A stretch of 64,000 nucleotides of DNA from Sulfurimonas gotlandica GD1 (GTDB taxonomy: Bacteria > Campylobacterota > Campylobacteria > Campylobacterales > Sulfurimonadaceae): assembly GCF_000242915.1 (NCBI RefSeq), contig NZ_AFRZ01000001.1, positions 1,612,001 to 1,676,000 on the forward strand, read 5' to 3'. Under the pieces are notes generated by a model. The model saw only the letters and a list, made by a program, of their open reading frames with translations. It ran no database searches and was not told the DNA's origin. Position numbers and translations under genes: made by a program. Below, one piece after another: positions 1-64,000 of the stretch. The stretch's first letter is position 1; every line of letters starts with the position of its first letter.

Positions 1-1
1 T

Positions 2-67
2 GTTTTGATACCACTAAGAAAAATAAAAAAACTAAATCCTATAGAAGTTATAAAGGCTGAGAAATGA
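2..67 (+). CDS. ABC transporter permease, FtsX/LolC-like, C-terminal end only
   Basis: Partial at the window edge. Only the last 21 residues are visible, reading ...LRKIKKLNPIEVIKAEK and then a stop. A basic stretch followed by L-[ND]-P-[IV]-E-[VA]-[IL] is the usual C-terminus of FtsX-domain (MacB/LolC/LolE) permeases. The stop codon overlaps the start of the next ATPase gene in an ATGA arrangement, so translation is probably coupled and the two form one transporter. The assignment depends on this short tail and the neighbour. Confidence 0.6.
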   Translation, partial: VLIPLRKIKKLNPIEVIKAEK

Positions 68-735
68 TAAAACTTGAAAATGTTAACAAGTACTTTTTTA
101 AAGATGACCCTAGAGAGGTTCATGCTCTTCGTGATATTAATCTAACTATAGAAGATAGTGAATTTTCGCTATTTAGCGGACCTTCTGGATGCGGAAAGAC
201 TACTCTCTTAAATGCCATTGGTGCACTTGACAGCATAGACAGCGGTGAGATTTACTTGGACGACAAAGAGATAAGTTCTCTTAGTGAAGAGCAGCGTACA
301 GAGCTTAGACTTACTCAAATGGGTTTTGTATTTCAGGCATATAATCTTGTTCCTGTTTTGAGTGTTGAAGAGAACATAGGTTTTATTATGAAGCTTCGTG
401 GATTTAGCGATAGCGAGATAAAACAAAGAGTCTTTGAAGTAGCATCTATGTTAGAGATAGACAACAAACTAAGCTCACTCCCAAATGCTCTAAGCGGTGG
501 ACAGCAACAACGTGTCGCAGTTGCCCGCGCTGTCGCTGCAAAACCAAAGATTATCTTAGCGGATGAGCCTACAGCAAATCTGGACTCGAAAAATTCTCAA
601 AGTTTGATGGATATGATGCGAGAGTTGAACGAGAAAGAGGGTGTTAGCATCTTGTTTGCATCTCATGACGATATGGTTATGCAGAGCGTAAAGAGAATCA
701 TAAGACTAAACGACGGTGCTTTGGTAGATGCGTAA
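64..735 (+). CDS. ABC transporter ATP-binding protein, LolD/MacB-ATPase family
   Basis: A 223-residue ATPase of typical LolD length. It has Walker A GPSGCGKT (39-46), a Q-loop glutamine near 91, the signature LSGGQQQR (143-150) and Walker B IILADEPT (163-170) with the following H-loop region ASHD. This family energises FtsX-type permeases that move lipoproteins or other envelope substrates out of the inner membrane. The start overlaps the permease stop by 4 bases, and the end overlaps the next gene, an outer-membrane protein, by 8 bases. The three are therefore likely one operon working on the envelope. The substrate cannot be read from the sequence; lolD is possible but not proven. Confidence 0.88.
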   Translation: MIKLENVNKYFFKDDPREVHALRDINLTIEDSEFSLFSGPSGCGKTTLLNAIGALDSIDSGEIYLDDKEISSLSEEQRTELRLTQMGFVFQAYNLVPVLSVEENIGFIMKLRGFSDSEIKQRVFEVASMLEIDNKLSSLPNALSGGQQQRVAVARAVAAKPKIILADEPTANLDSKNSQSLMDMMRELNEKEGVSILFASHDDMVMQSVKRIIRLNDGALVDA

Positions 736-1876
736 AATAGTCCTACTCTTAGTTTTACTTACACCTGCACTATTTGCAGAGTTTGAGTACAGAGTAGACA
801 ATACCAACTTTACAATCTCACAAGGTAGTATAGAACCAAACACAGATAAGACCTATGTCTACAATTACGATAGATTGAGGTTTCGTGGAGACTACACAGA
901 GGGAAATTATTTTGTTACTTTAATAGGTGATGGAGTGAATTACTTTGGACATGACTATGTAAGTTCAAATGATTTTAACTATGTGAAAGAGATAAAATCA
1001 GATACACCTTTTAGTACACAGACTAATCATCATGACTACTATGAGGGAAGTGTTTATGCAAAGCTATATAGACTCTATGGCGGTTATGAAGACAACAAAA
1101 ACAGAGCAGTTGTAGGTCTGCAAAATATCTCCATGGGAGTAGGTCGCATCTGGACTCCAACGAACCTTTTTAATCCTAAAAACATCTACTCACTTGAACC
1201 TGATGAGACATTTGGAGTAGCAGCTCTTTCATATACAAGACACATAAACGATACTTCGCATCTAAGTGCAGTGGCATCCCAAAATGCTGACTACACTTTC
1301 AAGTATGGAGCTAGATATAAAGCTTTTTTAGACTTTGCAGATTTTGCCATAGATGCTGTAAGCTCTGATGATACTAAGATGCTGGGAGTGGAACTTGAAG
1401 GAAATCTAGGTGACACGGGAGTTGAGGTTAGAAGTGAGGGAGCATATATAAAAAATACTCTTAAGACCTTATCCGGTTTAGATGAAAAAGAGTTTTTTCA
1501 AGGAATCATTGGAGCTGATTATGGTTTTGTAAATGGTCTTACTGTTATAGGTGAAGCACTTTACTCATCTGAGAAATTTACACGTGGTGAGATACTTCTA
1601 AACAGAGACTCCGAGATACTCTCAAATCTTGTTAGTTCAAACTTTTACACAGCAATTTCTGCGACTTACACTTTCAATATATTTTTAGACGGAGGGCTTG
1701 TTTACATAGAGAGCTTTAATGATAAAAATTCACGTTTTATATCACCGACTCTTACATATACTATGAATGATTACAATACATTTGTACTTGGTGCGATGAT
1801 TCAAAATGGTCCTAGCGGAAGTGATTTTGGAGACTATGAAAATACATATTATTTTAAGTATGCACTCTCATTTTAG
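728..1876 (+). CDS. Predicted outer-membrane beta-barrel protein, unrecognised family
   Basis: A 382-residue protein with a clear Sec signal peptide (about residues 1-17, ending LFA before EFEYRV). The rest is rich in alternating aromatic and polar residues (YxYNYDRLRF, GNYFVTLIGDG, YTFNIFLDGGLVYIES) and ends in phenylalanine (YYFKYALSF), the usual C-terminal signature of a barrel inserted by BAM. It overlaps the preceding ABC ATPase gene by 8 bases, so it is probably translated with the exporter and may be its outer-membrane partner or cargo receptor. I do not recognise a named family. Function is open. Confidence 0.7.
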   Translation: MRKIVLLLVLLTPALFAEFEYRVDNTNFTISQGSIEPNTDKTYVYNYDRLRFRGDYTEGNYFVTLIGDGVNYFGHDYVSSNDFNYVKEIKSDTPFSTQTNHHDYYEGSVYAKLYRLYGGYEDNKNRAVVGLQNISMGVGRIWTPTNLFNPKNIYSLEPDETFGVAALSYTRHINDTSHLSAVASQNADYTFKYGARYKAFLDFADFAIDAVSSDDTKMLGVELEGNLGDTGVEVRSEGAYIKNTLKTLSGLDEKEFFQGIIGADYGFVNGLTVIGEALYSSEKFTRGEILLNRDSEILSNLVSSNFYTAISATYTFNIFLDGGLVYIESFNDKNSRFISPTLTYTMNDYNTFVLGAMIQNGPSGSDFGDYENTYYFKYALSF

Positions 1877-1892
1877 GTTTGTTTTCTTAAGA

Positions 1893-1932
1893 TAGTAGTG
1901 GCCACAAAGAGGAAGCAAAGTGACCACTACTA
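1893..1932. terminator. Bidirectional stem-loop terminator
   Basis: Inverted arms at 1893-1905 and 1920-1932 pair over 13 bases with one mismatch around a 14-base loop. The stem lies between two convergent genes: the barrel gene ends at 1876 and the DUF1641 gene at 1939. There is no long T-run, so it may instead protect both 3' ends. Confidence 0.6.
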
Positions 1933-1938
1933 AAATCT

Positions 1939-2292
1939 TTACATCTGTTTACCGATGCCTTTTGTAAGGTTTAACATAAATGCTAATCCTTTTCTAGTGT
2001 CTTCATCTTTAAGAAGTTTTAGCATACCAAAAAGGCTGGGGATTTCATTTTTGGCACTTTCACGTTTTGCATATCTAACTGCATTTTCTGTTACAAAACC
2101 GGCTGTTGCTATATTATCTATAGAGTGAACCATCTTCTCAACTATCGGAGTAGTAGTCATCTCTATCTGGTCAGATACTACAGCAAGCAAATCAATAAGA
2201 TTATCGATCCTTCCTGTTTGCACTAACATTGTCATCTTGTCTTCAATCTCTTGCATCTCAGCACTTTTTTTTGTTTGTATTACTTCGCTCAT
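1939..2292 (-). CDS. DUF1641-family protein next to sqr
   Basis: A 117-residue, mostly helical soluble protein with no signal peptide. It matches the DUF1641 pattern: an amphipathic N-terminal half, then a central region with a conserved glycine (ATAGFVTENAVRYA) and a C-terminal helix ending LMLNLTKGIGKQ. DUF1641 genes are often found beside sulfide:quinone oxidoreductase-type flavoproteins in sulfur-oxidising bacteria and archaea, and here it follows sqr by 9 bases on the same strand. It probably assists or anchors the flavoprotein, but its molecular role is not established. Confidence 0.75.
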   Translation of the reverse strand: MSEVIQTKKSAEMQEIEDKMTMLVQTGRIDNLIDLLAVVSDQIEMTTTPIVEKMVHSIDNIATAGFVTENAVRYAKRESAKNEIPSLFGMLKLLKDEDTRKGLAFMLNLTKGIGKQM

Positions 2293-2301
2293 AGTAACCT
2301 C

Positions 2302-3492
2302 CTATAACATACCGCGTGCGGCAGCCCAATATAAACTTTTGTTAAAACCTAAGCGTACAAAACTACCTAGTTTACTACAAGGAGTCGGTTTAACATCTTC
2401 TTCGTAGTCATACCAAAGTGGCATACCACACTGTAATCCCATCTGTGCGATAGCGATTACTTTACCGTCATAAGATTCAGTTGGATATCCAAAACGCATC
2501 TCTGCTGCGATATTATCTACAAGAACATCTACTTGATTATGAATAGTTCCACCTGCTTTAGAAACAGATAAATCAACAGTGTCACCAAGAGTGTAGACGT
2601 TATCAAGACCCTTAACTTTAAGAGTCTTTTTGTCTGTTGGCAACCAACCTTCATCATCAAGAGCTTTAGATAGACCTGACTTACGAATCACTTCAGCTGC
2701 AATAAATGGTGGTGTTGACATAAGGATATCAAACTCCATTTTTTCGCCTTCTTCAGAATAAGCAGTCTTAGTTTTAGGATCAACTTTTGCAAGTGTGAAA
2801 CTTGTTTTATGTTTTACATTTATACTGTCAAAAATCATTGGAAGAACATCAGAAGTCGGAGCTTGTAAGAAAAGTCCATTTTCTACTGCTTGAGATTTTG
2901 TAGGGTAAGTATAAATAATCTCTATGTCATCTCTGATACCTTTTTCAGTTAGGTAATCATGTAACATCATAGTTGTCTCAACTGGTGCGATTCCACACTG
3001 GTGAGGGATGTTTGGAGTCTTAGGAAAGTTTACAGTAACTAGAACTCTTCCTTTTTTAAGTGCTGCAAACTTTTTAGCTAATTTCTTAGCACCTTCATAA
3101 CTATAGAACCAATCACCACCTTCTTGTAGCCCTGGAATTCTGTCAGCGGCAACTTCACATCCAGTAGCTAAAACAAGATAGTCGTAGTTATATTTTGTAC
3201 CACTTTTACCTTTTACATAGTTCGACTTTGCATTGATCTCAACAGCTTTGTCAACTATAAAATCAACTTCTAACATAAGTAGAGAACGTTGATCTCGGAT
3301 AAACTCATGACCTGCAGCCTTATGAAATGCAACATACATTGCTCCAGGGCGATATACATGGATCTTTGAGTCAGAAATCATTGTTATTTCTACTTCTCCA
3401 CGATTAATCTCTGGCATAAGTTTATTTGCAAGATTGTTAGCGGTCATGGTTCCTGCTGTACCACCACCAACTATAAGAATTTGCTTTTTCAT
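2302..3492 (-). CDS. sqr: Sulfide:quinone oxidoreductase family flavoprotein
   Basis: A 396-residue FAD protein. The N-terminal dinucleotide fold reads VGGGTAGT (8-15), the second nucleotide segment YDYLVLATGCE (103-113) and the late FAD segment GLDNVYTLGD (295-304). Cysteines at 112, 166 (HQCG) and 355 (LQCGMP) match the spacing of the redox cysteines of SQR enzymes, which oxidise sulfide and pass electrons to membrane quinone. A C-terminal amphipathic stretch fits monotopic membrane attachment. It heads a two-gene unit with the DUF1641 protein and lies downstream of a two-component system. The SQR subtype (I-VI) cannot be fixed by eye; a flavocytochrome c-like or NDH-2 role is less likely because of the cysteines. 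Confidence 0.82.
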   Translation of the reverse strand: MKKQILIVGGGTAGTMTANNLANKLMPEINRGEVEITMISDSKIHVYRPGAMYVAFHKAAGHEFIRDQRSLLMLEVDFIVDKAVEINAKSNYVKGKSGTKYNYDYLVLATGCEVAADRIPGLQEGGDWFYSYEGAKKLAKKFAALKKGRVLVTVNFPKTPNIPHQCGIAPVETTMMLHDYLTEKGIRDDIEIIYTYPTKSQAVENGLFLQAPTSDVLPMIFDSINVKHKTSFTLAKVDPKTKTAYSEEGEKMEFDILMSTPPFIAAEVIRKSGLSKALDDEGWLPTDKKTLKVKGLDNVYTLGDTVDLSVSKAGGTIHNQVDVLVDNIAAEMRFGYPTESYDGKVIAIAQMGLQCGMPLWYDYEEDVKPTPCSKLGSFVRLGFNKSLYWAAARGML

Positions 3493-3536
3493 ATATCACT
3501 CCTTTTATTTGCACTTAACAATGGTAACGGATAATC

Positions 3537-3575
3537 AAAAGGTATTAATAAGGAGTGTATAAGGTTTTAATAAGG
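3537..3575 (-). promoter_or_regulatory. Four 11-bp-phased CCTTAT/CCTTTT direct repeats upstream of sqr
   Basis: Read on the minus strand, CCTTAT occurs at 3575-3570, 3564-3559 and 3553-3548 and CCTTTT at 3542-3537. Each is separated by exactly 5 bases, so the period is 11. Ten bases after the last copy is TACCAT (3526-3521), a weak -10. This arrangement fits cooperative binding by an OmpR/PhoB-family winged-helix regulator in place of a -35 element. Such a regulator is encoded immediately upstream, ending at 3579. Confidence 0.65.
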
Positions 3576-3578
3576 TTT

Positions 3579-4265
3579 TTAAGAGATATTTAGACGGTAG
3601 CCCAGTCCTTTGAGGTTTTCAACTAAATCACCGTAAATCTTTTTGCGAAGACCTACGACTACCATTCGTATAGCATCTGCACTAACAGGCTCTTCATAGA
3701 TATTTTGCTCAATCATCTCCAATCCTACAAGGCTGTGAGGATTTTTTAGCAGGAGTTCAAGAAGTTGTAACTCTTTTTTTGTGAGTTTTACAGGCTCTAA
3801 CTCTTCTTTATAGACCATTCTTTTTTGAGCATCGTAGTAAAAACCTTCTCCAAGATTTGAGATGGGCTTTATGGATTGTGCATCTGGCATGTGTGAAGAT
3901 ATGGCTACAAGAAGTTCATCTATATCTATAGGTTTTTTCAGATAAAAGTGAACACCTGATTCAACTGCACGATTTAAGTAGGGGTTAGAGTTAAAGGCTG
4001 TCATAACAATTCTTAGAGTGTATGGTGAGATAACGGATATCTTTTGCAAAAAGCTTAGTCCATCAACTTCTGGCATCTGAATATCGGCTATGACTATATC
4101 GCATGGTGAAGAAGTAAAGATATCTAAAGCATCCATAGCATTTGAAGCACCTTTGACATCTTTGAAATAAATTTTAAGTACTCTTACAAGCCATTTTAGT
4201 GTACTTGGGTCATCTTCCGCAACCAAGACAGTGTGAGATGCTAAACGCTTGTGAATAGTTTGCAT
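3579..4265 (-). CDS. OmpR/PhoB-family response regulator, likely regulator of sqr
   Basis: A 228-residue two-domain regulator. The receiver domain (about 12-130) has the acidic pair D18/D19, the phospho-acceptor D61 (IVIADIQMP), T89 and K110 (FYLKKP). The C-terminal winged helix (about 140-226) ends with the family pattern of a regulator binding direct repeats (IRMVVVGLRKKI...LKGLGYRL). It follows its histidine kinase gene by one base and lies just upstream of the sqr-DUF1641 unit, whose promoter gap carries four phased hexamers. The link to sulfide oxidation is inferred from position and those repeats. Confidence 0.88.
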   Translation of the reverse strand: MQTIHKRLASHTVLVAEDDPSTLKWLVRVLKIYFKDVKGASNAMDALDIFTSSPCDIVIADIQMPEVDGLSFLQKISVISPYTLRIVMTAFNSNPYLNRAVESGVHFYLKKPIDIDELLVAISSHMPDAQSIKPISNLGEGFYYDAQKRMVYKEELEPVKLTKKELQLLELLLKNPHSLVGLEMIEQNIYEEPVSADAIRMVVVGLRKKIYGDLVENLKGLGYRLNIS

Positions 4266-4266
4266 A

Positions 4267-5430
4267 TTATTGTAACTCCTGACATTTTAATTCTATGCAA
4301 AATTTTGTACCATCATTATGATTTTGTACAGTTAGGTACCCTTGCATGTGATGCTCAATGATTACTTTGGACATATAGAGGCCTATTCCGCTTCCATTTT
4401 CACGTGTAGTAAAGTATGGATCAAATATCTTTTCAATATTTTCTTCATCTATTCCACCTCCGTTATCCAAGATACAGATATTTAACCTGCCATCATAAAA
4501 AGTTAGCTTTATCTCTATTAGAGCATTATTTTTGTTCTTTGCTACAACAGCTGTCATAGCATTATGAACTATGTTCATAATTACCTGTTTAAACTCATTT
4601 GGAAATCCGACAACATTTCTTGGAACTCCATTTTCAAGTATGATTTTAATGTCAATAGAGTTAGCTTTTAACTGAACATCTATAAGACGAATAGCATCTT
4701 CGATGCTGTTTAGAACATCAAAGGACTCTTTTATCTTTGAGATGCGAAAGAAACTGCTAAAGTCGTCGATGGTTTGAGACATATAGTTAATCTTCTCCAT
4801 AATCTCCTCTTCAATCTCTTCTAGCATCTCTTTGTTTAGCATATTGTTATCAGATATATGTCTTAAGCCTTGAACGATTAGGCCTAGGCCGTTGAGGGGT
4901 TGTCTCCATTGATGGGCTATAGAGTCAATCATCTCACCCATAGCGGCCAGTCTTGACTGATGACACATGATCTCATACTGCTCAGTCCGCTTGGCTACTT
5001 CAATCTCAACTTGTTTTTTTAACTCGTCTTGATACTTTATATCTTGTGTGATATCTGAAGTTATCATAACGATTTCATTACGACTTTTTAGGTAACTAAG
5101 TGACATACTTGCATTTAGGTGTTCGCCTGATTTTGTAATACAGACTTTACGAAAGTTTTGAATACTTCCATATTTTATGGCCTTTTGGACTGCAGTCTCA
5201 GAAGCAGCGGCATATTCTGGAGATGATAAAGAGATACAAGACTCAGTATATAGTTCTTCCATCGTGTAGCCCATCATGTCTTGAAAAAATTTGTTTGCGT
5301 AAAGAAACATTCCGTTGTGGTCAAGAATAGAGATACCGTTTGCCGCCATATCAAAGACAGCTTGAAGTTCTTCCTTTTTTGACATCAGATCATTAACAGT
5401 CTGCTTTAGCTGAGACTCGACACTATCCAT
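4267..5430 (-). CDS. Cytoplasmic PAS-domain histidine kinase, partner of the adjacent regulator
   Basis: 387 residues, no membrane segment. A short coiled coil (1-22) leads into a PAS domain (about 22-130, with [18 protein letters not shown]), a linker helix, the phosphorylation helix with H173 in [10 protein letters not shown], and a HATPase_c domain with N-box ([11 protein letters not shown]), DNGGGI and GSGIGLYM. The PAS domain may sense redox state or a soluble ligand; no ligand-binding residue is obvious. The regulator gene follows by one base. Placement ahead of sqr suggests it reads sulfide, quinone or redox status, but this is inference. Confidence 0.88.
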
Positions 5431-5481
5431 TTTAACCGCCTAAATAATTGGGTAAGAGATATTATAGTGTAATTTTCTACA

Positions 5482-5506
5482 TAACGTTAAGTCAAACTTA
5501 ACGTTA
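5482..5506. terminator. Perfect 10-bp inverted repeat between two kinase genes
   Basis: Arms TAACGTTAAG (5482-5491) and CTTAACGTTA (5497-5506) flank a 5-base loop. It sits after the stop of the kinase ending at 5520 and before the start of the kinase at 5430, both on the minus strand. There is no T-run on that strand, so it could be a terminator hairpin or a dimeric operator for the downstream two-component genes. Confidence 0.45.
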
Positions 5507-5519
5507 AGATAGATAAGTT

Positions 5520-6425
5520 TTAGTGTTTGATGATGATTTTGAAGAGTGCACCGGAGTCTGTGTTTTTTACGCTGATAGTGCCATTGTGTTTTTTAACGAT
5601 TTGAGAACTCATATATAGACCTATTCCTGTCCCGTTAGAGTCTTGTTTAGTTGTGATGTGTGGATTGAATATTCTAGAAATCACATGATTTGAAATACCT
5701 TGGGCATTATCTTCAAACTCTATGATGCTCTTATCTTCATCCGTATAAGTTTTTATAGTTATATCTCTATTGGAAATATTTTTTTCGTTAAACGCATCTA
5801 TAGAATTACTTAGAAGATTTAAAAACAGATGTTTAAACTCATTTATAAAACCATATATTTTGATGTCATCTTTTATATCAGTTTTTAAGTTTACAGTATT
5901 TTTTATAAGCTCATCTCTCATAAGAACTTCTACACTGTTTATGCAATCTTCAAGTAAAAACTCTTCACTGTCTTTTGAAGGTCTGAAAAAAGTTCTAAAC
6001 TCATTTAGAGTAGTAACCATATGCTCTATCTGAGTATGAGCAGTTTCTGTAATATCATCTATATAAGCTTCGTCAACTATACCATCTTTAAAATCGTCTT
6101 TTAACATATCATTCATCATGCTCAGAGAGTTTAAAGGCTGCTTCCATTGGTGAGCTACTGCATCCATCATCTCGCCCATAGCGGCCATTTTTGACTGCTG
6201 GCGAAGCATCTTGTCTTTTTGGGTACTTGTCTCGTTGATGACTACAGTTCTTTTATCAACTTGTTTTAAAAAAGCGGAGTGGTTTTTTTGGAGTTTGGAG
6301 TTTTTCTTTTTTTGTTCTTCGTAGAGCTCTATGAGGTGGTGGGTTTGCTCTCTAAGCCTATGATTAGAGAGCTTAGAGAGAACTATTATTTCGTCAATGA
6401 GTTTTTGATTTTCATCTTCATTCAT
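5520..6425 (-). CDS. Orphan soluble histidine kinase, paralog of the 8191-9105 gene
   Basis: 301 residues with no recognisable sensor domain. An N-terminal coiled-coil region (1-75) leads to the phosphorylation helix with H92 in VAHQWKQPLN and a HATPase_c domain containing NLLSNSIDAF, DNAQGI and GTGIGLYM. It has no neighbouring response regulator. It shares length, histidine position and much of its sequence with the kinase at 8191-9105 on the other side of leuA, so the pair probably arose by duplication. The coiled coil may dock to another sensor. Confidence 0.85.
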   Translation of the reverse strand: MNEDENQKLIDEIIVLSKLSNHRLREQTHHLIELYEEQKKKNSKLQKNHSAFLKQVDKRTVVINETSTQKDKMLRQQSKMAAMGEMMDAVAHQWKQPLNSLSMMNDMLKDDFKDGIVDEAYIDDITETAHTQIEHMVTTLNEFRTFFRPSKDSEEFLLEDCINSVEVLMRDELIKNTVNLKTDIKDDIKIYGFINEFKHLFLNLLSNSIDAFNEKNISNRDITIKTYTDEDKSIIEFEDNAQGISNHVISRIFNPHITTKQDSNGTGIGLYMSSQIVKKHNGTISVKNTDSGALFKIIIKH

Positions 6426-6431
6426 TTGTTT

Positions 6432-8090
6432 TTAGCTAAAAGCCCTGTTTAAAGCACAAAACATCGCTTTGATAGAAGCAGTAGCAATATCGTTGTCTTT
6501 GCCAACACCATAACAAGAGAGAATATCTTTACTTTGAATCTCTATGTAAGCAACAGCTTTGGCAGTGCTTTTGTCTCCACACGAATGCTCAGAATATGAG
6601 TTTATAGTAAATTCATTTTTATAATCTTTCATCAAAGCATTTTTGCATGCATCAATAGGACCGTTGCCTTCAGCCTGTGCTACTATTTTTTCTCCATTGT
6701 ACTTATAAGTTAAAGTGCAAGTCGAAACTTTTTTATTAGTAGACAGTGTTACATCAATTAAAGATATATGTTTCTTTATATTGAAGTATGTATCTTTAAA
6801 TATTTCTAATATTTCTTCTGCTTCAAGCTCTCTGCCTTTTTCATCAGTTACTGCTTGGACTATACGACCAATCTCTGGATGCATAGCTTTTGGAAGCTGA
6901 TAACCAAAGTTTTTCTCTAAGATAAATGCTATTCCGCCTTTTCCAGACTGTGAGTTAATACGTATGATACTCTCATAAGTTCTTCCCACATCTTGAGGAT
7001 CAATCGGTAAATATGGAACTTCCCAAAAGCTGTCTACACTATTTTTTTGATATGCAAGACCTTTGTTTATGGCATCTTGGTGTGAACCGGAGAATGCTGT
7101 ATAAACTAATTCACCTACATAAGGGTGACGAGCATGCGTAACCATTTCCGTACATCTCTCAACTACATCTAAAACTTCATTTATATCTGAAAAGTCTAGC
7201 TCTGGGTTTACACCCTGAGTTAACATATTAAGAGCAAGGGTAATCATGTCGACATTACCAGTTCTTTCACCATTACTTAAAAGTGTTCCCTCAACTCTGT
7301 CTGCACCTGCTAAAAGTGCCAATTCAGTCGCAGCGATAGAAGTTCCTCTGTCATTATGAGTGTGAGTTGAGATGATTACATTCTCACGGTTATCTAAGTG
7401 ATTGGCCATCCACTCAATCTGGTCAGCATAAACATTAGGTGTCGCCATCTCTACTGTTGCAGGAAGGTTGATAATAACCTTTCTTGTGGACGAAATGCCC
7501 CATCTTGCAGTTACAGCATTTGAAATCTCTGCCGCAAACTCTAGCTCAGTTCCAGTAAAACTCTCAGGTGAGTACTCTAAAAATATCTCTCCATCATGTT
7601 CTTTTTCATATTTTTTAACTAAGTCAACACCCTCTAATGCTAAAACAACAATCTCTTCCTTGCTCTTACCAAATACTATTTTTCTTTGAGCAGTAGAAGT
7701 AGAGTTGTATAGATGCACAGTCGCTTTTTTAACACCACTAAGTGCTTCAAAGGTTTTAGCTATCAAATGTTCTCTTGCTTGAACTAAAACCTGAATCGTT
7801 ACATCATCAGGAATTAATTTGTCATCAACTAAACGGCGTAAGAAATCAAACTCGACTTTTGAGGCAGATGGAAATCCAACTTCAATTTCTTTGAAACCAA
7901 GTTTTAGTAAGAGTGTAAAAAGTTCAAGTTTTTTATTCATGTCCATAGGGTTGATTAGTGCTTGATTACCGTCACGTAAATCTACACTACACCATTTTGG
8001 AGCTTTTGTAATTATTTTATTTGGCCACTGTCTGTTTGGCAAATCTATTTGTGGGTAAGGGCGATATTTGCCCATTTTTACTTGATTCAT
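6432..8090 (-). CDS. leuA: 2-isopropylmalate synthase, long (yeast/actinobacterial) type
   Basis: 552 residues. It catalyses condensation of acetyl-CoA with 2-ketoisovalerate, the first committed step of leucine synthesis. The HMGL-like barrel (about 30-310) shows WCSVDLRDGNQAL, the family start motif with catalytic R-D, and the metal-binding THTHNDRG segment. The C-terminal LeuA dimer/allosteric domain (about 420-550) has VTLSTNKKVSTCTL. The N-terminal form (KMGKYRPYPQIDLPNRQWPNK) and length match the type-2 LeuA family rather than the roughly 510-residue bacterial type. It lies 6 bases after the kinase gene's start side, between two paralogous kinases. No leucine leader peptide or T-box was seen upstream. 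Confidence 0.92.
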   Translation of the reverse strand: MNQVKMGKYRPYPQIDLPNRQWPNKIITKAPKWCSVDLRDGNQALINPMDMNKKLELFTLLLKLGFKEIEVGFPSASKVEFDFLRRLVDDKLIPDDVTIQVLVQAREHLIAKTFEALSGVKKATVHLYNSTSTAQRKIVFGKSKEEIVVLALEGVDLVKKYEKEHDGEIFLEYSPESFTGTELEFAAEISNAVTARWGISSTRKVIINLPATVEMATPNVYADQIEWMANHLDNRENVIISTHTHNDRGTSIAATELALLAGADRVEGTLLSNGERTGNVDMITLALNMLTQGVNPELDFSDINEVLDVVERCTEMVTHARHPYVGELVYTAFSGSHQDAINKGLAYQKNSVDSFWEVPYLPIDPQDVGRTYESIIRINSQSGKGGIAFILEKNFGYQLPKAMHPEIGRIVQAVTDEKGRELEAEEILEIFKDTYFNIKKHISLIDVTLSTNKKVSTCTLTYKYNGEKIVAQAEGNGPIDACKNALMKDYKNEFTINSYSEHSCGDKSTAKAVAYIEIQSKDILSCYGVGKDNDIATASIKAMFCALNRAFS

Positions 8091-8190
8091 TACGAATCCT
8101 TAACTTGAAATTTTTAATAACACACTCTTACATATAGTTATTAAGTTCGGAATTATAGCAAATTTATGATTAGGGTAAAAGTAGGTGTTA

Positions 8191-9105
8191 TTAAATAGTA
8201 GCTTGTCGTAAAGTTATTGTAAAGAAAGCTCCAGCAGCTGTATTATATACATTTATAGTTCCGTGGTTCTTTTTAACAATCTGTTCGCTCATATAAAGCC
8301 CAATACCTGTGCCTTTACCCTCTGGTTTTGTAGTTACGTTTGGTTTGAAAATATCTTTGATTACTTCATTTGGAATGCCACCTGCATTATCTTCGACTTC
8401 AATGTAAATATTTGTATTTTCTTCATAGCATCTGATATTTATATTTCTATGATTTATATTTTTGTCATTAAATGAATCTATTGAATTATTTATCAGGTTT
8501 ATAAAAAGGTGTTTAAATTCATTCTGATTTCCAAATATTTTAATCTCTGAATCGATGTCTATATCTAGAAGAATATTTTGCGAGATAAGTTCATCTTTCA
8601 TGAGTATTCCAACGCTATTCATTGCATCTTGTATAGTAAACTCTTCATTTTTAGTTGATGGACGAAAGAAAGTGCGAAACTCATGTAACGTGCTTACCAT
8701 GTGATCTATCTGCATATGTACTGTATCATTAAACTCTTTGACGTAGGCAGAATTAACTAAGCCATTTTCAAAGTCCTCTTGCATCATATCACTCATCATA
8801 CTCATAGAGTTTAAAGGTTGCTTCCACTGGTGTGCAATAGCATCTATCATCTCACCCATAGAAGCCAGTCTTGATTGCTGTTCTAGTAGTTTGTCTTTTT
8901 TGGCATCTCTCTCATGAGCTATGATATTTCTTTTATCCCATTGCTTTAAGAAATACTCGTTCTGTTTGATAGTTTTTTGATTTTCTTTTTGTTCAGTAAT
9001 GTAAAAATCAAGTACTGTCTGAATTTTTTCAGCGAGTTTTTTATCTGATTTTTTGGATAGGTTTACAATTTCATTTAGAAGTATTTGAGTGATTTTATTT
9101 GACAT
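8191..9105 (-). CDS. Orphan soluble histidine kinase, paralog of the 5520-6425 gene
   Basis: 304 residues, no membrane segment or sensor domain. An N-terminal helical region (1-75) is followed by H92 in IAHQWKQPLN and a HATPase_c domain with NLINNSIDSF, DNAGGI and GTGIGLYM. Stretches such as EFRTFFRPS and EFKHLF are shared with the paralog at 5520-6425. There is no response regulator nearby. The two kinases may feed a common or distant regulator; which one cannot be told from the window. Confidence 0.85.
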   Translation of the reverse strand: MSNKITQILLNEIVNLSKKSDKKLAEKIQTVLDFYITEQKENQKTIKQNEYFLKQWDKRNIIAHERDAKKDKLLEQQSRLASMGEMIDAIAHQWKQPLNSMSMMSDMMQEDFENGLVNSAYVKEFNDTVHMQIDHMVSTLHEFRTFFRPSTKNEEFTIQDAMNSVGILMKDELISQNILLDIDIDSEIKIFGNQNEFKHLFINLINNSIDSFNDKNINHRNINIRCYEENTNIYIEVEDNAGGIPNEVIKDIFKPNVTTKPEGKGTGIGLYMSEQIVKKNHGTINVYNTAAGAFFTITLRQATI

Positions 9106-9161
9106 TTTTCACCAGTTAAATAGTTTTCATATATTATAGCAAAAAATGTAATCGAAAGGTA

Positions 9162-9180
9162 TTCCCGCAAAAAGCGGGAA
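9162..9180. terminator. GC-rich hairpin after glnA
   Basis: TTCCCGC (9162-9168) pairs with GCGGGAA (9174-9180) around AAAAA. It lies about 40 bases beyond the glnA stop on the minus strand and ahead of the kinase start at 9105. It is the most GC-rich short stem in the local AT-rich sequence and most likely ends or protects the glnA transcript. Confidence 0.6.
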
Positions 9181-9219
9181 AAAAGATTTAAAGCCCTCAA
9201 CCAAGGAGGACATGTGCGA

Positions 9220-10650
9220 CTAGCACTGGTAAGTTGTTTTAAACTCGTAAGCAGTTGGACGACCTTCATCTGGCCATACATCACGCTCAAATCTGTAATG
9301 TCTGTATGCTTCTAAAAATTCATCAGTAAATACAGGTTTTAGGTAGTCGTTGTCACGGAAAAGAGCTTCAAGTGAACCACGAAGAGTGTGAGGCATTTGA
9401 GGAATTCCTTTTTCACGAATCTCATCTAAAGATAATTCATATAAATCTTCATCCATTGGACCTATTGGAATCTCTTTGTTTTGGATACCATCAAGACCAG
9501 CCATCATCATTACTGCAAATGCTAAATAAGGACATGCACTTGAATCTGGAAAACGCATCTCAACACGAGTAGCCATTTCACCAGCACCATAAGGGATACG
9601 GCAAGATGCAGAACGATTTTGAGAAGAGTAAGTTAAAACACTTGGTGCTTCAAACCCTGGTAATAATCTTTTGTATGAGTTAGTTGATGGGTTAGTAAAT
9701 GCAGCAACTGAACGAGCATGCTTGAATATACCACCGATATAGTTAATACCCATCTCAGATACGTTTGCATAATTACCTTGTTTATAGAAAAGGTTTTTAC
9801 CATCTTTCCATAGTGATTGGTGAACGTGCATACCATTTCCATTATCGCCAAACATTGGCTTAGGCATAAATGTTGCAGTTTTACCATTAAGGTGAGCAAT
9901 CATTTTAATAACATATTTGTATTTTTGAACATTATCAGCTGCACCAATCATATCAGAAAAAACGATACCAATTTCGTGTTGACCTTGAGCAACTTCATGG
10001 TGACCAAGAATAACTTCTAGACCAACTTGCTCTAAAACTTGCATCATCTCAGCACGGATGTCAACAGCAGAATCTGTTGGAGCTACTGGAAAGTAACCAC
10101 CCTTAGTCCCTGGTCTGTGACCTGTGTTATACATATCTGGATAAGGATTGTTTGAATTCCACTCACCCTCTTCAGTATCTATTTTGTAGCCAGCTTCATT
10201 GATATTGTCAACAAAAGTTATGCTATCAAACATAAAAAATTCATTTTCAGGACCAAAGTATGCAGTGTCTGCAATACCTAAAGAATCAGCATGTGCTAGT
10301 GTTGCTTTTGCAATTGAACGTGGACATCTTTCATATGCTTGATTTTTGTAAATATCATATACATCACAAAATACGATGATAGTTGGATCAGCAGTAAATG
10401 GATCTAAAAATGCAGTTTCAACCTCTGGTTTTAAAAGCATATCTGATTTATTGATTGGCTGCCATGCATCGATTGAAGAACCATCAAATGGTAATCCATT
10501 ATTAAGTTGTCCTGCGTTTACAGCACTCATTCTATAAGTAACATGGTGCCATGTTCCTTTAATGTCTGTAAATCTAAAGTCTACAAATTGAACATCATTC
10601 TCTTCACAAAAAGTAAAAAACTCTTCTGTATTATTAACAAATTTTCCCAT
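9220..10650 (-). CDS. glnA: Glutamine synthetase, type I
   Basis: 476 residues. The ATP-dependent amidation of glutamate to glutamine makes this the main ammonium assimilation enzyme. The N-terminal beta-grasp region has [10 protein letters not shown], followed by the DGSSI loop ([11 protein letters not shown]), the catalytic core motif [11 protein letters not shown] and the ATP-binding [12 protein letters not shown] segment; the late NRSASCRIP arginine motif is also present. The C-terminal [12 protein letters not shown] includes a tyrosine in the position adenylylated in enterobacterial GSI, so covalent control is possible. A good ribosome site (AGGAGAG) precedes the ATG. It appears monocistronic. 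Confidence 0.95.
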
Positions 10651-10726
10651 TCATTCTCTCCTGAAATTAAATTGCCATTAGTATATCTGATTTATATTTA
10701 ATTGAATCTCTTATGTTGCTTATATT

Positions 10727-11023
10727 TTAATCAATATTAATTTTTTGTTTCGTTTTGTGCGAGTTGTCTTTCTCTTTTTTTGAGAAACCTGCACCTTTTT
10801 TTGTCTTTGCTTCTAATTCTAATGAATCTATAATTGAATGATAATCCATACCATTTTTTTTCATTTGCGAAAAGCAAGTGACAATAACGGCAATAGTGTT
10901 TGGAACCACACCTTTTTGTTTATAAGCTTGTAAGTTTTTTTCACTTACTTTAATTAGTTTACTGAATTTCGGAATAGTAATTTCTGCATCTAGCAGTAGT
11001 TTTTTAAAATCTATAAAAGTCAT
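10727..11023 (-). CDS. Small helix-turn-helix-like protein, possible repressor
   Basis: A 98-residue basic protein. I start it at the ATG at 11023, which has AGGA 6-9 bases upstream; an upstream in-frame TTG at 11050 has no ribosome site. Residues 1-50 (FKKLLLDAEITIPKFSKLIKVSEKN then LQAYKQKG) resemble a four-helix XRE-type fold with a recognition helix near SEKNLQAYKQ. The C-terminus is lysine-rich and probably disordered. It is divergent from the lysine-rich protein at 11162, with a near-perfect palindrome in the shared gap, so it may repress that promoter. Family assignment is tentative. Confidence 0.6.
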   Translation of the reverse strand: MTFIDFKKLLLDAEITIPKFSKLIKVSEKNLQAYKQKGVVPNTIAVIVTCFSQMKKNGMDYHSIIDSLELEAKTKKGAGFSKKEKDNSHKTKQKINID

Positions 11024-11081
11024 ATTTGTCCTAATTGGTATAAAAATCAATATGCAAATTATAGCATATATCTATATTTTA

Positions 11082-11110
11082 TTGACATATAGGCATAAAA
11101 CATATATAAT
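11082..11110 (+). promoter_or_regulatory. Full-consensus sigma-70 promoter
   Basis: TTGACA at 11082-11087 and TATAAT at 11105-11110 are separated by 17 bases, an exact consensus promoter. Transcription would start near 11117 and read into the lysine-rich protein gene at 11162. Nothing else I looked at in the window matches both boxes perfectly at ideal spacing. Confidence 0.85.
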
Positions 11111-11118
11111 CACTATAA

Positions 11119-11139
11119 TTTATTACTATTAGTAGTAAA
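11119..11139. promoter_or_regulatory. Near-perfect 21-bp palindrome over the transcript start
   Basis: TTTATTACTA (11119-11128) and TAGTAGTAAA (11130-11139) are inverted copies with one mismatch, centred on 11129. The site begins about 8 bases after the -10 box, where a bound repressor would block the strong promoter. In RNA it could also form a 5' hairpin. The divergent helix-turn-helix-like protein is a candidate binder. Confidence 0.5.
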
Positions 11140-11161
11140 AAACTTCATCAAGGAGCCACCA

Positions 11162-11335
11162 ATGGCAAAAGAATTAAAGAAAAAAGTAGCTAAAAAAGTA
11201 GCTAAAAAAGCAGATAAGAAAAAAGTTGCAAAGAAAGTTGCAAAGAAAAAAGTAGCTAAAAAAGCAGAAAAGAAAAAAGTAGCAAAGAAAGCGGCAAAGA
11301 AAAAAGTTGCTAAAAAGTCTTCAAAGAAAAAATAA
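11162..11335 (+). CDS. Lysine-rich, histone H1-like repetitive protein (57 aa)
   Basis: The start has a strong ribosome site (AAGGAG at 11150-11155, six bases before ATG). The 57 residues contain 31 lysines, the rest being mostly alanine and valine in irregular KKVAKK / KKAEKKK repeats, ending SSKKK. This composition is that of bacterial histone H1-like DNA-binding proteins and of eukaryotic H1 tails. It probably binds DNA or RNA by charge and may condense the nucleoid, or could bind polyphosphate made by the island that follows. The exact-consensus promoter suggests high expression. The function is inferred from composition only. Confidence 0.8.
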   Translation: MAKELKKKVAKKVAKKADKKKVAKKVAKKKVAKKAEKKKVAKKAAKKKVAKKSSKKK

Positions 11336-11353
11336 GTTTAGTCATTTAGTTTA

Positions 11354-11380
11354 AAACTGCAAAGTCATATTTTGCAGTTT
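11354..11380. terminator. Bidirectional terminator between lysine-rich gene and phoU
   Basis: AAACTGCAAA (11354-11363) pairs perfectly with TTTGCAGTTT (11371-11380) around a 7-base loop, between convergent genes ending at 11335 and 11387. Confidence 0.75.
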
Positions 11381-11386
11381 AACTCT

Positions 11387-12061
11387 TTAACTATAATGGC
11401 GAATCTCTCCACCTTGTGAAGCAAATAACATAAGATTTGCAATATTAACACTTCTATCACATGCACGTTCAAGTTTACGAAGAGTCCCTAATACCTTGAC
11501 ATACTCTATAGATAGTTCTTTTTCACCTATAATCATAGTTAAAATTTCTTTTTCTAAGATAGAAAAAAGATCGTCATTTTTACTTTCCTCAACCATTACC
11601 TTAGTGAAAAAATCTTCTATATTACAATTGTCAAGTTGCTTGAAACATTCTAAAATGTACTCAAGAGCATTTATAGTACTTTTGTGAAGTTGTATAATAG
11701 TTGAGTTTAAAGGCTCTAAATTACACTTACTAGAAGAGTGGTCTCTCATACGAAGGGCATATTTTTTCACACCTTCACCTATCCGTACGATTTCGTTGGT
11801 CATTTTTAAGTAAGCAACTAATGATCTAAGCTCTTTTGCCTCAGGTCCATATAGAGCAAAAGTTTTTATAATTTCATTATCAATAATATCACCTTGAACA
11901 GTTATATTGCTAAGTCTGCTTTGAACATCTTTGTAAAGCTCGTCGTTACTATTTTTATAGGCCTCAAGAGATATTGTGTTAGCATCTACTATACTTGTTA
12001 GTAGATTTGACATTATCTCTCTAATTTCTTCAATTTTATTATCATATTTTGTCGACATCAT
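11387..12061 (-). CDS. phoU: PhoU-family phosphate signalling protein
   Basis: A 224-residue all-helical protein with the two-repeat PhoU layout: repeat one around IREIMSNLLTSIVDANTISLEAY and KTFALYGPEAKEL, repeat two around FFTKVMVEESKNDDLFSILEKEI. The conserved acidic metal-binding clusters of strict PhoU are less clear, so it may be a divergent member. PhoU proteins bind the Pst transporter and restrain phosphate uptake and the phosphate sensor kinase. It lies 46 bases downstream of pstB in the pstC-A-B-phoU order typical of phosphate operons. Confidence 0.8.
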   Translation of the reverse strand: MMSTKYDNKIEEIREIMSNLLTSIVDANTISLEAYKNSNDELYKDVQSRLSNITVQGDIIDNEIIKTFALYGPEAKELRSLVAYLKMTNEIVRIGEGVKKYALRMRDHSSSKCNLEPLNSTIIQLHKSTINALEYILECFKQLDNCNIEDFFTKVMVEESKNDDLFSILEKEILTMIIGEKELSIEYVKVLGTLRKLERACDRSVNIANLMLFASQGGEIRHYS

Positions 12062-12107
12062 TTTCCTTTGTATTCTTAAATCTCATATAGTCTTAGTAAA
12101 GCTAAAA

Positions 12108-12893
12108 TCAACCAAATTTTCCTGTAATATACTCTTCAGTTAACTTCTCTTTTGGTGTTACGAAAAGCTCTTCTGTGCGACCAAGTTCTATTAACTCACC
12201 AAGATACATAAAACCAGTGTAGTCACTTACTCTTGCTGCTTGCTGCATATTGTGAGTTACTATAATAATAGAAACACGATCTTTAAGTTCAACGATTAAC
12301 TCCTCTATACCGGCAGTTGAAATCGGATCAAGTGCAGAAGTAGGTTCATCAAATAGTAAAACTTCCGGCTCTACTGCTACAGCTCTTGCAATACATAGTC
12401 TCTGTTGTTGACCGCCTGATAGGCCGTTTGCATCATGCTTAAGTCTATCTTTAGTCTCTTTCCATACAGCTGCATCTTTTAAAGCTTTCTCAACTCTGTC
12501 TTGAAGCTCTGTTTTGTTTTTAATACCTTGAAGCCTCATACCATAGGCAACATTATCAAATATGCTCATAGGGAAGGCAGTAGGTTTTTGGAAAATCATA
12601 CCTATTTGGATTCTAAGGCTTATAAGATCTTCTTTAGAAGTTAATATATTTCTATCTTTAAATATAATTTCACCATCATATTTATTCCCAGGATATAAAT
12701 CATGTATACGATTAAAACTTCTAAGAAGTGTGGTTTTGCCACAACCTGAAGGCCCGATTAGTGCCGTAATGTTATTTTTAGCAATAGGCATATTTAGTGT
12801 TTTAATACTTGGAGCATCAGCAGATGCATAAGTGAATTGAAAGTCTTTAACTTCCAGTGCTTTTTCTTCTGTTATATCTACAATCGTAGCCAT
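12108..12893 (-). CDS. pstB: Phosphate ABC transporter ATP-binding protein
   Basis: 261 residues from the ATG at 12893, which overlaps the pstA stop (TAATG). A longer reading frame exists upstream, but it runs through the end of pstA in another frame and its extra N-terminus is not PstB-like. Walker A GPSGCGKT (47-54), signature [14 protein letters not shown] and Walker [13 protein letters not shown] are all present, and the [14 protein letters not shown] and PTAFPMSI segments are PstB-specific. It powers high-affinity phosphate import with PstC and PstA. Confidence 0.95.
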
Positions 12894-13735
12894 TACTTTC
12901 CTTTTTTCTTCATAATAAATAGTCGTCCAATTATGTTTAGAGATAAAATAAACATACTTAAAATAAATGCTGCAGCCCATCCAAGTTTTTGCCAATCTTC
13001 ATATGGACTAGTTGCATAGTTGTACATTGTTACAGTCAGAGATGCTACAGGCGCATTCATATCTGTATTTAAAAAATTGTCATTAAATGATGTAAAGAGT
13101 AGTGGAGCAGTTTCACCTGCAACACGAGCCACACCAAGTAAAATACCTGTAAGTATTCCAGCCTTTGCTCCACGATAAACTACCTGTATAATAACTTTGT
13201 ATTTAGGAGCACCAAGTGCAAAAGCAGCTTCTCTTAGCGTTGATGGAACAAGCTGTAACATGTCATCAGTAGTTCTAAGAATGATAGGCAACATTATAAT
13301 AGTCAGAGCAATTGAACCTGCCCAACCGCTAAAGTGACCCATAGGTGCAACAATGATTGCATAAACAAAAGCTCCGATAACAATACTCGGAGCAGACATC
13401 ATAATGTCTGAGATATCACGTATAGCCTCAGAGAGTTTTGACTTTTGACCATATTCACTAAGATATGTCCCCGCCATAATACCTAAAGGAACACCAACAA
13501 GTGTAGCTACTCCAACAATCATTAACTGTCCAATCAGTGCATGTTTTAAACCACCTTCTGCGTTGCCAGGAGGTGCACCTTCTTGAGTAAAAATACTCCA
13601 TGTAAGTGCATCAACACCGTTTATGATTAAAACACCTAAAATCCAAAATAAAAATCCAATTCCAATCAGAGCTGACAGCGTAGATAAGACCATAACAATA
13701 TTATTTATAATAATTCTTTTTTTAGTATGAGTCAT
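12893..13735 (-). CDS. pstA: Phosphate ABC transporter permease
   Basis: 280 residues with six predicted membrane helices. The BPD_transp_1 domain has the coupling-loop pattern around [22 protein letters not shown] (EAA motif near 165-185). It contains the PstA hallmark [14 protein letters not shown]. It overlaps pstC by one base at 13735 and pstB by three bases at 12893, giving a tightly coupled operon. Its role is to form the inner-membrane phosphate channel with PstC. Confidence 0.95.
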
Positions 13736-14592
13736 TAGACTAACCTTTTTCTTCTAAGGAAGTAAAACTTTGCAACTGAGATAATGGTAAAACTAATTAC
13801 AAGAAGTAAAAGTGACAACTCAAACAAAGATGAGTAGTAAAGCTCAGTATCTGCTTCAGTAAACTCATTTGCAAGTGTTACCGGAATCGAAGTCGCAGGT
13901 TGTGTTAAATCTGCAGATATTTTATGCACATTACCCATTACAAATGTTACAGCCATAGTCTCTCCGATTGCACGACCAAGAGCTAAGATAAATGAACCTA
14001 TAATTCCGGCTTTAGCGTATGGGATGATAATGTCTTTTATAACATCCCATTTGGTTCCACCAAGTGCATAAGCAGACTCTTTTAATATATCTGGTGTTGT
14101 ATTCATAGCATCTCTTGTTACTGCTGCCATAAATGGAAGAATCATGATTGAAAGTACGATACCAGCTGTTAACATACTTATTCCTATACCTCCAAAAACA
14201 TCACGAACGATAGGCACAAAATAAAAAAGTCCCCACATTCCGTAGATAACAGATGGAATAGCAGCAAGAAGCTCTATTGATACACCAACTGGTGCTTTAA
14301 ACTTCGCAGGTGCCAACTCACTTAAGAATATTGCCACCCCAATAGCTAGTGGAACCGCTAAAATCATTGCTAGAAACGTTGAGACAACAGAACCGTAAAT
14401 AGCAGGAAGTGCTCCAAATTTTTCTAAATTCGGTGCCCATTTTGTGTCAGTTATAAAGTCAAAGCCAAAAGCGTTAATTGACTCGATGGAGTGTTGAAAT
14501 AAAACTACAAAAATCCATGCAACAATAAGAAGTATAGCAATAGCGATTATTTTTGTAGCGTTAGCAAAAAGTTTATCTATTATTATGCTCAT
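13735..14592 (-). CDS. pstC: Phosphate ABC transporter permease
   Basis: 285 residues, six membrane helices. The EAA-type coupling loop reads ILKESAYALGGTKWDVI, and the family stretch GRAIGETMAVTFVMGN (PstC-specific) follows. It is the first gene of the pstC-A-B-phoU unit and starts 31 bases downstream of a TATAAT that is preceded by a Pho-type direct repeat. pstS is not in the operon; it lies about 6 kb away on the other strand under the same kind of promoter. Confidence 0.95.
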   Translation of the reverse strand: MSIIIDKLFANATKIIAIAILLIVAWIFVVLFQHSIESINAFGFDFITDTKWAPNLEKFGALPAIYGSVVSTFLAMILAVPLAIGVAIFLSELAPAKFKAPVGVSIELLAAIPSVIYGMWGLFYFVPIVRDVFGGIGISMLTAGIVLSIMILPFMAAVTRDAMNTTPDILKESAYALGGTKWDVIKDIIIPYAKAGIIGSFILALGRAIGETMAVTFVMGNVHKISADLTQPATSIPVTLANEFTEADTELYYSSLFELSLLLLVISFTIISVAKFYFLRRKRLV

Positions 14593-14622
14593 AAAATTTT
14601 CACCCCTTTTTTTAAGTTCGCA

Positions 14623-14655
14623 ATTATAAAAAAGTTTGGTTACATAGAGGTTACA
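14623..14655 (-). promoter_or_regulatory. Pho-type box and -10 upstream of pstC
   Basis: On the minus strand, TGTAAC (14655-14650), five bases, TGTAAC (14644-14639), ten bases, then TATAAT (14628-14623). The 11-bp repeat period and the 10-base gap to the -10 are identical at pstS and at the porin at 26449. The sequence after the second repeat (CAAACTTTTT) almost equals that at the porin. This fits activation by a PhoB-like regulator replacing the -35 box. Confidence 0.85.
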
Positions 14656-14922
14656 TTTTGGAATTGTTTAGAAGATATTTTATTAAAATCAACACTTCTG
14701 TTTTTATCTATTTATTTATTTTATTCTAGCTTTGTGGTTCAAATTATAAATAGCCTTTAAAAAGAAAATTTTATTAATTTATACCTTTTGGGGTTAAAAT
14801 CATATATAAATCTCTTTAAGAGCATTTAAAATTAATTTTATGATGAATAATATTGGTATTAAAAAGTGTATTTTAGTAAATTTATTTTAATCTTCTAAAT
14901 AATCTAAAGAAAATCATTAAAA
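14656..14922. other. AT-rich intergenic stretch between divergent phosphate transport genes
   Basis: The gap between pstC and the PiT gene spans 14593-15036. Its ends carry the pstC Pho box (14623-14655) and the PiT promoter element (14923-14956). The middle is very AT-rich with long T/A runs and no open frame, RNA gene or convincing hairpin that I can support. Confidence 0.5.
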
Positions 14923-14956
14923 TTGAAGAAAAAATCAAGAATAGTAGGAGTATACT
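14923..14956 (+). promoter_or_regulatory. Direct-repeat promoter element upstream of the PiT gene
   Basis: TGAAGA (14924-14929), five bases, TCAAGA (14935-14940), ten bases, TATACT (14951-14956). Repeat period and spacing match the Pho boxes, but the half-site differs. The same element with conserved flanks (AGTAGnAG before TATACT) is upstream of the first ppk2 gene at 18743-18776. A start near 14963 would give a leader of about 75 bases. Confidence 0.65.
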
Positions 14957-15036
14957 GACTCCATGTAGCTGATAAATAACTTAAGATAAAAAGAAAATGA
15001 GTTAGAGATATTATACAGCTCTTAGAAAAGGAAAAC

Positions 15037-16668
15037 ATGGAAATTCAGACAGTTAAGAAGATGGAAAAAGAGGCGCTTAAGGGCAGCGGTATAGATTTTA
15101 TGAGACTTGGGTTCGCACTCTTTTTTATGGTGGCAGTTCTTGCTTACAGCTTCTTGAGTCTGGGTAGTGTTCCAAATAGTATGTTTCTAGCTATTGCAGC
15201 GCTCTTTGGAGCGTATATGGCAATGAACATCGGAGCTAACGATGTTGCCAACAACGTTGGACCAGCTGTTGGTTCAAAAGCTCTTACTATGGGTGGAGCG
15301 ATAGTTATTGCTGCTATTTTTGAAGCTGGTGGTGCCTTTATCGCCGGTGGTGATGTTGTAAAAACAATCAAAAAAGGTATTATTGATATAAATGCATTTG
15401 GTGGAAATGTAGATCCATTCATCTGGGCGATGATGGCTGCACTTTTAGCAGCTGCATTATGGCTAAACTTTGCAACTGCGATGAAAGCACCGGTTTCAAC
15501 TACACACTCAATCGTTGGTGGTGTTATGGGTGCTGGTATTGCGGCAGCAGGGTTTAGTATAGTTGACTGGGGTACAATGGCAAAAATTGCATCTTCATGG
15601 ATTATCTCACCTGTTTTAGGTGGTGTGATTGCTGCAACATTTTTGTTTGCTATTAAAAAGACAATGGTCTATAAAGAAGATAAAATAACCGCAGCCAAGA
15701 TATGGGTGCCTATCTTTGTAGCCATTATGTCATGGGCATTTGTTACTTACTTAACTTTAAAAGGTCTTAAAAAGATTTGGCCTTCGATTGTTGATGTCTT
15801 GTCTTTTCTTCCAGATGAGAAAAAACCTTCATTTATTGTTGCAGCAATTTTTGGATTAATCATTGCAGCAATTGTCTACTTCATAGTTAAAAAAACTGTC
15901 ACAGCCAGAGCTGCTAAACTTGATAACACTAGAGCTGGAATAAATTTACTTTTTACAGTACCTCTTATTTTTGCAGCGGCACTATTAAGTTTTGCTCATG
16001 GAGCAAATGATGTTGCAAATGCAATTGGACCATTAGCTGCGATCAGTGATGCTGTTACTACAGGTGGCATCTCTGCTAAAGCCGGAATACCTTTTTGGGT
16101 AATGGCAGTAGGAGCTTTAGGTATTGCAATTGGACTAGCTCTTTATGGACCAAAACTGATTAAAACTGTAGGTGGTGAGATAACAGAACTTGATCAGATG
16201 AGAGCATTTTCAGTAGCAATGGCTGCTTCTATAACGGTGATTATAGCTTCACAGCTTGGTCTTCCTGTTTCTTCTACTCATATTGCTATTGGTGGTATAT
16301 TTGGTGTTGGTTTTTTAAGAGAGTATCTGGTTTCAACTAATCAAGAAGAGATTTTACACCAAGAGGAATTAAGTATTGAAGATGAGAAAAAAGTTTTAAA
16401 AGCATATACTAGTGAGAGAAAAACATTAGAAGATAAGAGTGATAAAACTAAAGATGATTATGAGAGAATTGTTAATCTATATAAAATGATTGATGAAGAA
16501 GAGAATAAGATTAAATCATCTAAAAAACATATTAAAAGCGTAGAAAAAGTTAAATACGTAAAAAGAGATGCAGTTAAGAAAATTATAGCAGCTTGGATAA
16601 TAACAGTTCCTGCAGCCGCTCTTTTATCTGCAGCAATATTTTTTATGATTAAAGGAATTGTGCTTTAA
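15037..16668 (+). CDS. Inorganic phosphate transporter, PiT family
   Basis: 543 residues with about ten membrane helices. Both halves carry the PiT signature GANDVAN: GANDVANNVGPAVGSKA near 66-82 and GANDVANAIGPLAAI near 323-337. Each half also has a STTHS / SSTHIAIGG segment. A charged, coiled-coil-like loop of about 80 residues (roughly 440-520) separates the last helices, longer than in short PiT proteins. PiT carriers are low-affinity phosphate (or metal-phosphate) symporters. The gene overlaps the next transporter by one base (TAATG), so the two phosphate carriers and the small coiled-coil protein form one operon. Confidence 0.93.
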   Translation: MEIQTVKKMEKEALKGSGIDFMRLGFALFFMVAVLAYSFLSLGSVPNSMFLAIAALFGAYMAMNIGANDVANNVGPAVGSKALTMGGAIVIAAIFEAGGAFIAGGDVVKTIKKGIIDINAFGGNVDPFIWAMMAALLAAALWLNFATAMKAPVSTTHSIVGGVMGAGIAAAGFSIVDWGTMAKIASSWIISPVLGGVIAATFLFAIKKTMVYKEDKITAAKIWVPIFVAIMSWAFVTYLTLKGLKKIWPSIVDVLSFLPDEKKPSFIVAAIFGLIIAAIVYFIVKKTVTARAAKLDNTRAGINLLFTVPLIFAAALLSFAHGANDVANAIGPLAAISDAVTTGGISAKAGIPFWVMAVGALGIAIGLALYGPKLIKTVGGEITELDQMRAFSVAMAASITVIIASQLGLPVSSTHIAIGGIFGVGFLREYLVSTNQEEILHQEELSIEDEKKVLKAYTSERKTLEDKSDKTKDDYERIVNLYKMIDEEENKIKSSKKHIKSVEKVKYVKRDAVKKIIAAWIITVPAAALLSAAIFFMIKGIVL

Positions 16669-18488
16669 TGTTAAAGAAAATATTATTACCGACAATTTTA
16701 GTCATTCTTGCTTACGGCTTTTGGATTAGCCCAGATTTTAAAGAGATAGCAGCCGGTGTTGCTATCTTTTTATTTGGTATGTTAACTTTAGAGGAAGGTT
16801 TTAAAGCTTTTTCTGGTGGTACTTTAGAAAAGATTTTAAAAAAATCTACAGATAAACTTTATAAAAGCATTAGTTTTGGATTTGTAGCTACGGCGATAAT
16901 GCAATCAAGTTCTTTGGTCTCAGTTTTAACTATATCATTTATAGGAGCAGGACTAATTGGTCTTACTCAGGGTATTGGAATAATCTTGGGTGCCAATATC
17001 GGAACAACAACCGGTGCTTGGTTAATGGCCGGATTTGGTTTGAAAGTAAAAATATCAGCTTATGCAATGCCAATGCTTGCCTTTGGTGTGATACTGATTT
17101 TCCAAAAAGCTAAATCTTTAAAAGGTATAGGGTATATATTAGCGGGACTTGGATTTTTATTTTTAGGTATCCATTATATGAAAGATGGATTTGAAGCATT
17201 TAAAAACACGGTTGATTTAGCAAGTTTTTCAGTTGATGGTTTTAAAGGTCTACTTATTTTTGTAGGAGTGGGTATTTTAGCAACTGTAGTTATGCAATCC
17301 TCACATGCTACTATAGTTCTTATTCTTGCTGCTTTATCTGTTGGTCAAATAACATATGAAAATGCTCTAGCGCTTACAATTGGTGCAAACATAGGTACAA
17401 CTATTACTGCCGTTATTGGTTCATTGAGCTCAAATATAGATGGTAAACGACTCGCAGGAGCGCATTTTATTTTTAACGTAGTGACTGCTCTAGTAGCTAT
17501 TGCTTTTATGAATCAAATAATGCAATTTGTAGCGATTATAAGTGATTCGATAGGAATAGCTAGCGACAATCACACACTTAGACTTGCAGTTTTTGACAGT
17601 TTCTTTAAAATAATGGGTGTGATTATGTTTATACCATTTATTGATAAGCTTGTGAAATTTCTTAATAATACACTTAAATCAAGTACATTAGAATCAGATG
17701 CAGGTTCGGATAATGCTAAATACTTAAATGATTCAGTATTAGGACTTTCAGCAACTTCTATGGCAGCTATTGTTAGAGAGACAAAGCATCTGTATGAAAA
17801 TGCATTTGAGATTATCACTCACGGATTGAATATAAAAAGACATAATATAGTCTCGTCTATGCCATTGGAAGAGGTTGTGCAAGAAGAGTATTCTAAAGAA
17901 GCAATCGACATTGATGATTTTTATAATAGAAGAATAAAAGGTATATATGGCGAGATTATAGATTTTTCTACTAGAGCCCAGTCTCAAATGGAACCAGAAG
18001 ATATTGAGATTCTTTACAAATTAAAGCTTGCTAATAGAGATATAGTAGAAGCTGTAAAAGACACAAAACATTTACAAAAGAATTTAGTCAAATATTCAAA
18101 AAGTACGAATGAGCATATAAAAATGCAATACAATACTATGAGAAAAGATTTGGCAGAACTTTTGAGAAATATCAATATTATTGCAACAACAGATGAAGAA
18201 GATATCATACTTATGTTACTTTCAAAAGCTAAACTGCATATTGAAAAGTATGACATTATTGCTAATGGTACACTGGATAACCTCATTAGAAAAGGTTTGA
18301 TTACAAATGAGATGGCTACTTCATTGATGAATGACAGCGCTTACGCTTATAATATAAGTAAACATCTTATAGCTATGGCAAATGTGATATTTATTGATAA
18401 TAATAATGATATGAAAAACATTGGTGAAGAGATGCTTATCAGTGATGATGAAGTTACTTCAATCTTAGAAAAAAAGGAGAGTACATGA
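16668..18488 (+). CDS. Na+/phosphate cotransporter, NptA family, with C-terminal PhoU-like domain
   Basis: 606 residues. The N-terminal half has two Na_Pi_cotrans repeats, each with the QSS motif: IMQSSSLVSVLTISF with GANIGTTTGAWL, and VMQSSHATIVLILA with GANIGTTITAVIG. The C-terminal part (about 345-600) is a soluble helical PhoU-like domain (ETKHLYENAFEI, IDFSTRAQSQ, ADVNxI-type helices). Members import or export phosphate with sodium, and the PhoU-like tail is thought to regulate. It overlaps PiT upstream by one base and the next small gene by four. Confidence 0.92.
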   Translation: MLKKILLPTILVILAYGFWISPDFKEIAAGVAIFLFGMLTLEEGFKAFSGGTLEKILKKSTDKLYKSISFGFVATAIMQSSSLVSVLTISFIGAGLIGLTQGIGIILGANIGTTTGAWLMAGFGLKVKISAYAMPMLAFGVILIFQKAKSLKGIGYILAGLGFLFLGIHYMKDGFEAFKNTVDLASFSVDGFKGLLIFVGVGILATVVMQSSHATIVLILAALSVGQITYENALALTIGANIGTTITAVIGSLSSNIDGKRLAGAHFIFNVVTALVAIAFMNQIMQFVAIISDSIGIASDNHTLRLAVFDSFFKIMGVIMFIPFIDKLVKFLNNTLKSSTLESDAGSDNAKYLNDSVLGLSATSMAAIVRETKHLYENAFEIITHGLNIKRHNIVSSMPLEEVVQEEYSKEAIDIDDFYNRRIKGIYGEIIDFSTRAQSQMEPEDIEILYKLKLANRDIVEAVKDTKHLQKNLVKYSKSTNEHIKMQYNTMRKDLAELLRNINIIATTDEEDIILMLLSKAKLHIEKYDIIANGTLDNLIRKGLITNEMATSLMNDSAYAYNISKHLIAMANVIFIDNNNDMKNIGEEMLISDDEVTSILEKKEST

Positions 18489-18730
18489 GTATAAAAAACT
18501 TTATTGAGAGTGTTAGAAAGTCTTTAAGTATTGATGATTATGAGAAGTCTGGTAAAAAAAAATCTGTTAAAAACTTACTAAAGAAGTTACGTGAGAGAGA
18601 AAACAAGATTCTTAAATCCTTGAAGAAAAAGTTAGATAAAAAAGATAAAAAAGAGTTAAATGAAGAGCTTGAGATTATTGAGTTACAAATAAAAAATGGT
18701 AAAAAAATACTGGAAAAACTCAACTCTTAA
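18485..18730 (+). CDS. Small charged coiled-coil protein in the phosphate carrier operon
   Basis: 81 residues, start overlapping the upstream stop by 4 bases (ATGA), so translation is probably coupled. About half the residues are Lys, Glu or Asp; a heptad pattern of leucine and isoleucine (VKNLLKKLRERENKILKSLKKKL then ELNEELEIIELQ) predicts one long coiled coil from about 25 to 78. No signal peptide or known domain. It resembles the charged loop inserted in the PiT protein in character, so it might bind the carriers. No function can be assigned. Confidence 0.7.
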   Translation: MSIKNFIESVRKSLSIDDYEKSGKKKSVKNLLKKLRERENKILKSLKKKLDKKDKKELNEELEIIELQIKNGKKILEKLNS

Positions 18731-18742
18731 AATGTGTATATA

Positions 18743-18776
18743 TTGAAGAAACTATCAAGATAAGTAGTAGTATACT
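18743..18776 (+). promoter_or_regulatory. Direct-repeat promoter element upstream of the first ppk2
   Basis: TGAAGA (18744-18749), five bases, TCAAGA (18755-18760), ten bases, TATACT (18771-18776). It is a close copy, about 28 of 35 positions by eye, of the element ahead of PiT at 14923. It supports joint control of polyphosphate synthesis and low-affinity phosphate transport. Confidence 0.65.
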
Positions 18777-18821
18777 TGTTAGAGATAGTTTGAGTAAAAG
18801 AAGAATTAAATAAGGATACAA

Positions 18822-19718
18822 ATGGCAGCAAAAGAGACAAATATGTTTGACGTAGATGGAAAACAGGTTACACTTGACGAGTTGATAAAAGAATATAAAA
18901 AATCAAAAAATCAAAAAATTATAAGAAGTAAGGCAGAAATTAAGAGAAATGATGAGCAGAAGCTCAAGCCTTACCAAGCAGAACTTATTAAACTTCAAAA
19001 ATATTTAGAAGACACTTCACAAAAAATGATTATACTTTTTGAAGGTCGTGATGCTGCTGGAAAAGGTGGAACCATAAGAAGAGTTACGAGATATATGGAT
19101 GAAAAACATTATCGTGTAGTTGCACTTGGAAAACCTACAGAGGAGCAAAAAACTCAATGGTTTTACCAAAAATATATTCAACACTTTCCAAGAGGTGGTG
19201 AGATAGTTCTTTTTGATAGAAGTTGGTATAACAGAGCAATGGTAGAGTCTGTTTTTGATTTTTGTACTAAAAAAGAGTTTGATGACTTTATGAATGGCGT
19301 AAAAGGGTTTGAAAATGATCTTGTTCGTCAAGGAACAATACTTGTAAAACTATACTATAGTGTAACAAAAGATGAACAGGCAAGAAGATTCTCCAGACGT
19401 AAAAATGATCCACTAAGACAGTGGAAACTTAGTGAGATAGATTTACAGGCTCAAGAGAGATGGGATGACTTCACAACTACAAAATACAATATGATAAAGC
19501 AGACTCACTCTCACAGTGCTCCTTGGACAATTATAAGATCAAAAGACAAACAACTAGCAAGACTAGAATCTTTAAAAGTAATACTTAATGCTGTTGATTA
19601 TGAAGGCCGTGATGAGCATTTGAATTATTCACTAAATCCAGCTGTTGTAATATCGGGAGCTAGAGAGATTGAGATAATGGACGCACAAATTACAAGTACA
19701 GGTAAATTTATAGGATAA
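18822..19718 (+). CDS. ppk2: Polyphosphate kinase 2 family protein (copy 1)
   Basis: 298 residues, one PPK2 domain. Walker A-type FEGRDAAGKGGTIRR (about 68-82), lid-region motif VALGKPTEEQKTQWFYQ, and Walker B-type IVLFDRSWYNRA with the following FSRRKNDPLRQWKLS are all typical. PPK2 enzymes move phosphate between polyphosphate and nucleotides; single-domain members act mostly as polyphosphate-driven NDP kinases or run in reverse. It has its own promoter element and is followed after 13 bases by a second PPK2 gene. Class and direction cannot be fixed by eye. Confidence 0.92.
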   Translation: MAAKETNMFDVDGKQVTLDELIKEYKKSKNQKIIRSKAEIKRNDEQKLKPYQAELIKLQKYLEDTSQKMIILFEGRDAAGKGGTIRRVTRYMDEKHYRVVALGKPTEEQKTQWFYQKYIQHFPRGGEIVLFDRSWYNRAMVESVFDFCTKKEFDDFMNGVKGFENDLVRQGTILVKLYYSVTKDEQARRFSRRKNDPLRQWKLSEIDLQAQERWDDFTTTKYNMIKQTHSHSAPWTIIRSKDKQLARLESLKVILNAVDYEGRDEHLNYSLNPAVVISGAREIEIMDAQITSTGKFIG

Positions 19719-19731
19719 TAAGGGGAATATA

Positions 19732-20622
19732 GTGAAAGAAGAAAAGATGTCAAAAAAAGAGATAAGAAAAGAAGAAGATAGAAGAAAGCTTGACCGAGAC
19801 AGAAGAGAAAAAAAGAAAGATGGTAAAGTTAGAATATGGGTTAAAGCAGAAACACTGGAGTATGAAGATGAACTCTCAAAGCTACAGGTAGAACTTTTAA
19901 AATTCCAAAACCATGTAAAAGAACAAGGACTCAAAATCTTGATGATTTTTGAAGGTCGTGACGCTGCTGGCAAGGGTGGAACTATTAAAAGAATTACTGA
20001 GCATCTAAACCCAAGGGGAGCAAGAGTTGTAGCCCTTGAAAAACCAAGTGATCAAGAGCGTACTCAGTGGTATTTTCAAAGATATGTAAAACATCTGCCT
20101 AGTGCGGGTGAGATTGTACTATTTGACAGAAGTTGGTATAACAGATCAATGGTTGAGCCTGTTATGGGTTTCTGTACAGAGAGAGAGCATCATAAATTTT
20201 TAAAAGACGCACCGAAATTTGAGCAAATGATTGTAGATGAAGATATACAGATATTTAAATTTTATTTCTCAGTATCTAAAGATGAGCAAGAAAAAAGATT
20301 TAAAGCAAGAGAGACAGATCCTCTAAAGCAGTATAAGCTATCACCTGTAGATAAAGAATCACAAAAACTTTGGAATGAATACTCTCTCGCAAAATACATG
20401 ATGCTTAGCGCAACTCATGTAGAATCTGCTCCATGGACAATTGTTAAGAGTGATGATAAGAAAAAAGCTAGAATCAACTGCATAAAACATATACTAAATT
20501 TTGTTGATTATCCAGATAAAATATCTAACAAAAATATAAAAGTAGACGGCGATATCATAGTATACGGAAGAGATGAGGCCATATCTATGGAGAAAATGTT
20601 TAAGTTCTCGGAAAAAAAATAG
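19732..20622 (+). CDS. ppk2: Polyphosphate kinase 2 family protein (copy 2)
   Basis: 296 residues from a GTG preceded by AAGGGG; an ATG five codons later is an alternative. The first 35 residues are almost all Lys, Arg, Glu and Asp, a likely disordered basic-acidic tail not seen in copy 1. The kinase domain has FEGRDAAGKGGTIKR, VALEKPSDQERTQWYFQ, IVLFDRSWYNRS and FKARETDPLKQYKLSPVD. It clearly descends from the same ancestor as copy 1, but is diverged enough to suggest a different nucleotide preference. Cotranscribed with copy 1. Confidence 0.92.
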   Translation: MKEEKMSKKEIRKEEDRRKLDRDRREKKKDGKVRIWVKAETLEYEDELSKLQVELLKFQNHVKEQGLKILMIFEGRDAAGKGGTIKRITEHLNPRGARVVALEKPSDQERTQWYFQRYVKHLPSAGEIVLFDRSWYNRSMVEPVMGFCTEREHHKFLKDAPKFEQMIVDEDIQIFKFYFSVSKDEQEKRFKARETDPLKQYKLSPVDKESQKLWNEYSLAKYMMLSATHVESAPWTIVKSDDKKKARINCIKHILNFVDYPDKISNKNIKVDGDIIVYGRDEAISMEKMFKFSEKK

Positions 20623-20639
20623 TTAGACATAAAAATTAC

Positions 20640-20665
20640 AAAGAGGTTACAAAAATAACCTCTTT
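20640..20665 (+). terminator. Rho-independent terminator after the ppk2 pair
   Basis: AAAGAGGTTA (20640-20649) pairs perfectly with TAACCTCTTT (20656-20665), loop CAAAAA. It ends the ppk2 transcript just before the pstS promoter. Confidence 0.75.
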
Positions 20666-20676
20666 CTACAAACTCT

Positions 20677-20709
20677 TGTAATCACTCTGTAACATTACAC
20701 ATTTATAAT
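20677..20709 (+). promoter_or_regulatory. Pho-type box and -10 upstream of pstS
   Basis: TGTAAT (20677-20682), five bases, TGTAAC (20688-20693), ten bases, TATAAT (20704-20709). Spacing is identical to the elements at pstC and at the porin at 26449. Confidence 0.85.
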
Positions 20710-20740
20710 TTCGTATCTTAAAAAATACAAAGGTATGAAA

Positions 20741-21745
20741 ATGTTAAAGAAAATACTTGGAGTTGCATTAGTTGCAGCTGTTTCTGTTAGTTCATCTATC
20801 GCAAGCGATAAGATAAATGGTGCTGGCGCATCTTTCCCTGCTCCTCTATATTATGATTGGGCTTTTAATTATAAAAAAGAGACTAAAAATCTTGTTAACT
20901 ATCAATCAATAGGTTCTGGCGGTGGAATCAAACAGATTACTAAACGTATTGTAGATTTTGGTGCATCTGATAAGCCTCTTGATTCTAAAAAACTTGGTGC
21001 AGCAAAACTTTTACAGTTCCCAGCAGTTATTGGTTCAATCGTTGTAGCATTTAACGTAGATGGAATCGCTGATGAAACTTTAAAACTTTCTAATGATGTA
21101 GTTGCAGATATCTTTGCAGGTAAAATCACTTCTTGGAATGATCCGAAAATAGCTGCTAACAATAGCGGTCTAAAACTTCCAAATCAAAAAATCATCGTTG
21201 TTCACCGTTCAGATGGAAGTGGTACTACTTATAACTTTACTTATTACCTAAGTGGAAGTTCACAGAACTGGAAAAATAGTTTTGGTACTGGTAAAGCTGT
21301 TGACTGGGCTGTTGGAATCGGTGGGAAAGGTAACGAGGGTGTTGCCAACTTAGTTAAGCAGACTCCTTATTCAATCGGTTACATTGAAAACGCTTATAAA
21401 GAGAAAAATAACTTAAGTGCAGCTATACTCAAAACTGCAAATGGTAAATGGGTAAAAGCTACTGAAGATAACTTCAAAGCTGCTGCTAAATATGCAAGCT
21501 GGACTAAAGAAGATAACTTCTATGCAATGTTAGCTCTACAGCCTGGTGATACTTCTTACCCGATTGTTGCTGCTACATTTATTTTACTTCCAACTGAGAC
21601 TCCTGCTATGAATAAAAAAGTAACAGAGTTTTATGATTATGCTTTCAAAAATGGTGACGCTTCAGCTAAAAAGCTAGGTTATATTCCACTTCCAGAAGCA
21701 ACTAAAAAAATGATTAGAGAATATTGGGCGGCTAATATCAAATAA
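20741..21745 (+). CDS. pstS: Phosphate-binding periplasmic protein
   Basis: 334 residues from the ATG at 20741. An ATG at 20735 is only one base from the AGG ribosome site, while 20741 is correctly spaced. A Sec signal peptide (MLKKILGVALVAAVSVSSSIA) is followed by the PstS core GAGASFPAPLYYDWAF, GSGGGIKQIT, VDFGASDKPLD and HRSDGSGTTYNFT, which include the phosphate-binding Ser/Thr loops. It captures phosphate for PstCAB. It stands alone, separated from pstCAB by the PiT and ppk2 genes but sharing their Pho box. Confidence 0.95.
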   Translation: MLKKILGVALVAAVSVSSSIASDKINGAGASFPAPLYYDWAFNYKKETKNLVNYQSIGSGGGIKQITKRIVDFGASDKPLDSKKLGAAKLLQFPAVIGSIVVAFNVDGIADETLKLSNDVVADIFAGKITSWNDPKIAANNSGLKLPNQKIIVVHRSDGSGTTYNFTYYLSGSSQNWKNSFGTGKAVDWAVGIGGKGNEGVANLVKQTPYSIGYIENAYKEKNNLSAAILKTANGKWVKATEDNFKAAAKYASWTKEDNFYAMLALQPGDTSYPIVAATFILLPTETPAMNKKVTEFYDYAFKNGDASAKKLGYIPLPEATKKMIREYWAANIK

Positions 21746-21779
21746 TTATTTCTATAACTTTCATTCATTCTCCTTAAAA

Positions 21780-21806
21780 GTTCTTGCATCGAGACAATGC
21801 AAGAAC
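21780..21806. terminator. Bidirectional terminator after pstS
   Basis: GTTCTTGCAT (21780-21789) pairs perfectly with ATGCAAGAAC (21797-21806) across a 7-base loop, between convergent pstS and the J-domain gene. Confidence 0.75.
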
Positions 21807-21810
21807 ACTC

Positions 21811-22089
21811 CTAACAGTTAAAACTTTTAAACCAATCATCCGGTCTGTTTGAAAACGGATTTTGTCTATGGAATTCCTCTTCATCTAAAGAAAATCTATA
21901 ATTTTTCATATATGTTTGTATGATTTTATATGCTTCATTAATCTCTCTGAATTTTTCATTACTACCATCAGGCATATCTGGATGATACTGTTTTGATAAT
22001 CTCTGATATTGGTTTTTAAGGTCAGCATGAGTTATTCGTGTCATTATATTTAAAGTCTCAAGAGCTTTTTCAAAATCTTTGTATCTCAT
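21811..22089 (-). CDS. Small J-domain (DnaJ-like) protein
   Basis: 92 residues, almost entirely one J domain: KNQYQRLSKQYHPDMPDGSNEKFREINEAYKII includes the invariant HPD loop, with a short tail rich in Phe and Asn. It lacks the Gly/Phe and zinc regions of DnaJ, so it is a type III co-chaperone that would stimulate a DnaK ATPase. A partner was not found nearby. Monocistronic and convergent with pstS. Confidence 0.85.
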   Translation of the reverse strand: MRYKDFEKALETLNIMTRITHADLKNQYQRLSKQYHPDMPDGSNEKFREINEAYKIIQTYMKNYRFSLDEEEFHRQNPFSNRPDDWFKSFNC

Positions 22090-22127
22090 ACTTCTCCTTT
22101 AAGTGTTTGTATATTTTACCTTTATTC

Positions 22128-22156
22128 TTGACATAAGAGTTTTAAAATCATAACAT
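22128..22156 (+). promoter_or_regulatory. Sigma-70-type promoter for the rhodanese-DsrE pair
   Basis: TTGACA (22128-22133), 17 bases, TAACAT (22151-22156). The start codon at 22195 follows at a normal distance. Confidence 0.6.
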
Positions 22157-22194
22157 AGTAAGGATATTTAATTTTCAAGTGAACAAGGAATGTA

Positions 22195-22665
22195 ATGAGA
22201 AGCAAAATAATAAATTTAATCTTGATAGTATCAATTCTATCAGCTACATCATTGATGGCTAGGTTTAAAGAGACAGAAGCATTACTCTCAGAAGCTAAAA
22301 GAGAGGTTGGTGAGATGACACCTCAAGAATTAAAGAAAATGATCGATAGTGAAGAAGAAGTAATAGTCCTTGATGTAAGAGAGATTGAACAAAGAGCAGA
22401 AGGTAAAATTTATGCGGATGACAGCTATGCTATAACTCGTTGTAATTTAGAGTTTCAGACGATGAAAATAATTGAAAATAAAGATGCTATTATCGTTAGC
22501 TACTGTCGAGGCGGGATTCGTAGTGCATTCGCAGCACAAACATTAAGAAAACTTGGATATAAAAATGCTACAAGTCTAAAGGGTGGTCTCAAAGCTTGGG
22601 CAAAAGCCGGTTATGTGATTGAGACAGGGCTTGGAGTAACAAAATTAGTAAAGGATAAGGAATGA
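22195..22665 (+). CDS. Secreted rhodanese-domain sulfurtransferase
   Basis: 156 residues. An N-terminal hydrophobic segment (5-21) is a signal peptide or anchor. One rhodanese domain (about 40-145) has the active loop CRGGIRS with C104 and the conserved VLDVRE. It would carry sulfane sulfur as a persulfide in the periplasm. It overlaps the DsrE-like gene by 4 bases (ATGA), so both act together, probably in sulfur transfer. The nearby ArsR and methyltransferase genes raise a possible link to metalloid detoxification, but the operon ends before them. Confidence 0.85.
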   Translation: MRSKIINLILIVSILSATSLMARFKETEALLSEAKREVGEMTPQELKKMIDSEEEVIVLDVREIEQRAEGKIYADDSYAITRCNLEFQTMKIIENKDAIIVSYCRGGIRSAFAAQTLRKLGYKNATSLKGGLKAWAKAGYVIETGLGVTKLVKDKE

Positions 22666-23015
22666 CTACTATTATTTTAAATCATCAGCCCTATGACGGT
22701 ACTGATATAACATGGAATGCACTAAGACTGGCTAAGACACTTTTTAAAAGTGGAGAAAAAGTCAATTTATTTTTAATGAATGACGCTGTTGATTTAGCTC
22801 GTGATAAAACAACTAAACCAGATAGTTACGATTATGACTTGGTTGAGATGCTAAAGAAGATGTATGCCAATGGAGTGTCCCTTCAAGTATGCGGTACATG
22901 TAACGCTCGTTGCGGCATATTTAAAAATGAGCCATATTTTGATGAAAAAGTAACTTCAACTATGCAAGTGCTTGCTGACTGGGTTATAGAGAGTGATAAA
23001 GTTATAAGTTTTTAA
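22662..23015 (+). CDS. DsrE-family protein
   Basis: 117 residues with the DsrE/F alpha-beta fold: N-terminal strand TTIILNHQPYDGTD, then VNLFLMNDAVDLARD and GVSLQVCGTCNARCG. Cysteines 77, 80 and 84 make a CxxCxxxC cluster; the first lies in the position of the sulfur-carrying cysteine of this fold. These proteins bind or transfer sulfane sulfur, and it pairs with the rhodanese upstream through a 4-base overlap. It is cytoplasmic, so a shared substrate would have to cross the membrane or the rhodanese would be membrane-anchored facing outward. Confidence 0.8.
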   Translation: MTTIILNHQPYDGTDITWNALRLAKTLFKSGEKVNLFLMNDAVDLARDKTTKPDSYDYDLVEMLKKMYANGVSLQVCGTCNARCGIFKNEPYFDEKVTSTMQVLADWVIESDKVISF

Positions 23016-23032
23016 CCAAAGTAAAAATAATC

Positions 23033-23401
23033 TTATTTGGTGTTGTCAAACTGATAGACAACACCTTTTTCATAATCTTCTACTAAAATATTGAAGCATC
23101 CTGCAATCTCTTTCATAGTCTCTATATTTGGTTCTATATAAATCTTATTTTTATTTTTTGTCATAGTAATTATTTTTGCATCTTTTAACTCTTTTAAATG
23201 ACGAGAGATTGTAGGAAGTGCAAAATCAAAATGTTCTGCGATGCTAGTAACACAAGTGGCTTGAGCGATAATATCATCTTTTGGTTTAGAGTCATCAATT
23301 GAACAAGCATATCCGCCAGTGAAAATATTTTTAAAAATCATAAACCTTGTCTCATTACCAAGGGCTTTGAAAATCTTAATCTTATCATTCATATCTAGCA
23401 T
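23033..23401 (-). CDS. ArsR/SmtB-family repressor
   Basis: 122 residues; the ATG at 23401 has AAGG seven bases upstream. The winged-helix core reads FKALGNETRFMIFKNI, SIAEHFDFALPTISRHLKELKDAKII and a wing strand KNKNKIYIEP. The recognition-helix motif LPTISRHLKEL is typical. Cysteines are at 33, 50 and 102; the classic ELCVCDL motif is absent, so the metalloid or thiol sensing site is different. It is divergent from the porin gene at 23555, whose upstream region carries two operators, and a copy of these is before the ArsM fusion. It probably represses both, and itself. Confidence 0.88.
   Translation of the reverse strand: MLDMNDKIKIFKALGNETRFMIFKNIFTGGYACSIDDSKPKDDIIAQATCVTSIAEHFDFALPTISRHLKELKDAKIITMTKNKNKIYIEPNIETMKEIAGCFNILVEDYEKGVVYQFDNTK
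23039..23065 (+). terminator. Plus-strand intrinsic terminator inside the 3' end of arsR
   Basis: GGTGTTGTC (23039-23047) pairs with GACAACACC (23057-23065), followed by TTTTT. It ends the rhodanese-DsrE transcript but lies antisense within the last codons of the convergent arsR-like gene (stop at 23033). Confidence 0.75.
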
Positions 23402-23428
23402 CTAATAACCTTGTATATAATTTAGAAA

Positions 23429-23531
23429 GGATTATATCCAAAGTAAATCTATTTAGCAATTTAGACAATTAACGCTAGTATAAGTTATTATAATATAAAA
23501 TGAAAAGAATCATTTAGCTTATAAGCCAAAT
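23429..23531. promoter_or_regulatory. Operator region A: direct repeat copy plus palindrome
   Basis: Positions 23429-23485 align without gaps with 24901-24957; within them, 23449-23473 (25 bases) is identical to 24921-24945. Exactly 63 bases after the start of the identical block begins an imperfect palindrome, ATTTAGCTTATAAGCCAAAT (23512-23531). A TATAAT (23489-23494) lies between the two. The layout fits a repressor binding on both sides of a promoter. Confidence 0.75.
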
Positions 23532-23554
23532 TGTAAAGGAATCTTACCAGTAAC

Positions 23555-24880
23555 ATGCGTACTTTTACTTTAATATTTTTTCTATTTATATCCACCTTAG
23601 ATGCTCTTGAAAACTCATCATTAAGTTTTGATGGCCAATACAGAGGGCGTTTTGATATATATAATGGTGTAAATAAAGCAGCCTATGGAGATGACTCAAT
23701 AGATGCAAAAGGAAATAGCAGAGGTAAATCTAATGATACGATATACCTTCAACAAATTATTGCCGGCTTTACATACAAACCTAACACTGATTGGAAAATA
23801 AAAGCTTATATGTATGATTCACGTTCTTGGGGTTCCTCTTTAGATGCTGATGATTTTATTAAAAATGGTGGAACTCCTGATGAGTACGGGATGTCCTTTT
23901 ATGATGATCATTTTGAACTTTTTGAAACCTATATCCAAAAACACAATTTTTTAAGCAAAAATCTAACTTTTACTGTTGGCCGTCAACAGTTGGGGTATGG
24001 AGATAGCAGAATCTTTGGCCCTGGAAAATGGGGAAACACAATTGGTTGGCTTTGGGATGGCACTCATATATCATATAAAAAAGATAATAATTTTATAGAC
24101 CTGTGGTACGGGCAGACTCGTATAAAAGATAGTGATGATTTTAGTATACTAGAACAACATCGATATCAAGGAGTGGGATTATACTCTCACTATGAATTCT
24201 CTTCAATGAAGATAGAGCCTTTTGGAGCATGGAAAAACAATCTCCATACAGAAGTCTCAGATGAGTTTAATTACTACTATGGCGGGGCAAGGGTTTATGA
24301 TTTAACAAAAGGTTTCATTTACGACATAACAGGAGTCAAGCAGATAGGAAGTTACAGTACTAAAGATGTAGATGCATACGCTTATGTTTTAAAGGGTGGT
24401 TATAAGTCTATAAATAAATATGAACCTACTTTCACCTTGGCTTATATTTATGCTTCTGGTGATAATGATTTAGACGACAATAAAGTAAAAACATTCACTA
24501 CACCTTTTGGTTCTACTGATGGGTCACATTATGGACGTATGGATGTAATGGCATGGGCAAATATGAGTGACTTAGAAGCAAAAATTTCTATTAAACCAAT
24601 GAAAAATATGAATTTACAGTTTGAATACCATCATTTTAATCTTGCAGATGCTGCTGATAAATGGTATATCTTTGGATATAAAAATAAAGTTGGAAATAGT
24701 TTCACTCATATTGGAGATGAGTATGATGTAACTATCAAATATAAAGCTACAAAAGATTTAAACTTGTTGGCTATTGGTGCATATATGAAATCTGGGGATT
24801 TTATTACCGCTAATGATATTGCCCAAAATGATACATCAAAAGTTTTTTTACAATTTTTATATAAATTTTCTACAAATTAA
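23555..24880 (+). CDS. Outer-membrane porin, alginate-export-like family
   Basis: 441 residues with a Sec signal peptide (about 1-19). The barrel begins SLSFDGQYRGRFDIYNG, and contains the family-like VGRQQLGYGDSRIFGPGKWGNT and WDGTHISYKK segments found in the alginate export/OprD-like porins. It ends with an aromatic-rich strand (LFLQFLYKF then STN). The ribosome site is far from the ATG (AAAGGA about 14 bases away), so initiation may be weak. Its 5' region shares operators with the ArsM fusion gene. The solute is unknown; a metalloid or small oxyanion is an inference from regulation only. Confidence 0.8.
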   Translation: MRTFTLIFFLFISTLDALENSSLSFDGQYRGRFDIYNGVNKAAYGDDSIDAKGNSRGKSNDTIYLQQIIAGFTYKPNTDWKIKAYMYDSRSWGSSLDADDFIKNGGTPDEYGMSFYDDHFELFETYIQKHNFLSKNLTFTVGRQQLGYGDSRIFGPGKWGNTIGWLWDGTHISYKKDNNFIDLWYGQTRIKDSDDFSILEQHRYQGVGLYSHYEFSSMKIEPFGAWKNNLHTEVSDEFNYYYGGARVYDLTKGFIYDITGVKQIGSYSTKDVDAYAYVLKGGYKSINKYEPTFTLAYIYASGDNDLDDNKVKTFTTPFGSTDGSHYGRMDVMAWANMSDLEAKISIKPMKNMNLQFEYHHFNLADAADKWYIFGYKNKVGNSFTHIGDEYDVTIKYKATKDLNLLAIGAYMKSGDFITANDIAQNDTSKVFLQFLYKFSTN

Positions 24881-24900
24881 TAGTCTCTAAATTTGATGAA

Positions 24901-25003
24901 AGATTATATATAAAGTGAAGCTATTTAGCAATTTAGACAATTAACTTTTATATAAGTAAAAACTATATACAATTTTGAAATAAATTTAGCTTATTAGCTA
25001 AAT
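24901..25003. promoter_or_regulatory. Operator region B: second copy upstream of the ArsM fusion
   Basis: 24901-24957 matches 23429-23485, with 24921-24945 identical to 23449-23473. A perfect 8-bp-arm palindrome, ATTTAGCT-TATT-AGCTAAAT (24984-25003), begins 63 bases after the identical block, the same distance as in region A. The gene start is at 25022 behind AAGGA. Confidence 0.75.
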
Positions 25004-25021
25004 AGTATATAAGGACATTAA

Positions 25022-26380
25022 ATGGCTGATGTAAAACAGATAATAGAACTTTATTCAGAGTTAGTTGATAAACCAAATAAAGATTTTGGCTGGGATAAGG
25101 GAATTGAAAATGCCAAAGCACATAACTACTCTAAAGAGTGGTTTGAAAAACTACCGCTTAAAGTGTGGGACTATTGTGCTGCTGTTGGAAATCCGTTTGA
25201 GCAAGCGGATATACAAGAAGGTTCTACTGTTGTAGACCTAGGTTGTGGAGCAGGTGTAGATCTATTGGTGAGCGCTCTACTTGTTGGTGAAAATGGTAAG
25301 GCAATAGGTGTTGATATCACTCCTAAAATGGTTAAAAAAGCAAAAGAACATGCAGCTTTAGCAGGTTTTATAAATGTTGATGTTTTAGAGAGCAGTTTTG
25401 ATGATATTGATTTAGAAGATGAGTCTGTTGATGTCGTTATCTCTAATGGTGCTATAAATCTTACATCTTGTAAAGAGAGTGTCTTTGCTGAAATTTACAG
25501 AATATTAAAACCGAATGGGAAAATTTATTTTGCAGATATGATAGATATATCTGAGAATGATGACTCTTGTAGTGATGAAAGCTCTTGTTGTATATCTGAG
25601 TCACAAGACTGGGCTAACTGTGTGGCTGGAACACTACAAAAAGATAAGCTAATAGAGATAATCTCTAAAGCTGGATTTAGAAATGTAGAGTGTACAGGAT
25701 TAACACACTACAAAACATCAGATACTACATGCGGCGCAACTTTTAAAGCTGCAAAGATTGCATCGGATGAGTTAAGAGAAGCTCACTGGGATAATATCTT
25801 TAAAACAAAGGATTATACACAGGTTTTATGGCATCAGAACTCTCCTGATAAGTCCTTAGATCTAATAAAAAAATCCAACATAGGAAAGAAAAGTTCGATT
25901 ATTGACGTAGGATGCGGAGCTTCATATTTAGTTGATAAGTTAGTAGAAGATGGATATAAAGATATTACACTTCTTGATACATCCGCTACTTCTCTTGAGA
26001 TAGTAAAAGGAAGACTCTGGAGTCATGCTGATATTGTAGAGTATATTTGTTCAGATATTATGAACTATGAGAGTTCAAAAAAGTTTGATATCTGGCATGA
26101 TAGAGCTGTTTTTCACTTCTTAGTTCTCAAAAAAGAAAGAGCTAAATATTTTGAAGTTCTGCAAAATTCATTACAATCAGGCGCTATCGCAATAATAAAT
26201 ACATTTGCTACTGATGGTCCAATTCAATGCGCAGGCTTAGATATAGTTCAGTACGACAAAGAAAAAATGTTACAAGAACTACCTTCTGGACTAGAGCTTA
26301 TGGAGTACGATAAATATATACATCATACACCAAAGAATACAGATCAAAAATACAGCTGTTTTGTCATTAAAAAAGCATAA
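25022..26380 (+). CDS. ArsM-like arsenite methyltransferase fused to a second methyltransferase domain
   Basis: 452 residues in two SAM-dependent domains. Domain one (1-245) follows ArsM: C52 just before the fold, motif I VVDLGCGAGVD (70-80), VGVDITPKM, SNGAINL, C200 in NCVAGTL and C237 in TTCGATFKA. These three cysteines correspond to the As(III)-binding set of ArsM. Domain two (about 253-450) has a separate motif I IIDVGCGAS (293-301), LLDTS and DIWHDRAVFHFL, a class I methyltransferase of unknown substrate. A cysteine-rich insert (CSDESSCC, 183-190) lies in domain one. The gene is preceded by the second operator copy and is probably under ArsR control. Arsenic or another metalloid is the likely substrate. 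Confidence 0.82.
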   Translation: MADVKQIIELYSELVDKPNKDFGWDKGIENAKAHNYSKEWFEKLPLKVWDYCAAVGNPFEQADIQEGSTVVDLGCGAGVDLLVSALLVGENGKAIGVDITPKMVKKAKEHAALAGFINVDVLESSFDDIDLEDESVDVVISNGAINLTSCKESVFAEIYRILKPNGKIYFADMIDISENDDSCSDESSCCISESQDWANCVAGTLQKDKLIEIISKAGFRNVECTGLTHYKTSDTTCGATFKAAKIASDELREAHWDNIFKTKDYTQVLWHQNSPDKSLDLIKKSNIGKKSSIIDVGCGASYLVDKLVEDGYKDITLLDTSATSLEIVKGRLWSHADIVEYICSDIMNYESSKKFDIWHDRAVFHFLVLKKERAKYFEVLQNSLQSGAIAIINTFATDGPIQCAGLDIVQYDKEKMLQELPSGLELMEYDKYIHHTPKNTDQKYSCFVIKKA

Positions 26381-26386
26381 GTCCAA

Positions 26387-26419
26387 TGTAATCTCTATGT
26401 AACCAAACTATTTTATAAT
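26387..26419 (+). promoter_or_regulatory. Pho-type box and -10 upstream of the porin at 26449
   Basis: TGTAAT (26387-26392), five bases, TGTAAC (26398-26403), ten bases, TATAAT (26414-26419). It is nearly identical to the pstC element, including CAAACT just after the second repeat. It begins 7 bases after the methyltransferase stop. Confidence 0.85.
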
Positions 26420-26448
26420 TTCTTCAACAAAAAAAAGGAATTAAAATA

Positions 26449-27645
26449 ATGAAAAAAATAGTTTTATCAGCATTAGCTGCATTAACAATCGGTACAGTAG
26501 CTGCATCTGCTGGCGATGTAAAATTCTATACAGACGGCAATGGTCAAGTATTCACTACTGCTGGTGAAGGTCGTACTGAGATAAAAAGTAAAAAAACTCC
26601 AGTATTTTCTCATGCTGATAAATTAAAATTCAGTGGTTTAACTTATATTGGCTATACATATAATGACTACAAAGATGGATTGACATCTGATAACGTAACA
26701 GCTTATCAAAGTGACACATCTCAATTTGAATTAAGAAGAGCTTATTTTCAACTAAAAGCATACCTTTTAGATGATCCTAAATCTTATTACCGTGTTACAT
26801 TTGACATGTACCAAAATACAGAGAAAGATATGGTTGTTCGTGCTAAATATGCATATCTTTATTTAAATGAAGTTTTACCTTTTACTGGTGTAGAAATTGG
26901 TTTAGTTCACCGTCCATGGCATGACTATGAAGAACATAATGCTTGGTACTACCGTAATATTTCAAAAGTTTTAATTGAAGCTAAAAATGCTGGTGATTTA
27001 AGTAATTCAGCTGACTATGGTGTTAACTTTAAAACTAAAACAAAATATTTTGATAGTGAAATTGGTTTATTTAATGGTGAAGGGTATCACGCTACACAAG
27101 CAACTGGTACTGGTATGAGTCTTGAGTGGAGAGCAACTGCTCACTTACTTGGTGTAAACGGTAAAGATAAACAAACTATTAAAACTTATCTTGATGCTTC
27201 TTTCTTTGGTCAATACAACCAAGAACATAAAGCTAATGCAGCTGCACCAAGTGGCTTTGATGATTTAATCTTTACTGGACTTCATACAGTATATAATCAG
27301 CCAGAGTTCTTAATATCTGCTCAATATGTATTATCTAATGATACTGCTGAAAACTCTACTTATGTTTCTAAGCAAGCTGGTTCAGGTTACAGTGTAAATG
27401 GTGAATACCGTCTTGGAGATAAGAAAGAGTATAGAGCAATCGCTCGTTATGATAGTTGGACAGATAAAAAAGCAACAAGTTCAGCTGAGAAAGCAGATAA
27501 GGCATATATCGTTGGTGGTGTTTGGGAACAAAGCCATAATGTTCAATGGGTTGCTAATGCTATTGTTACTGATAATGAAGCAGGTAGTGATAGAGAAAAA
27601 TATAACGGCGTAGCTTACATGCTTACTGCTGAAGTTAAATTCTAA
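26449..27645 (+). CDS. Outer-membrane porin, phosphate-starvation-regulated (OprO/P-like candidate)
   Basis: 398 residues with a Sec signal peptide cleaved near SAGDVKF (about residue 21). Barrel strands such as LKFSGLTYIGYTYNDYKDG, QFELRRAYFQLKAYLLDDPKSYYRVTFDM and a final AYMLTAEVKF with C-terminal Phe indicate a trimeric-type porin. The RRAYFQLKA segment resembles the phosphate-selective porin O/P family. The Pho-type promoter supports a role in phosphate (and perhaps arsenate) entry. A strong terminator follows. Selectivity is inferred from regulation and weak similarity, not from identified binding lysines or arginines. Confidence 0.82.
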   Translation: MKKIVLSALAALTIGTVAASAGDVKFYTDGNGQVFTTAGEGRTEIKSKKTPVFSHADKLKFSGLTYIGYTYNDYKDGLTSDNVTAYQSDTSQFELRRAYFQLKAYLLDDPKSYYRVTFDMYQNTEKDMVVRAKYAYLYLNEVLPFTGVEIGLVHRPWHDYEEHNAWYYRNISKVLIEAKNAGDLSNSADYGVNFKTKTKYFDSEIGLFNGEGYHATQATGTGMSLEWRATAHLLGVNGKDKQTIKTYLDASFFGQYNQEHKANAAAPSGFDDLIFTGLHTVYNQPEFLISAQYVLSNDTAENSTYVSKQAGSGYSVNGEYRLGDKKEYRAIARYDSWTDKKATSSAEKADKAYIVGGVWEQSHNVQWVANAIVTDNEAGSDREKYNGVAYMLTAEVKF

Positions 27646-27667
27646 AAATTCTATTCTCCTTATTTTC

Positions 27668-27694
27668 GTAAAGCCCACTTGAACTGGGCTTTAC
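27668..27694 (+). terminator. Rho-independent terminator after the Pho-regulated porin
   Basis: GTAAAGCCCA (27668-27677) pairs perfectly with TGGGCTTTAC (27685-27694), 7-base loop, followed by a T-rich stretch. Confidence 0.85.
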
Positions 27695-27799
27695 ATTCTT
27701 CTCATATTTAAAATCAATCATTTTTAAAGTACATATTATGTTTTATGTGTTAGTATCTGTTATTGTGCAAAGTTTTTATTTGCTTATTAAGGGGTATAT

Positions 27800-29047
27800 A
27801 TGTCTTTTTTATTAGATATTGATCTTATTTCCACTAATATAGTAATCTATAAAAAAGTAGATGATGATTTCATCTTTGTAGCTTTTAATAAGATGGCTCA
27901 AAAGACAGAAGATGTAGATGCCAATGAACTTTTAGGTAAAAGACTTACTGAAGTGTTTCCTGGGGTTAGGGAGTTTGGTCTCTTTGATATACTTTTAAAA
28001 GTTCAAGAGAGTGGAAGAAGTGAAATATTTGAGACATCATTTTATAAAGACAGTAGAATTAGCGGTTGGCGTAGAAATGAGATAAAGAAACTCCATGATG
28101 GAAATTTAATAGTATTATATGAAGACAGTACAGTTCAAGTTGAAATCAAAAAACAATTAAATATACAAAAAAGTCTTCTAAGTACTATTTTTGACATAAT
28201 CCCAGACCTTATTTGGCTAAAAGATATTGATGGTATTTATCTATACTGTAATCCAAGATTTGAGCAGTTCTTCGGTGCAAAAGAAGCAGAAATACTCGGC
28301 TCAACAGACTTTGATTTTGTAGATGCAGATCTTGCAAACTTTTTTCGTAAGAATGATTTAAAAGCTTTAGAAGAAAATGCTCCAAGAAGAAATGAAGAGT
28401 ATCTTGTTTTTGCAGACGGTTCATATAGAGGTATGTTTGAGACTACAAAAGTACCTATGTACGATGATGAAAACAACCTCATAGGAATTTTAGGAATAGC
28501 GCATGATATCAATGAAAGAAAAGAGCATGAAGAGCAACTTAAAATATATGCAAGTCATGATGCATTGACAGGTTTAGCAAATAGAACACTATTTTTAGAA
28601 CGCTTATCTCAACTCCTAAAACAAAGAGAATCAGATATTAATGTTCATGCTGTTTTATTTATAGACTTAGACCACTTTAAAGTCATAAACGATGAAAAAG
28701 GACATGCTACAGGTGATAAAGTCCTGGTAGAAGTTGCCCATAGATTAAGAGGTCTTATTCGTAAAGGAGATACTTTATCGAGATTTGGTGGAGATGAGTT
28801 TACAATACTCTTAGAAAATATTCATAGTGCTGATGAAGCTGCAAAAGTAGCACAAAAAATATTAGATAAGTTAAGAGAACCAATAATAATTAATGAAGAC
28901 AATTATCAGGTTACAACCAGTATTGGTATCTCACTTTCTCCATATAACTCCAAGGACAGTGAAGTATTACTTCACTATGCGGACGTTGCTATGTATAAAG
29001 CTAAGTCAAATGGGAAGGATGGGTATAACTTCTTTACTAAAGATTAA
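27800..29047 (+). CDS. PAS-PAS-GGDEF diguanylate cyclase
   Basis: 415 residues, soluble. A degenerate PAS-like domain (about 5-115) is followed by a clear PAS domain (120-240, DIIPDLIWLKDIDGIYLYCNPRFEQFFG) and a GGDEF domain (250-413). The active site is intact (RFGGDEF, GGDEF at 330-334), and an RxxD product-inhibition site sits at 321-324, five residues before it. It should make cyclic di-GMP in response to a PAS signal and be feedback-controlled. The last four bases overlap the end of the convergent desaturase gene. Monocistronic. Confidence 0.92.
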   Translation: MSFLLDIDLISTNIVIYKKVDDDFIFVAFNKMAQKTEDVDANELLGKRLTEVFPGVREFGLFDILLKVQESGRSEIFETSFYKDSRISGWRRNEIKKLHDGNLIVLYEDSTVQVEIKKQLNIQKSLLSTIFDIIPDLIWLKDIDGIYLYCNPRFEQFFGAKEAEILGSTDFDFVDADLANFFRKNDLKALEENAPRRNEEYLVFADGSYRGMFETTKVPMYDDENNLIGILGIAHDINERKEHEEQLKIYASHDALTGLANRTLFLERLSQLLKQRESDINVHAVLFIDLDHFKVINDEKGHATGDKVLVEVAHRLRGLIRKGDTLSRFGGDEFTILLENIHSADEAAKVAQKILDKLREPIIINEDNYQVTTSIGISLSPYNSKDSEVLLHYADVAMYKAKSNGKDGYNFFTKD

Positions 29048-30399
29048 ATCCCATCTACACGAAGTAGTTTACTCTTTCCAACCATCAGGTCAATAGTCAT
29101 ACCGATTCTTTTAAACACACTCTCTTGTCTATATTCTATGTTATGTTTTCTACAAACTTCTTTTACGAGAGGTTGCATTTTTTGCTGATAACTCTGTGGT
29201 GTATTTGGAAAAAGATGATGCTCAATCTGATAGTTTAAGAACCCTTGTGAGAAGTCAATCAGATCAGAACCAGTGCTGTAATTTACACTACCCATGATCT
29301 GTCTTAGGTAGAACTCACCTTGTGACTTGTGAGGCTCGCTAAACTGGTAAATATCTCCCGCAGAATGGTTTGGTACAATCACTAAAAATGAGTGAAGATT
29401 TGCGTATACTTCAGCCATAAGCATGATAATTAAAGCACTAAAAACTGCGCTAGTTCCTAGTGGTAAAAACAGAAGTGGAAGTAGAGCAAACTTTACAAGA
29501 GCGTATGGAAGATAGAAATTTTTCCATAACTCTTTTCCATTCTCTGTAAATGGAGAAATTTGATACTCTGTAATCTCTGGAAGTCTCTTTTTTCTACGCT
29601 CTTTATTTTCTAAAATTCTAAGTGTGTTTGGCGCATAATAAACCGGTTTCCAAACTGCTGCAAACATGTAAACAATTACTCTTCTAAGCCACATTGGAAC
29701 CTTTGACTGGATGAGCCATTGAAGATTTCTTTCAACATTATCCGGATCATCATCTTCACCTAAATGGTAGTGATGCATAATGTTATGCTCATACTCCCAA
29801 GCTTCAGGTTTTATCCAATCTAACCAGTCAATATATCTTCGTTTGCCTCTTGCAAAACCAGATTTTGTGTATTGTTTGGGAATATTAGGGACTTTATCAT
29901 AAGCGCCATGTAAAATAGGATGAGCCACATTTGCCCATCTAGCTACATTTCCAACACCGACTAAAATAGCTGCAACAATACCTAAAGTCCAAAAACCAAA
30001 TGTACTTAAACCTATGGATATTTCTAGTGCCGTTGCCATATAAATTAAAAAGAAACCGCTTAGTGTTGCTCCTCTTCCCCATCTCTCAAGTTTTAACAGA
30101 TGCTGATAATCTTCTTCACCTACCGGGCCAAGATTAGCTTTTATCTCTTCTAAATCACGTTGAAGCTCTTCTTTATCAACATCTTCATATTTTGCATAAA
30201 CATGCGTGGAAGAGATCTTTTCTTCTTTTAAATGTTTTATTATTGGTTCTGATGAAGTAGATAACTCTTGAATTGCTATTTCTGCTTCATGTTTTAAAAT
30301 CTTCTCTTGGGCAGAAAGTTCTTCTGCTTCTTCGGTAGAGATTATTGATTCTCTTGCGTTTAATATATCTTCAAATACTTTATTTTCTCTAGCTGACAA
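29044..30399 (-). CDS. Membrane fatty acid desaturase with N-terminal extension
   Basis: 451 residues. Three histidine boxes: HPILH (160-164), HNIMHH (205-210) and QIEHH (about 393-397). Glutamine in the third box is typical of front-end and DesA3-like desaturases. Four membrane helices lie around 110-155 and 290-350. About 100 N-terminal residues are highly charged and helical, with no cytochrome b5 motif; this extension is unusual. It likely inserts a double bond in membrane lipid acyl chains. Start at 30399 with an upstream AAGGGA. Confidence 0.88.
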   Translation of the reverse strand: MSARENKVFEDILNARESIISTEEAEELSAQEKILKHEAEIAIQELSTSSEPIIKHLKEEKISSTHVYAKYEDVDKEELQRDLEEIKANLGPVGEEDYQHLLKLERWGRGATLSGFFLIYMATALEISIGLSTFGFWTLGIVAAILVGVGNVARWANVAHPILHGAYDKVPNIPKQYTKSGFARGKRRYIDWLDWIKPEAWEYEHNIMHHYHLGEDDDPDNVERNLQWLIQSKVPMWLRRVIVYMFAAVWKPVYYAPNTLRILENKERRKKRLPEITEYQISPFTENGKELWKNFYLPYALVKFALLPLLFLPLGTSAVFSALIIMLMAEVYANLHSFLVIVPNHSAGDIYQFSEPHKSQGEFYLRQIMGSVNYSTGSDLIDFSQGFLNYQIEHHLFPNTPQSYQQKMQPLVKEVCRKHNIEYRQESVFKRIGMTIDLMVGKSKLLRVDGI

Positions 30400-30544
30400 A
30401 ATTTCCCTTTTATTTCATATAATTATAATTCGTATTATAAGTAAAAATGCTTTAAAAGTACTTGTTAAATGACCTTAATATATAATAAACAGCATTTTGG
30501 ATAGAATATCAAGAATTTATAAAGTAATAATTATTGGAGAATCA

Positions 30545-31465
30545 ATGGACGCAGCCAAATATATTTGGATGAATGGAGAATTCGTAGCTTGGAATGATGC
30601 CAAGGTGCATGTACTTTCACACACAATTCATTATGGAAATGGTGTAATCGAAGGAACTAAGGCTTATAAAACAGAAAAAGGTTATGCTATTTTCCGCTTA
30701 AATGAGCATACTAAAAGATTAAAAGAGTCTGCAAAAATGACTCTTATAGATATTCCATATTCAGTAGAAGAGATGAATAAAGCTCAAATAGAGCTAATTA
30801 GAAAGAATGAGTTTACAGGTCTTAATGTTTACCTTCGTCCTTTCGCATTTTTAGGATATGGTGTAATGGGTGTTTACCATAAAGGTGCTCCAGTTGAGAC
30901 AGTAATGTCTGCTTGGGAATGGGGTGCTTATCTTGGTGAAGAGGGCCTGCAAAAAGGAATTAAACTTAAAATTGCATCAATGACAAGACCTGCTAACACG
31001 TCTAACATGGGGAAAGCGAAAGCTACTGCAAATTACCTAAACTCTCAAATGGCTAAGTATGAAGCAATAGACTGTGGATATGACGAAGCACTTTTACTTG
31101 ATGACCAAGGTTATGTTGCAGAAGCTTCCGGTGCAAGTTTCTTCATGGTTGTTGATGGAAAACTGGTAACTCCTCCAAGTGATAATGCACTTGTGTCTAT
31201 CACGCAAAAAACAGTTATTGAAATCGCTCAGGATATGGGCATTGAGGTTGAACGTCGTCGTATTAGTAGAGAGGAAGTTTATATTGCAGATGAAGCATTT
31301 TTAACTGGAACGGCTGCAGAGATTACTCCAGTTCGTATAGTTGATGCAAGAGAAATTGGGTGTGGTTCTCGTGGTGTGATTACAGAAAAAATTCAAAGTA
31401 CTTACTTTGACATAGTGTTTGGCAGAAATGCTAAGTATGAGCATTATTTAACGTATATAGATTAG
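30545..31465 (+). CDS. ilvE: Branched-chain amino acid aminotransferase
   Basis: 306 residues from the ATG at 30545, preceded by TTGGAGAA; a TTG-started frame upstream adds 16 residues with no ribosome site and is not used. The PLP-fold class IV pattern is clear: MNGEFVAWNDAKVHVLSHTIHYGNGVIEG, the catalytic lysine in GKAKATANYLNSQ, and the conserved EASGASFF and LTGTAAEITPV loops. It performs the last transamination to Leu, Ile and Val using glutamate. It stands alone. Confidence 0.94.
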   Translation: MDAAKYIWMNGEFVAWNDAKVHVLSHTIHYGNGVIEGTKAYKTEKGYAIFRLNEHTKRLKESAKMTLIDIPYSVEEMNKAQIELIRKNEFTGLNVYLRPFAFLGYGVMGVYHKGAPVETVMSAWEWGAYLGEEGLQKGIKLKIASMTRPANTSNMGKAKATANYLNSQMAKYEAIDCGYDEALLLDDQGYVAEASGASFFMVVDGKLVTPPSDNALVSITQKTVIEIAQDMGIEVERRRISREEVYIADEAFLTGTAAEITPVRIVDAREIGCGSRGVITEKIQSTYFDIVFGRNAKYEHYLTYID

Positions 31466-31544
31466 TTCACGTTTTAAATAGATATTGTGTAATTCATTTA
31501 TAAAGAACTATTATAATGACGAAAATATAAATTAAGGATATTTA

Positions 31545-32636
31545 ATGGCTTCAGATATGAATGACTATTTCAACAAGAAAAAAAGTGAAAGTGGTGGTTT
31601 TGGAAAAAAACCTACTGGTGGTTCTGGCGGTGGTGGTCCACAAATGCCAAAGATTGATATGAATTTCGGTGGCGGTAAAGCAGGGATAGTTTATTTTCTT
31701 GTAGCTGTTGTTGTAATGTTAGTTTTAGCAAAACCGTTCACAATCATTCAAGAGGGTGAGCGTGGTATTTTGAGTACAAATGGTAAGTACCAAGACCAAG
31801 CACTTCTTCCAGGACTTCACTTTATTATTCCAGTGATTCAGAAAGTTTATGTTGTAGATACTAAAGTTCGTATTATTAACTATGCTTCTCGTATTGAAGC
31901 TAGTGGTGGTAATGCAGCGGGTATCAATGTTAAACCTGCTATTACAGTTCTTGATAAGCGTGGTCTTCCTGTTTCTATTGAGCTGACTGTTCAGTACAGA
32001 CTTAACTCACAGTTCGCAGCACAGACTATCTCTAACTGGGGATTCTCTTGGGAAGATAAGATTATAAATCCTGTTGTTCGCGATGTTGTTCGTAATGTTG
32101 TTGGTAAGTATGATGCAGAATCACTTCCACAACAAAGAAATGTTATAGCTGACGAAATTGACAAAGGTGTAAGAGCTAGTGTAACAAGTCTTAAAAACTC
32201 TCCTGCAGATCTTCAGTCAGTTCAGCTTCGTGAGATTGGTTTACCAAACAAGGTAAAAGAACAGATCGAGCGTGTTCAAGTTGCAAAACAAGAAGTTCAA
32301 AAAGCTGAACAAGATGTACAGCGTGCGAAACAGGAAGCTCTTAAGCGTGCTGCTGAAGCAGAAGGTATGGCACAAAAAGCTAGAATTGAAGCACAAGGTA
32401 TAGCAGATGCTATTACAATTGATGCAGATGCAAAATCAAAAGCTAATTATTTGATTTCAAAATCATTGACTACTCAGCTGCTTCAGTTGGAGCAAATGAA
32501 AGTTCAAGGTCAATTTAATGATGCACTTCGTGAAAACAAAGATGCTAAAATTTTCTTAACACCTGGCGGTTCAACTCCAAATATTTGGGTTGATATGAAA
32601 AATGGTCATCAGACTAAAACATCTACAGGCCAGTAA
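31545..32636 (+). CDS. SPFH/prohibitin-type membrane protein (HflK/C-like)
   Basis: 363 residues. A glycine-rich N-terminus (15-48) precedes one membrane helix (about 49-66), then the SPFH domain (70-230, QEGERGILSTNGKYQDQALLPGLHFIIPVIQKVYVVDTK) and a long coiled coil (230-300, rich in A, E, K, Q) with a short C-terminal tail. These proteins oligomerise at membranes and regulate FtsH-type proteases or lipid domains. An 8-base gap separates it from hisIE, so they may be cotranscribed. A TATAAT is at 31512-31517. Confidence 0.88.
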   Translation: MASDMNDYFNKKKSESGGFGKKPTGGSGGGGPQMPKIDMNFGGGKAGIVYFLVAVVVMLVLAKPFTIIQEGERGILSTNGKYQDQALLPGLHFIIPVIQKVYVVDTKVRIINYASRIEASGGNAAGINVKPAITVLDKRGLPVSIELTVQYRLNSQFAAQTISNWGFSWEDKIINPVVRDVVRNVVGKYDAESLPQQRNVIADEIDKGVRASVTSLKNSPADLQSVQLREIGLPNKVKEQIERVQVAKQEVQKAEQDVQRAKQEALKRAAEAEGMAQKARIEAQGIADAITIDADAKSKANYLISKSLTTQLLQLEQMKVQGQFNDALRENKDAKIFLTPGGSTPNIWVDMKNGHQTKTSTGQ

Positions 32637-32644
32637 GTAGAAAT

Positions 32645-33325
32645 ATGCAAGATGCAATAAATCGAATTGATTGGCAAAAGTGTGAACTTTTGCCTGTTAT
32701 TGTTCAAGATAACTCAAATAGCGAAGTTCTAATGATGGCTTATATGGATAAGCAAGCTTTAGAACTTTCATTAACTACAAAAGTGGCACATTACTTTTCA
32801 CGTACAAAGCAACGCATCTGGAAAAAAGGTGAGAGCAGTGGGCATATTCAAAAAATTCACTCTTTTAGCATTGACTGCGATAATGACACTCTTCTCATAA
32901 AAGTCACTCAAGAGGGTGTTGCTTGTCATACAGGTCGTCGCACATGTTTTTTTACTGAGTTAGAATCTGGCGCTACAAACTCAGAAGTAGAAGTAAATAC
33001 TGATGCTATATATGGCGTGATAGACACTCTTTATCATACTATTCAAGAGAGAAAAAATGCAGATCCGGAGAGTTCATGGACAGCTAAGCTAATCTCTAAA
33101 GGTGACAATACAATTTTGAAAAAAGTTGTAGAAGAGGCAGGTGAATTTAGTTTTGCATACAAAGATAATGATGAGTCGGAGATGATATATGAAGCTGCTG
33201 ATTTGACTTACCATATGCTTGTAGCACTTGCTGTTAAAAATATCTCTCCTGATCGCATCAAACAAGAGCTAGCTCGTAGATTTGATATGAGTGGAATAGC
33301 TGAGAAAAATTCAAGAGATAAGTAG
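32645..33325 (+). CDS. hisIE: Bifunctional phosphoribosyl-AMP cyclohydrolase / phosphoribosyl-ATP pyrophosphatase
   Basis: 226 residues, fused HisI (1-115) and HisE (about 125-222). HisI shows LMMAYMDKQALELS, HYFSRTKQRIWKKGESSGH and the zinc site around DCDNDTLL and CHTGRRTC. HisE shows DTLYHTIQERKNADPESSWTAKL and KKVVEEAGEFSFAYKD. It catalyses steps two and three of histidine synthesis. Other his genes are not in the window. The next two genes follow closely. Confidence 0.95.
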   Translation: MQDAINRIDWQKCELLPVIVQDNSNSEVLMMAYMDKQALELSLTTKVAHYFSRTKQRIWKKGESSGHIQKIHSFSIDCDNDTLLIKVTQEGVACHTGRRTCFFTELESGATNSEVEVNTDAIYGVIDTLYHTIQERKNADPESSWTAKLISKGDNTILKKVVEEAGEFSFAYKDNDESEMIYEAADLTYHMLVALAVKNISPDRIKQELARRFDMSGIAEKNSRDK

Positions 33326-33329
33326 ATAG

Positions 33330-33842
33330 ATGAAAGCAAAAATAACTGCCTTTATAGATGAATTGATTACATACGATTACATTCTTTTTGGTAGTGTTTT
33401 TGGACTCTTTATCCTATTTATCATCTTAGGTATAGTTCTTAGAAAAAAAATTGCTCTAGCCATACTCCTAATTCTTTTAGCCTTTACTATACTTTTAGCA
33501 GGTCCAACCATTGGTTATGTTAAGATGCATGATTATATATTCAAAAATACTACTGAATTAACAAGTCAAAAGAAATTATCTTTTACACAAGCTGTTGTTG
33601 TAAAAGGAAAAATAACCAATGAATCTAAGCGTTTTTTTAATAGTTGTAATATCACAGCAAGTGCTAATAAAGTAAGTAATAATGAGTTGAAAAACTATTT
33701 GTACTCATTTAAATCATTTGCCAATATGTCGATCATGGAACAAAATATAGCAGTTGGTGAAACAAGAGAGTTTAAGATAATTATTGAACCTTTTACATAC
33801 TCAAAAGACTTTAACGTCTCAATTGGAGCAAAATGCAAATGA
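33330..33842 (+). CDS. DUF2393-like membrane protein (copy 1)
   Basis: 170 residues with two N-terminal membrane helices (about 16-36 and 41-62) and a soluble beta-rich domain (80-170; KKLSFTQAVVVKGKITNESKRFFNSCNITA). Together with the next gene it resembles the Campylobacterota DUF2393 family. The soluble part probably faces the periplasm. The stop overlaps the next start by 10 bases, and the two proteins share layout. No function is known. Confidence 0.65.
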   Translation: MKAKITAFIDELITYDYILFGSVFGLFILFIILGIVLRKKIALAILLILLAFTILLAGPTIGYVKMHDYIFKNTTELTSQKKLSFTQAVVVKGKITNESKRFFNSCNITASANKVSNNELKNYLYSFKSFANMSIMEQNIAVGETREFKIIIEPFTYSKDFNVSIGAKCK

Positions 33843-34387
33843 CAACACTCTTTAATTACTGGCACTATATAATACTTGCAATAATTCTTTTTATATTTAT
33901 TGGTGGTGTTGTTTCTGCTTTTAAACAAACAAATAAAAAACTTGTTTTTCCTATGTTGATATCAGTCTCATTAATTACTGCACTTATGGCTGGTTTCTCA
34001 ATAGTTGTTGTTGATAAGTACACAAAAATCCCGAAAATATATAAGTTAGAAAATAAAAGACTTCTTTCAATTGAAAAAATTGTATATACGGGTATAGTAA
34101 AAAATGAAGGCAATCATGAGATTGGTACAGTTACTATAGAGATTAAACTGGTAAATAAAGGTCACGCAACAGGAAATGTAAAAGGCGGTAACTTTTATAA
34201 GCCAAGCGGTTTTTTAGATTTTTTTAGTGGTGGAGCAGACATTTTATATAAGCCACAAACTATTGTAAAAGAGTTTGTTGTTGCGACAAATTTAAAGCCT
34301 GGTGAAGCTAAGGCTTTTAGAGTATATTTTGGATGGCCGCCATATTTTAGAAGTGTTGCAGAGTTTGTAAAAATAATGGGGCACTAA
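33833..34387 (+). CDS. DUF2393-like membrane protein (copy 2)
   Basis: 184 residues with two N-terminal helices (about 8-30 and 38-61) and a soluble domain with IEKIVYTGIVKNEGNHEIGTVTIEIKLV, parallel to VVVKGKITNES in the gene before. The pair overlaps by 10 bases and probably arose by tandem duplication. The C-terminal half holds a Gly/Phe-rich loop (GGNFYKPSGFLDFFSGGAD). Function unknown. Confidence 0.65.
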   Translation: MQMTTLFNYWHYIILAIILFIFIGGVVSAFKQTNKKLVFPMLISVSLITALMAGFSIVVVDKYTKIPKIYKLENKRLLSIEKIVYTGIVKNEGNHEIGTVTIEIKLVNKGHATGNVKGGNFYKPSGFLDFFSGGADILYKPQTIVKEFVVATNLKPGEAKAFRVYFGWPPYFRSVAEFVKIMGH

Positions 34388-34402
34388 TAGAGGTGATTTC
34401 TA

Positions 34403-35362
34403 TTAGTATTTGAGTCCTAATGGTTTTAGTGCACTATTAATATTTTTGATCTGTATATTTTTATCTCTACACCAATCTGGAGATAGTAAAGAAGAGTTGT
34501 TTATACCTGCAGTAACTCTTTGAACTGTTACATTTTCAGGTTTCATCATAATAGATTTTATTAAAACATCAAGATACTCAGCTTCATTTATAGGGGTAAA
34601 CAATCCTTTTATAAAATCATTTGCAAGAGCTGTTTTTTTAACTACATACAGTGGATGATATTTAACAGAGTCTATTCCCCATTCATAGGCTTGTTTAGAA
34701 GTCTCTAGCATCATCTCCTCGGTCTCATCAGGCAGACCAAAGATTAAATGTCCACAGACGTTAAGACCCTTCTCTTTAGACTTTACAATCCACTCTTTAA
34801 CATTATCACTAGAGTGACCACGATTTATCTTCTGCAGTGTCTCATCATAAACTGATTGTATGCCAAACTCTATCCATATCTCTTTATCTTTGTTTAATAG
34901 TGCGAGATACTCTAGAGTCTCATCTGTTATGCTGTCAGAACGAGTACCTATACTTAATCCAACAACATTAGGAAATGATAGAGCTTTTTCATAAAGAGCT
35001 TTTAGAGTATCAAATGGAGCGTAAGTATTTGTAAAAGATTGGAAGTAGACTAAAAACTTTTTGGCTCCATATTCTTCACTCTGTCTTTTGCTAATAGCAT
35101 TAAATTGCATCTCAAGTTGGTCTAGTTGTTTTTGAAGATTTGGATTTGATTTTGATTCGAGGTTAAGATGAAAACCTTTTAGTTCTTGAGTCTCACCTGT
35201 ACTGGCACTAAAAGAGTCATTTTCACAAAATGTACAGCCGCCTTTAGCAACTGTACCATCTATATTTGGGCAGGTAAAGCCAGATATATTGATCCCAACT
35301 TTGTAAACCTTGCAACCAAATTTATTTTTAAGATAGTTGCCGTAAGTATAAATTTGTTGCAT
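34403..35362 (-). CDS. Radical SAM protein, YhcC/TIGR01212 type
   Basis: 319 residues. C31, C43 and C46 (CPNIDGTVAKGGCTFC) form the longer-spaced iron-sulfur cluster motif of the YhcC-type radical SAM family. FQSFTNTYAPFDTLKALYE and EFGIQSVYDETLQKINRGH follow the barrel pattern. Its substrate is not known to me. It begins at the stop of purF (one-base overlap at 35362), suggesting cotranscription. Confidence 0.88.
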   Translation of the reverse strand: MQQIYTYGNYLKNKFGCKVYKVGINISGFTCPNIDGTVAKGGCTFCENDSFSASTGETQELKGFHLNLESKSNPNLQKQLDQLEMQFNAISKRQSEEYGAKKFLVYFQSFTNTYAPFDTLKALYEKALSFPNVVGLSIGTRSDSITDETLEYLALLNKDKEIWIEFGIQSVYDETLQKINRGHSSDNVKEWIVKSKEKGLNVCGHLIFGLPDETEEMMLETSKQAYEWGIDSVKYHPLYVVKKTALANDFIKGLFTPINEAEYLDVLIKSIMMKPENVTVQRVTAGINNSSLLSPDWCRDKNIQIKNINSALKPLGLKY

Positions 35363-36738
35363 TAAACGATATACTTACCTGTAAAACAAGCAGTACAATA
35401 GTTGTCTTCTTTTGTATTTACACTTCTAAGAAGTGAAGCCTCATCTAAGTAAGCTAAAGAATCAGCTTCTATATATTTGCATATCTCATCAGTTGTCATG
35501 TTTGCAGCGATTAGATTATTCTTATCAGGTGTATCTACCCCGTAAAAACATGGATCTGTAGTTGGAGGAGAAGATACACGCATATGAACTTCACTCGCTC
35601 CGGCTTCTTTTAGCATTCTTATAATTCTTCTTGAAGTTGTTCCACGAACAATAGAATCATCTATAACAATAACTCTTTTGCCTTTAATGATATCAGTCAT
35701 TGGAGAGAGTTTCATTTTAACTTTTAAGTCACGCATCTCTTGTGTAGGTTCAATAAATGTACGACCAATGTAGTGGTTTCTCATAATACCCATTTCGTAT
35801 GGTATACCACTCTCTTGAGAGTAGCCTATAGCTGATGGAACACCACCATCTGGAACAGGGATAACAACATCTGCTTCAACAGGTTTAATATGAGCAAGTT
35901 CTTTACCCATATTTTTTCTTGTTTGGTACACAGACTGACCAAATACAACAGAGTCAGGTCTCGCAAAATATACATATTCAAATATACAGTGTTTAGGTGT
36001 TGGTTCAAAAACTTTTATACTTTTAGGCTCTTTACCTTCTGAAAATATAAGTAATTCACCAGGTTCAACATCCCTGATAAACTCAGCACCGACAAGGTCG
36101 AATGCACAAGTCTCAGATGCTACGATGTAACCACCATTTGGAAGACGACCTAAACTAAGAGGACGAAAACCAAAACGATCACGCATAGCAAACATTTTTG
36201 TTCTGCTTAAAAATACAAGTGAAAAAGCACCTTCAATTCTTTGCACAGCATCTATTATTCTGTCAAGAAGTTTTTTTTGTTCACTTTTTGCTATAAGATG
36301 GATAAGATTTTCTGTATCCATATAAGTTTGAAAAATTGCACCTTTTTCAATCAGCTTGTTACGAACTTCTTCTGCATTTGTAAGATTTCCATTATGAACT
36401 ATAGCCATTTCACCTAAATCATATCTTGCAAATACCGGTTGAGCATCAAGAATTGAATCATCGCCTGCAGTTGAGTAGCGAGTGTGACCGATAGCGCTTG
36501 AGCCACTTAAAGTTTTTAGTTTAGCTTCATCAAAAACACGCATAACTAGACCACGTTTTTTGATAGTATGTAGTTTCTCTCCATCGGAAGAACTGATTCC
36601 AGCTGCTTCTTGTCCACGATGTTGAAGTGCATGAAGTGAAAAGTAAGCTAATTTAGAAGCTTCTTGATGACCATAAATTCCTACAACAGCACATTTTTCA
36701 TTAACATCTTCTAGCAAATTATTTTCCTTGTTCTGCAA
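35362..36738 (-). CDS. purF: Amidophosphoribosyltransferase
   Basis: 458 residues. The N-terminal glutamine amidotransferase domain begins at C16 (ECAVVGIYGHQ-like, reads KCAVVGIYGHQ), so the first 15 residues are a propeptide cleaved to expose the nucleophile. The PRT domain has the PRPP loop VIVIDDSIVRGTTSRRI. Cysteines in HCIFEYVYF and the late YCTACFTGKY match the iron-sulfur-containing Bacillus-type enzyme. It commits PRPP to purine synthesis. Confidence 0.95.
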   Translation of the reverse strand: MQNKENNLLEDVNEKCAVVGIYGHQEASKLAYFSLHALQHRGQEAAGISSSDGEKLHTIKKRGLVMRVFDEAKLKTLSGSSAIGHTRYSTAGDDSILDAQPVFARYDLGEMAIVHNGNLTNAEEVRNKLIEKGAIFQTYMDTENLIHLIAKSEQKKLLDRIIDAVQRIEGAFSLVFLSRTKMFAMRDRFGFRPLSLGRLPNGGYIVASETCAFDLVGAEFIRDVEPGELLIFSEGKEPKSIKVFEPTPKHCIFEYVYFARPDSVVFGQSVYQTRKNMGKELAHIKPVEADVVIPVPDGGVPSAIGYSQESGIPYEMGIMRNHYIGRTFIEPTQEMRDLKVKMKLSPMTDIIKGKRVIVIDDSIVRGTTSRRIIRMLKEAGASEVHMRVSSPPTTDPCFYGVDTPDKNNLIAANMTTDEICKYIEADSLAYLDEASLLRSVNTKEDNYCTACFTGKYIV

Positions 36739-36826
36739 ATATGAAGCTTTTTAGATAAATAAAAAAACTTCAATTAATCCATTTTGCGAATTATACTGAA
36801 TTTGTCCTAAATCTTTTATAATGTTT

Positions 36827-37594
36827 TTACAACTCTAAACAGTCACTTATAGAGTATAAACCTGGTTCTTTATCTGCTAACCAAGCTCCAGCTCTGATAG
36901 CACCTTTAGAAAATGTACTTCTTGAAGTTGCAGTGTGGTTAAGTTCTATAAATTCACCATCATTGTAAAAACCTACAGTATGACGACCAACTATATCTCC
37001 ACCGCGAATAGCCATTACAGCTATTTCATCTTCTGTTCTCTCACCAATATTGCCATCTCTACCGCTTACACGAACTTTATCTAAATCAAGACCGCGACCT
37101 GCAGCCGCTGATTCAGCTAGAGTAAGTGCTGTTCCGCTTGGTGCATCTTTTTTATGTTTATGGTGCATCTCAACTATTTCAATGTCAAAACCATCGAGTG
37201 CGGATGATGCTTGATAAACAAGCTTATTTAAAAGTGCTACACCCAAAGACATATTTGTAGCATATAGTACAGGCATGTTTTCACTAGCCTGCTTTAAAAG
37301 GTTTAGTTGGTGTGCGCTAAGTCCAGTTGTTCCTATAACTAGAGGTTTTGGAGTTTTAATAGCCGCTTCTAAAAGAGCTTCACAAGCCTCTGGAAGTGAA
37401 AAGTCTATTACTATGTCACAGGCATTTAAAAACGATTTTATATCTGTACTTACTAAAACAGAAGGGTCAATAGAGAAGTTAAGTTCAGTTCTTACAAAAA
37501 CCGAACTTAAGCTGATATTTTCACTCTCTTTTAAATCATCTATGATTAATTGTCCAACTCTACCATTCGCACCAAATACACCAACTCTTACCAT
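36827..37594 (-). CDS. dapB: 4-hydroxy-tetrahydrodipicolinate reductase
   Basis: 255 residues. The N-terminal nucleotide loop VGVFGANGRVGQLI, the middle DFSLPEA and VIGTTGLS, and the substrate motif EMHHKHKKDAPSGTAL are diagnostic. It reduces the DapA product on the way to lysine and meso-diaminopimelate for cell wall. It lies 25 bases after the trxB start and before purF; all read on the minus strand. Confidence 0.95.
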   Translation of the reverse strand: MVRVGVFGANGRVGQLIIDDLKESENISLSSVFVRTELNFSIDPSVLVSTDIKSFLNACDIVIDFSLPEACEALLEAAIKTPKPLVIGTTGLSAHQLNLLKQASENMPVLYATNMSLGVALLNKLVYQASSALDGFDIEIVEMHHKHKKDAPSGTALTLAESAAAGRGLDLDKVRVSGRDGNIGERTEDEIAVMAIRGGDIVGRHTVGFYNDGEFIELNHTATSRSTFSKGAIRAGAWLADKEPGLYSISDCLEL

Positions 37595-37619
37595 ATTATT
37601 ATATTTCCTAACTTTTCTT

Positions 37620-38561
37620 TTAATTTAATTTTTCATCTACATATGAGATAGCTTGTAGTGCTGCAACAGCACCATCTCCAGCTGCACTTACAACTTGTTT
37701 TGGAGCAGCGATTCTCATATCACCTGTAGCATATAAACCTTCTACTGAAGTCTTCATGCTAATATCTACAATAACCTCACCTGCAGAGTTCATGTCACAT
37801 AAAAAGCTTCCATCCTCTTGGATAAGAGCTTGATTGTTTACATCATTTCCAACAAATGTAAAAACACCAGGAACTTTTATATCACGAAGCTCACCATTGT
37901 TGTTTTTTACTCGGATGCCAGTAACACCCATATTGTCCCCATAAACTTCATCGGGAACTGAATTTAAAACAAGTTCAATATTCTCAGCTTTTTTTATTCT
38001 CTCTATAGTGTTTGGAGCTGAACGAAATGTATCTCTTCTATGAACAAGATAAACTTTAGAACATATTTTAGCTAAATAAAGTGCTTCTTCCAAAGCTGTG
38101 TCTCCGCCACCGATAACTGCAACCTCTTTTCCTTTATAGAAAAAGCCATCACAAGTAGCACAAGTGCTTACACCACGACCGAAAAGTTCATCTTCTCCAG
38201 CAAAGCCAGCACGACGTGGAGATGAGCCAGTACCGATTATTACACTGTGTGCTTCACTAATAGTTCCATCACCTTTGTGAATTTTAAAAATATCACCATC
38301 TTTACTAACACGAAGAACTTCTACCATCTCATGTTTTAAACCAAATCTTTGACACTGCTCTGGCCACGGCATCATAAGATCCATACCACTTATTTCACCA
38401 GTAACACCAGGGTAATTTTCTATTTCAGAACTTGAAGTAATTTGACCACCAGGCATACCTTTTTCAAACATTGTAACATTTTCTAAACCACCACGAGTTG
38501 TATAAAGTCCAGCAGTAAGACCAGCAGGACCACCACCAATAATTGCACAATCTAATATCAT
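37620..38561 (-). CDS. trxB: Thioredoxin reductase
   Basis: 313 residues with two dinucleotide folds: FAD ([12 protein letters not shown], 9-20) and NAD(P)H ([15 protein letters not shown]). The redox pair is C134/C137 in [10 protein letters not shown]. The C-terminal [12 protein letters not shown] motif is intact. It reduces thioredoxin with NADPH. It lies in a minus-strand group trxA - thioredoxin-like membrane protein - trxB - dapB. Confidence 0.95.
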
Positions 38562-38572
38562 TTATTTATTCC

Positions 38573-39061
38573 TTATAGAGCTTCTATATGCGAAGCTAAT
38601 TCTTTTAAATTATCTAATTTCCGTATCATACTATCTTGTTTATAAAGAGACTCTTTTGATTTCTTTATAAAAAAAATAGATGGGGATTCATAGATATTAA
38701 AGCGTTGAATAAAGCTAAGAGAATTCTTTGTACCACTCCTTAGGAATGTCGTGCCAGAGCTGTTTTCAATGACCTCATTGTAGTAGTCAATAGCTAGGAT
38801 TGGAAGCTTAAGTTTTGTTTCAGATAAGAGCTTCATGGTATTGTTTTCTTTAGAACTGTAGAAGACTACAACATACTTATCTGCAGTTGGAGAAAAGACA
38901 TTACTTTTTTCATAAAAGACCCACTCTTTGAAGTCAATAAATTTGTATTCTGAGAATTTATAGTTGAAGTAAGCAAAGGCACCGGCTATCATAGCGGCGC
39001 CAAAGAAAGAAGCTAAAAGAGTAGAGACAGAAAAGAGGCTTTTGCCTCCCCTTTTTGCCAC
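38573..39061 (-). CDS. Membrane-anchored thioredoxin-fold protein lacking CxxC
   Basis: 162 residues. One membrane helix (about 14-34) precedes a domain that reads like a thioredoxin fold: strand KYVVVFYSSKE (where CxxC would follow is SKENNTM), helix TMKLLSETKLKL, strand LAIDYYNE, and a YESPSIFFIKK cis-proline-like loop, ending in a helix DNLKELASHIEAL. It contains no cysteine at all. It lies between trxA and trxB, so it may be a binding partner or decoy of the thioredoxin system. The fold is inferred from pattern, not proven. Confidence 0.6.
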   Translation of the reverse strand: MAKRGGKSLFSVSTLLASFFGAAMIAGAFAYFNYKFSEYKFIDFKEWVFYEKSNVFSPTADKYVVVFYSSKENNTMKLLSETKLKLPILAIDYYNEVIENSSGTTFLRSGTKNSLSFIQRFNIYESPSIFFIKKSKESLYKQDSMIRKLDNLKELASHIEAL

Positions 39062-39080
39062 TACTTAGCTCCTTTTAAGA

Positions 39081-39401
39081 TTACGCTAAAAGAGCGTCGA
39101 TTTTTTCAGCTAGAGCTTGTTTTGATTGTGCTCCAACAACTTGATCTACCATTTCTCCATTTTTGAAGAACATGATTGTAGGGATAGAACGGATACCAAA
39201 TTTAACAGCAATATCTTGCTCTTCATCAGTATTTACTTTACAGATTTTAGCTTTTCCATCATAGTCTTCAGCTAACTCTTCGATCACAGGAGCGATCATA
39301 CGACATGGTCCACACCATGGCGCCCAAAAGTCTACAAGAGATACACCTTCACTTAAAGTTGCTTCAAAATCTGCACCAGTTAATTCTATATATTTACCCA
39401 T
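39081..39401 (-). CDS. trxA: Thioredoxin
   Basis: 106 residues of canonical length with the WCGPC active site (C30, C33; [11 protein letters not shown]) and the conserved [12 protein letters not shown] cis-proline loop. It is the general cytosolic disulfide reductant, served by TrxB encoded 0.5 kb downstream. The group trxA - thioredoxin-like gene - trxB reads on the minus strand with short gaps. Confidence 0.96.
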
Positions 39402-39463
39402 TACAATTTCCTTTTAAATTATTAATATGGAAGTATTATACAGAGCTAATCTTTAAAATCGCT

Positions 39464-40696
39464 TTATAAATTTTTTTCGAACATTTTATATATAGATGTA
39501 AAGAATAGGATTGCCCCAATACTCAGTAATAAAGCCCCTGCATAAAATATTGTATATGTGTTGATTAAGATGCCAAGAGCCGACACTCCAAGACCTATTG
39601 ATGAAAAGATAAATTGCAAATCTGTTAGCTTTTTTGGTATGAGTTCATGTAGCATCGGCACCTCTTGTTCTTCAATAAGCGGTGAGTAAATCTGAAACCA
39701 AATCAAGAATGGAATTATCTTATAGAAGTTTCCAATGATTAAAAAACCAAAAAAACCAACAAGCATAATCCACATACTCAGCTTTAGGCTTAAGGCGTCA
39801 TTTGTAAATATGTAAGAGACTAGCAATATAAAAGAGATAATAAAAGAGCTAAATCCGACATACATAGATCTTGCCCATATATCATGAACTGCCTTTTTTC
39901 TTGACTTAGTCATTTTAAAGAGTTGATAAAAGTAGAGTAAAATAGCTGATATAGTAAGAGCGTACGCTAAGTACTCCATATATATAGTTAAAAAGAATGG
40001 CGATAGAAGCATTGTAACTACTGCTACACTTAGTGTATAGAAACTGCTTGAGAACTCATTATCACTTATGCGTTTAGAAGAGCCAAACATAGGAACTAAG
40101 ACAATTGATATCCCCATTATCAAAAGTATGACAAAACCAACAACCAGTCCAAATGTATGAGTCTTTAAAATTGAGTGAGGATCTATATCTACGTATCCGT
40201 TAAAACCAGAAGCCATGATTAGACCGCTAATGATTCCAAGAAGTAAGAATATACTACTCATCTTCATAGCATTTGTAATGCTTGTCTTTCTTCTTGCATT
40301 TTTAAGAGTTAAAAAGAACTCAATAGCGTAGATGCTCATAGCGATAAGAACTAAAACTCCTCCATAAGTTAGCAGCTTCATATCTATATAAAAACCTGCG
40401 ATCATTATAATGAGACCGATTGTTAGAAAAATCCAAATGTACTTAAAAACATTTACATTGTAGTGTTTAGTCTCAACAACAACAGGACCTAGTTGAGCCA
40501 TGGCTGAAAATATAGCCATCATAACAAAGCCTAGCATATAGATGTGAACCCAAGCAATAATGGAAAAGTTATCAAGTGTGTCTAGTGGATTTATGAAAAA
40601 CAGCCAGATCATGCTCAGTAGGTAGAAAAATCCAGATAGTATAAAATATGGTTTCATTATTTTTATAGATGGAGAAAAATCAGGTGATACATTCAT
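39464..40696 (-). CDS. Polytopic membrane protein, NnrS / haem-copper oxidase-like
   Basis: 410 residues with about twelve membrane helices. Conserved-looking histidines fall in helices (AWVHIYMLGFVMMAIFSAMAQLGPVV; LKTHTFGLVVGFVILLIMGISIVLVP), as in NnrS and haem-copper oxidase subunit I proteins. A cytosolic loop has the charged KMTKSRKKAVHDIWARS segment. NnrS-like proteins are linked to nitric oxide stress. The divergent truncated globin gene lies 56 bases away, which supports that theme. No oxidase CuA or ligand set can be confirmed, so the family call is tentative. Confidence 0.55.
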   Translation of the reverse strand: MNVSPDFSPSIKIMKPYFILSGFFYLLSMIWLFFINPLDTLDNFSIIAWVHIYMLGFVMMAIFSAMAQLGPVVVETKHYNVNVFKYIWIFLTIGLIIMIAGFYIDMKLLTYGGVLVLIAMSIYAIEFFLTLKNARRKTSITNAMKMSSIFLLLGIISGLIMASGFNGYVDIDPHSILKTHTFGLVVGFVILLIMGISIVLVPMFGSSKRISDNEFSSSFYTLSVAVVTMLLSPFFLTIYMEYLAYALTISAILLYFYQLFKMTKSRKKAVHDIWARSMYVGFSSFIISFILLVSYIFTNDALSLKLSMWIMLVGFFGFLIIGNFYKIIPFLIWFQIYSPLIEEQEVPMLHELIPKKLTDLQFIFSSIGLGVSALGILINTYTIFYAGALLLSIGAILFFTSIYKMFEKNL

Positions 40697-40752
40697 TTAC
40701 ATTTCTTAATTATATTTTTGTACAATTCTAACAAATTTTTAAAGGTTTTATT

Positions 40753-41196
40753 ATGAAATTAACAATTAGTGATGGACAAATCGGTGTGAGACCACCAGTA
40801 ACTAAACCACATCCTGGATTTTTACATGAAGTTGGTGAAGAGAGATTTAAAAAATTAGTTTTTGACCACTATGATTTAATCAAAGATAGTGACATAGCAT
40901 TCCTATTTCCTGTTCATGATGAAGAAGATTTTGATGATGCAAAGCAGCACGCTTTTGATTTTCTTATTCAGATTTCCGGAGGGCCTAGATACTTTGAGCA
41001 AAGTCGCGGTGAACCGAGAATGGTTGGAAGACACGCACCGTTTCGCATAGATGAAGAGAGTCGTAAATCTTGGTTGGCTCTTTATGCACCACTTTTAGAA
41101 GCCCTTGTTGAAGAAGGCATAACAGAAGAATATATTCAAAGTTTTTGGGATTATCTAAATATTTTCTCAATGTGGCTTATAAACACTAAAAGCTAA
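40753..41196 (+). CDS. Truncated haemoglobin (group II-like)
   Basis: 147 residues. Single 2-on-2 globin domain: FDHYDLIKDSDIAFLFP, the GGPRYF turn, proximal histidine H94 in GRHAPFRID and the conserved tryptophan W107 at G8. These features match truncated globins that handle NO or O2. It is divergent from the NnrS-like gene and convergent with the adenylate cyclase gene, overlapping it by four bases. Group II is favoured over group III by the GGP motif; function in NO detoxification is inferred. Confidence 0.9.
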   Translation: MKLTISDGQIGVRPPVTKPHPGFLHEVGEERFKKLVFDHYDLIKDSDIAFLFPVHDEEDFDDAKQHAFDFLIQISGGPRYFEQSRGEPRMVGRHAPFRIDEESRKSWLALYAPLLEALVEEGITEEYIQSFWDYLNIFSMWLINTKS

Positions 41197-43103
41197 GAGA
41201 TTACTTCATAAATAGTAGTCTCTTCTTTTTTCCCTTTTACTCTAAGAACATCTAACTTTTTTATGTTGTAACTATCTTTGAGCAAATCTTTTGTCTGCTG
41301 AGTTATGAGAAGCTTGCACCCATACTCTTTTGTAAGAGATTCAACTCTTGAAGCTACGTTAACGGTGTCACCGATAAGTGTATAGTCACTTCTACCGCTA
41401 CTTCCCATCTCTCCGACAATAGCTTCACCACTGTTTATCCCGATACCGATTTTAAGCTCAATATTAAACTCTTTTTTAAGCTCAATATTCAAGGTGTCCA
41501 ATCTTTCGAGTTGTCTTAGTGCTGATTTTAAAGCCATATCTGCATGATTCTTTAGTGGCAATGGTGCATTGAAGTAAGCCATGATTGCATCTCCGATGAA
41601 CTTATCTACAGTTCCGTTAAACTCCGTAATAGATTCAACCATTGGTGACATATATCTGTTTAAAATACCTATGAGCTTTATTGGATCTTTTATATCTTCA
41701 CTAAGAGATGTAAAGTCACGTATATCACTAAAGAGAACAGTTACTTCTTTTTTTTCTACCTTCAAGATGCCTTCATCATGTTTTAGAATTTCCTTGGCAA
41801 CACTGTTTGAGACTTTTGAACTGAGTTTGTTAAATATTTTTTTACGTTGAATATTCTCAAAGTAGTAAGAGAGAAGGGCGAAAAATCCTGTTGTAAAAAA
41901 GAGAGTGATAAGTGGTGCACTAAAACCTATTATGATCTGTTTTGTAAAGATGAGGTAGTAGTTTGTAAAGATTAGAATTCCCAAAGATGCTAAGAAGACT
42001 ACTAAACTAAAACTAGCAGGCAAAAAATATAAAACTAGTCCAACAACGATGCTAGAGAAAAATATAAGTAAGATGCCATAAGTATAACTATCAATAGGTG
42101 TGTAGAAAAAGTCGCCATTTAAAATATTATCAATAGTTGTAGCATGAACTTCGACTCCGGGTATTGCAGGGTCGTATATTGTTGTAACCATGTCATTTAG
42201 TCCAATGTCACTTGTACCTATTAAGATAAACTTTCCATTTACGTCTCTTGGATCAAAGTTATTTGTTAAAACATCATAAAAAGATAGGTACTTATAGCTA
42301 AATCCAGCTCCTCGAAAATTTAGTTTTATCTCAGTATGTCTGTTTGTTGGAAGATTTAAATCTCCTAATTTTATTCCTTCTACACCCAAGTCAGAGTTGA
42401 TAACTTCGATACTTTTTTGCGATGAAGCAATACGAACCATCTCTAAAACTAGAGATGGATATAGTTTATCATTTAGATTTATAAGAAGAGGGGCACTATC
42501 AACTACTCCACTTGTAATATTAGTAAGATTAAAGTAGCCACTGGAATATGCTGAGTTTTTTAGTGGAGGGATGTTGTCAACTACACCCATTGCATGGTTG
42601 AAACTCTCTAGATTTTTTGAACCTTGAACAATTATATTTGCCAGATGCTTTGGTGGCAATTGTTCATTTTGCTTTGACATGTCAAAAAAATAGCCAAGAA
42701 TAGTAGGAGTTTTTTCTAGTGTGGATGCCAAGAGTAAGTCATTGTTAGTAAAATTTCCTTCTATATCTAAATGTTTAGCCATCGCATGAGGACTCAGCCT
42801 GTCTGGGTTTGAGAAAACAATATCAAACCCAATAATACCAGCACCGGAGTTAGTTAAGTTTGTGATTGAATCTGAGATGAGGTTTCTTGGAAATGGCCAT
42901 TGGCCTAGCTTTTCTATACTCTTAGCATCTATATCTACGATGGTGATATGCTTAGAAGCTTCTTCTGGCTTTTTAGATTTTAAAAAAAAAGATGTAATCT
43001 TATCGTCTGTTGTTTTATAGATAGACTCGAAGTTAATATATGAAAACTCCATAACAACGAATATAAGGAGAATCAGTATAGGTAAAATGTGATTTTTTTG
43101 CAT
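41193..43103 (-). CDS. CHASE2-domain adenylate/guanylate cyclase
   Basis: 636 residues. An N-terminal helix (about 8-25) leads to a periplasmic CHASE2 domain (about 35-330), three membrane helices (about 340-420), a short linker and a class III cyclase domain (450-636). Metal aspartates appear in VTVLFSDIRDFTS and in GTVDKFIGDAIMAYF; GIGINSGEAIVG and DYTLIGDTVNVASRVE complete the active site. It would make cAMP or cGMP in response to a periplasmic signal. The divergent FecR-domain gene 50 bases away is a common partner. Confidence 0.92.
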   Translation of the reverse strand: MQKNHILPILILLIFVVMEFSYINFESIYKTTDDKITSFFLKSKKPEEASKHITIVDIDAKSIEKLGQWPFPRNLISDSITNLTNSGAGIIGFDIVFSNPDRLSPHAMAKHLDIEGNFTNNDLLLASTLEKTPTILGYFFDMSKQNEQLPPKHLANIIVQGSKNLESFNHAMGVVDNIPPLKNSAYSSGYFNLTNITSGVVDSAPLLINLNDKLYPSLVLEMVRIASSQKSIEVINSDLGVEGIKLGDLNLPTNRHTEIKLNFRGAGFSYKYLSFYDVLTNNFDPRDVNGKFILIGTSDIGLNDMVTTIYDPAIPGVEVHATTIDNILNGDFFYTPIDSYTYGILLIFFSSIVVGLVLYFLPASFSLVVFLASLGILIFTNYYLIFTKQIIIGFSAPLITLFFTTGFFALLSYYFENIQRKKIFNKLSSKVSNSVAKEILKHDEGILKVEKKEVTVLFSDIRDFTSLSEDIKDPIKLIGILNRYMSPMVESITEFNGTVDKFIGDAIMAYFNAPLPLKNHADMALKSALRQLERLDTLNIELKKEFNIELKIGIGINSGEAIVGEMGSSGRSDYTLIGDTVNVASRVESLTKEYGCKLLITQQTKDLLKDSYNIKKLDVLRVKGKKEETTIYEVIS

Positions 43104-43153
43104 AATTTTATGTTATACTTTTTTTCATGTGAATATACTGAAAAAGGAATATT

Positions 43154-43714
43154 ATGAATAAGTATCTAATTTTTTTAAGTTTGGTTGGTGTGCTGAGTGC
43201 TGGAGAGATAGTTAGTAGTGGTGAAGTTCTTGTCAATGGAAAAGTATTGAGTAAAACAACAAAGATAAAACATGGCGATACAATAGAGACAAAAGCCAAC
43301 TCTAGTATAAGATTTAACGTAGCAAATGATGCTTTCTCTGCAAAGGAGAAGTCAAAATTTAAACTAGAAAAATTGGGTAATAAAAAAATTCTCAATGTAC
43401 TAAATGGTGGAGTTATGGCTGTCTTTGGTAAAGGCAATCATGGTGTAGCTACTCCAAATATGACTGCCGGAATTCGTGGAACTGGAACATATACACTTGT
43501 AAGAGATGCTAAAACATATTTTTGTACATGTTATGGTCATACTGAAGTTGGCGCGCATGGAGAGACAAAAGATTTAAAAGCTACTCATCACAAGATGATA
43601 TGGGTTACAAACGATAAGATAAAAGCTGCTAAAACTATGGAGAATCATAGTGATGATGAGCTAAGAGTATTAGAAGCTATGGTCGGAAGAGTCGTACCTT
43701 TTCATAAAAAGTAG
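43154..43714 (+). CDS. Secreted FecR-domain protein
   Basis: 186 residues with a Sec signal peptide (about 1-16). The FecR-like beta domain (20-125) has ILVNGKVLSKTTKIKHGDTIETKANSSIRF and NGGVMAVFGKGNHGVATPNMTAGIRGTGTY. Two cysteines (YFCTCYG) may form a disulfide. FecR domains occur in periplasmic sensing partners; here it is divergent from the CHASE2 cyclase and may present its signal. Convergent with the PHP gene, four bases apart. Confidence 0.8.
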   Translation: MNKYLIFLSLVGVLSAGEIVSSGEVLVNGKVLSKTTKIKHGDTIETKANSSIRFNVANDAFSAKEKSKFKLEKLGNKKILNVLNGGVMAVFGKGNHGVATPNMTAGIRGTGTYTLVRDAKTYFCTCYGHTEVGAHGETKDLKATHHKMIWVTNDKIKAAKTMENHSDDELRVLEAMVGRVVPFHKK

Positions 43715-43718
43715 ATGA

Positions 43719-44498
43719 CTAAAAACTAATCATCTCTCTTTTTCTTTTTCTAAAAAAGGCACACTCTGTATAACCTGCGTCACGTGCCAGTTTTACAATC
43801 TCATCATTAAAAAGTGATACTTGCTCTGGCTTGTGAGCATCTGAGCTAAATGTGATGGGAATTTCTAACTCAAATGCTCTCTTTAAAAGTGAAGCAGAAG
43901 GGTAGGCCTCACCAACAGGTTTTCTATAACCTGCAACATTTAATTCTATAACCATATCAGCTTTTTTAATGGCTAAAAGAGCATTTTTAGCAAGTTCATT
44001 TATATCTTTTCTTGGCATAAATTTAAACACTTTTATAAGGTCAAGATGCCCTACAATATCAAAGTGACCACTTATTGCCATCTCTTCTATCGCATTAAAG
44101 TATTTTTGCCAAATCACATCAATGTCTTCATGCTGATAGTGACCTATAAACTCAGGGTTGTCAAAGCCCCACTCATCTATGAAGTGAACAGAGCCTATAA
44201 GATAGTCAACATCGGCGTTTAGAACCCTTTCATCCATATGATCTTTTAGATAATCTACCTCATAAGCTAGTAGTATTTCAATCTTGTCTTTATATTTTTC
44301 TTTCACTTCAAGTACCGCTTTCTCATACTCTGGCATTTGAGCAAAACTCATACGATATTTAGGGTCGAAATCCATGGGTGCGTGGTCTGAAAAACCAAAA
44401 CATTTTGTACCGGATTCTATTGCTTTTTCAACATACTCAAATATTTCTCCCTCAGCATGATTACAAAGTGAAGTATGGTTGTGTAAATCGACTATCAT
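43719..44498 (-). CDS. PHP-domain phosphoesterase, histidinol-phosphatase type
   Basis: 259 residues from the ATG at 44498, with AGAGG about 8 bases upstream. An upstream in-frame start at 44585 would run into the divergent chemotaxis gene at 44577 and adds a non-family N-terminus. Metal-binding motifs DLHNHTSLC, SDHAP, EVDYL, GSVHF and FSSDAHKPEQV are in the order of PHP histidinol phosphatases (HisK type), which remove phosphate from histidinol phosphate. Substrate is inferred; other PHP esterases look similar. Confidence 0.82.
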   Translation of the reverse strand: MIVDLHNHTSLCNHAEGEIFEYVEKAIESGTKCFGFSDHAPMDFDPKYRMSFAQMPEYEKAVLEVKEKYKDKIEILLAYEVDYLKDHMDERVLNADVDYLIGSVHFIDEWGFDNPEFIGHYQHEDIDVIWQKYFNAIEEMAISGHFDIVGHLDLIKVFKFMPRKDINELAKNALLAIKKADMVIELNVAGYRKPVGEAYPSASLLKRAFELEIPITFSSDAHKPEQVSLFNDEIVKLARDAGYTECAFFRKRKREMISF

Positions 44499-44576
44499 AA
44501 ATGTACCTCTAAAATAAATCTTATAGTTTTTTATGCTATTATAGTGACAATAAATAAATTTGGCTAGGGAATTAAA

Positions 44577-45278
44577 ATGACTCAAGAAGAACTAGATGCT
44601 ATGATGAATGGGGAAATCGACGATATTGATGGGCTTGAAGATGAAATAGGTTTGGATGAGGAAGTAGCTTCTGCAGAGCCTGCTGCTTCAAATGACTCTT
44701 CAAATACTGGTCTTCCTGCTGGTTACAGTGATGAGACTTCACATCACTGGCCTCTTCCTGCTACAGATGAAAACAAGATGGTACATCAGCTTGATGATGT
44801 AACAAAAGAAAGTGAAGAAAAAGCTACTGAAATTTTTGATATTATTGAAATTATTAGTAATGATTTGATGGAGAAAGAGGAAAATGCCGCTAATGTTGCA
44901 GAAGTTATAGCTTCTAACATTGAGCTATTTACTACATTAAGTTCAAAGTTTCCTGATGTTGAAGCTTTTAAGACTCAACTGGAAAAAAATGAAGCTGCAT
45001 TAAATGATATTAATGAAACTATAGAGATGCTTCAAAACAGCGGAGACTCTATTATGAGCGTTATGGATATTATGCAGTATCAAGATATTCATCGTCAAAA
45101 AATAGAACGTGTTATAAATGTTATGCGTGCACTTTCAAAATATATGAACACGCTTTTTGAAGGCAAAGTAGATGATGACAAAAGAGTTTCATCTGCAACA
45201 CATATTGCTGGTGATACACACAATGATTTAGCTTCAACAGATGATATTGAAGCACTATTAGAACAGTTTGGAAGTTAA
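44577..45278 (+). CDS. CheZ-like chemotaxis phosphatase (remote, Campylobacterota type)
   Basis: 233 residues. A helical core (70-195) carries QYQDIHRQ (167-174); D170 and Q174 keep the spacing of the E. coli CheZ catalytic pair D143/Q147. The last residues (TDDIEALLEQFGS) resemble the CheZ C-terminal CheY-P-binding helix after a flexible linker. The N-terminus MTQEELDAMMNGEI resembles the FliM/FliY CheY-binding tail. It would dephosphorylate CheY-P. It overlaps the U32 peptidase gene by one base, a non-chemotaxis neighbour. Confidence 0.75.
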   Translation: MTQEELDAMMNGEIDDIDGLEDEIGLDEEVASAEPAASNDSSNTGLPAGYSDETSHHWPLPATDENKMVHQLDDVTKESEEKATEIFDIIEIISNDLMEKEENAANVAEVIASNIELFTTLSSKFPDVEAFKTQLEKNEAALNDINETIEMLQNSGDSIMSVMDIMQYQDIHRQKIERVINVMRALSKYMNTLFEGKVDDDKRVSSATHIAGDTHNDLASTDDIEALLEQFGS

Positions 45279-46570
45279 TGAGTAAAATAGAACTTCTATC
45301 TCCGGCGGGAACGCTTGAGAAATTAAAAATTGCACTTGATTTTGGAGCAGACGCTGTTTATGGTGGAGTAAGCCACTTCTCACTTCGTATTCGCTCTGGT
45401 AAAGAGTTTAGTATGGAAGAGTTTAAAGAGGGCATAGATTACGCTCATGCTCGTGGGAAAAAAGTATATGCAACTATAAACGGGTTTCCATTTAATTCTC
45501 AACTCTCTCTATTAAAAAAACATATTTTAGCGATGGCAGAACTTGGTCCGGATGCTTTCATTGTTGCTACTCCTGGTGTTTTAAAATTGGCTCATGAGTT
45601 GGCTCCACAAATCCCATTGCATCTATCAACCCAAGCAAATGTTATGAACGTCTTAGATGCAAAAGTTTTTTACGACATGGGTGCTGTCAGAATAATTACA
45701 GCGCGTGAGATTTCGCTCAAAGATCTTGTCGCTATAAAAACTGAACTTCCAGATTTGGAACTTGAGGTTTTTGTACATGGCTCTATGTGTTTCGCATATA
45801 GTGGAAGATGCCTTATATCTACACTTCAAAGTGGTCGTGTGCCAAATCGCGGATCTTGTGCAAATGACTGTAGATTTCCTTATGAGATGTATGCAGCAAA
45901 TCCTGAGACTGGAACACTCTTTAAGCTTGAAGAAGATGAAGGTGTTGGAACTTACATAATGAACTCTAAAGATTTAAACCTTGCATCTCATATACAAGAG
46001 ATTTTAGATAGCGGAGTTGTAGATTCTATTAAAATCGAAGGTCGTACTAAAACATCTTACTATGCCGCTACAACAGCTAAGGCTTACAGAATGGCTTTAG
46101 ATGATTACGCTAATGGTACAGTAGATGTTGACAGGTACCAGTATGAACTGCAATCACTGCAAAATCGCGGCTATACAGATGCTTATCTTATTTCAAGACC
46201 TTTTGAAAAGCACGATACTCAAAGTCTAGACTTTACAATGCAACTTGGTACCCATCAGGTTTGTGGTCAAGTAAATGAAGCGGGAACACATTTTTTATGT
46301 AAGTATAAAACTCTGCCAAATGATGAAATGGAAGTAGTATTTCCTTTAGGCTCAAAAGTTGAAATAGTTGATAATGAAATAGGAAGCACTTATGAAAAAG
46401 ATGGAAGATTTTATCTAAAACTAAAACAGCTAAAAGCTCAAAATGGAAAAATTTGGGAAGAAGTTCATAGCGGAAATATAAACCCTATAACCCTACCGAC
46501 AAGCTTCCCCTCATATACTTTTTTTAGAGTTGGGGCACATCCAGATATGGGAACATATCCAAAGAAATAA
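45278..46570 (+). CDS. U32-family peptidase / tRNA-modification protein
   Basis: 430 residues. The U32 signature is present: EVFVHGSMCFAYSGRC (163-178), with further conserved GSCANDCRFPY cysteines. The N-terminal barrel (1-330) is followed by a C-terminal beta domain (340-425). Members include collagenase-like YegQ/TrhP proteins, which in bacteria act in RNA hydroxylation rather than proteolysis. One-base overlap with the CheZ-like gene suggests cotranscription without functional link. Confidence 0.9.
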   Translation: MSKIELLSPAGTLEKLKIALDFGADAVYGGVSHFSLRIRSGKEFSMEEFKEGIDYAHARGKKVYATINGFPFNSQLSLLKKHILAMAELGPDAFIVATPGVLKLAHELAPQIPLHLSTQANVMNVLDAKVFYDMGAVRIITAREISLKDLVAIKTELPDLELEVFVHGSMCFAYSGRCLISTLQSGRVPNRGSCANDCRFPYEMYAANPETGTLFKLEEDEGVGTYIMNSKDLNLASHIQEILDSGVVDSIKIEGRTKTSYYAATTAKAYRMALDDYANGTVDVDRYQYELQSLQNRGYTDAYLISRPFEKHDTQSLDFTMQLGTHQVCGQVNEAGTHFLCKYKTLPNDEMEVVFPLGSKVEIVDNEIGSTYEKDGRFYLKLKQLKAQNGKIWEEVHSGNINPITLPTSFPSYTFFRVGAHPDMGTYPKK

Positions 46571-46614
46571 AAAAAAGTGTATAATTCCAAAAAAATATTT
46601 GAGGGAAAAACAAC

Positions 46615-47115
46615 ATGAAATTTGTATCAATAGTAATGGGTTCAAAAAGTGATTATGAAGTAATGAAGTCTTGTTCTGACACACTAGAGTCTTTTGGTGT
46701 TAACTATGAGATGATTATCTCTTCAGCTCACCGTTCACCAGAGAGAACAGCAACTTATATTCAAGTAGCTGAAAAAAAAGGTGCTCAAGTATTTATCGCT
46801 GCTGCCGGTATGGCTGCACACTTGGCTGGTGTTTTGTCTTCTAAAACTGTTAAGCCTATCATAGGTGTACCAATGTCAGGATCTGCTTTAAGCGGAATAG
46901 ACGCACTGCTTTCTACTGTTCAGATGCCAGCTGGAATGCCAGTTGCTACTGTAGCTATAGGAAAAGCTGGAGCTATTAACTCTGCTTACTTAGCAATGCA
47001 GATTTTAGCACTTGATAATGAAGAATTATCTATCAAACTAAAAGAAGATAGAATTGCCAAAGCTAAAAAAGTTGAAATGGATTCTTTAGAGATAGAGACA
47101 ATTATCAGCATATAA
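46615..47115 (+). CDS. purE: N5-carboxyaminoimidazole ribonucleotide mutase
   Basis: 166 residues. MGSKSDYEVM, the active SAHRSPERT loop and the AAGMAAHLAGV segment are typical of class I PurE. It converts N5-CAIR to CAIR in purine synthesis. A strong ribosome site (GAGGG) precedes it, and it is followed after 24 bases by a small coiled-coil gene. Confidence 0.96.
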   Translation: MKFVSIVMGSKSDYEVMKSCSDTLESFGVNYEMIISSAHRSPERTATYIQVAEKKGAQVFIAAAGMAAHLAGVLSSKTVKPIIGVPMSGSALSGIDALLSTVQMPAGMPVATVAIGKAGAINSAYLAMQILALDNEELSIKLKEDRIAKAKKVEMDSLEIETIISI

Positions 47116-47139
47116 ATTTTTCCTACATAAGGGGTTAAA

Positions 47140-47610
47140 ATGAAGTGGATGAGTGATGAAGAGTATATGGAACTTACAGGTTTAGATTTGAATGCGATCG
47201 ATGATTTATGTGATCGCGGAAAACTGACTGTAAAAGTAGAAGACGGAGTCAGAATGATTGACCCGTCTAAAGGCTCACATGAAGTGGTTCCAGCTCAACT
47301 AAGAGAGCTCTCTGCTCGTAACACTCATGAGATGCTAGTTCAGCCAGAATTTGTTGAAAAAACAATAGGCACTATCATCAACCTTCATGAAAAAGTCCTA
47401 GATGCTAAAGATGAGACTATTGTTTCTATTAAGAATGAAAATGAGTTTTTAAGAGAGGCATTAGCATCTCTGCAAGAACTTTACGATGAAGACAGAATAA
47501 CTATTCACACACTTCAAGAACAACTAAAGCTTTCTCAACAAGAAGTTGAGTTTATGAGAAGAAAATATAAACTTATGTGGAACAAAGCAATCGAAGAACA
47601 TACTAATTAA
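47140..47610 (+). CDS. Small coiled-coil protein, DUF3972-like
   Basis: 156 residues, soluble. The N-terminus (MSDEEYMELTGLDLNAIDDLCDRGKLTVKVEDGVRMIDPS) resembles a MerR-like or excisionase-type winged helix used in lineage-specific proteins; residues 80-145 form a long coiled coil. It is similar in layout to the Campylobacterota DUF3972 family, as far as I can judge. It ends one base into the next gene, a DUF89 protein. Function unknown. Confidence 0.6.
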   Translation: MKWMSDEEYMELTGLDLNAIDDLCDRGKLTVKVEDGVRMIDPSKGSHEVVPAQLRELSARNTHEMLVQPEFVEKTIGTIINLHEKVLDAKDETIVSIKNENEFLREALASLQELYDEDRITIHTLQEQLKLSQQEVEFMRRKYKLMWNKAIEEHTN

Positions 47611-48467
47611 TGACAATTGATGAAGCTTGTGTTGCTTGTATAATAAACCAAAGTGTTAAAGTCGCAGATGCTATTGGTGCATCTGAATCTATTAAAGAAA
47701 AAATGACTTCTACAGTTAGAGATATGAGCTCTAACTTCTCTTACGATGACAACCCTCCTGAAATCGCTTCTTATGTTTATGAAAAAATGGCTGAGATAGC
47801 AAATAAAACTGATTTATATGATGAAGTAAAAGAGCTCTCAACTAAAAAAGCACTCTCATTTGTACCTCTTGTAAAAGAAGAAATTTCTTCATCTACAAAT
47901 AAACTTTTAACAGCTACAAAAACTGCAGTTGCAGGAAATGTTATAGACCTTGCAGCGGCAGTAGAGTTTGACTTAGAAGAGGAGTTGTCAAAAGTTTTTC
48001 ACACAGATTTCGCATATAATGATTTTGATAAGTTTCAAGAGAAACTCTCAGATGCTAAGAGTGTTTTAGTTATAGGTGATAATGTAGGTGAGCATATTTT
48101 TGACTACCTTTTTATAGAGACTCTCCAAGAGTTATATCCAGAGGCTAAGTACTCATATATGGTTAGAGGAAACCCAATCATAAACGATGTAACTATGAAA
48201 GAGGCAAAAGATGCTGGCTTTGATAAGCTTTGTTCTTTAGTAGATAGTGGTGTAAATACTCCTGGGTTTACATATAACCGTGCAAATGATGAGTCAAAAA
48301 AGCTTTTTGATAGTGTTGATCTGGTTATATCTAAAGGCATGGGAAACTACGAGTGTATGAGCTCGTCTCACAGAAAAAATATATGTTTTCTTCTCAAAGT
48401 AAAATGTAATGTTGTAGCAAACTCTTTGGGTAAAGAGGTAGGCGATATAGTTTGTAAAATGGTATAA
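47610..48467 (+). CDS. DUF89-family protein (ARMT1-like)
   Basis: 285 residues. The N-terminal CVACIINQSVKVAD (CxxC) and later VLVIGDNVGEHIFDYLFIETL and MVRGNPIINDVTMKEA match the DUF89 fold, with metal-binding D and N residues. DUF89 proteins are metal-dependent phosphatases proposed to repair damaged phosphometabolites. The start overlaps the upstream stop by one base. Substrate unknown. Confidence 0.82.
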   Translation: MTIDEACVACIINQSVKVADAIGASESIKEKMTSTVRDMSSNFSYDDNPPEIASYVYEKMAEIANKTDLYDEVKELSTKKALSFVPLVKEEISSSTNKLLTATKTAVAGNVIDLAAAVEFDLEEELSKVFHTDFAYNDFDKFQEKLSDAKSVLVIGDNVGEHIFDYLFIETLQELYPEAKYSYMVRGNPIINDVTMKEAKDAGFDKLCSLVDSGVNTPGFTYNRANDESKKLFDSVDLVISKGMGNYECMSSSHRKNICFLLKVKCNVVANSLGKEVGDIVCKMV

Positions 48468-48497
48468 TGCCAAAAAATTTAATATAGGTACTTTTTT

Positions 48498-49379
48498 ATG
48501 ATTACTTTTAGCGAGATGTTACTAAAACTTCAAGAATTTTGGATGAAACAAGGGTGTAATATAGTTCAGCCTTACGATATTCCAGCAGGTGCAGGAACAT
48601 TTCACCCAGCTACTTTTTTACGTTCACTAGATTCACAACCTTGGTCAGTTGCTTATGTAGCACCTTCACGTCGTCCAACAGATGGAAGATATGGAGAAAA
48701 CCCTAATAGACTTGGAAGCTACTATCAGTTTCAAGCTCTTATCAAACCATCTCCGGATAACATCCAAGAGCTTTACCTAAAATCATTAGAGTACCTTGGT
48801 CTTGATGTATCTCAACATGACATTCGTTTCGTAGAAGATAACTGGGAATCTCCAACACTTGGTGCTTGGGGTCTTGGTTGGGAAGTTTGGTTGAACGGCA
48901 TGGAAGTAACTCAGTTCACATACTTTCAGCAAGTTGGAGGGATTGAGTGTAATCCTGTAGCTGTTGAGATTACTTACGGAACAGAGAGACTGGCAATGTA
49001 CCTTCAGGGTGTTGATAATATTTTTGACATAGTTTGGGGAGAGAATGAGCATGGAAAAACTTACTATCGTGATGTTCATAAAGAGAGTGAGATTCAGTTC
49101 TCAAAGTATAACTTTGAAGTAGCGGATACTGATATGTTATTTGCTGATTTTACAGCAAAAAGTGATGAGTGCGTAAGAGCACTTGACGCTGGGCTTCCTC
49201 TTCCTGCCTATGACTTATGTATGATGGCTGCAAATACATTTAATGTACTTGATGCTAGAAAAGCTATTTCTCAGACAGAGAGACAAAACTATATTCTTAA
49301 AATTCGTGAACTCTCACGTGGTTGTGCAGAACTTTATAAAGCTCAAGAAGCTGATAGAATAGAGAGAGTAAAGGCTTAA
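48498..49379 (+). CDS. glyQ: Glycyl-tRNA synthetase alpha subunit
   Basis: 293 residues. [57 protein letters not shown] and [27 protein letters not shown] are diagnostic of the catalytic subunit of the alpha2-beta2 bacterial enzyme. The glyS beta gene is not in the window. The RecD2-like gene follows after 3 bases. Confidence 0.97.
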
Positions 49380-49382
49380 TCC

Positions 49383-51620
49383 TTGAGCAGCACACTCATC
49401 GGTCAAATAGACCGTATTCTATTTGAAGATGAGGGCTTTTTCATCGCAGTTTTAAAAACAGGTGAGAAAGTTAGCGGTACTTACTTAGAGAGTGAGGTCG
49501 CGCATATAAAAGGCTCAGCCATAACTCTTAGCGGTCAGTGGGAAGAGCATAAAAAGTACGGAAAAACTTTCAAATTTGAGTCCATTAAAGTAAATCAAAA
49601 TCAACTATTTTTCTTCTTAAACAAAATTGTAAAAGGTTTTACAAAAAAGATTTCTAGTGACCTTATAGAACACTTCGGAAATGAAAAACTCATAGATATT
49701 TTAGATAATGATATAGAGAGACTTCTGGAGTTTAACGGCATCAAAGAGAAGCGTCTTAAAAAGATCCAGACTTCTTGGAAGAAGTTTCGTTCCATGAGAA
49801 AACTCGGTGAGTTTTTAAGCCCTTATGATGTTTCACAAGCTCTTCTTACTACCATAGCATCTGCTATGAAAGATGTTGATGAGCCTTGTACTAAGATAAA
49901 AGAAAATCCATACATCCTTACTTCCATAAACTCCATAGGTTTTAAGAGAGCTGATGAGCTGGCGCTCAAGATGGGTGTAAAAAGTGAAGATGAAAACCGA
50001 ATCTCTTCGGCGATGGATTATGTTCTTATGAATTACTGCGAACAACAGGGAAACAGTTGTGTCGCAAAAGAGCTGCTTTTCTCAGGACTCAATGAACTTC
50101 TAGGATTTAACGGCAAAAATCATCTTTATGAAGCAGCACTTATAGAGAGAGTGAGTGAGCAGAGCATTGTCATTATGAAAAATGACAGAGTCTCTCCTGC
50201 AAGGCTTTATGACTCAGAAAAATACCTGCATGATACTTTTACAACAAGAGCTGAAAAAGATAGTGGTGGATTTGTAAAGAACTTAGACGAGTTTTTAGCC
50301 ACTAAAGAGTTAAAACTTGGAGATCAGCAAAAAGAAGCAGTTGCTAAGATAAACGAGGGTGCATCTCTGCTCTTTTTGGTTGGTTATGCAGGAACAGGTA
50401 AGAGTACAACTTCAAAGACTATACTTGATTTGCTAAACACTAGATATGAAGAAAAAGAGATAATAACTTGTGCCCTAAGCGGTATAGCATCTCAACGAAT
50501 TGCAGATACCACAGGTTATGAGAGTGCGACAATCCAGTCTCTTTTAGTAAAGTATGAAGATAGGGATGATTTTCCATTTAGAGTTGTTCTTATAGATGAA
50601 GCATCTATGATTAACTCATCTCTTTTTGCAAGATTAATGGCAAAAGTGCATAGAGATGCCATAGTTATAGTGGTTGGTGATGATGCACAGCTTCCTCCTA
50701 TTGGTGCTGGAAATGTTCTGAGTGATGTTCTTACTTTGGAGTTGGCACCTATTGTAAAACTTACAAAGATATATAGACAGAGTGAAGATCAGGCGATAAC
50801 GCTTATAGCAAATGATATCCGTAAAGGTATGGTTCCAGATTATAGACAGACTTATGAGGATTTTGAGTTTATAGATATTAGCATCCAGAACTATTATGCT
50901 ATAAAAAATCAGCTCTCCTCGCAAGAACAACAAGACCTAAGGGAGGCTAACTCTCTTTCCATTGTTACGGAGATAGTACACAAAGTTGTAGAGTCCATAG
51001 AAAAAGCCAGATACAGACTAAACAATAAACAGATTAAAGAGTACCTAAACTACTTTCAGGTTATTACTCCGATGAAGGGTGGAACACTCGGTTCTAACAA
51101 TCTAAACATAGTTTTGCAAGAGTATTTCAATCCAAATCCTAAAAAATGTGTCAAAAAAGGCGGCAGTGAATTTAGACTTATGGATAAGGTCGTTCACACA
51201 AAAAACGAGAATATGACTTCATGGAGCAGTGAAGGTTTTAAGATGGGTGAAGACTCAAGCCAGAGACGAATATTTAATGGTATGAGTGGACTTCTTTTTA
51301 AGATAGAAGAGGATGATGAACAAGTGTTCGTATTCTATCCAAATGAAGACGTAGTGGTAGTTTACGAGTATGAAGAGATAAAGTCGCATCTAATGCTTTC
51401 CTATGCTCTTACCATTCATAAAGTCCAAGGTATGGAATACGATATCGTAGTTATTCCTATGACTTTCTCCCACTTCATCATGCACAACACTAAGCTTATC
51501 TATACAGCCATAACAAGAGCAAAACATAAGTGCATCTTGATAGGTGAGAGCGGTGCTTTTGAGAGTGCATGCAAAAAGTTTGAAATTACAAGACGAGATA
51601 CTGTACTACTAGAATTATAA
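49383..51620 (+). CDS. RecD2-like ATP-dependent DNA helicase
   Basis: 745 residues from a TTG start (AAAGG upstream); no in-frame ATG lies near. N-terminal OB-like and helix-hairpin-helix regions (1-200; NGIKEKRLKKIQTSWK) precede the superfamily 1B helicase core: Walker A GYAGTGKST (about 334-342), Walker B VVLIDEASM, VVGDDAQLPPIG, and motif VI ALTIHKVQGMEYD...AITRAKH. It should unwind DNA 5'-3'. It is preceded by glyQ by 3 bases, probably cotranscribed. Confidence 0.88.
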   Translation: MSSTLIGQIDRILFEDEGFFIAVLKTGEKVSGTYLESEVAHIKGSAITLSGQWEEHKKYGKTFKFESIKVNQNQLFFFLNKIVKGFTKKISSDLIEHFGNEKLIDILDNDIERLLEFNGIKEKRLKKIQTSWKKFRSMRKLGEFLSPYDVSQALLTTIASAMKDVDEPCTKIKENPYILTSINSIGFKRADELALKMGVKSEDENRISSAMDYVLMNYCEQQGNSCVAKELLFSGLNELLGFNGKNHLYEAALIERVSEQSIVIMKNDRVSPARLYDSEKYLHDTFTTRAEKDSGGFVKNLDEFLATKELKLGDQQKEAVAKINEGASLLFLVGYAGTGKSTTSKTILDLLNTRYEEKEIITCALSGIASQRIADTTGYESATIQSLLVKYEDRDDFPFRVVLIDEASMINSSLFARLMAKVHRDAIVIVVGDDAQLPPIGAGNVLSDVLTLELAPIVKLTKIYRQSEDQAITLIANDIRKGMVPDYRQTYEDFEFIDISIQNYYAIKNQLSSQEQQDLREANSLSIVTEIVHKVVESIEKARYRLNNKQIKEYLNYFQVITPMKGGTLGSNNLNIVLQEYFNPNPKKCVKKGGSEFRLMDKVVHTKNENMTSWSSEGFKMGEDSSQRRIFNGMSGLLFKIEEDDEQVFVFYPNEDVVVVYEYEEIKSHLMLSYALTIHKVQGMEYDIVVIPMTFSHFIMHNTKLIYTAITRAKHKCILIGESGAFESACKKFEITRRDTVLLEL

Positions 51621-51683
51621 TCAAAGCAATTCCTTATTTTTTTTAACATATAATCACTTATTATAGTTTTAAAGGAGTTTGAC

Positions 51684-52556
51684 ATGTCTAGAGGATACAG
51701 AATTAAAATAGCTATTTGTGGCAAAAGTGGACTTGTTGGATCAAAATTAGAAGATATGTTCACATCTAAGCATAGTGATGTAATAGGCATAAAAATCAGA
51801 GAAAACACAAGAATAGAAGATGTCGCAAAAGAGATATCTGGTTGTGATGTACTGATAAATCTAGCCGGTACAACTATCCTGGCAAGATGGACTGATACTT
51901 ATAAAAACATACTCTACAACAGCAGAATAGATACAACAAGAAAACTCGTAGATGCCATAGCTCTATGTGTTGAAAAACCTAAGCTATTTATCTCTGCATC
52001 TGCAGTTGGAATCTATGACTCTGAATCAAAACATGATGACTATTCTACGGAATATGCAGATGATTATCTATCTCATATCTGTAAAGACTGGGAAGCAGAA
52101 GCCAGAAGAGCAGAGGAGTATGGTGTAAGAAGTGTTCAGACAAGGTTTGGAGTTATCTATGCTAAAGAGGGTGGAGCGATGCAAAAGATGCTTCCGCCAT
52201 TTAAGATGGGTGTAGGCGGAAAAATTGGAGGTGGTCACCAGATAGTTTCATGGATACATATAGATGACTTGGTTCGCGCTTTTGAGTTTATTGTAAAGAC
52301 TCCAGAGTTAAACGGCCCGATTAATTTTACAACACCTCATACTCTTTCAAACATAGAACAAACCAGAATACTAGGCGAAGTATTGCATCGTCCAACTTTT
52401 TTAAGTGTGCCAGAGTTTGCTTTAAAAATTGCATTTGGTGAAGGCTCAACTGTAATGCTTGACTCAAAAGATGTATATCCTAAAAAGCTTTTAGATAGTG
52501 GTTTTGAGTTTAGATTTGATAGATTCGAAGAAGCCCTTAAAGATATACTCCGCTGA
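51684..52556 (+). CDS. TIGR01777-family NAD-dependent epimerase/dehydratase (YfcH-like)
   Basis: 290 residues. SDR-type N-terminus (AICGKSGLVGSKL), LINLAGTTI, SASAVGIYD and the conserved VGGKIGGGHQIVSWIHIDDLV segment define the extended SDR family TIGR01777. A C-terminal DUF1731-like part (250-290, VYPKKLLDSGFEFRF) is present. Substrate is unknown in most bacteria. Confidence 0.88.
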   Translation: MSRGYRIKIAICGKSGLVGSKLEDMFTSKHSDVIGIKIRENTRIEDVAKEISGCDVLINLAGTTILARWTDTYKNILYNSRIDTTRKLVDAIALCVEKPKLFISASAVGIYDSESKHDDYSTEYADDYLSHICKDWEAEARRAEEYGVRSVQTRFGVIYAKEGGAMQKMLPPFKMGVGGKIGGGHQIVSWIHIDDLVRAFEFIVKTPELNGPINFTTPHTLSNIEQTRILGEVLHRPTFLSVPEFALKIAFGEGSTVMLDSKDVYPKKLLDSGFEFRFDRFEEALKDILR

Positions 52557-52621
52557 TATAAAGCTATATCTTTATAGTTTATTTGTGCTATCATATAAGC
52601 ATAATAAAACAGGGAAAAGTA

Positions 52622-53866
52622 ATGGAGATGCTATTTAATATAGGAATCATCTTTGTCTTAGGAAGTATAGTTGGATGGTTTAGTCCAGGGTTTGGTATTC
52701 CTCGTGTAGTAGGTTATTTACTCCTTGGCTTAGTAATAGGACCAGGACTCTTAGGCATAATACCTGCAGAGTTTGTCAAACATTCACATCTAATCATTGA
52801 TATTTCCCTATCTGTTATCGCTGTATTGGTCGGCGCTACCCTTAAGTTTTCATCGCTTGATGGACATCACAAAGAAGTCATATATATTACTCTTTATCAA
52901 GCAATAGGAACATTTATTATTGTAGCAATCGGCTTTATTCTATTTGCTAATGTATTAAAGTTTGAAACTACTCAAATAGTGCTAATGTCCTTACTCCTAG
53001 CCGGCATTGCAACTGCAACCGCTCCAGCTACACCTCTTGCGATAGTTAATGAACTTCATGCAAAAGGTATTTTTACTTCAACTTTATTAGCCATTGTAGC
53101 TCTTGATGATGTCATCTCCTTAATGTTGTTTAGTCTAGCGCTGACTATAGGAACTTCGCTTGTTGGAAGTGGAGTTTTAGAGTGGATTAATATCGTAGAT
53201 GCAACAAAGGTTCTGTTTTTTAGCATCTTGTTTGGTACAATAGCCGGATTAATAAACACTCTTTTAGAGAGAGTTTTTGTTGATTCTAAAACTATGGAGA
53301 CTATTGCTACATTAGGTTTGATATTTTTGGTTTACAGCATGAGTAATTTTTATGCTCTTGAGCCACTGCTGAGTGCTATGACTATGGGTATTGTAATGGC
53401 AAATACTTCACATAATTTTGACTTGATACAAGAAGAGATTGACAAGCATTTGGCAAATATTATCTTCATGCTTTTTTTCATTATATCTGCTATGTATTTG
53501 CAGTTAGAAGCACTGCTAAGTGTACCTCTTATCATAGCTTTATATACAATATTAAGGTTTGTCGGCAAAGTTAGCGGAAGTTATTTAGGAGCAGTGGTAT
53601 CAAATAGTTCAGATGCCATAAAAAAATATATGGGGATAGCTCTGTTTCCCCAAGCAGGCGTAGCAATAGGTCTTGCACTCTCTATACAAAACCACCCGCA
53701 GCTTGAAAGTATTGCACCCTTAATCTTAAATGTTATTATTGCTACTACTTTTATTCATGAGTTGTTAGGGCCTTTTATGACGAAGTATGCGTTGCAAAAG
53801 AGTGGAGAGTGTACCAGAGAGGAATTAAAAGATTCTTTGAAGAAAAGACGACGCTTTAGCGATTAA
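52622..53866 (+). CDS. CPA2-family monovalent cation:proton antiporter
   Basis: 414 residues from the ATG at 52622 (GGGA upstream); a GTG-started frame 39 bases earlier adds an N-terminus outside the first helix. About twelve membrane helices follow the Na_H_Exchanger pattern, with the first helices FVLGSIVGWFSPGFGIPRVVGYLLLGLVIGPGLLG and the functional ALDDVISLMLF (Asp-Asp) site. It exchanges Na+ or K+ for H+. No C-terminal TrkA domain. The AMMECR1 gene starts 14 bases later. Confidence 0.88.
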   Translation: MEMLFNIGIIFVLGSIVGWFSPGFGIPRVVGYLLLGLVIGPGLLGIIPAEFVKHSHLIIDISLSVIAVLVGATLKFSSLDGHHKEVIYITLYQAIGTFIIVAIGFILFANVLKFETTQIVLMSLLLAGIATATAPATPLAIVNELHAKGIFTSTLLAIVALDDVISLMLFSLALTIGTSLVGSGVLEWINIVDATKVLFFSILFGTIAGLINTLLERVFVDSKTMETIATLGLIFLVYSMSNFYALEPLLSAMTMGIVMANTSHNFDLIQEEIDKHLANIIFMLFFIISAMYLQLEALLSVPLIIALYTILRFVGKVSGSYLGAVVSNSSDAIKKYMGIALFPQAGVAIGLALSIQNHPQLESIAPLILNVIIATTFIHELLGPFMTKYALQKSGECTREELKDSLKKRRRFSD

Positions 53867-53880
53867 TATTAGGAGTTTAC

Positions 53881-54453
53881 ATGATAGATTCTATTTTACT
53901 GAGAATTGCAAAAAGTGCAATTCTCAGTCGGTTCGATGATAAATATAAATTTGATGAAGATAGTCTTACGAATAAGTATCCGTTTTTGGCTAAAGACGGT
54001 GCTGCTTTTGTTACTTTGAAATATGATAGCAACCTGCGTGGATGCATAGGTTCTATAATCGCACACACTAGACTTTTGGATGATGTTATGCACAATGCAA
54101 TATCTGCCGGTTTTGGTGACCCCAGATTTAAGCCTCTGAGCCCTGAGGAACTTTCGCATCTAAACCTTGAAGTCTCAGTTTTGAGTGAGCCTGAGGTTTT
54201 AGAGTATGAGAATTATAAAGATTTAGTTAAAAAAATTCGGCCAAATATTGACGGGCTTATTTTAAAGCATGGAAGATATCAAGGTACTTTCTTACCTCAA
54301 GTCTGGGAACAACTTCCTTCTGCGGAACTGTTTTTAGAGCATCTGAGTATGAAAGCCGGAGCAAACCCCTCAATATATCAAGAACACCCAACTATATACA
54401 GATATGGCGTAGAGCATATAGAAGAAAAATTTGATAAGGTTCAAGCCCTTTAA
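53881..54453 (+). CDS. AMMECR1-domain protein (AmmeMemoRadiSam protein A)
   Basis: 190 residues. The AMMECR1 fold is recognised by FVTLKYDSNLRGCIGSI and FKPLSPEELSHLNLEVSVLS, with VWEQLPSAELFLEHLSMKAG. This family is usually encoded with Memo and a radical SAM protein. Memo follows 11 bases downstream; the radical SAM partner is absent in the window. Function unknown. Confidence 0.9.
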   Translation: MIDSILLRIAKSAILSRFDDKYKFDEDSLTNKYPFLAKDGAAFVTLKYDSNLRGCIGSIIAHTRLLDDVMHNAISAGFGDPRFKPLSPEELSHLNLEVSVLSEPEVLEYENYKDLVKKIRPNIDGLILKHGRYQGTFLPQVWEQLPSAELFLEHLSMKAGANPSIYQEHPTIYRYGVEHIEEKFDKVQAL

Positions 54454-54464
54454 AAGGAGAAGTT

Positions 54465-55250
54465 ATGAAAAGAATGATGAGTGTTGCAGGAAGCTTTTAT
54501 CCGGCAAGAGAAGTTGAAATTGAGAGATATTTTGAGCATTTCAATACAGTTTATGAAGAAAACTTTACTCTGCCTGATGTAAAAAGCAGAGCAGTGATAG
54601 TTCCTCATGCAGGTTATATTTACTCTGGCTATACGGCAAATATAGCTTACAGGGTTTTACAGCGTAGCGATGTTAGAAAGTTCGTAGTTATAGGACCCTC
54701 TCACAGAGTGGCCTTCAATGGTGTAAGCATGTGTGATTTTACTACTTATGAGACACCTTTTGAAGATTTGAAAGCGGCAATAGATGTGGCACAAAGACTA
54801 AGAGAAAAATTTTCACTGACTCGTTTTGAAAACGCGCATCAAGAGCATAGCACGGAGGTGCAGTTTCCGTTCATAAAATTCTATATGCCAGATGCCAAGA
54901 TAGTTGAATTGGTTTACAGCGGAGCAGGAGCAAATGAGATCTCAAACATCATAGATTTTGTTTTATCACAAAATGATTGCGGAGTTATTATCAGTACGGA
55001 TTTAAGCCATTTTTACAATCTCGAAGATGCAAATAAGCTTGACAATATATGTTTAGAAGCCGTAGACAAGTTAGATACACAAAAACTCCATACTGGATGC
55101 GAGGCTTGTGGGATGATAGGAGTAGAGGCGATGATGCTAAGTGCTAAAAAGCTCTCTCTGAACTCTCACATACTTGACTATAGAACAAGTGCAGATGCTA
55201 GTGGAGATGAGAGTAGGGTTGTTGGATATATGAGTGCGTATTTTATATGA
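54465..55250 (+). CDS. Memo-family protein (AmmeMemoRadiSam protein B)
   Basis: 261 residues. Memo-specific motifs: VPHAGYIYSGYTA, GPSHRV, HQEHSTEVQFPFIKF, STDLSHF and GCEACGMIGVEAM. The metal-binding histidines (H at HAG, H of SHR, H of DLSHF) are all present. Overlaps the cupin gene by four bases and follows AMMECR1, so the three are one unit. Memo-like proteins are copper- or iron-dependent in eukaryotes; the bacterial role is unknown. Confidence 0.92.
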   Translation: MKRMMSVAGSFYPAREVEIERYFEHFNTVYEENFTLPDVKSRAVIVPHAGYIYSGYTANIAYRVLQRSDVRKFVVIGPSHRVAFNGVSMCDFTTYETPFEDLKAAIDVAQRLREKFSLTRFENAHQEHSTEVQFPFIKFYMPDAKIVELVYSGAGANEISNIIDFVLSQNDCGVIISTDLSHFYNLEDANKLDNICLEAVDKLDTQKLHTGCEACGMIGVEAMMLSAKKLSLNSHILDYRTSADASGDESRVVGYMSAYFI

Positions 55251-55564
55251 AAAAATCTAATATATTTGCAAATATTCCGACTGAGATAAACGAAGAACTC
55301 TTCGAAGATATCATCTCAAAAGATGGAATAAAAATAGAGAGAATAGTCTCAAAAGGTCATACAACAACAGAGTTTGAGTGGTACAATCAAAATGGTGATG
55401 AATGGGTTATTGTTCTTAAAGGAGAAGCTGTTTTGGAGTTTGAAGATGCTGATGAGGTTAGACTAAAAGAGGGTGACTACCTAAACATCCCCGCTCACAC
55501 AAAACACAAAGTCTCTTGGACTAAACCGGACGAAGAAACTGTCTGGTTAGCTATACACTACTAA
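55247..55564 (+). CDS. Small cupin-domain protein
   Basis: 105 residues, single cupin barrel: EWYNQNGDEWVIVLKGEAVLEFED and LKEGDYLNIPAHTKHKVSWTKPDEETVWLAIHY, with metal-type His in PAHTKHKV. It overlaps the Memo gene start-to-stop by four bases and the convergent modC gene by 14. Its ligand is unknown. Confidence 0.85.
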   Translation: MKKSNIFANIPTEINEELFEDIISKDGIKIERIVSKGHTTTEFEWYNQNGDEWVIVLKGEAVLEFEDADEVRLKEGDYLNIPAHTKHKVSWTKPDEETVWLAIHY

Positions 55565-56405
55565 CAATAGGAGTAAATGCCTTAGTGCTGACCTCTACAG
55601 CATCTCCAATATTTAGGTTTTGTGCTTCATCTTCACTTACAACTACTTCCACGAGTTGCTGACCTATAGCGATGATAGCAATATAGATAACATCTACTTT
55701 TTTTATGTCTAAAAGCTCACCGCTAAAAGAGAACTTTTGACTTCCCGATGTTCTTAGAAGAATATCTATAGGTTTTCCGTCGTTTGTAATTTTCCCATTT
55801 TCTAAGACTACTACTCTAGATGCAAGTCTATATATCTCGCTAGGGTCGTGGCTTACCATGATGGTAGTTGTATTAAACTCACGGTGTAGAGTCAGTATTT
55901 CGTTTTGTAGTTTTGTTCTCATAGCAGGATCAAGGGCAGAGAGAGGCTCATCCATAAGTAAAAGTTTTGGTCTATTCATCATGGCACGACAGAGTGCGAC
56001 TCTCTGTTTTTGTCCACCGCTTAGAGTGTTTGGAAGTCTATCTTTAAGCTCACTAAGTTCTGTGATGCCAAGCAGATGCTCTGCTAGTTTTATGTCCTTC
56101 TTTACATATAAAAGGTTGTTTAAAACACTCATGTTATCAAAAAGAGCGTAATCTTGAAAAACAAAACCGATGGCTCTTTTTTGCGGCGGCAGTTTAGTTT
56201 TCGCATCTAACCAACTATCTTCACCGACTTTTATATTTCCAGTAGCATCTTCAAGACCTGCTAAGATGCGAAGAAGTGTAGTCTTTCCGCTTCCACTTTT
56301 CCCACTTAATGCTAAGAACTCTCCCTCTTGGATGCTGAGGTCTATATCTAAGTTCATATCAGCATTTGAACCGTGAAGTTTTTTATTTATATTTATATTA
56401 ATCAT
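55551..56405 (-). CDS. modC: Molybdate ABC transporter ATP-binding protein
   Basis: 284 residues. Walker A ALSGKSGSGKTTLL, signature NTLSGGQKQRVALCRA, Walker B LLLMDEPLSALD, and a C-terminal TOBE-like domain (about 210-284; SFSGELLDIKKVDVIYIAIIA) that is shortened compared with full ModC proteins. It energises ModB for molybdate or tungstate import. It overlaps modB by four bases. Confidence 0.9.
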   Translation of the reverse strand: MINININKKLHGSNADMNLDIDLSIQEGEFLALSGKSGSGKTTLLRILAGLEDATGNIKVGEDSWLDAKTKLPPQKRAIGFVFQDYALFDNMSVLNNLLYVKKDIKLAEHLLGITELSELKDRLPNTLSGGQKQRVALCRAMMNRPKLLLMDEPLSALDPAMRTKLQNEILTLHREFNTTTIMVSHDPSEIYRLASRVVVLENGKITNDGKPIDILLRTSGSQKFSFSGELLDIKKVDVIYIAIIAIGQQLVEVVVSEDEAQNLNIGDAVEVSTKAFTPIVSSV

Positions 56406-57103
56406 CGGTGAAATCCAGCAAATTTATTATTATTTTTATGGTTAAAGATGTAAACACTCAGTAGAACTAAAAAGCTCATAATAACCATTAGAGCACTATA
56501 GATATGTGCAGAAGAGTAGTCCATAATCTCAACCATTTCATAGATGGCTACAGATGCTACTTTTGTCTCATCAGGAATGCTTCCACCTACCATAAGAACC
56601 ACTCCGAACTCTCCGACAGTATGAGCAAACGTCACGATGATAGCAGTTATAAGTGCGGGTTTCATATTTGGAAGTGCGACTTTTATGATAGTCTCTAACT
56701 TACTTTTACCACTTATGTAAGAGGCTTCAAGCATATTTTTGTTGATGGATTCAAAACCGCTTTGCAGAGGTTGAACCATAAATGGAAGAGAGTAAAAAGA
56801 GCTTGCAATGACAAGACCAGTAAAGTTAAAAACCAGTTTTATTCCAAAATACTCATCAAAAAAAGCACCGATAGGAGAGTTTTGAGAAAGAGCTATTAGG
56901 ATATAAAAACCTAAAACAGATGGAGGCAGAACAATTGGAAGAGCAGTTATAGCTTCTAGAATTGGTTTACTTTTAGAACGGGTCTGAGAGAGCCACCATG
57001 CAAGAGGCATAGACAATACAAAGAGTATAAGTGTAGTTATCCCAGCCAGTTTAAAAGATAGTGCAAAAGGAGCAAACTCAATTAATTGAAGCATCTCTAG
57101 CAT
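56402..57103 (-). CDS. modB: Molybdate ABC transporter permease
   Basis: 233 residues with five to six membrane helices and the EAA coupling loop MLEASYISGKSKLETIIKVALPNM, followed by the ModB-type FAHTVGEFGVVLMVGG. It forms the inner-membrane channel for molybdate with ModC and ModA. It overlaps the small mop-domain gene by seven bases. Confidence 0.92.
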   Translation of the reverse strand: MLEMLQLIEFAPFALSFKLAGITTLILFVLSMPLAWWLSQTRSKSKPILEAITALPIVLPPSVLGFYILIALSQNSPIGAFFDEYFGIKLVFNFTGLVIASSFYSLPFMVQPLQSGFESINKNMLEASYISGKSKLETIIKVALPNMKPALITAIIVTFAHTVGEFGVVLMVGGSIPDETKVASVAIYEMVEIMDYSSAHIYSALMVIMSFLVLLSVYIFNHKNNNKFAGFHR

Positions 57104-57498
57104 TCTATTATCTCCTTTATTGACAACTCACTTGCTTTTATAAAGAGAGTAACACTATCTCCTACTTTTAGGTTCATTCTGAGGGATGAGTTTTTAGTTA
57201 TGATACTCTCACAAGTAGCATCTCCCGTATTTAGTTTTATGCTGCTTAAAAGCTCACCATTGTTTATCTCTATTATCTTTGCATCTAGCTGATTTGAGTA
57301 GCTTATCTCTCCACTGAACTCTTTTGCTATTGCTATGTGAGTCGGTTTTGCAGTGAGTATGACTTGGCATCCAACATCTACTTTTTCGTTTAAATCCAAA
57401 CTCATCATACTTAAGTTTTGAGAGCAAAAGTCAAAGTTAACTATGTTTAGATTTTCTACACTTTGTATTTTTGTTATTGTCGCAGTGAATTTATTCAT
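57097..57498 (-). CDS. TOBE/mop-domain molybdopterin-binding-like protein
   Basis: 133 residues built from two mop-like beta domains (1-65 and 68-133; GCQVILTAKPTHIAIAKEFSG and VGDSVTLFIKASELSI). The second half resembles the molybdate-binding TOBE domain of ModE and Mop proteins. It sits between modA and modB in the operon, an unusual place for a stand-alone Mop protein; it may store or sense molybdate for the transporter. Overlaps both neighbours by 4-7 bases. Confidence 0.78.
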   Translation of the reverse strand: MNKFTATITKIQSVENLNIVNFDFCSQNLSMMSLDLNEKVDVGCQVILTAKPTHIAIAKEFSGEISYSNQLDAKIIEINNGELLSSIKLNTGDATCESIITKNSSLRMNLKVGDSVTLFIKASELSIKEIIEC

Positions 57499-58232
57499 GG
57501 TAGTAAGTATCCATATTCTTTAAATATTTTTTTTGCATCATCTGAGAGGATAAAGTCATAAAAAGCTTTTACCTCTTTGTCATCTTTTAACATGACTATG
57601 CCTTGTTGGATGGGAGTGTATAGTTTTGAATCTATGGATATCCAGTTTATGTTCTCTTTGTATTGTGACATATTAGGTGAGTATAGTGATGACTTTGCAA
57701 TTATCCCGACATCTGCTGCAGTTACAGCATAAGAGACGGTTTGGGAGATAGACTCACCATAGACAAACTTACTCTTCACATCATCTTCAAACTTAGCATT
57801 TGTTATTGCTTGCATAGCCGCTATTCCATAAGGGGCAGTTTTTGGGTTTGCTATGGCTACTTTGGATACTTCCTTACTTTGAAGTATATAGATGCCATCA
57901 CTTAAATCTCTTTTTTTGTTACTTAAAATAGCTAATGAACCTAAAGCATAAACAACAGGCTCCGTAATCGCTATTTTTTCTTGATATAACGCTTGTGGAT
58001 ATTTCATGTTTGCAGACATAAATATCTGATAAGGTGCACCATGTTTTATTTGCGCTGTAAGTTTTCCGCTGCTTCCAAGAGTTACACGTACTTTTGTTTC
58101 TGGATTAGTCTTGTTAAACTCTTTTTTTAAGTCTTCTATTGCATAGCTTACATTTGCTGCCACGGCTATGCTTATAGTCCCAGCATTTACCAATGAGATG
58201 CCAAGAAGTAGTAATATAAATAATCTTTTCAT
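57495..58232 (-). CDS. modA: Molybdate-binding periplasmic protein
   Basis: 245 residues with a Sec signal peptide (1-17). The core GTISIAVAANVSYAIEDLKKEF, LGSSGKLTAQIKHGAPYQIFMSAN and VAIANPKTAPYG match ModA, with the oxyanion-binding serine loop GSSGK. It starts 9 bases after modE. It delivers molybdate or tungstate to ModBC. Confidence 0.93.
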   Translation of the reverse strand: MKRLFILLLLGISLVNAGTISIAVAANVSYAIEDLKKEFNKTNPETKVRVTLGSSGKLTAQIKHGAPYQIFMSANMKYPQALYQEKIAITEPVVYALGSLAILSNKKRDLSDGIYILQSKEVSKVAIANPKTAPYGIAAMQAITNAKFEDDVKSKFVYGESISQTVSYAVTAADVGIIAKSSLYSPNMSQYKENINWISIDSKLYTPIQQGIVMLKDDKEVKAFYDFILSDDAKKIFKEYGYLLP

Positions 58233-58241
58233 TTAATTTCC

Positions 58242-59021
58242 TTAGATGCTAACAATTATATCTGTAGCTTTTATGATCGCATATATCTCTTGACCTATCT
58301 GTAAGTTAAGTGATTTTAGTGACTCATTGCTTATGGCAGATGTAAGAGTATTTTTACCAATAGATAGTTTCACTTCAGTACTTACAGCATCTGTTTTAAG
58401 CGCTGAGATAGTGCTTTTGATGATGTTTCTGGCACTGATTCCATGAAGCTCATGAGTAGAAAGCATGATAGAACTCTCTTGAATAAGAGCAAAGACTTTG
58501 TCACCTTGTTTTAGGTCCATATCTATAAATGTTGCAGTTGGGATGATAGCGTAAAGGGAGCTCTCTTCAGAGATGCCAATCTCAATTTTGGTGTTGTATT
58601 CAGCTGTGTTAAACTCTTTGATATGTCCGGTAATCATGTTTCGAGAACTGCTTTTCATATGCAGTTTACGAATTAGCGAGAGGTGGTTGTCACTGTTTAG
58701 CTCATTTTCATCTACTTCAAGCAACAGAGCGTTATAAAACTCTTTGAACTTTTTAAATGTATTGATGAGTTCTTTACCGACTTTGGTTACTTGTGCTCCG
58801 CCACCATTTTTTCCGCCTGTCACTTTTTGAACAAGAGGCTTATCAGATATGTTGTTCATAGCATCTACCATGTCCCAGGCAGCCTTGTAGCTCATCTTCA
58901 TAGCTCTTGATGCTTTGGATATAGAACCATACTCATCTATTTTTTCAAGAAGTTCAACTCTACCATTGCCCAGTAGATTTTTTCCCTCTTTTTTAAACCA
59001 GATACGACCTTCTATTTCCAC
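58242..59021 (-). CDS. modE: ModE-type molybdate-responsive regulator
   Basis: 259 residues. An N-terminal winged helix (1-115; NGRVELLEKIDEYGSISKASRAMKMSYKAAWDMVDAMN and KVTGGKNGGGAQVT) is followed by two mop domains (125-190 and 195-259), the full ModE layout. When molybdate-bound, ModE usually represses the mod operon, so this is probably autoregulatory. It is the first gene of the modE-A-mop-B-C unit. Confidence 0.92.
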   Translation of the reverse strand: MEIEGRIWFKKEGKNLLGNGRVELLEKIDEYGSISKASRAMKMSYKAAWDMVDAMNNISDKPLVQKVTGGKNGGGAQVTKVGKELINTFKKFKEFYNALLLEVDENELNSDNHLSLIRKLHMKSSSRNMITGHIKEFNTAEYNTKIEIGISEESSLYAIIPTATFIDMDLKQGDKVFALIQESSIMLSTHELHGISARNIIKSTISALKTDAVSTEVKLSIGKNTLTSAISNESLKSLNLQIGQEIYAIIKATDIIVSI

Positions 59022-59164
59022 ACCACACCTCTGTATAATAAAATATATAACGGTATGATATCAATTTTAAAAAAAGATGTCAATTGTTATATCTGTTAAA
59101 TTTAGTTTATATAATTTTAATCCTCTAAGATGTAAAATAGATCAATAGCTAAAATTGGAGGTGT

Positions 59165-59701
59165 GTGATGAGAAGTGTTTTATACGTTTTATTAGTTTTG
59201 TGTATGCCGATAAGTTTGTTTGGAGCAGGTGCAAATAGTAGTTTTAATTCAGTGGACAAAGAACTAGATAGTCTAAAACCAATGAAGATGCAGCAAAAAA
59301 AAGTTGCAGTTTCTTCTAATGATGATTCCCAAGATTCTCAAGATTCACAAGAAGGTAGCGCTAATGCAACTAATATCCATCCTACACTATATTTAGTAGT
59401 TAAAGATGATCATAAAAATCATGATTTTAGCAAATTTAACGGATATATGCATATTGACTACGGTGTGATTTTTGCAGAAAATTTTGGAAATGATAAGTAT
59501 GGTAAGGTTTATCGCTCTCTAACCCATAGAGCAGAACAAGAGTGTATAAAAAGAGCACAATATATTCAAGGTGCTCATATGAATACAATCAATGTTGTGT
59601 TAGATTATTTCAGTTATACAGGAAGAGCTCCAGCATTAGAAAACAACGGTGGTTATGGTTATGGAAGTGCTAATCTACACTGTTACGTATATAAAAATTA
59701 A
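59165..59701 (+). CDS. Secreted hypothetical protein with Ser/Asp/Gln repeat
   Basis: 178 residues; Sec signal peptide (1-19). A short SQDSQDSQ repeat (56-66) precedes a compact domain (72-178) with aromatic-rich strands and two cysteines (C near 135 and 173) that could form a disulfide. No named domain recognised. Preceded by AATTGGAGGTGTG, a strong ribosome site. Neighbours (modE divergent, kinase downstream) do not point to a role. Confidence 0.7.
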   Translation: MMRSVLYVLLVLCMPISLFGAGANSSFNSVDKELDSLKPMKMQQKKVAVSSNDDSQDSQDSQEGSANATNIHPTLYLVVKDDHKNHDFSKFNGYMHIDYGVIFAENFGNDKYGKVYRSLTHRAEQECIKRAQYIQGAHMNTINVVLDYFSYTGRAPALENNGGYGYGSANLHCYVYKN

Positions 59702-59814
59702 AATAAATGTTGCTTAATGGCATAATGTTTTAATAGCCAGTATAGTTCTGAATATGAATAATTAAAAATGGTTTAATAATATTAATGTATAATCTCCTTA
59801 CTCTTGGAGACGTA

Positions 59815-61761
59815 ATGAAACATATTTTTATATTACTATTTTTAACAGCTTTTTTATTTTCTAATGATGTCTTAACTATAAATCAAAATGAGACGGCTTA
59901 TGAGCTTGGACAAAGTATTGACTACTATGTTGATGAAAAAGGCAATCAAACTTTAGAAGATATCCGCTCTGAAAAATTTATCTCTCATCATGAGCCTATC
60001 CCAAACTTCGGATTTTCAACACAGACATATTGGTTTAAACTACAATATAACTACGTTGAGTTGATGAAAAGTAAGGAGTGGTGGCTAAATATTGACTATG
60101 CGCTTCTGGATTTTGTAGATATCTATGTCTTTGATGAAAAAGAAAATTTACTAATTCATAAAGAGAGTGGGGACTTAAATAGTGAAGCTAAAAGGGATGT
60201 AGAGCAAAACAAGTTACTCTTTTCTCTGCCAACAGAGTCACTAGGTACTTATACTTTATACATGAAAGTAAAAACAACAGGTTCTATGTTTGTCCCGATG
60301 CAGATTATCAGCTCAAAACCACTTTTAGAGACTACGCATCTAAACCAGACTCTGACTGGGATGTATTACGGGATTTTATTTATCCTGATTCTTTACAATA
60401 GTGTTATTTATATCTATACACGAGAGAAAATTTATATCCTATATGTATCGTTTGTAATCTCTTATGCTTTGTGGCAACTCTCTTTTGATGGTTTGGGAAT
60501 GCTCTATCTTTGGCAAGACAGCCAGTGGATGAAGGAAAAAAGCACAGTTCTATTTATTTACAGTAGTACCTTTTTACTTATGCTCTTTTCTCAGACGCTT
60601 TTAAAAGCAAAAACAAATATTCCACGTTATAATAAATATGTTCTTCAGCCATTAAGATATATCTCTGCTGTTGGAATCTTGGCTTCTATAGTTCTCCCAT
60701 ATAACAACACTATAATCCTTGGAGCTGTTCTTGCAACAGGTGTACCTGCCGCACTCTTTATAGCCGGTCTTATGGTCATTAAAAAAGACTACTACTCTAT
60801 CAGACTTTTTGTACTTGGTTGGGGTATATTTTTGATAGGGACTATACTCTTTACTCTTAGTAAGTTCAATCTGATGTCGGGTTATATTATTATGAAGTAT
60901 GCCCAACAGATAGCATCTGTTATTGATATGATTCTTCTATCAGGAGCTTTGGCGGAGCGTTTTAAGCGTCTACAAGATGAATATACATATAAACTTAAAA
61001 ATCATAATAAAAATCTACAAAATGCCGTAACTGACGCGCTAAAATTAGAGAGAAAAAAAGATAAGATCTTGATTGAGCAATCAAGACTTGCATCTATTGG
61101 TGAGATGATAGAGCAAATAGCACATCAATGGAGACAGCCTCTAAATGACTTAGGTCTGCTAAATCAAAACCTTTACTTTAAACAACAGCTTGGTACCTTG
61201 GAAGATGATGATTTTATAAAAACCCATAATAGTATAGATAGTACTATAAAATATATGTCGGATACTATTGATGACTTTAGAAACTATTATAAAAGCGATA
61301 AAGAAGAAGAGACCTATCAACTCAGCAGTGCAATTGAGAGTATCTTATCGATCGTAAGACCAACTTTGGAACACTCTGGTATCCAAGTGACTTTAAAACT
61401 TGACTATGAAGTTAATGTCCGTAATGTTAAAAATGAGTTACAGCAAGTTCTGCTTATAATTTTAAACAACGCTAAAGATGCAATGATAATAAATGCTATA
61501 GAAGATAAGAAGATTACTATTGAAGTAACAGCTGATGAGAAAAATGCTTATATTCATATAGGTGACAATGGAGGTGGAGTTCCTGAGGATATCAAAGCAA
61601 AGATATATGACCCTTACTTCACAACTAAGTTTACAGGACAAGGAACAGGCATCGGACTTTATATGTCAAAAATCATAATTGAAAAAAATATGCACGGATA
61701 TTTAAGTTTGAAAAATTTAGATGATGGAGCCTGTTTCAGTGTTAAACTTCCACTGGCATAA
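59815..61761 (+). CDS. 7TMR-DISM histidine kinase
   Basis: 648 residues from the ATG at 59815 (TTGGAG upstream); an earlier in-frame ATG lacks a ribosome site. Signal-like helix, periplasmic 7TMR-DISMED2 beta domain (about 30-170), seven membrane helices (about 175-385), a coiled coil (385-425) and a kinase core with [11 protein letters not shown] and NAKDAM...DNGGGV...GTGIGLYM. It shares the AHQWRQPLN type of the other kinases in the window. The DISM domain probably binds a carbohydrate or envelope ligand. The REC-REC-HD-GYP gene follows after 93 bases and may be its output. Confidence 0.9.
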   Translation: MKHIFILLFLTAFLFSNDVLTINQNETAYELGQSIDYYVDEKGNQTLEDIRSEKFISHHEPIPNFGFSTQTYWFKLQYNYVELMKSKEWWLNIDYALLDFVDIYVFDEKENLLIHKESGDLNSEAKRDVEQNKLLFSLPTESLGTYTLYMKVKTTGSMFVPMQIISSKPLLETTHLNQTLTGMYYGILFILILYNSVIYIYTREKIYILYVSFVISYALWQLSFDGLGMLYLWQDSQWMKEKSTVLFIYSSTFLLMLFSQTLLKAKTNIPRYNKYVLQPLRYISAVGILASIVLPYNNTIILGAVLATGVPAALFIAGLMVIKKDYYSIRLFVLGWGIFLIGTILFTLSKFNLMSGYIIMKYAQQIASVIDMILLSGALAERFKRLQDEYTYKLKNHNKNLQNAVTDALKLERKKDKILIEQSRLASIGEMIEQIAHQWRQPLNDLGLLNQNLYFKQQLGTLEDDDFIKTHNSIDSTIKYMSDTIDDFRNYYKSDKEEETYQLSSAIESILSIVRPTLEHSGIQVTLKLDYEVNVRNVKNELQQVLLIILNNAKDAMIINAIEDKKITIEVTADEKNAYIHIGDNGGGVPEDIKAKIYDPYFTTKFTGQGTGIGLYMSKIIIEKNMHGYLSLKNLDDGACFSVKLPLA

Positions 61762-61854
61762 AAGCATAAATATCTTAAGAAAAAAGATGATATGATTACT
61801 TATAGTTATATTTAGACGTAAATACACAACTAAAATTATTGAAGGTGGGTCTAG

Positions 61855-63249
61855 ATGGCAAAGCTACTAATAATAGAGGATTCTAAAACCCTCTGTATGG
61901 TTTTTGATGAACTGCTAAATAAATATACCAACTTTGATTTCGATATAGCCATGACCTATGAAGAGGCAAGACTGTCTCTATCCCAAACAAGATATGAGTT
62001 TGCAGTAGCTGATATGAATCTCCCAGATGCACCAAATGGCGAAATTATCGCTCTGTTAAACAAACATAATGTTGCTCCAATAGTCTTTACTGCCATATTT
62101 GATGAATCTTTTAGAGAGGGTTTTGAAACCGCTAGAATTGTAGACTATGTACTAAAAGAGCGTTTTGAAAACGTTATATATGTAATTGAAAAGCTTAAAC
62201 AGCTAGAAGCCAACAAGAAAAAAACAGTACTTGTAGTTGATGACTCAGCTCTTTATGCAAATTATTTAAAACAGAATTTTATGCTTCATCATTTTAAAGT
62301 CATAAGTGCTTCTAACGGTAAAGAGGCTCTAGAAAAGTTAGAACTTCATCCAGAGATAGATTTAGTAATCACTGACTATCATATGCCAGTTATGGATGGT
62401 TTAGAGTTTGTACGAGCGATTCGTAAAAAAAGAACCAAAAAAGATCTCAGCATCATTATCTTAACCTCAGATACAAACTCCTACACAACAAGCCGTTTTT
62501 TAAAAGATGGTGCAAATGACTATATTACCAAACCTTTCTCTCGAGATGAGTTCTATTCTAGGATATATCAAAACGTAGAGACGGTAGAACTTTTTGAATC
62601 TATGCGCTCAGAGTTTAATGAAGATATAATCGCATTACTCGCAGAGGTAACAGAGTTTAAAAGTTCAGAGACTTCATCTCACATAAAACGAATCAGTGAG
62701 TATGTATATCTTCTAGCAAAGTTGCTTGGTATGTTTGATGAAGAGGCAAAGATGATATCCAAAATGTCGGTTCTTCATGACATAGGAAAAGTCACAATAG
62801 CTGATAATGTTCTATGTAAACCGGGTAAATTAACTCAAGAAGAGTTTGAACATATGAAAGCTCACACTGCTAATGGTAAAAAACTACTAGAGAGAGCATT
62901 TAACAGTGATCCTAAAGTTAGTAAAGTTGCACAGGAAATAGCGATGCACCATCATGAAAAATGGGATGGAAGCGGTTACCCTGATGGACTAAAAGGAGAA
63001 GAGATACCTGTTCATGCGAGGATAGTTGGTTTGGTTGATGTCTTTGATGCTTTAGTTAATAGAAGAGTATATAAGGACCCATGGACATTAGACGACACTC
63101 TCTCATATATTGAAAATAATGCAGGTACACATTTTGATCCTAAAATCGTAAAGCTATTTCTTTTAAATATAGGATGTTTTATAAATGTTGTAAATAAGTA
63201 TGAAGATGAAGAATCCAAAGCTACATTTTGTAAAGTTAGCCCTATCTAG
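61855..63249 (+). CDS. REC-REC-HD-GYP response regulator (c-di-GMP phosphodiesterase)
   Basis: 464 residues. First receiver domain (1-115): phospho-acceptor D53 (VADMNLPD) and K101. Second receiver (122-240): D174 (ITDYHMPVMDG), T204 and K226. HD-GYP domain (255-435): metal residues H308/D309 (HDIGK), the HHEKWDGSGYPDGLKGEEIP signature and FDAL. It should degrade cyclic di-GMP on phosphorylation and oppose cyclases such as the PAS-GGDEF protein. Two receivers in tandem allow two inputs; the 7TMR-DISM kinase upstream is the obvious one. Confidence 0.92.
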   Translation: MAKLLIIEDSKTLCMVFDELLNKYTNFDFDIAMTYEEARLSLSQTRYEFAVADMNLPDAPNGEIIALLNKHNVAPIVFTAIFDESFREGFETARIVDYVLKERFENVIYVIEKLKQLEANKKKTVLVVDDSALYANYLKQNFMLHHFKVISASNGKEALEKLELHPEIDLVITDYHMPVMDGLEFVRAIRKKRTKKDLSIIILTSDTNSYTTSRFLKDGANDYITKPFSRDEFYSRIYQNVETVELFESMRSEFNEDIIALLAEVTEFKSSETSSHIKRISEYVYLLAKLLGMFDEEAKMISKMSVLHDIGKVTIADNVLCKPGKLTQEEFEHMKAHTANGKKLLERAFNSDPKVSKVAQEIAMHHHEKWDGSGYPDGLKGEEIPVHARIVGLVDVFDALVNRRVYKDPWTLDDTLSYIENNAGTHFDPKIVKLFLLNIGCFINVVNKYEDEESKATFCKVSPI

Positions 63250-63274
63250 TAATTTAGTGTAGTATAATAATCCC

Positions 63275-63778
63275 ATGTTTTTAAATACCAGACGTACTTT
63301 TTTAAAATGTACTGCCTTTAGCACTACTGCCCTTATTCTTCCTCACACAAAACTCTTTGCATCTGCAACCATACTCGATACTCTAGCCTTGGCTCAAAGA
63401 GATTTGTATGGAGACTTAGAGAGTGCTCCAGGCTTTAAAGAGATAAATTCTAGAGCATATTTGAGTCTCATCTTAACTCACTCTCGCATTGGTGAAGATT
63501 CAAAAAAGTTCATAACAAATGGTGCTACTTGGTTAGAAGAAGAAGCGCAAACACTTTATAAAACCCCATATACTTCTCTAAGCTATGATGAACGTCAAAA
63601 AACTCTAGAGTCTACAGCTACATACAAGTGGGGAGAATCATGGATAGATGCGATGCTTAGGTTTATATACGAAGCAGTTTTAGGTGATCCTATCTATGGT
63701 ATTAACAAAGACTCAAGCGGATGGAAGTGGTTAAATCATGTCTCAGGTCTGCCTCGTCCAAAGGAGCCTCTACTATGA
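63275..63778 (+). CDS. Tat-exported gluconate 2-dehydrogenase subunit 3-like protein
   Basis: 167 residues. Twin-arginine signal TRRTFLKCTA (5-14) followed by a hydrophobic stretch and Ala-rich cleavage region. The rest is a helical domain (SYDERQKTLESTATYKWGESWIDAMLRFIYEAVLGDPIYGINKDSSGWKWL) resembling subunit 3 of periplasmic gluconate dehydrogenases. The stop overlaps the next gene, a GMC-type flavoprotein, so the pair would be a small and a large subunit exported together. Confidence 0.82.
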   Translation: MFLNTRRTFLKCTAFSTTALILPHTKLFASATILDTLALAQRDLYGDLESAPGFKEINSRAYLSLILTHSRIGEDSKKFITNGATWLEEEAQTLYKTPYTSLSYDERQKTLESTATYKWGESWIDAMLRFIYEAVLGDPIYGINKDSSGWKWLNHVSGLPRPKEPLL

Positions 63779-64000
63779 AGTATGATGTCTGTATAGTCGG
63801 AAGCGGAGCAGGTGCATCTCCCATAGCGTATGAGTTGTCAAACGCTGGATTTAATGTAGTAGTTTTAGAAAAAGGAAAGTACTACAAAGAAGAAGACTTC
63901 TCAAAAGATGAACTTGCAGTCTCACGTAGAGATAAGTTTACGCCTCTGCTTAAAGATGAACAGCATGTTATAAACACTAGGGAAGAAGATGGAAGCATGG
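63775..64000 (+). CDS. GMC-type flavoprotein oxidoreductase, N-terminal part
   Basis: Partial at the window edge; 75 residues visible. It starts MKYDVCIVGSGAGASPIAYELSNAGFNVVVLEKG, an FAD dinucleotide fold with the G-x-G-x-x-G/A loop, then KYYKEEDF and HVINTREEDG, as in the large subunit of gluconate 2-dehydrogenase. It overlaps the Tat-signal small subunit by four bases. It would oxidise a sugar alcohol or sugar acid and pass electrons to the respiratory chain; the substrate cannot be seen. Confidence 0.82.
   Translation, partial: MKYDVCIVGSGAGASPIAYELSNAGFNVVVLEKGKYYKEEDFSKDELAVSRRDKFTPLLKDEQHVINTREEDGSM

Follow-up and report, generated by a model that had tools for sequence, protein, structure and literature searches.

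Three sites of one fixed geometry precede the phosphate-uptake genes pstC and pstS and a porin gene in Sulfurimonas gotlandica GD1, and we read them as Pho-box promoters that place the porin in a predicted phosphate regulon. We give this explanation as a whole a probability of about 0.9. It draws on the sites themselves, their geometry, their conservation and specificity, the identities of the genes, and the co-occurrence of a PhoB-like regulator with pstS. Under phosphate limitation a PhoR-like kinase would phosphorylate a PhoB-like regulator of the OmpR family, and a dimer of this regulator would sit head to tail on two TGTAAY half-sites that repeat every 11 bp. The bound activator would replace the -35 and bring sigma-70 RNA polymerase to a -10 without a -35 of its own, and pstS, pstCAB-phoU and the outer-membrane porin would be switched on together. 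We infer that the porin then lets phosphate pass the outer membrane, after which PstS would bind it and PstCAB import it. The regulator is most likely a PhoB/PhoR-like pair encoded at about 660-661.6 kb of the genome.

Three Pho-type sites and the genes behind them

The window, that is the whole 64,000-nucleotide stretch of DNA analysed here, had been suggested in an earlier note to hold three identically spaced sites before pstC, pstS and the porin gene. This holds with zero mismatches: 33-mers of the form TGTAAY-N5-TGTAAC-N10-TATAAT lie at all three places.

14655-14623, minus strand: predicted Pho-box promoter of pstC(AB-phoU), TGTAACCTCTATGTAACCAAACTTTTTTATAAT, exact match; half-sites 14655-14650 and 14644-14639, -10 at 14628-14623
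20677-20709, plus strand: predicted Pho-box promoter of pstS, TGTAATCACTCTGTAACATTACACATTTATAAT, exact match; half-sites 20677-20682 and 20688-20693, -10 at 20704-20709
26387-26419, plus strand: predicted Pho-box promoter of the porin gene, TGTAATCTCTATGTAACCAAACTATTTTATAAT, exact match; half-sites 26387-26392 and 26398-26403, -10 at 26414-26419
20635..20651, minus strand: inverted half-site pair, TGTAACCTCTTTGTAAT, overlapping a terminator-like hairpin (20665-20640, minus strand)
13735..14592, minus strand: pstC, phosphate ABC transporter permease (TIGR02138, 288.8 bits, cut-off 196.45)
12893..13735, minus strand: pstA, permease (TIGR00974, 286.5 bits, cut-off 193.45)
12108..12995, minus strand: pstB, ATPase (TIGR00972, 371.9 bits, cut-off 343.2)
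11387..12061, minus strand: phoU-like gene (PF01895, 64.2 bits, cut-off 23.5; TIGR02135, 76.4 bits, under the cut-off of 130.25)
20735..21745, plus strand: pstS, phosphate-binding protein (TIGR00975, 355.9 bits, cut-off 205)
26449..27645, plus strand: outer-membrane porin, a predicted 16-strand barrel (AlphaFold2, mean pLDDT 79.9)

Families were assigned with the NCBI cut-offs for TIGR families and the Pfam cut-off for PF01895; the true start of pstB is probably further in, as its family match starts at residue 47. Each site consists of a pair of direct repeats whose period is 11 bp, as expected of a PhoB-type Pho-box promoter, and the gap from the -10 to the ATG is 30 nt for pstC (ATG at 14592), 25 nt for pstS (20735) and 29 nt for the porin (26449). 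No -10 at N10 was found by eye at the inverted pair.

Shuffling the window 100 times gave a mean of 0.48 matches at up to 3 mismatches, a setting far looser than the exact matches observed, and three or more matches in 2 of the 100 shuffles. The 2.95 Mb genome holds three copies of the half-site pair TGTAAY-N5-TGTAAC and likewise three of the full pattern, so that every such pair in the genome has a -10 at N10; the reversed control pattern has no copy there. Allowing up to 3 mismatches, the genome yields 37 matches against 29 for the reversed control, which is near background, and lone weak matches therefore carry little meaning.

Conservation and specificity among relatives

The full pattern occurs 42 times in 228 genomes of the family, and with spacings left free the N5/N10 combination accounts for 42 of 52 matches, against four for the reversed control. 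A chance origin of the sites is rejected, since the reversed form of the full pattern is absent from the own genome and from all 228 family genomes, and so is descent from a single inherited DNA stretch, as the 88 distinct sites stand before three unrelated genes. Exact matches are absent from 194 of the 228 family genomes and from 353 of 397 phylum genomes, and the two largest of the remaining families in the phylum sample seldom show the strict pattern. Within the family, one part of this is that one to three bases have drifted (orthologues score 15-17); another is that some genomes lack pstS (11 of 60 checked) or are incomplete. In relatives the second half-site is frequently TGTAAT and the first is usually followed by C, and the predicted operator consensus, tested by comparison, is TGTAAY-N5-TGTAAY-N10-TATAAT. 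The lineage consensus proposed earlier is thus real by comparison across relatives, but not universal.

To score orthologues, loci were chosen blind to the motif and their upstream regions then compared with 18 consensus positions. The earlier note would have been contradicted by a motif not enriched before the pst genes of relatives; the opposite was found. Scores of at least 15/18 occur in 28 of 28 readable pstS loci (from the best 30 of 49 genomes with PstS) and in 30 of 30 pstC loci (the best 30 of 57 with PstC), the own genome being counted once in each. Among the 256 spacings, N5/N10 came top in 27.3 of 28 pstS and 25.3 of 30 pstC upstreams, with ties shared and for these best loci of longer lists. 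Two pstS loci were left out, L138 with a miscalled start and L144 with its match at a contig edge. Upstreams of porin relatives score at least 14/18 in 33 of 33 readable loci, after omission of L087 for its miscalled start and of L072 and L068 for an upstream shorter than 100 nt, although L068 itself scored 18. The sequences are related throughout, so locus counts are not independent.

Specificity was read from a mechanical ORF list (first ATG, at least 120 aa), which includes misplaced starts and ORFs that are no real genes. Scores of at least 15/18 were found before PstS in 26/26, PstC in 22/25, the window porin type in 30/35, Porin_5-type barrels in 3/6 and PhoB-like regulators in 4/17, and before PstA in 0/23, PhoU in 0/19, PstB in 1/21, Pit in 0/2, Na/Pi in 0/1 and PPK2 in 0/6 cases. 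Reference labels OlsF, RR_B, porin2, L097prot and PstC2 were drawn from box-bearing loci, and the label PstS2 came from the locus of a porin; the matches of these labels to themselves are therefore partly circular. A phylum scan added 27 new loci (of 55 places), 13 of which have neither pst nor phoU behind the site.

These counts bear on the idea that the repeats are simply the constitutive promoter architecture of the phylum, AT-rich sigma-70 promoters without a -35, rather than an operator. Promoters in Campylobacterota are said to lack a clear -35, which counts for this idea, as does the nearly fixed distance of the pattern from the ATG. Yet among 316 unrelated ORFs a score of 15/18 is reached by no more than 3, only three exact copies exist in 2.95 Mb, and at 25 of the 29 loci read from the family the site is followed by a gene of the pst, porin, PhoB-like or acyltransferase kind; specificity largely refutes this explanation, which we hold to be very improbable. 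A plain sigma-70 promoter is rejected as well. At 16-18 bp, 65 of the 88 distinct sites match TTGACA at no more than 2 of 6 bases; positions drawn at random from these upstream regions do so in about 43 of 88 cases. The shortage of TTGACA is partly due to half-site bases filling that place, and a TGn extended -10 was found at none of the 88 sites. Together with the fixed N5 and N10 spacings, this bears out the suggestion that the repeats replace the -35.

Across 26 same-genome pairs, the mean box score is 17.3 for pstS and 16.3 for pstC (Wilcoxon p 0.0024, kinship ignored), and TATAAT is the -10 in 17 pstS boxes versus 3 pstC boxes. The closer fit of pstS to the consensus may set relative expression.

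The candidate regulator and known Pho systems

The PhoB-like regulator that the earlier note had postulated has a good candidate in the pair at 660-661 kb, outside the window and unlinked to pst. The response regulator, L025, encoded at 660950-661621 of the genome, has the top score of 182.2 bits with the TIGR02154 PhoB model (next 172.0; 18 of the 30 own response regulators scored); this is its best family, yet the score is below the curated cut-off of 296.2, and we therefore call it PhoB-like. Its partner kinase fits TIGR02966 PhoR best, at 151.1 bits and below the curated cut-off of 334.2. By BLAST to E. coli PhoB, L025 is narrowly the best of the 30 (130 vs 128 bits), and its DNA-binding domain alone is closer to ArlR and CovR than to PhoB in the PDB set. 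Regulators of its clade A (at least 66% identity, a limit fixed after the list was seen) occur together with pstS in 47 of 60 genomes, with both missing in 9 and two discordant genomes each way (Fisher p 1.9e-7, kinship ignored). Upstream of the regulator gene lies TGTAATCATGCTGTAATCAAACTAAAAC-N10-TACAAT; in relatives this promoter fits the geometry poorly, N5/N10 being best in 4.6 of 30, with scores of 11-16.

It is possible, though unlikely, that the boxes are real and another OmpR-family protein works on them; a protein resembling the second PhoB-like clade, clade B, with some 50-55% identity and present in many relatives near pst or the porin, would be an example. Several relatives (e.g. 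G133, G134, G155, G085, G162) have a clade-B gene no more than about 10 kb from a pst gene, a porin gene or a box, L112/L059 of this clade carries a perfect box at a distance of 26 nt from its ATG, and the best own regulators are near-equal in BLAST to E. coli PhoB. However, the own genome, with its three perfect boxes, has a clade-A copy only (E<=1e-40), and it is clade A that co-occurs with pstS. We infer that the 660-kb regulator binds the boxes and activates them at low phosphate.

E. coli Pho promoters share the geometry, with 11-bp-period direct repeats and 10 bp to the -10 at both pstS (TGTCAT-N5-TGTCAT-N10-TATAAC) and the regulator gene phoB (TTTCAT-N5-TGTCAT-N10-CATAAT), whereas the half-sites read TGTCAT there and TGTAAY in the window. 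In the part of the source available, the E. coli consensus permits TGT(C/A)A(C/T) in its second repeat (PMC3465305), and TGTAAY fits that repeat of CTGTCAT-N4-CTGT(C/A)A(C/T) and differs from the first. An E. coli PhoB ChIP-seq site at yibT, TGTAATAGTTCTGTAACG, reads TGTAAT-N5-TGTAAC, again from the available part of the report (PMC10294691). The recognition helix is RTVDVHIRRLR in E. coli PhoB and KTVNVAINRLK in the candidate regulator, differences that might account for the shift from TGTCA to TGTAA. Unlike in E. coli, pstS and pstC are separate transcription units here, each with its own box, and the PhoBR-like genes are unlinked to pst. Within the phylum, Campylobacter jejuni has PhosR/PhosS, described in the available parts of PMC3197622 and PMC9449129 as a PhoB-like two-component system for the uptake genes pstS and pstC; on these sources the likeness rests on system type and target genes.

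The porin slot and further predicted targets

Porins behind Pho-type boxes have precedents. E. coli phoE is preceded by TGTAAT-N5-TTTAAC-N10-TAAAAA, where TAAAAA is our reading of the -10, and the Pseudomonas porins OprP and OprO also stand behind such a box. The proposal that the window porin belongs to the phosphate regulon is well supported by the boxes of its relatives, and in 25 of 30 loci (best 30 of 49 genomes with PstS) the gene that directly follows pstS encodes a porin. In one genome, G213, the pair is present and the box before the porin absent.

The window porin is single-copy in its genome (E<=0.001) and matches no Pfam family at E<=0.1, Porin_O_P (PF07396) included. Foldseek matches of its model include OmpT, OprP (2o4v), OprO, PorB and OmpF; it is predicted to have the general 16-strand porin fold, a barrel it would share with OprP and OprO, with 14% identity to OprP in the fold alignment. 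The porin might be truly box-controlled and carry another solute needed under phosphate stress. The missing Porin_O_P match, the spread of fold matches over general porins and the other barrel types in the same slot of relatives favour this; the usual presence of a porin directly behind pstS, and a slot barrel that does belong to Porin_O_P (L093, PF07396 E 1.3e-10), speak against it, and we consider it the less probable case, phosphate being our preferred substrate.

Unexpectedly, of the 25 relatives in which pstS is followed by a porin, five keep box and leader with another barrel type, OprO/OprP-like ones among them. The slot could be an exchange cassette, a view to which we give even odds: Pho box, signal peptide and an N-terminal tag that spans about 45 residues and bears a GQVFT-like motif would stay constant, and the barrel would be swapped among unrelated families (window type, OprO/OprP-type, Porin_5). 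Phosphate-starved relatives would then expose different channels with regulation unchanged, phages or solutes perhaps being the selecting force.

Three weak own-genome matches were kept, since genes of these kinds have boxes in relatives too: an ornithine-lipid-type acyltransferase (17/18, 28 nt), a TonB receptor (16/18, 30 nt) and the regulator gene (15/18, 29 and 40 nt). The first two are candidate regulon members. Matches of 15-16/18 at L009, L013, L014, L018, L038, L040, L244, L248 and L257 were taken for noise; one at the EAL gene of L119 was placed in neither group. Ornithine lipids make up 40% of the lipids of nitrate-grown S. gotlandica, according to the available part of PMC9789136, so a Pho box before the likely synthase is directly testable.

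Our literature search, with subscription literature mostly outside it, found no report joining Sulfurimonas, PhoB and phosphate limitation, none joining pho box and epsilonproteobacteria, and for TGTAAC with pho box only reports on E. coli and Vibrio. The phosphate-response system described here is well supported and mostly ordinary in kind. It offers a predicted operator consensus, tested by comparison, for a phylum in which C. jejuni has the sole described phosphate system that this search found, and through it a porin without a name, an ornithine-lipid-type acyltransferase and a TonB receptor become predicted phosphate-starvation genes.

Three Pho boxes in the genome

Three exact 33-nucleotide copies of the Pho box, TGTAAY-N5-TGTAAC-N10-TATAAT, had been claimed for the window by the earlier note, before pstC, pstS and a porin gene (26449-27645, plus strand), and both their sequence and their positions are exactly borne out. 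The boxes lie 25-30 nt from the start codons of these genes, whose names come from profile searches. In the complete 2.95 Mb genome the half-site pair TGTAAY-N5-TGTAAC is found three times and its reversal never, and all three copies are followed by TATAAT at N10. Scored over 18 positions (half-sites and -10), the upstream regions of some window neighbours, among them those of a Pit-type transporter, a Na/Pi transporter and a PPK2 gene, reach only 11-12, as do those of the alginate-export-type porin and GGDEF protein genes.

The stretch separating pstC from pstS (window 15037-20622) holds the Pit gene, the Na/Pi symporter gene and two PPK2 genes, none of which has a strong box. In relatives the pstC-pstS spacing ranges between roughly 140 nt and several kb. 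A further element was noted here:

20635-20665 of the window, minus strand: inverted half-site pair TGTAACCTCTTTGTAAT, overlapping a terminator-like hairpin in the PPK2-pstS gap

Because several relatives (e.g. genome G213) have pstC and pstS lying close together in divergent orientation, this pair could be the relic of a former pstC promoter, or it could simply be a terminator stem.

Conservation of the box and its spacing

The earlier note expected the motif to be enriched before pst genes in relatives, and this was found in samples chosen independently of the box. The best 30 loci each for PstS and PstC were taken from 60 genus genomes, own genome included; all 28 readable pstS upstreams and 30/30 pstC upstreams score 15-18. 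For the porin, 36 named loci with porin relatives (27 titled Sulfurimonas) were picked by the porin itself, and all 33 readable upstreams score 14-18. Scores of at least 15 were reached by 7 of 2440 resampled upstreams that kept base-to-base frequencies, by 3 of 316 unrelated ORFs (drawn from 499 ORFs read in the window, at the regulator locus and at the porin loci) and, among the mostly operon-internal negative controls, by 0/23 for PstA, 0/19 for PhoU and 1/21 for PstB. When all 256 spacing combinations were allowed, N5/N10 was best in 27.3 of 28 pstS, 25.3 of 30 pstC and 29.8 of 33 porin upstreams, and the testable consensus proposed for this lineage is useful as such.

Across 228 family genomes the full pattern has 42 matches in 34 genomes, and its reversed control none. 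Allowing gaps of N2-8 and N6-14 (63 geometries) gave 52 matches, namely the 42 at N5/N10, five at N5/N11, two at N5/N8 and one at each of three other geometries, with four in total for the reversed control. A phylum scan, in which the second half-site could end in T or C, matched 55 places in 44 of 397 genomes (reversed control 0). The annotation-confirmed pstS and phoB promoters of E. coli have a geometry identical to that of the Sulfurimonas sites; E. coli PhoB sites tabulated in PMC10294691 include TGTAATAGTTCTGTAACG (yibT) and TGTAACCCGTATGTAACA (mglB). The Pho-box finding is ordinary in kind and strongly supported.

Possible further target genes and a candidate regulator

Directly downstream of strict matches, 25 of 29 new family loci carry a gene for a porin, PstS, PstC, a PhoB-like regulator or an acyltransferase (one, L092, counted as a porin on its leader alone); by eye, the other four have a kinase, an RRM protein, a pseudopilin and an unknown. 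In the phylum scan PstC, PstS or PhoU stands behind the site in 14 of 27 new loci (10 of 22 outside the own family), and several of the remaining loci have no obvious phosphate link. The best-placed sites of the own genome after the three exact ones, and its candidate regulator, are:

G000:C1:1934965-1934997: acyltransferase box (L011), 17/18, 28 nt before the gene
G000:C1:906038-906070: TonB-dependent receptor box (L008), 16/18, 30 nt before the gene, whose product has a Plug domain
660950-661621, minus strand: PhoB-like regulator, best family TIGR02154 PhoB, score under cut-off

The acyltransferase, of about 490 residues, combines PlsC-like and GNAT domains, the architecture of the bifunctional ornithine-lipid synthase OlsF; it is a candidate resembling such synthases. 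Exact full-pattern boxes precede this gene in four relatives (G094, G102, G157 and L059, the site of the last being identical to one of G156).

Other boxed genes were seen in passing. A second TonB-receptor-like gene (L081, by eye) has a 16/18 box. An EAL-domain protein gene (L119:3663-5423) has a 15/18 box and a protein similar to it by eye (L082, minus strand, 12984) a 17/18 box, possibly linking phosphate to cyclic-di-GMP. In another family of the phylum (L224, L226, L227) a gene starts 6 nt behind an exact box; by eye its product resembles calcineurin-like phosphoesterases such as LpxH or the phospholipase PlcP. In two genomes (L097 and L082:2022) a strong box precedes the gene of a small protein of 137 aa, and a Pfam search with this protein returned no family.

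OmpR-type domains number 30 in the own genome at E<=0.001, 29 of them above cut-off. The regulator at 660950-661621 shares 49% identity with a relative's box-preceded regulator, the gene overlapping it has PhoR as its best family (also under cut-off), and pstS co-occurs with regulators of its clade (clade A). Upstream lie three units spaced by 11 bp, TGTAATCATGC-TGTAATCAAAC-TAAAAC, then N10 and TACAAT. Since this promoter is poorly conserved among relatives, autoregulation through its own box is only a suggestion.

The porin slot behind pstS

The window porin is predicted to form a 16-strand barrel, with OmpT, chitoporin, OprP, PorB and OmpF among the Foldseek matches listed for the model; no paralogue was found in the own genome at E<=0.001. 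A porin gene follows pstS in 25 of 30 loci, starting 69-386 nt past the pstS stop, and 24 of these 25 have a porin box of 16-18/18 (G213 being the one without). The remaining five loci are G128 and G215, in both of which the contig ends soon after pstS (a perfect box being present in G215 all the same), G115 (a pseudopilin-like gene on a short contig), G109 (another gene) and the own genome, where five genes separate pstS from the porin.

Compared with the window porin, those of G098, G088, G090, G149 and G089 share 56-65% identity over the first 45 residues and only 22-26% over the remainder; in G155 the leader differs as well. The G088 barrel (L093) matches Porin_O_P (1.3e-10), those of G098 and G090 are similar to it by eye (the Pfam search with G090 itself gave no significant match), and the G149, G089 and G155 barrels match Porin_5. 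The barrels behind pstS may have been exchanged for others, and their differing types are the single surprising result of the analysis.
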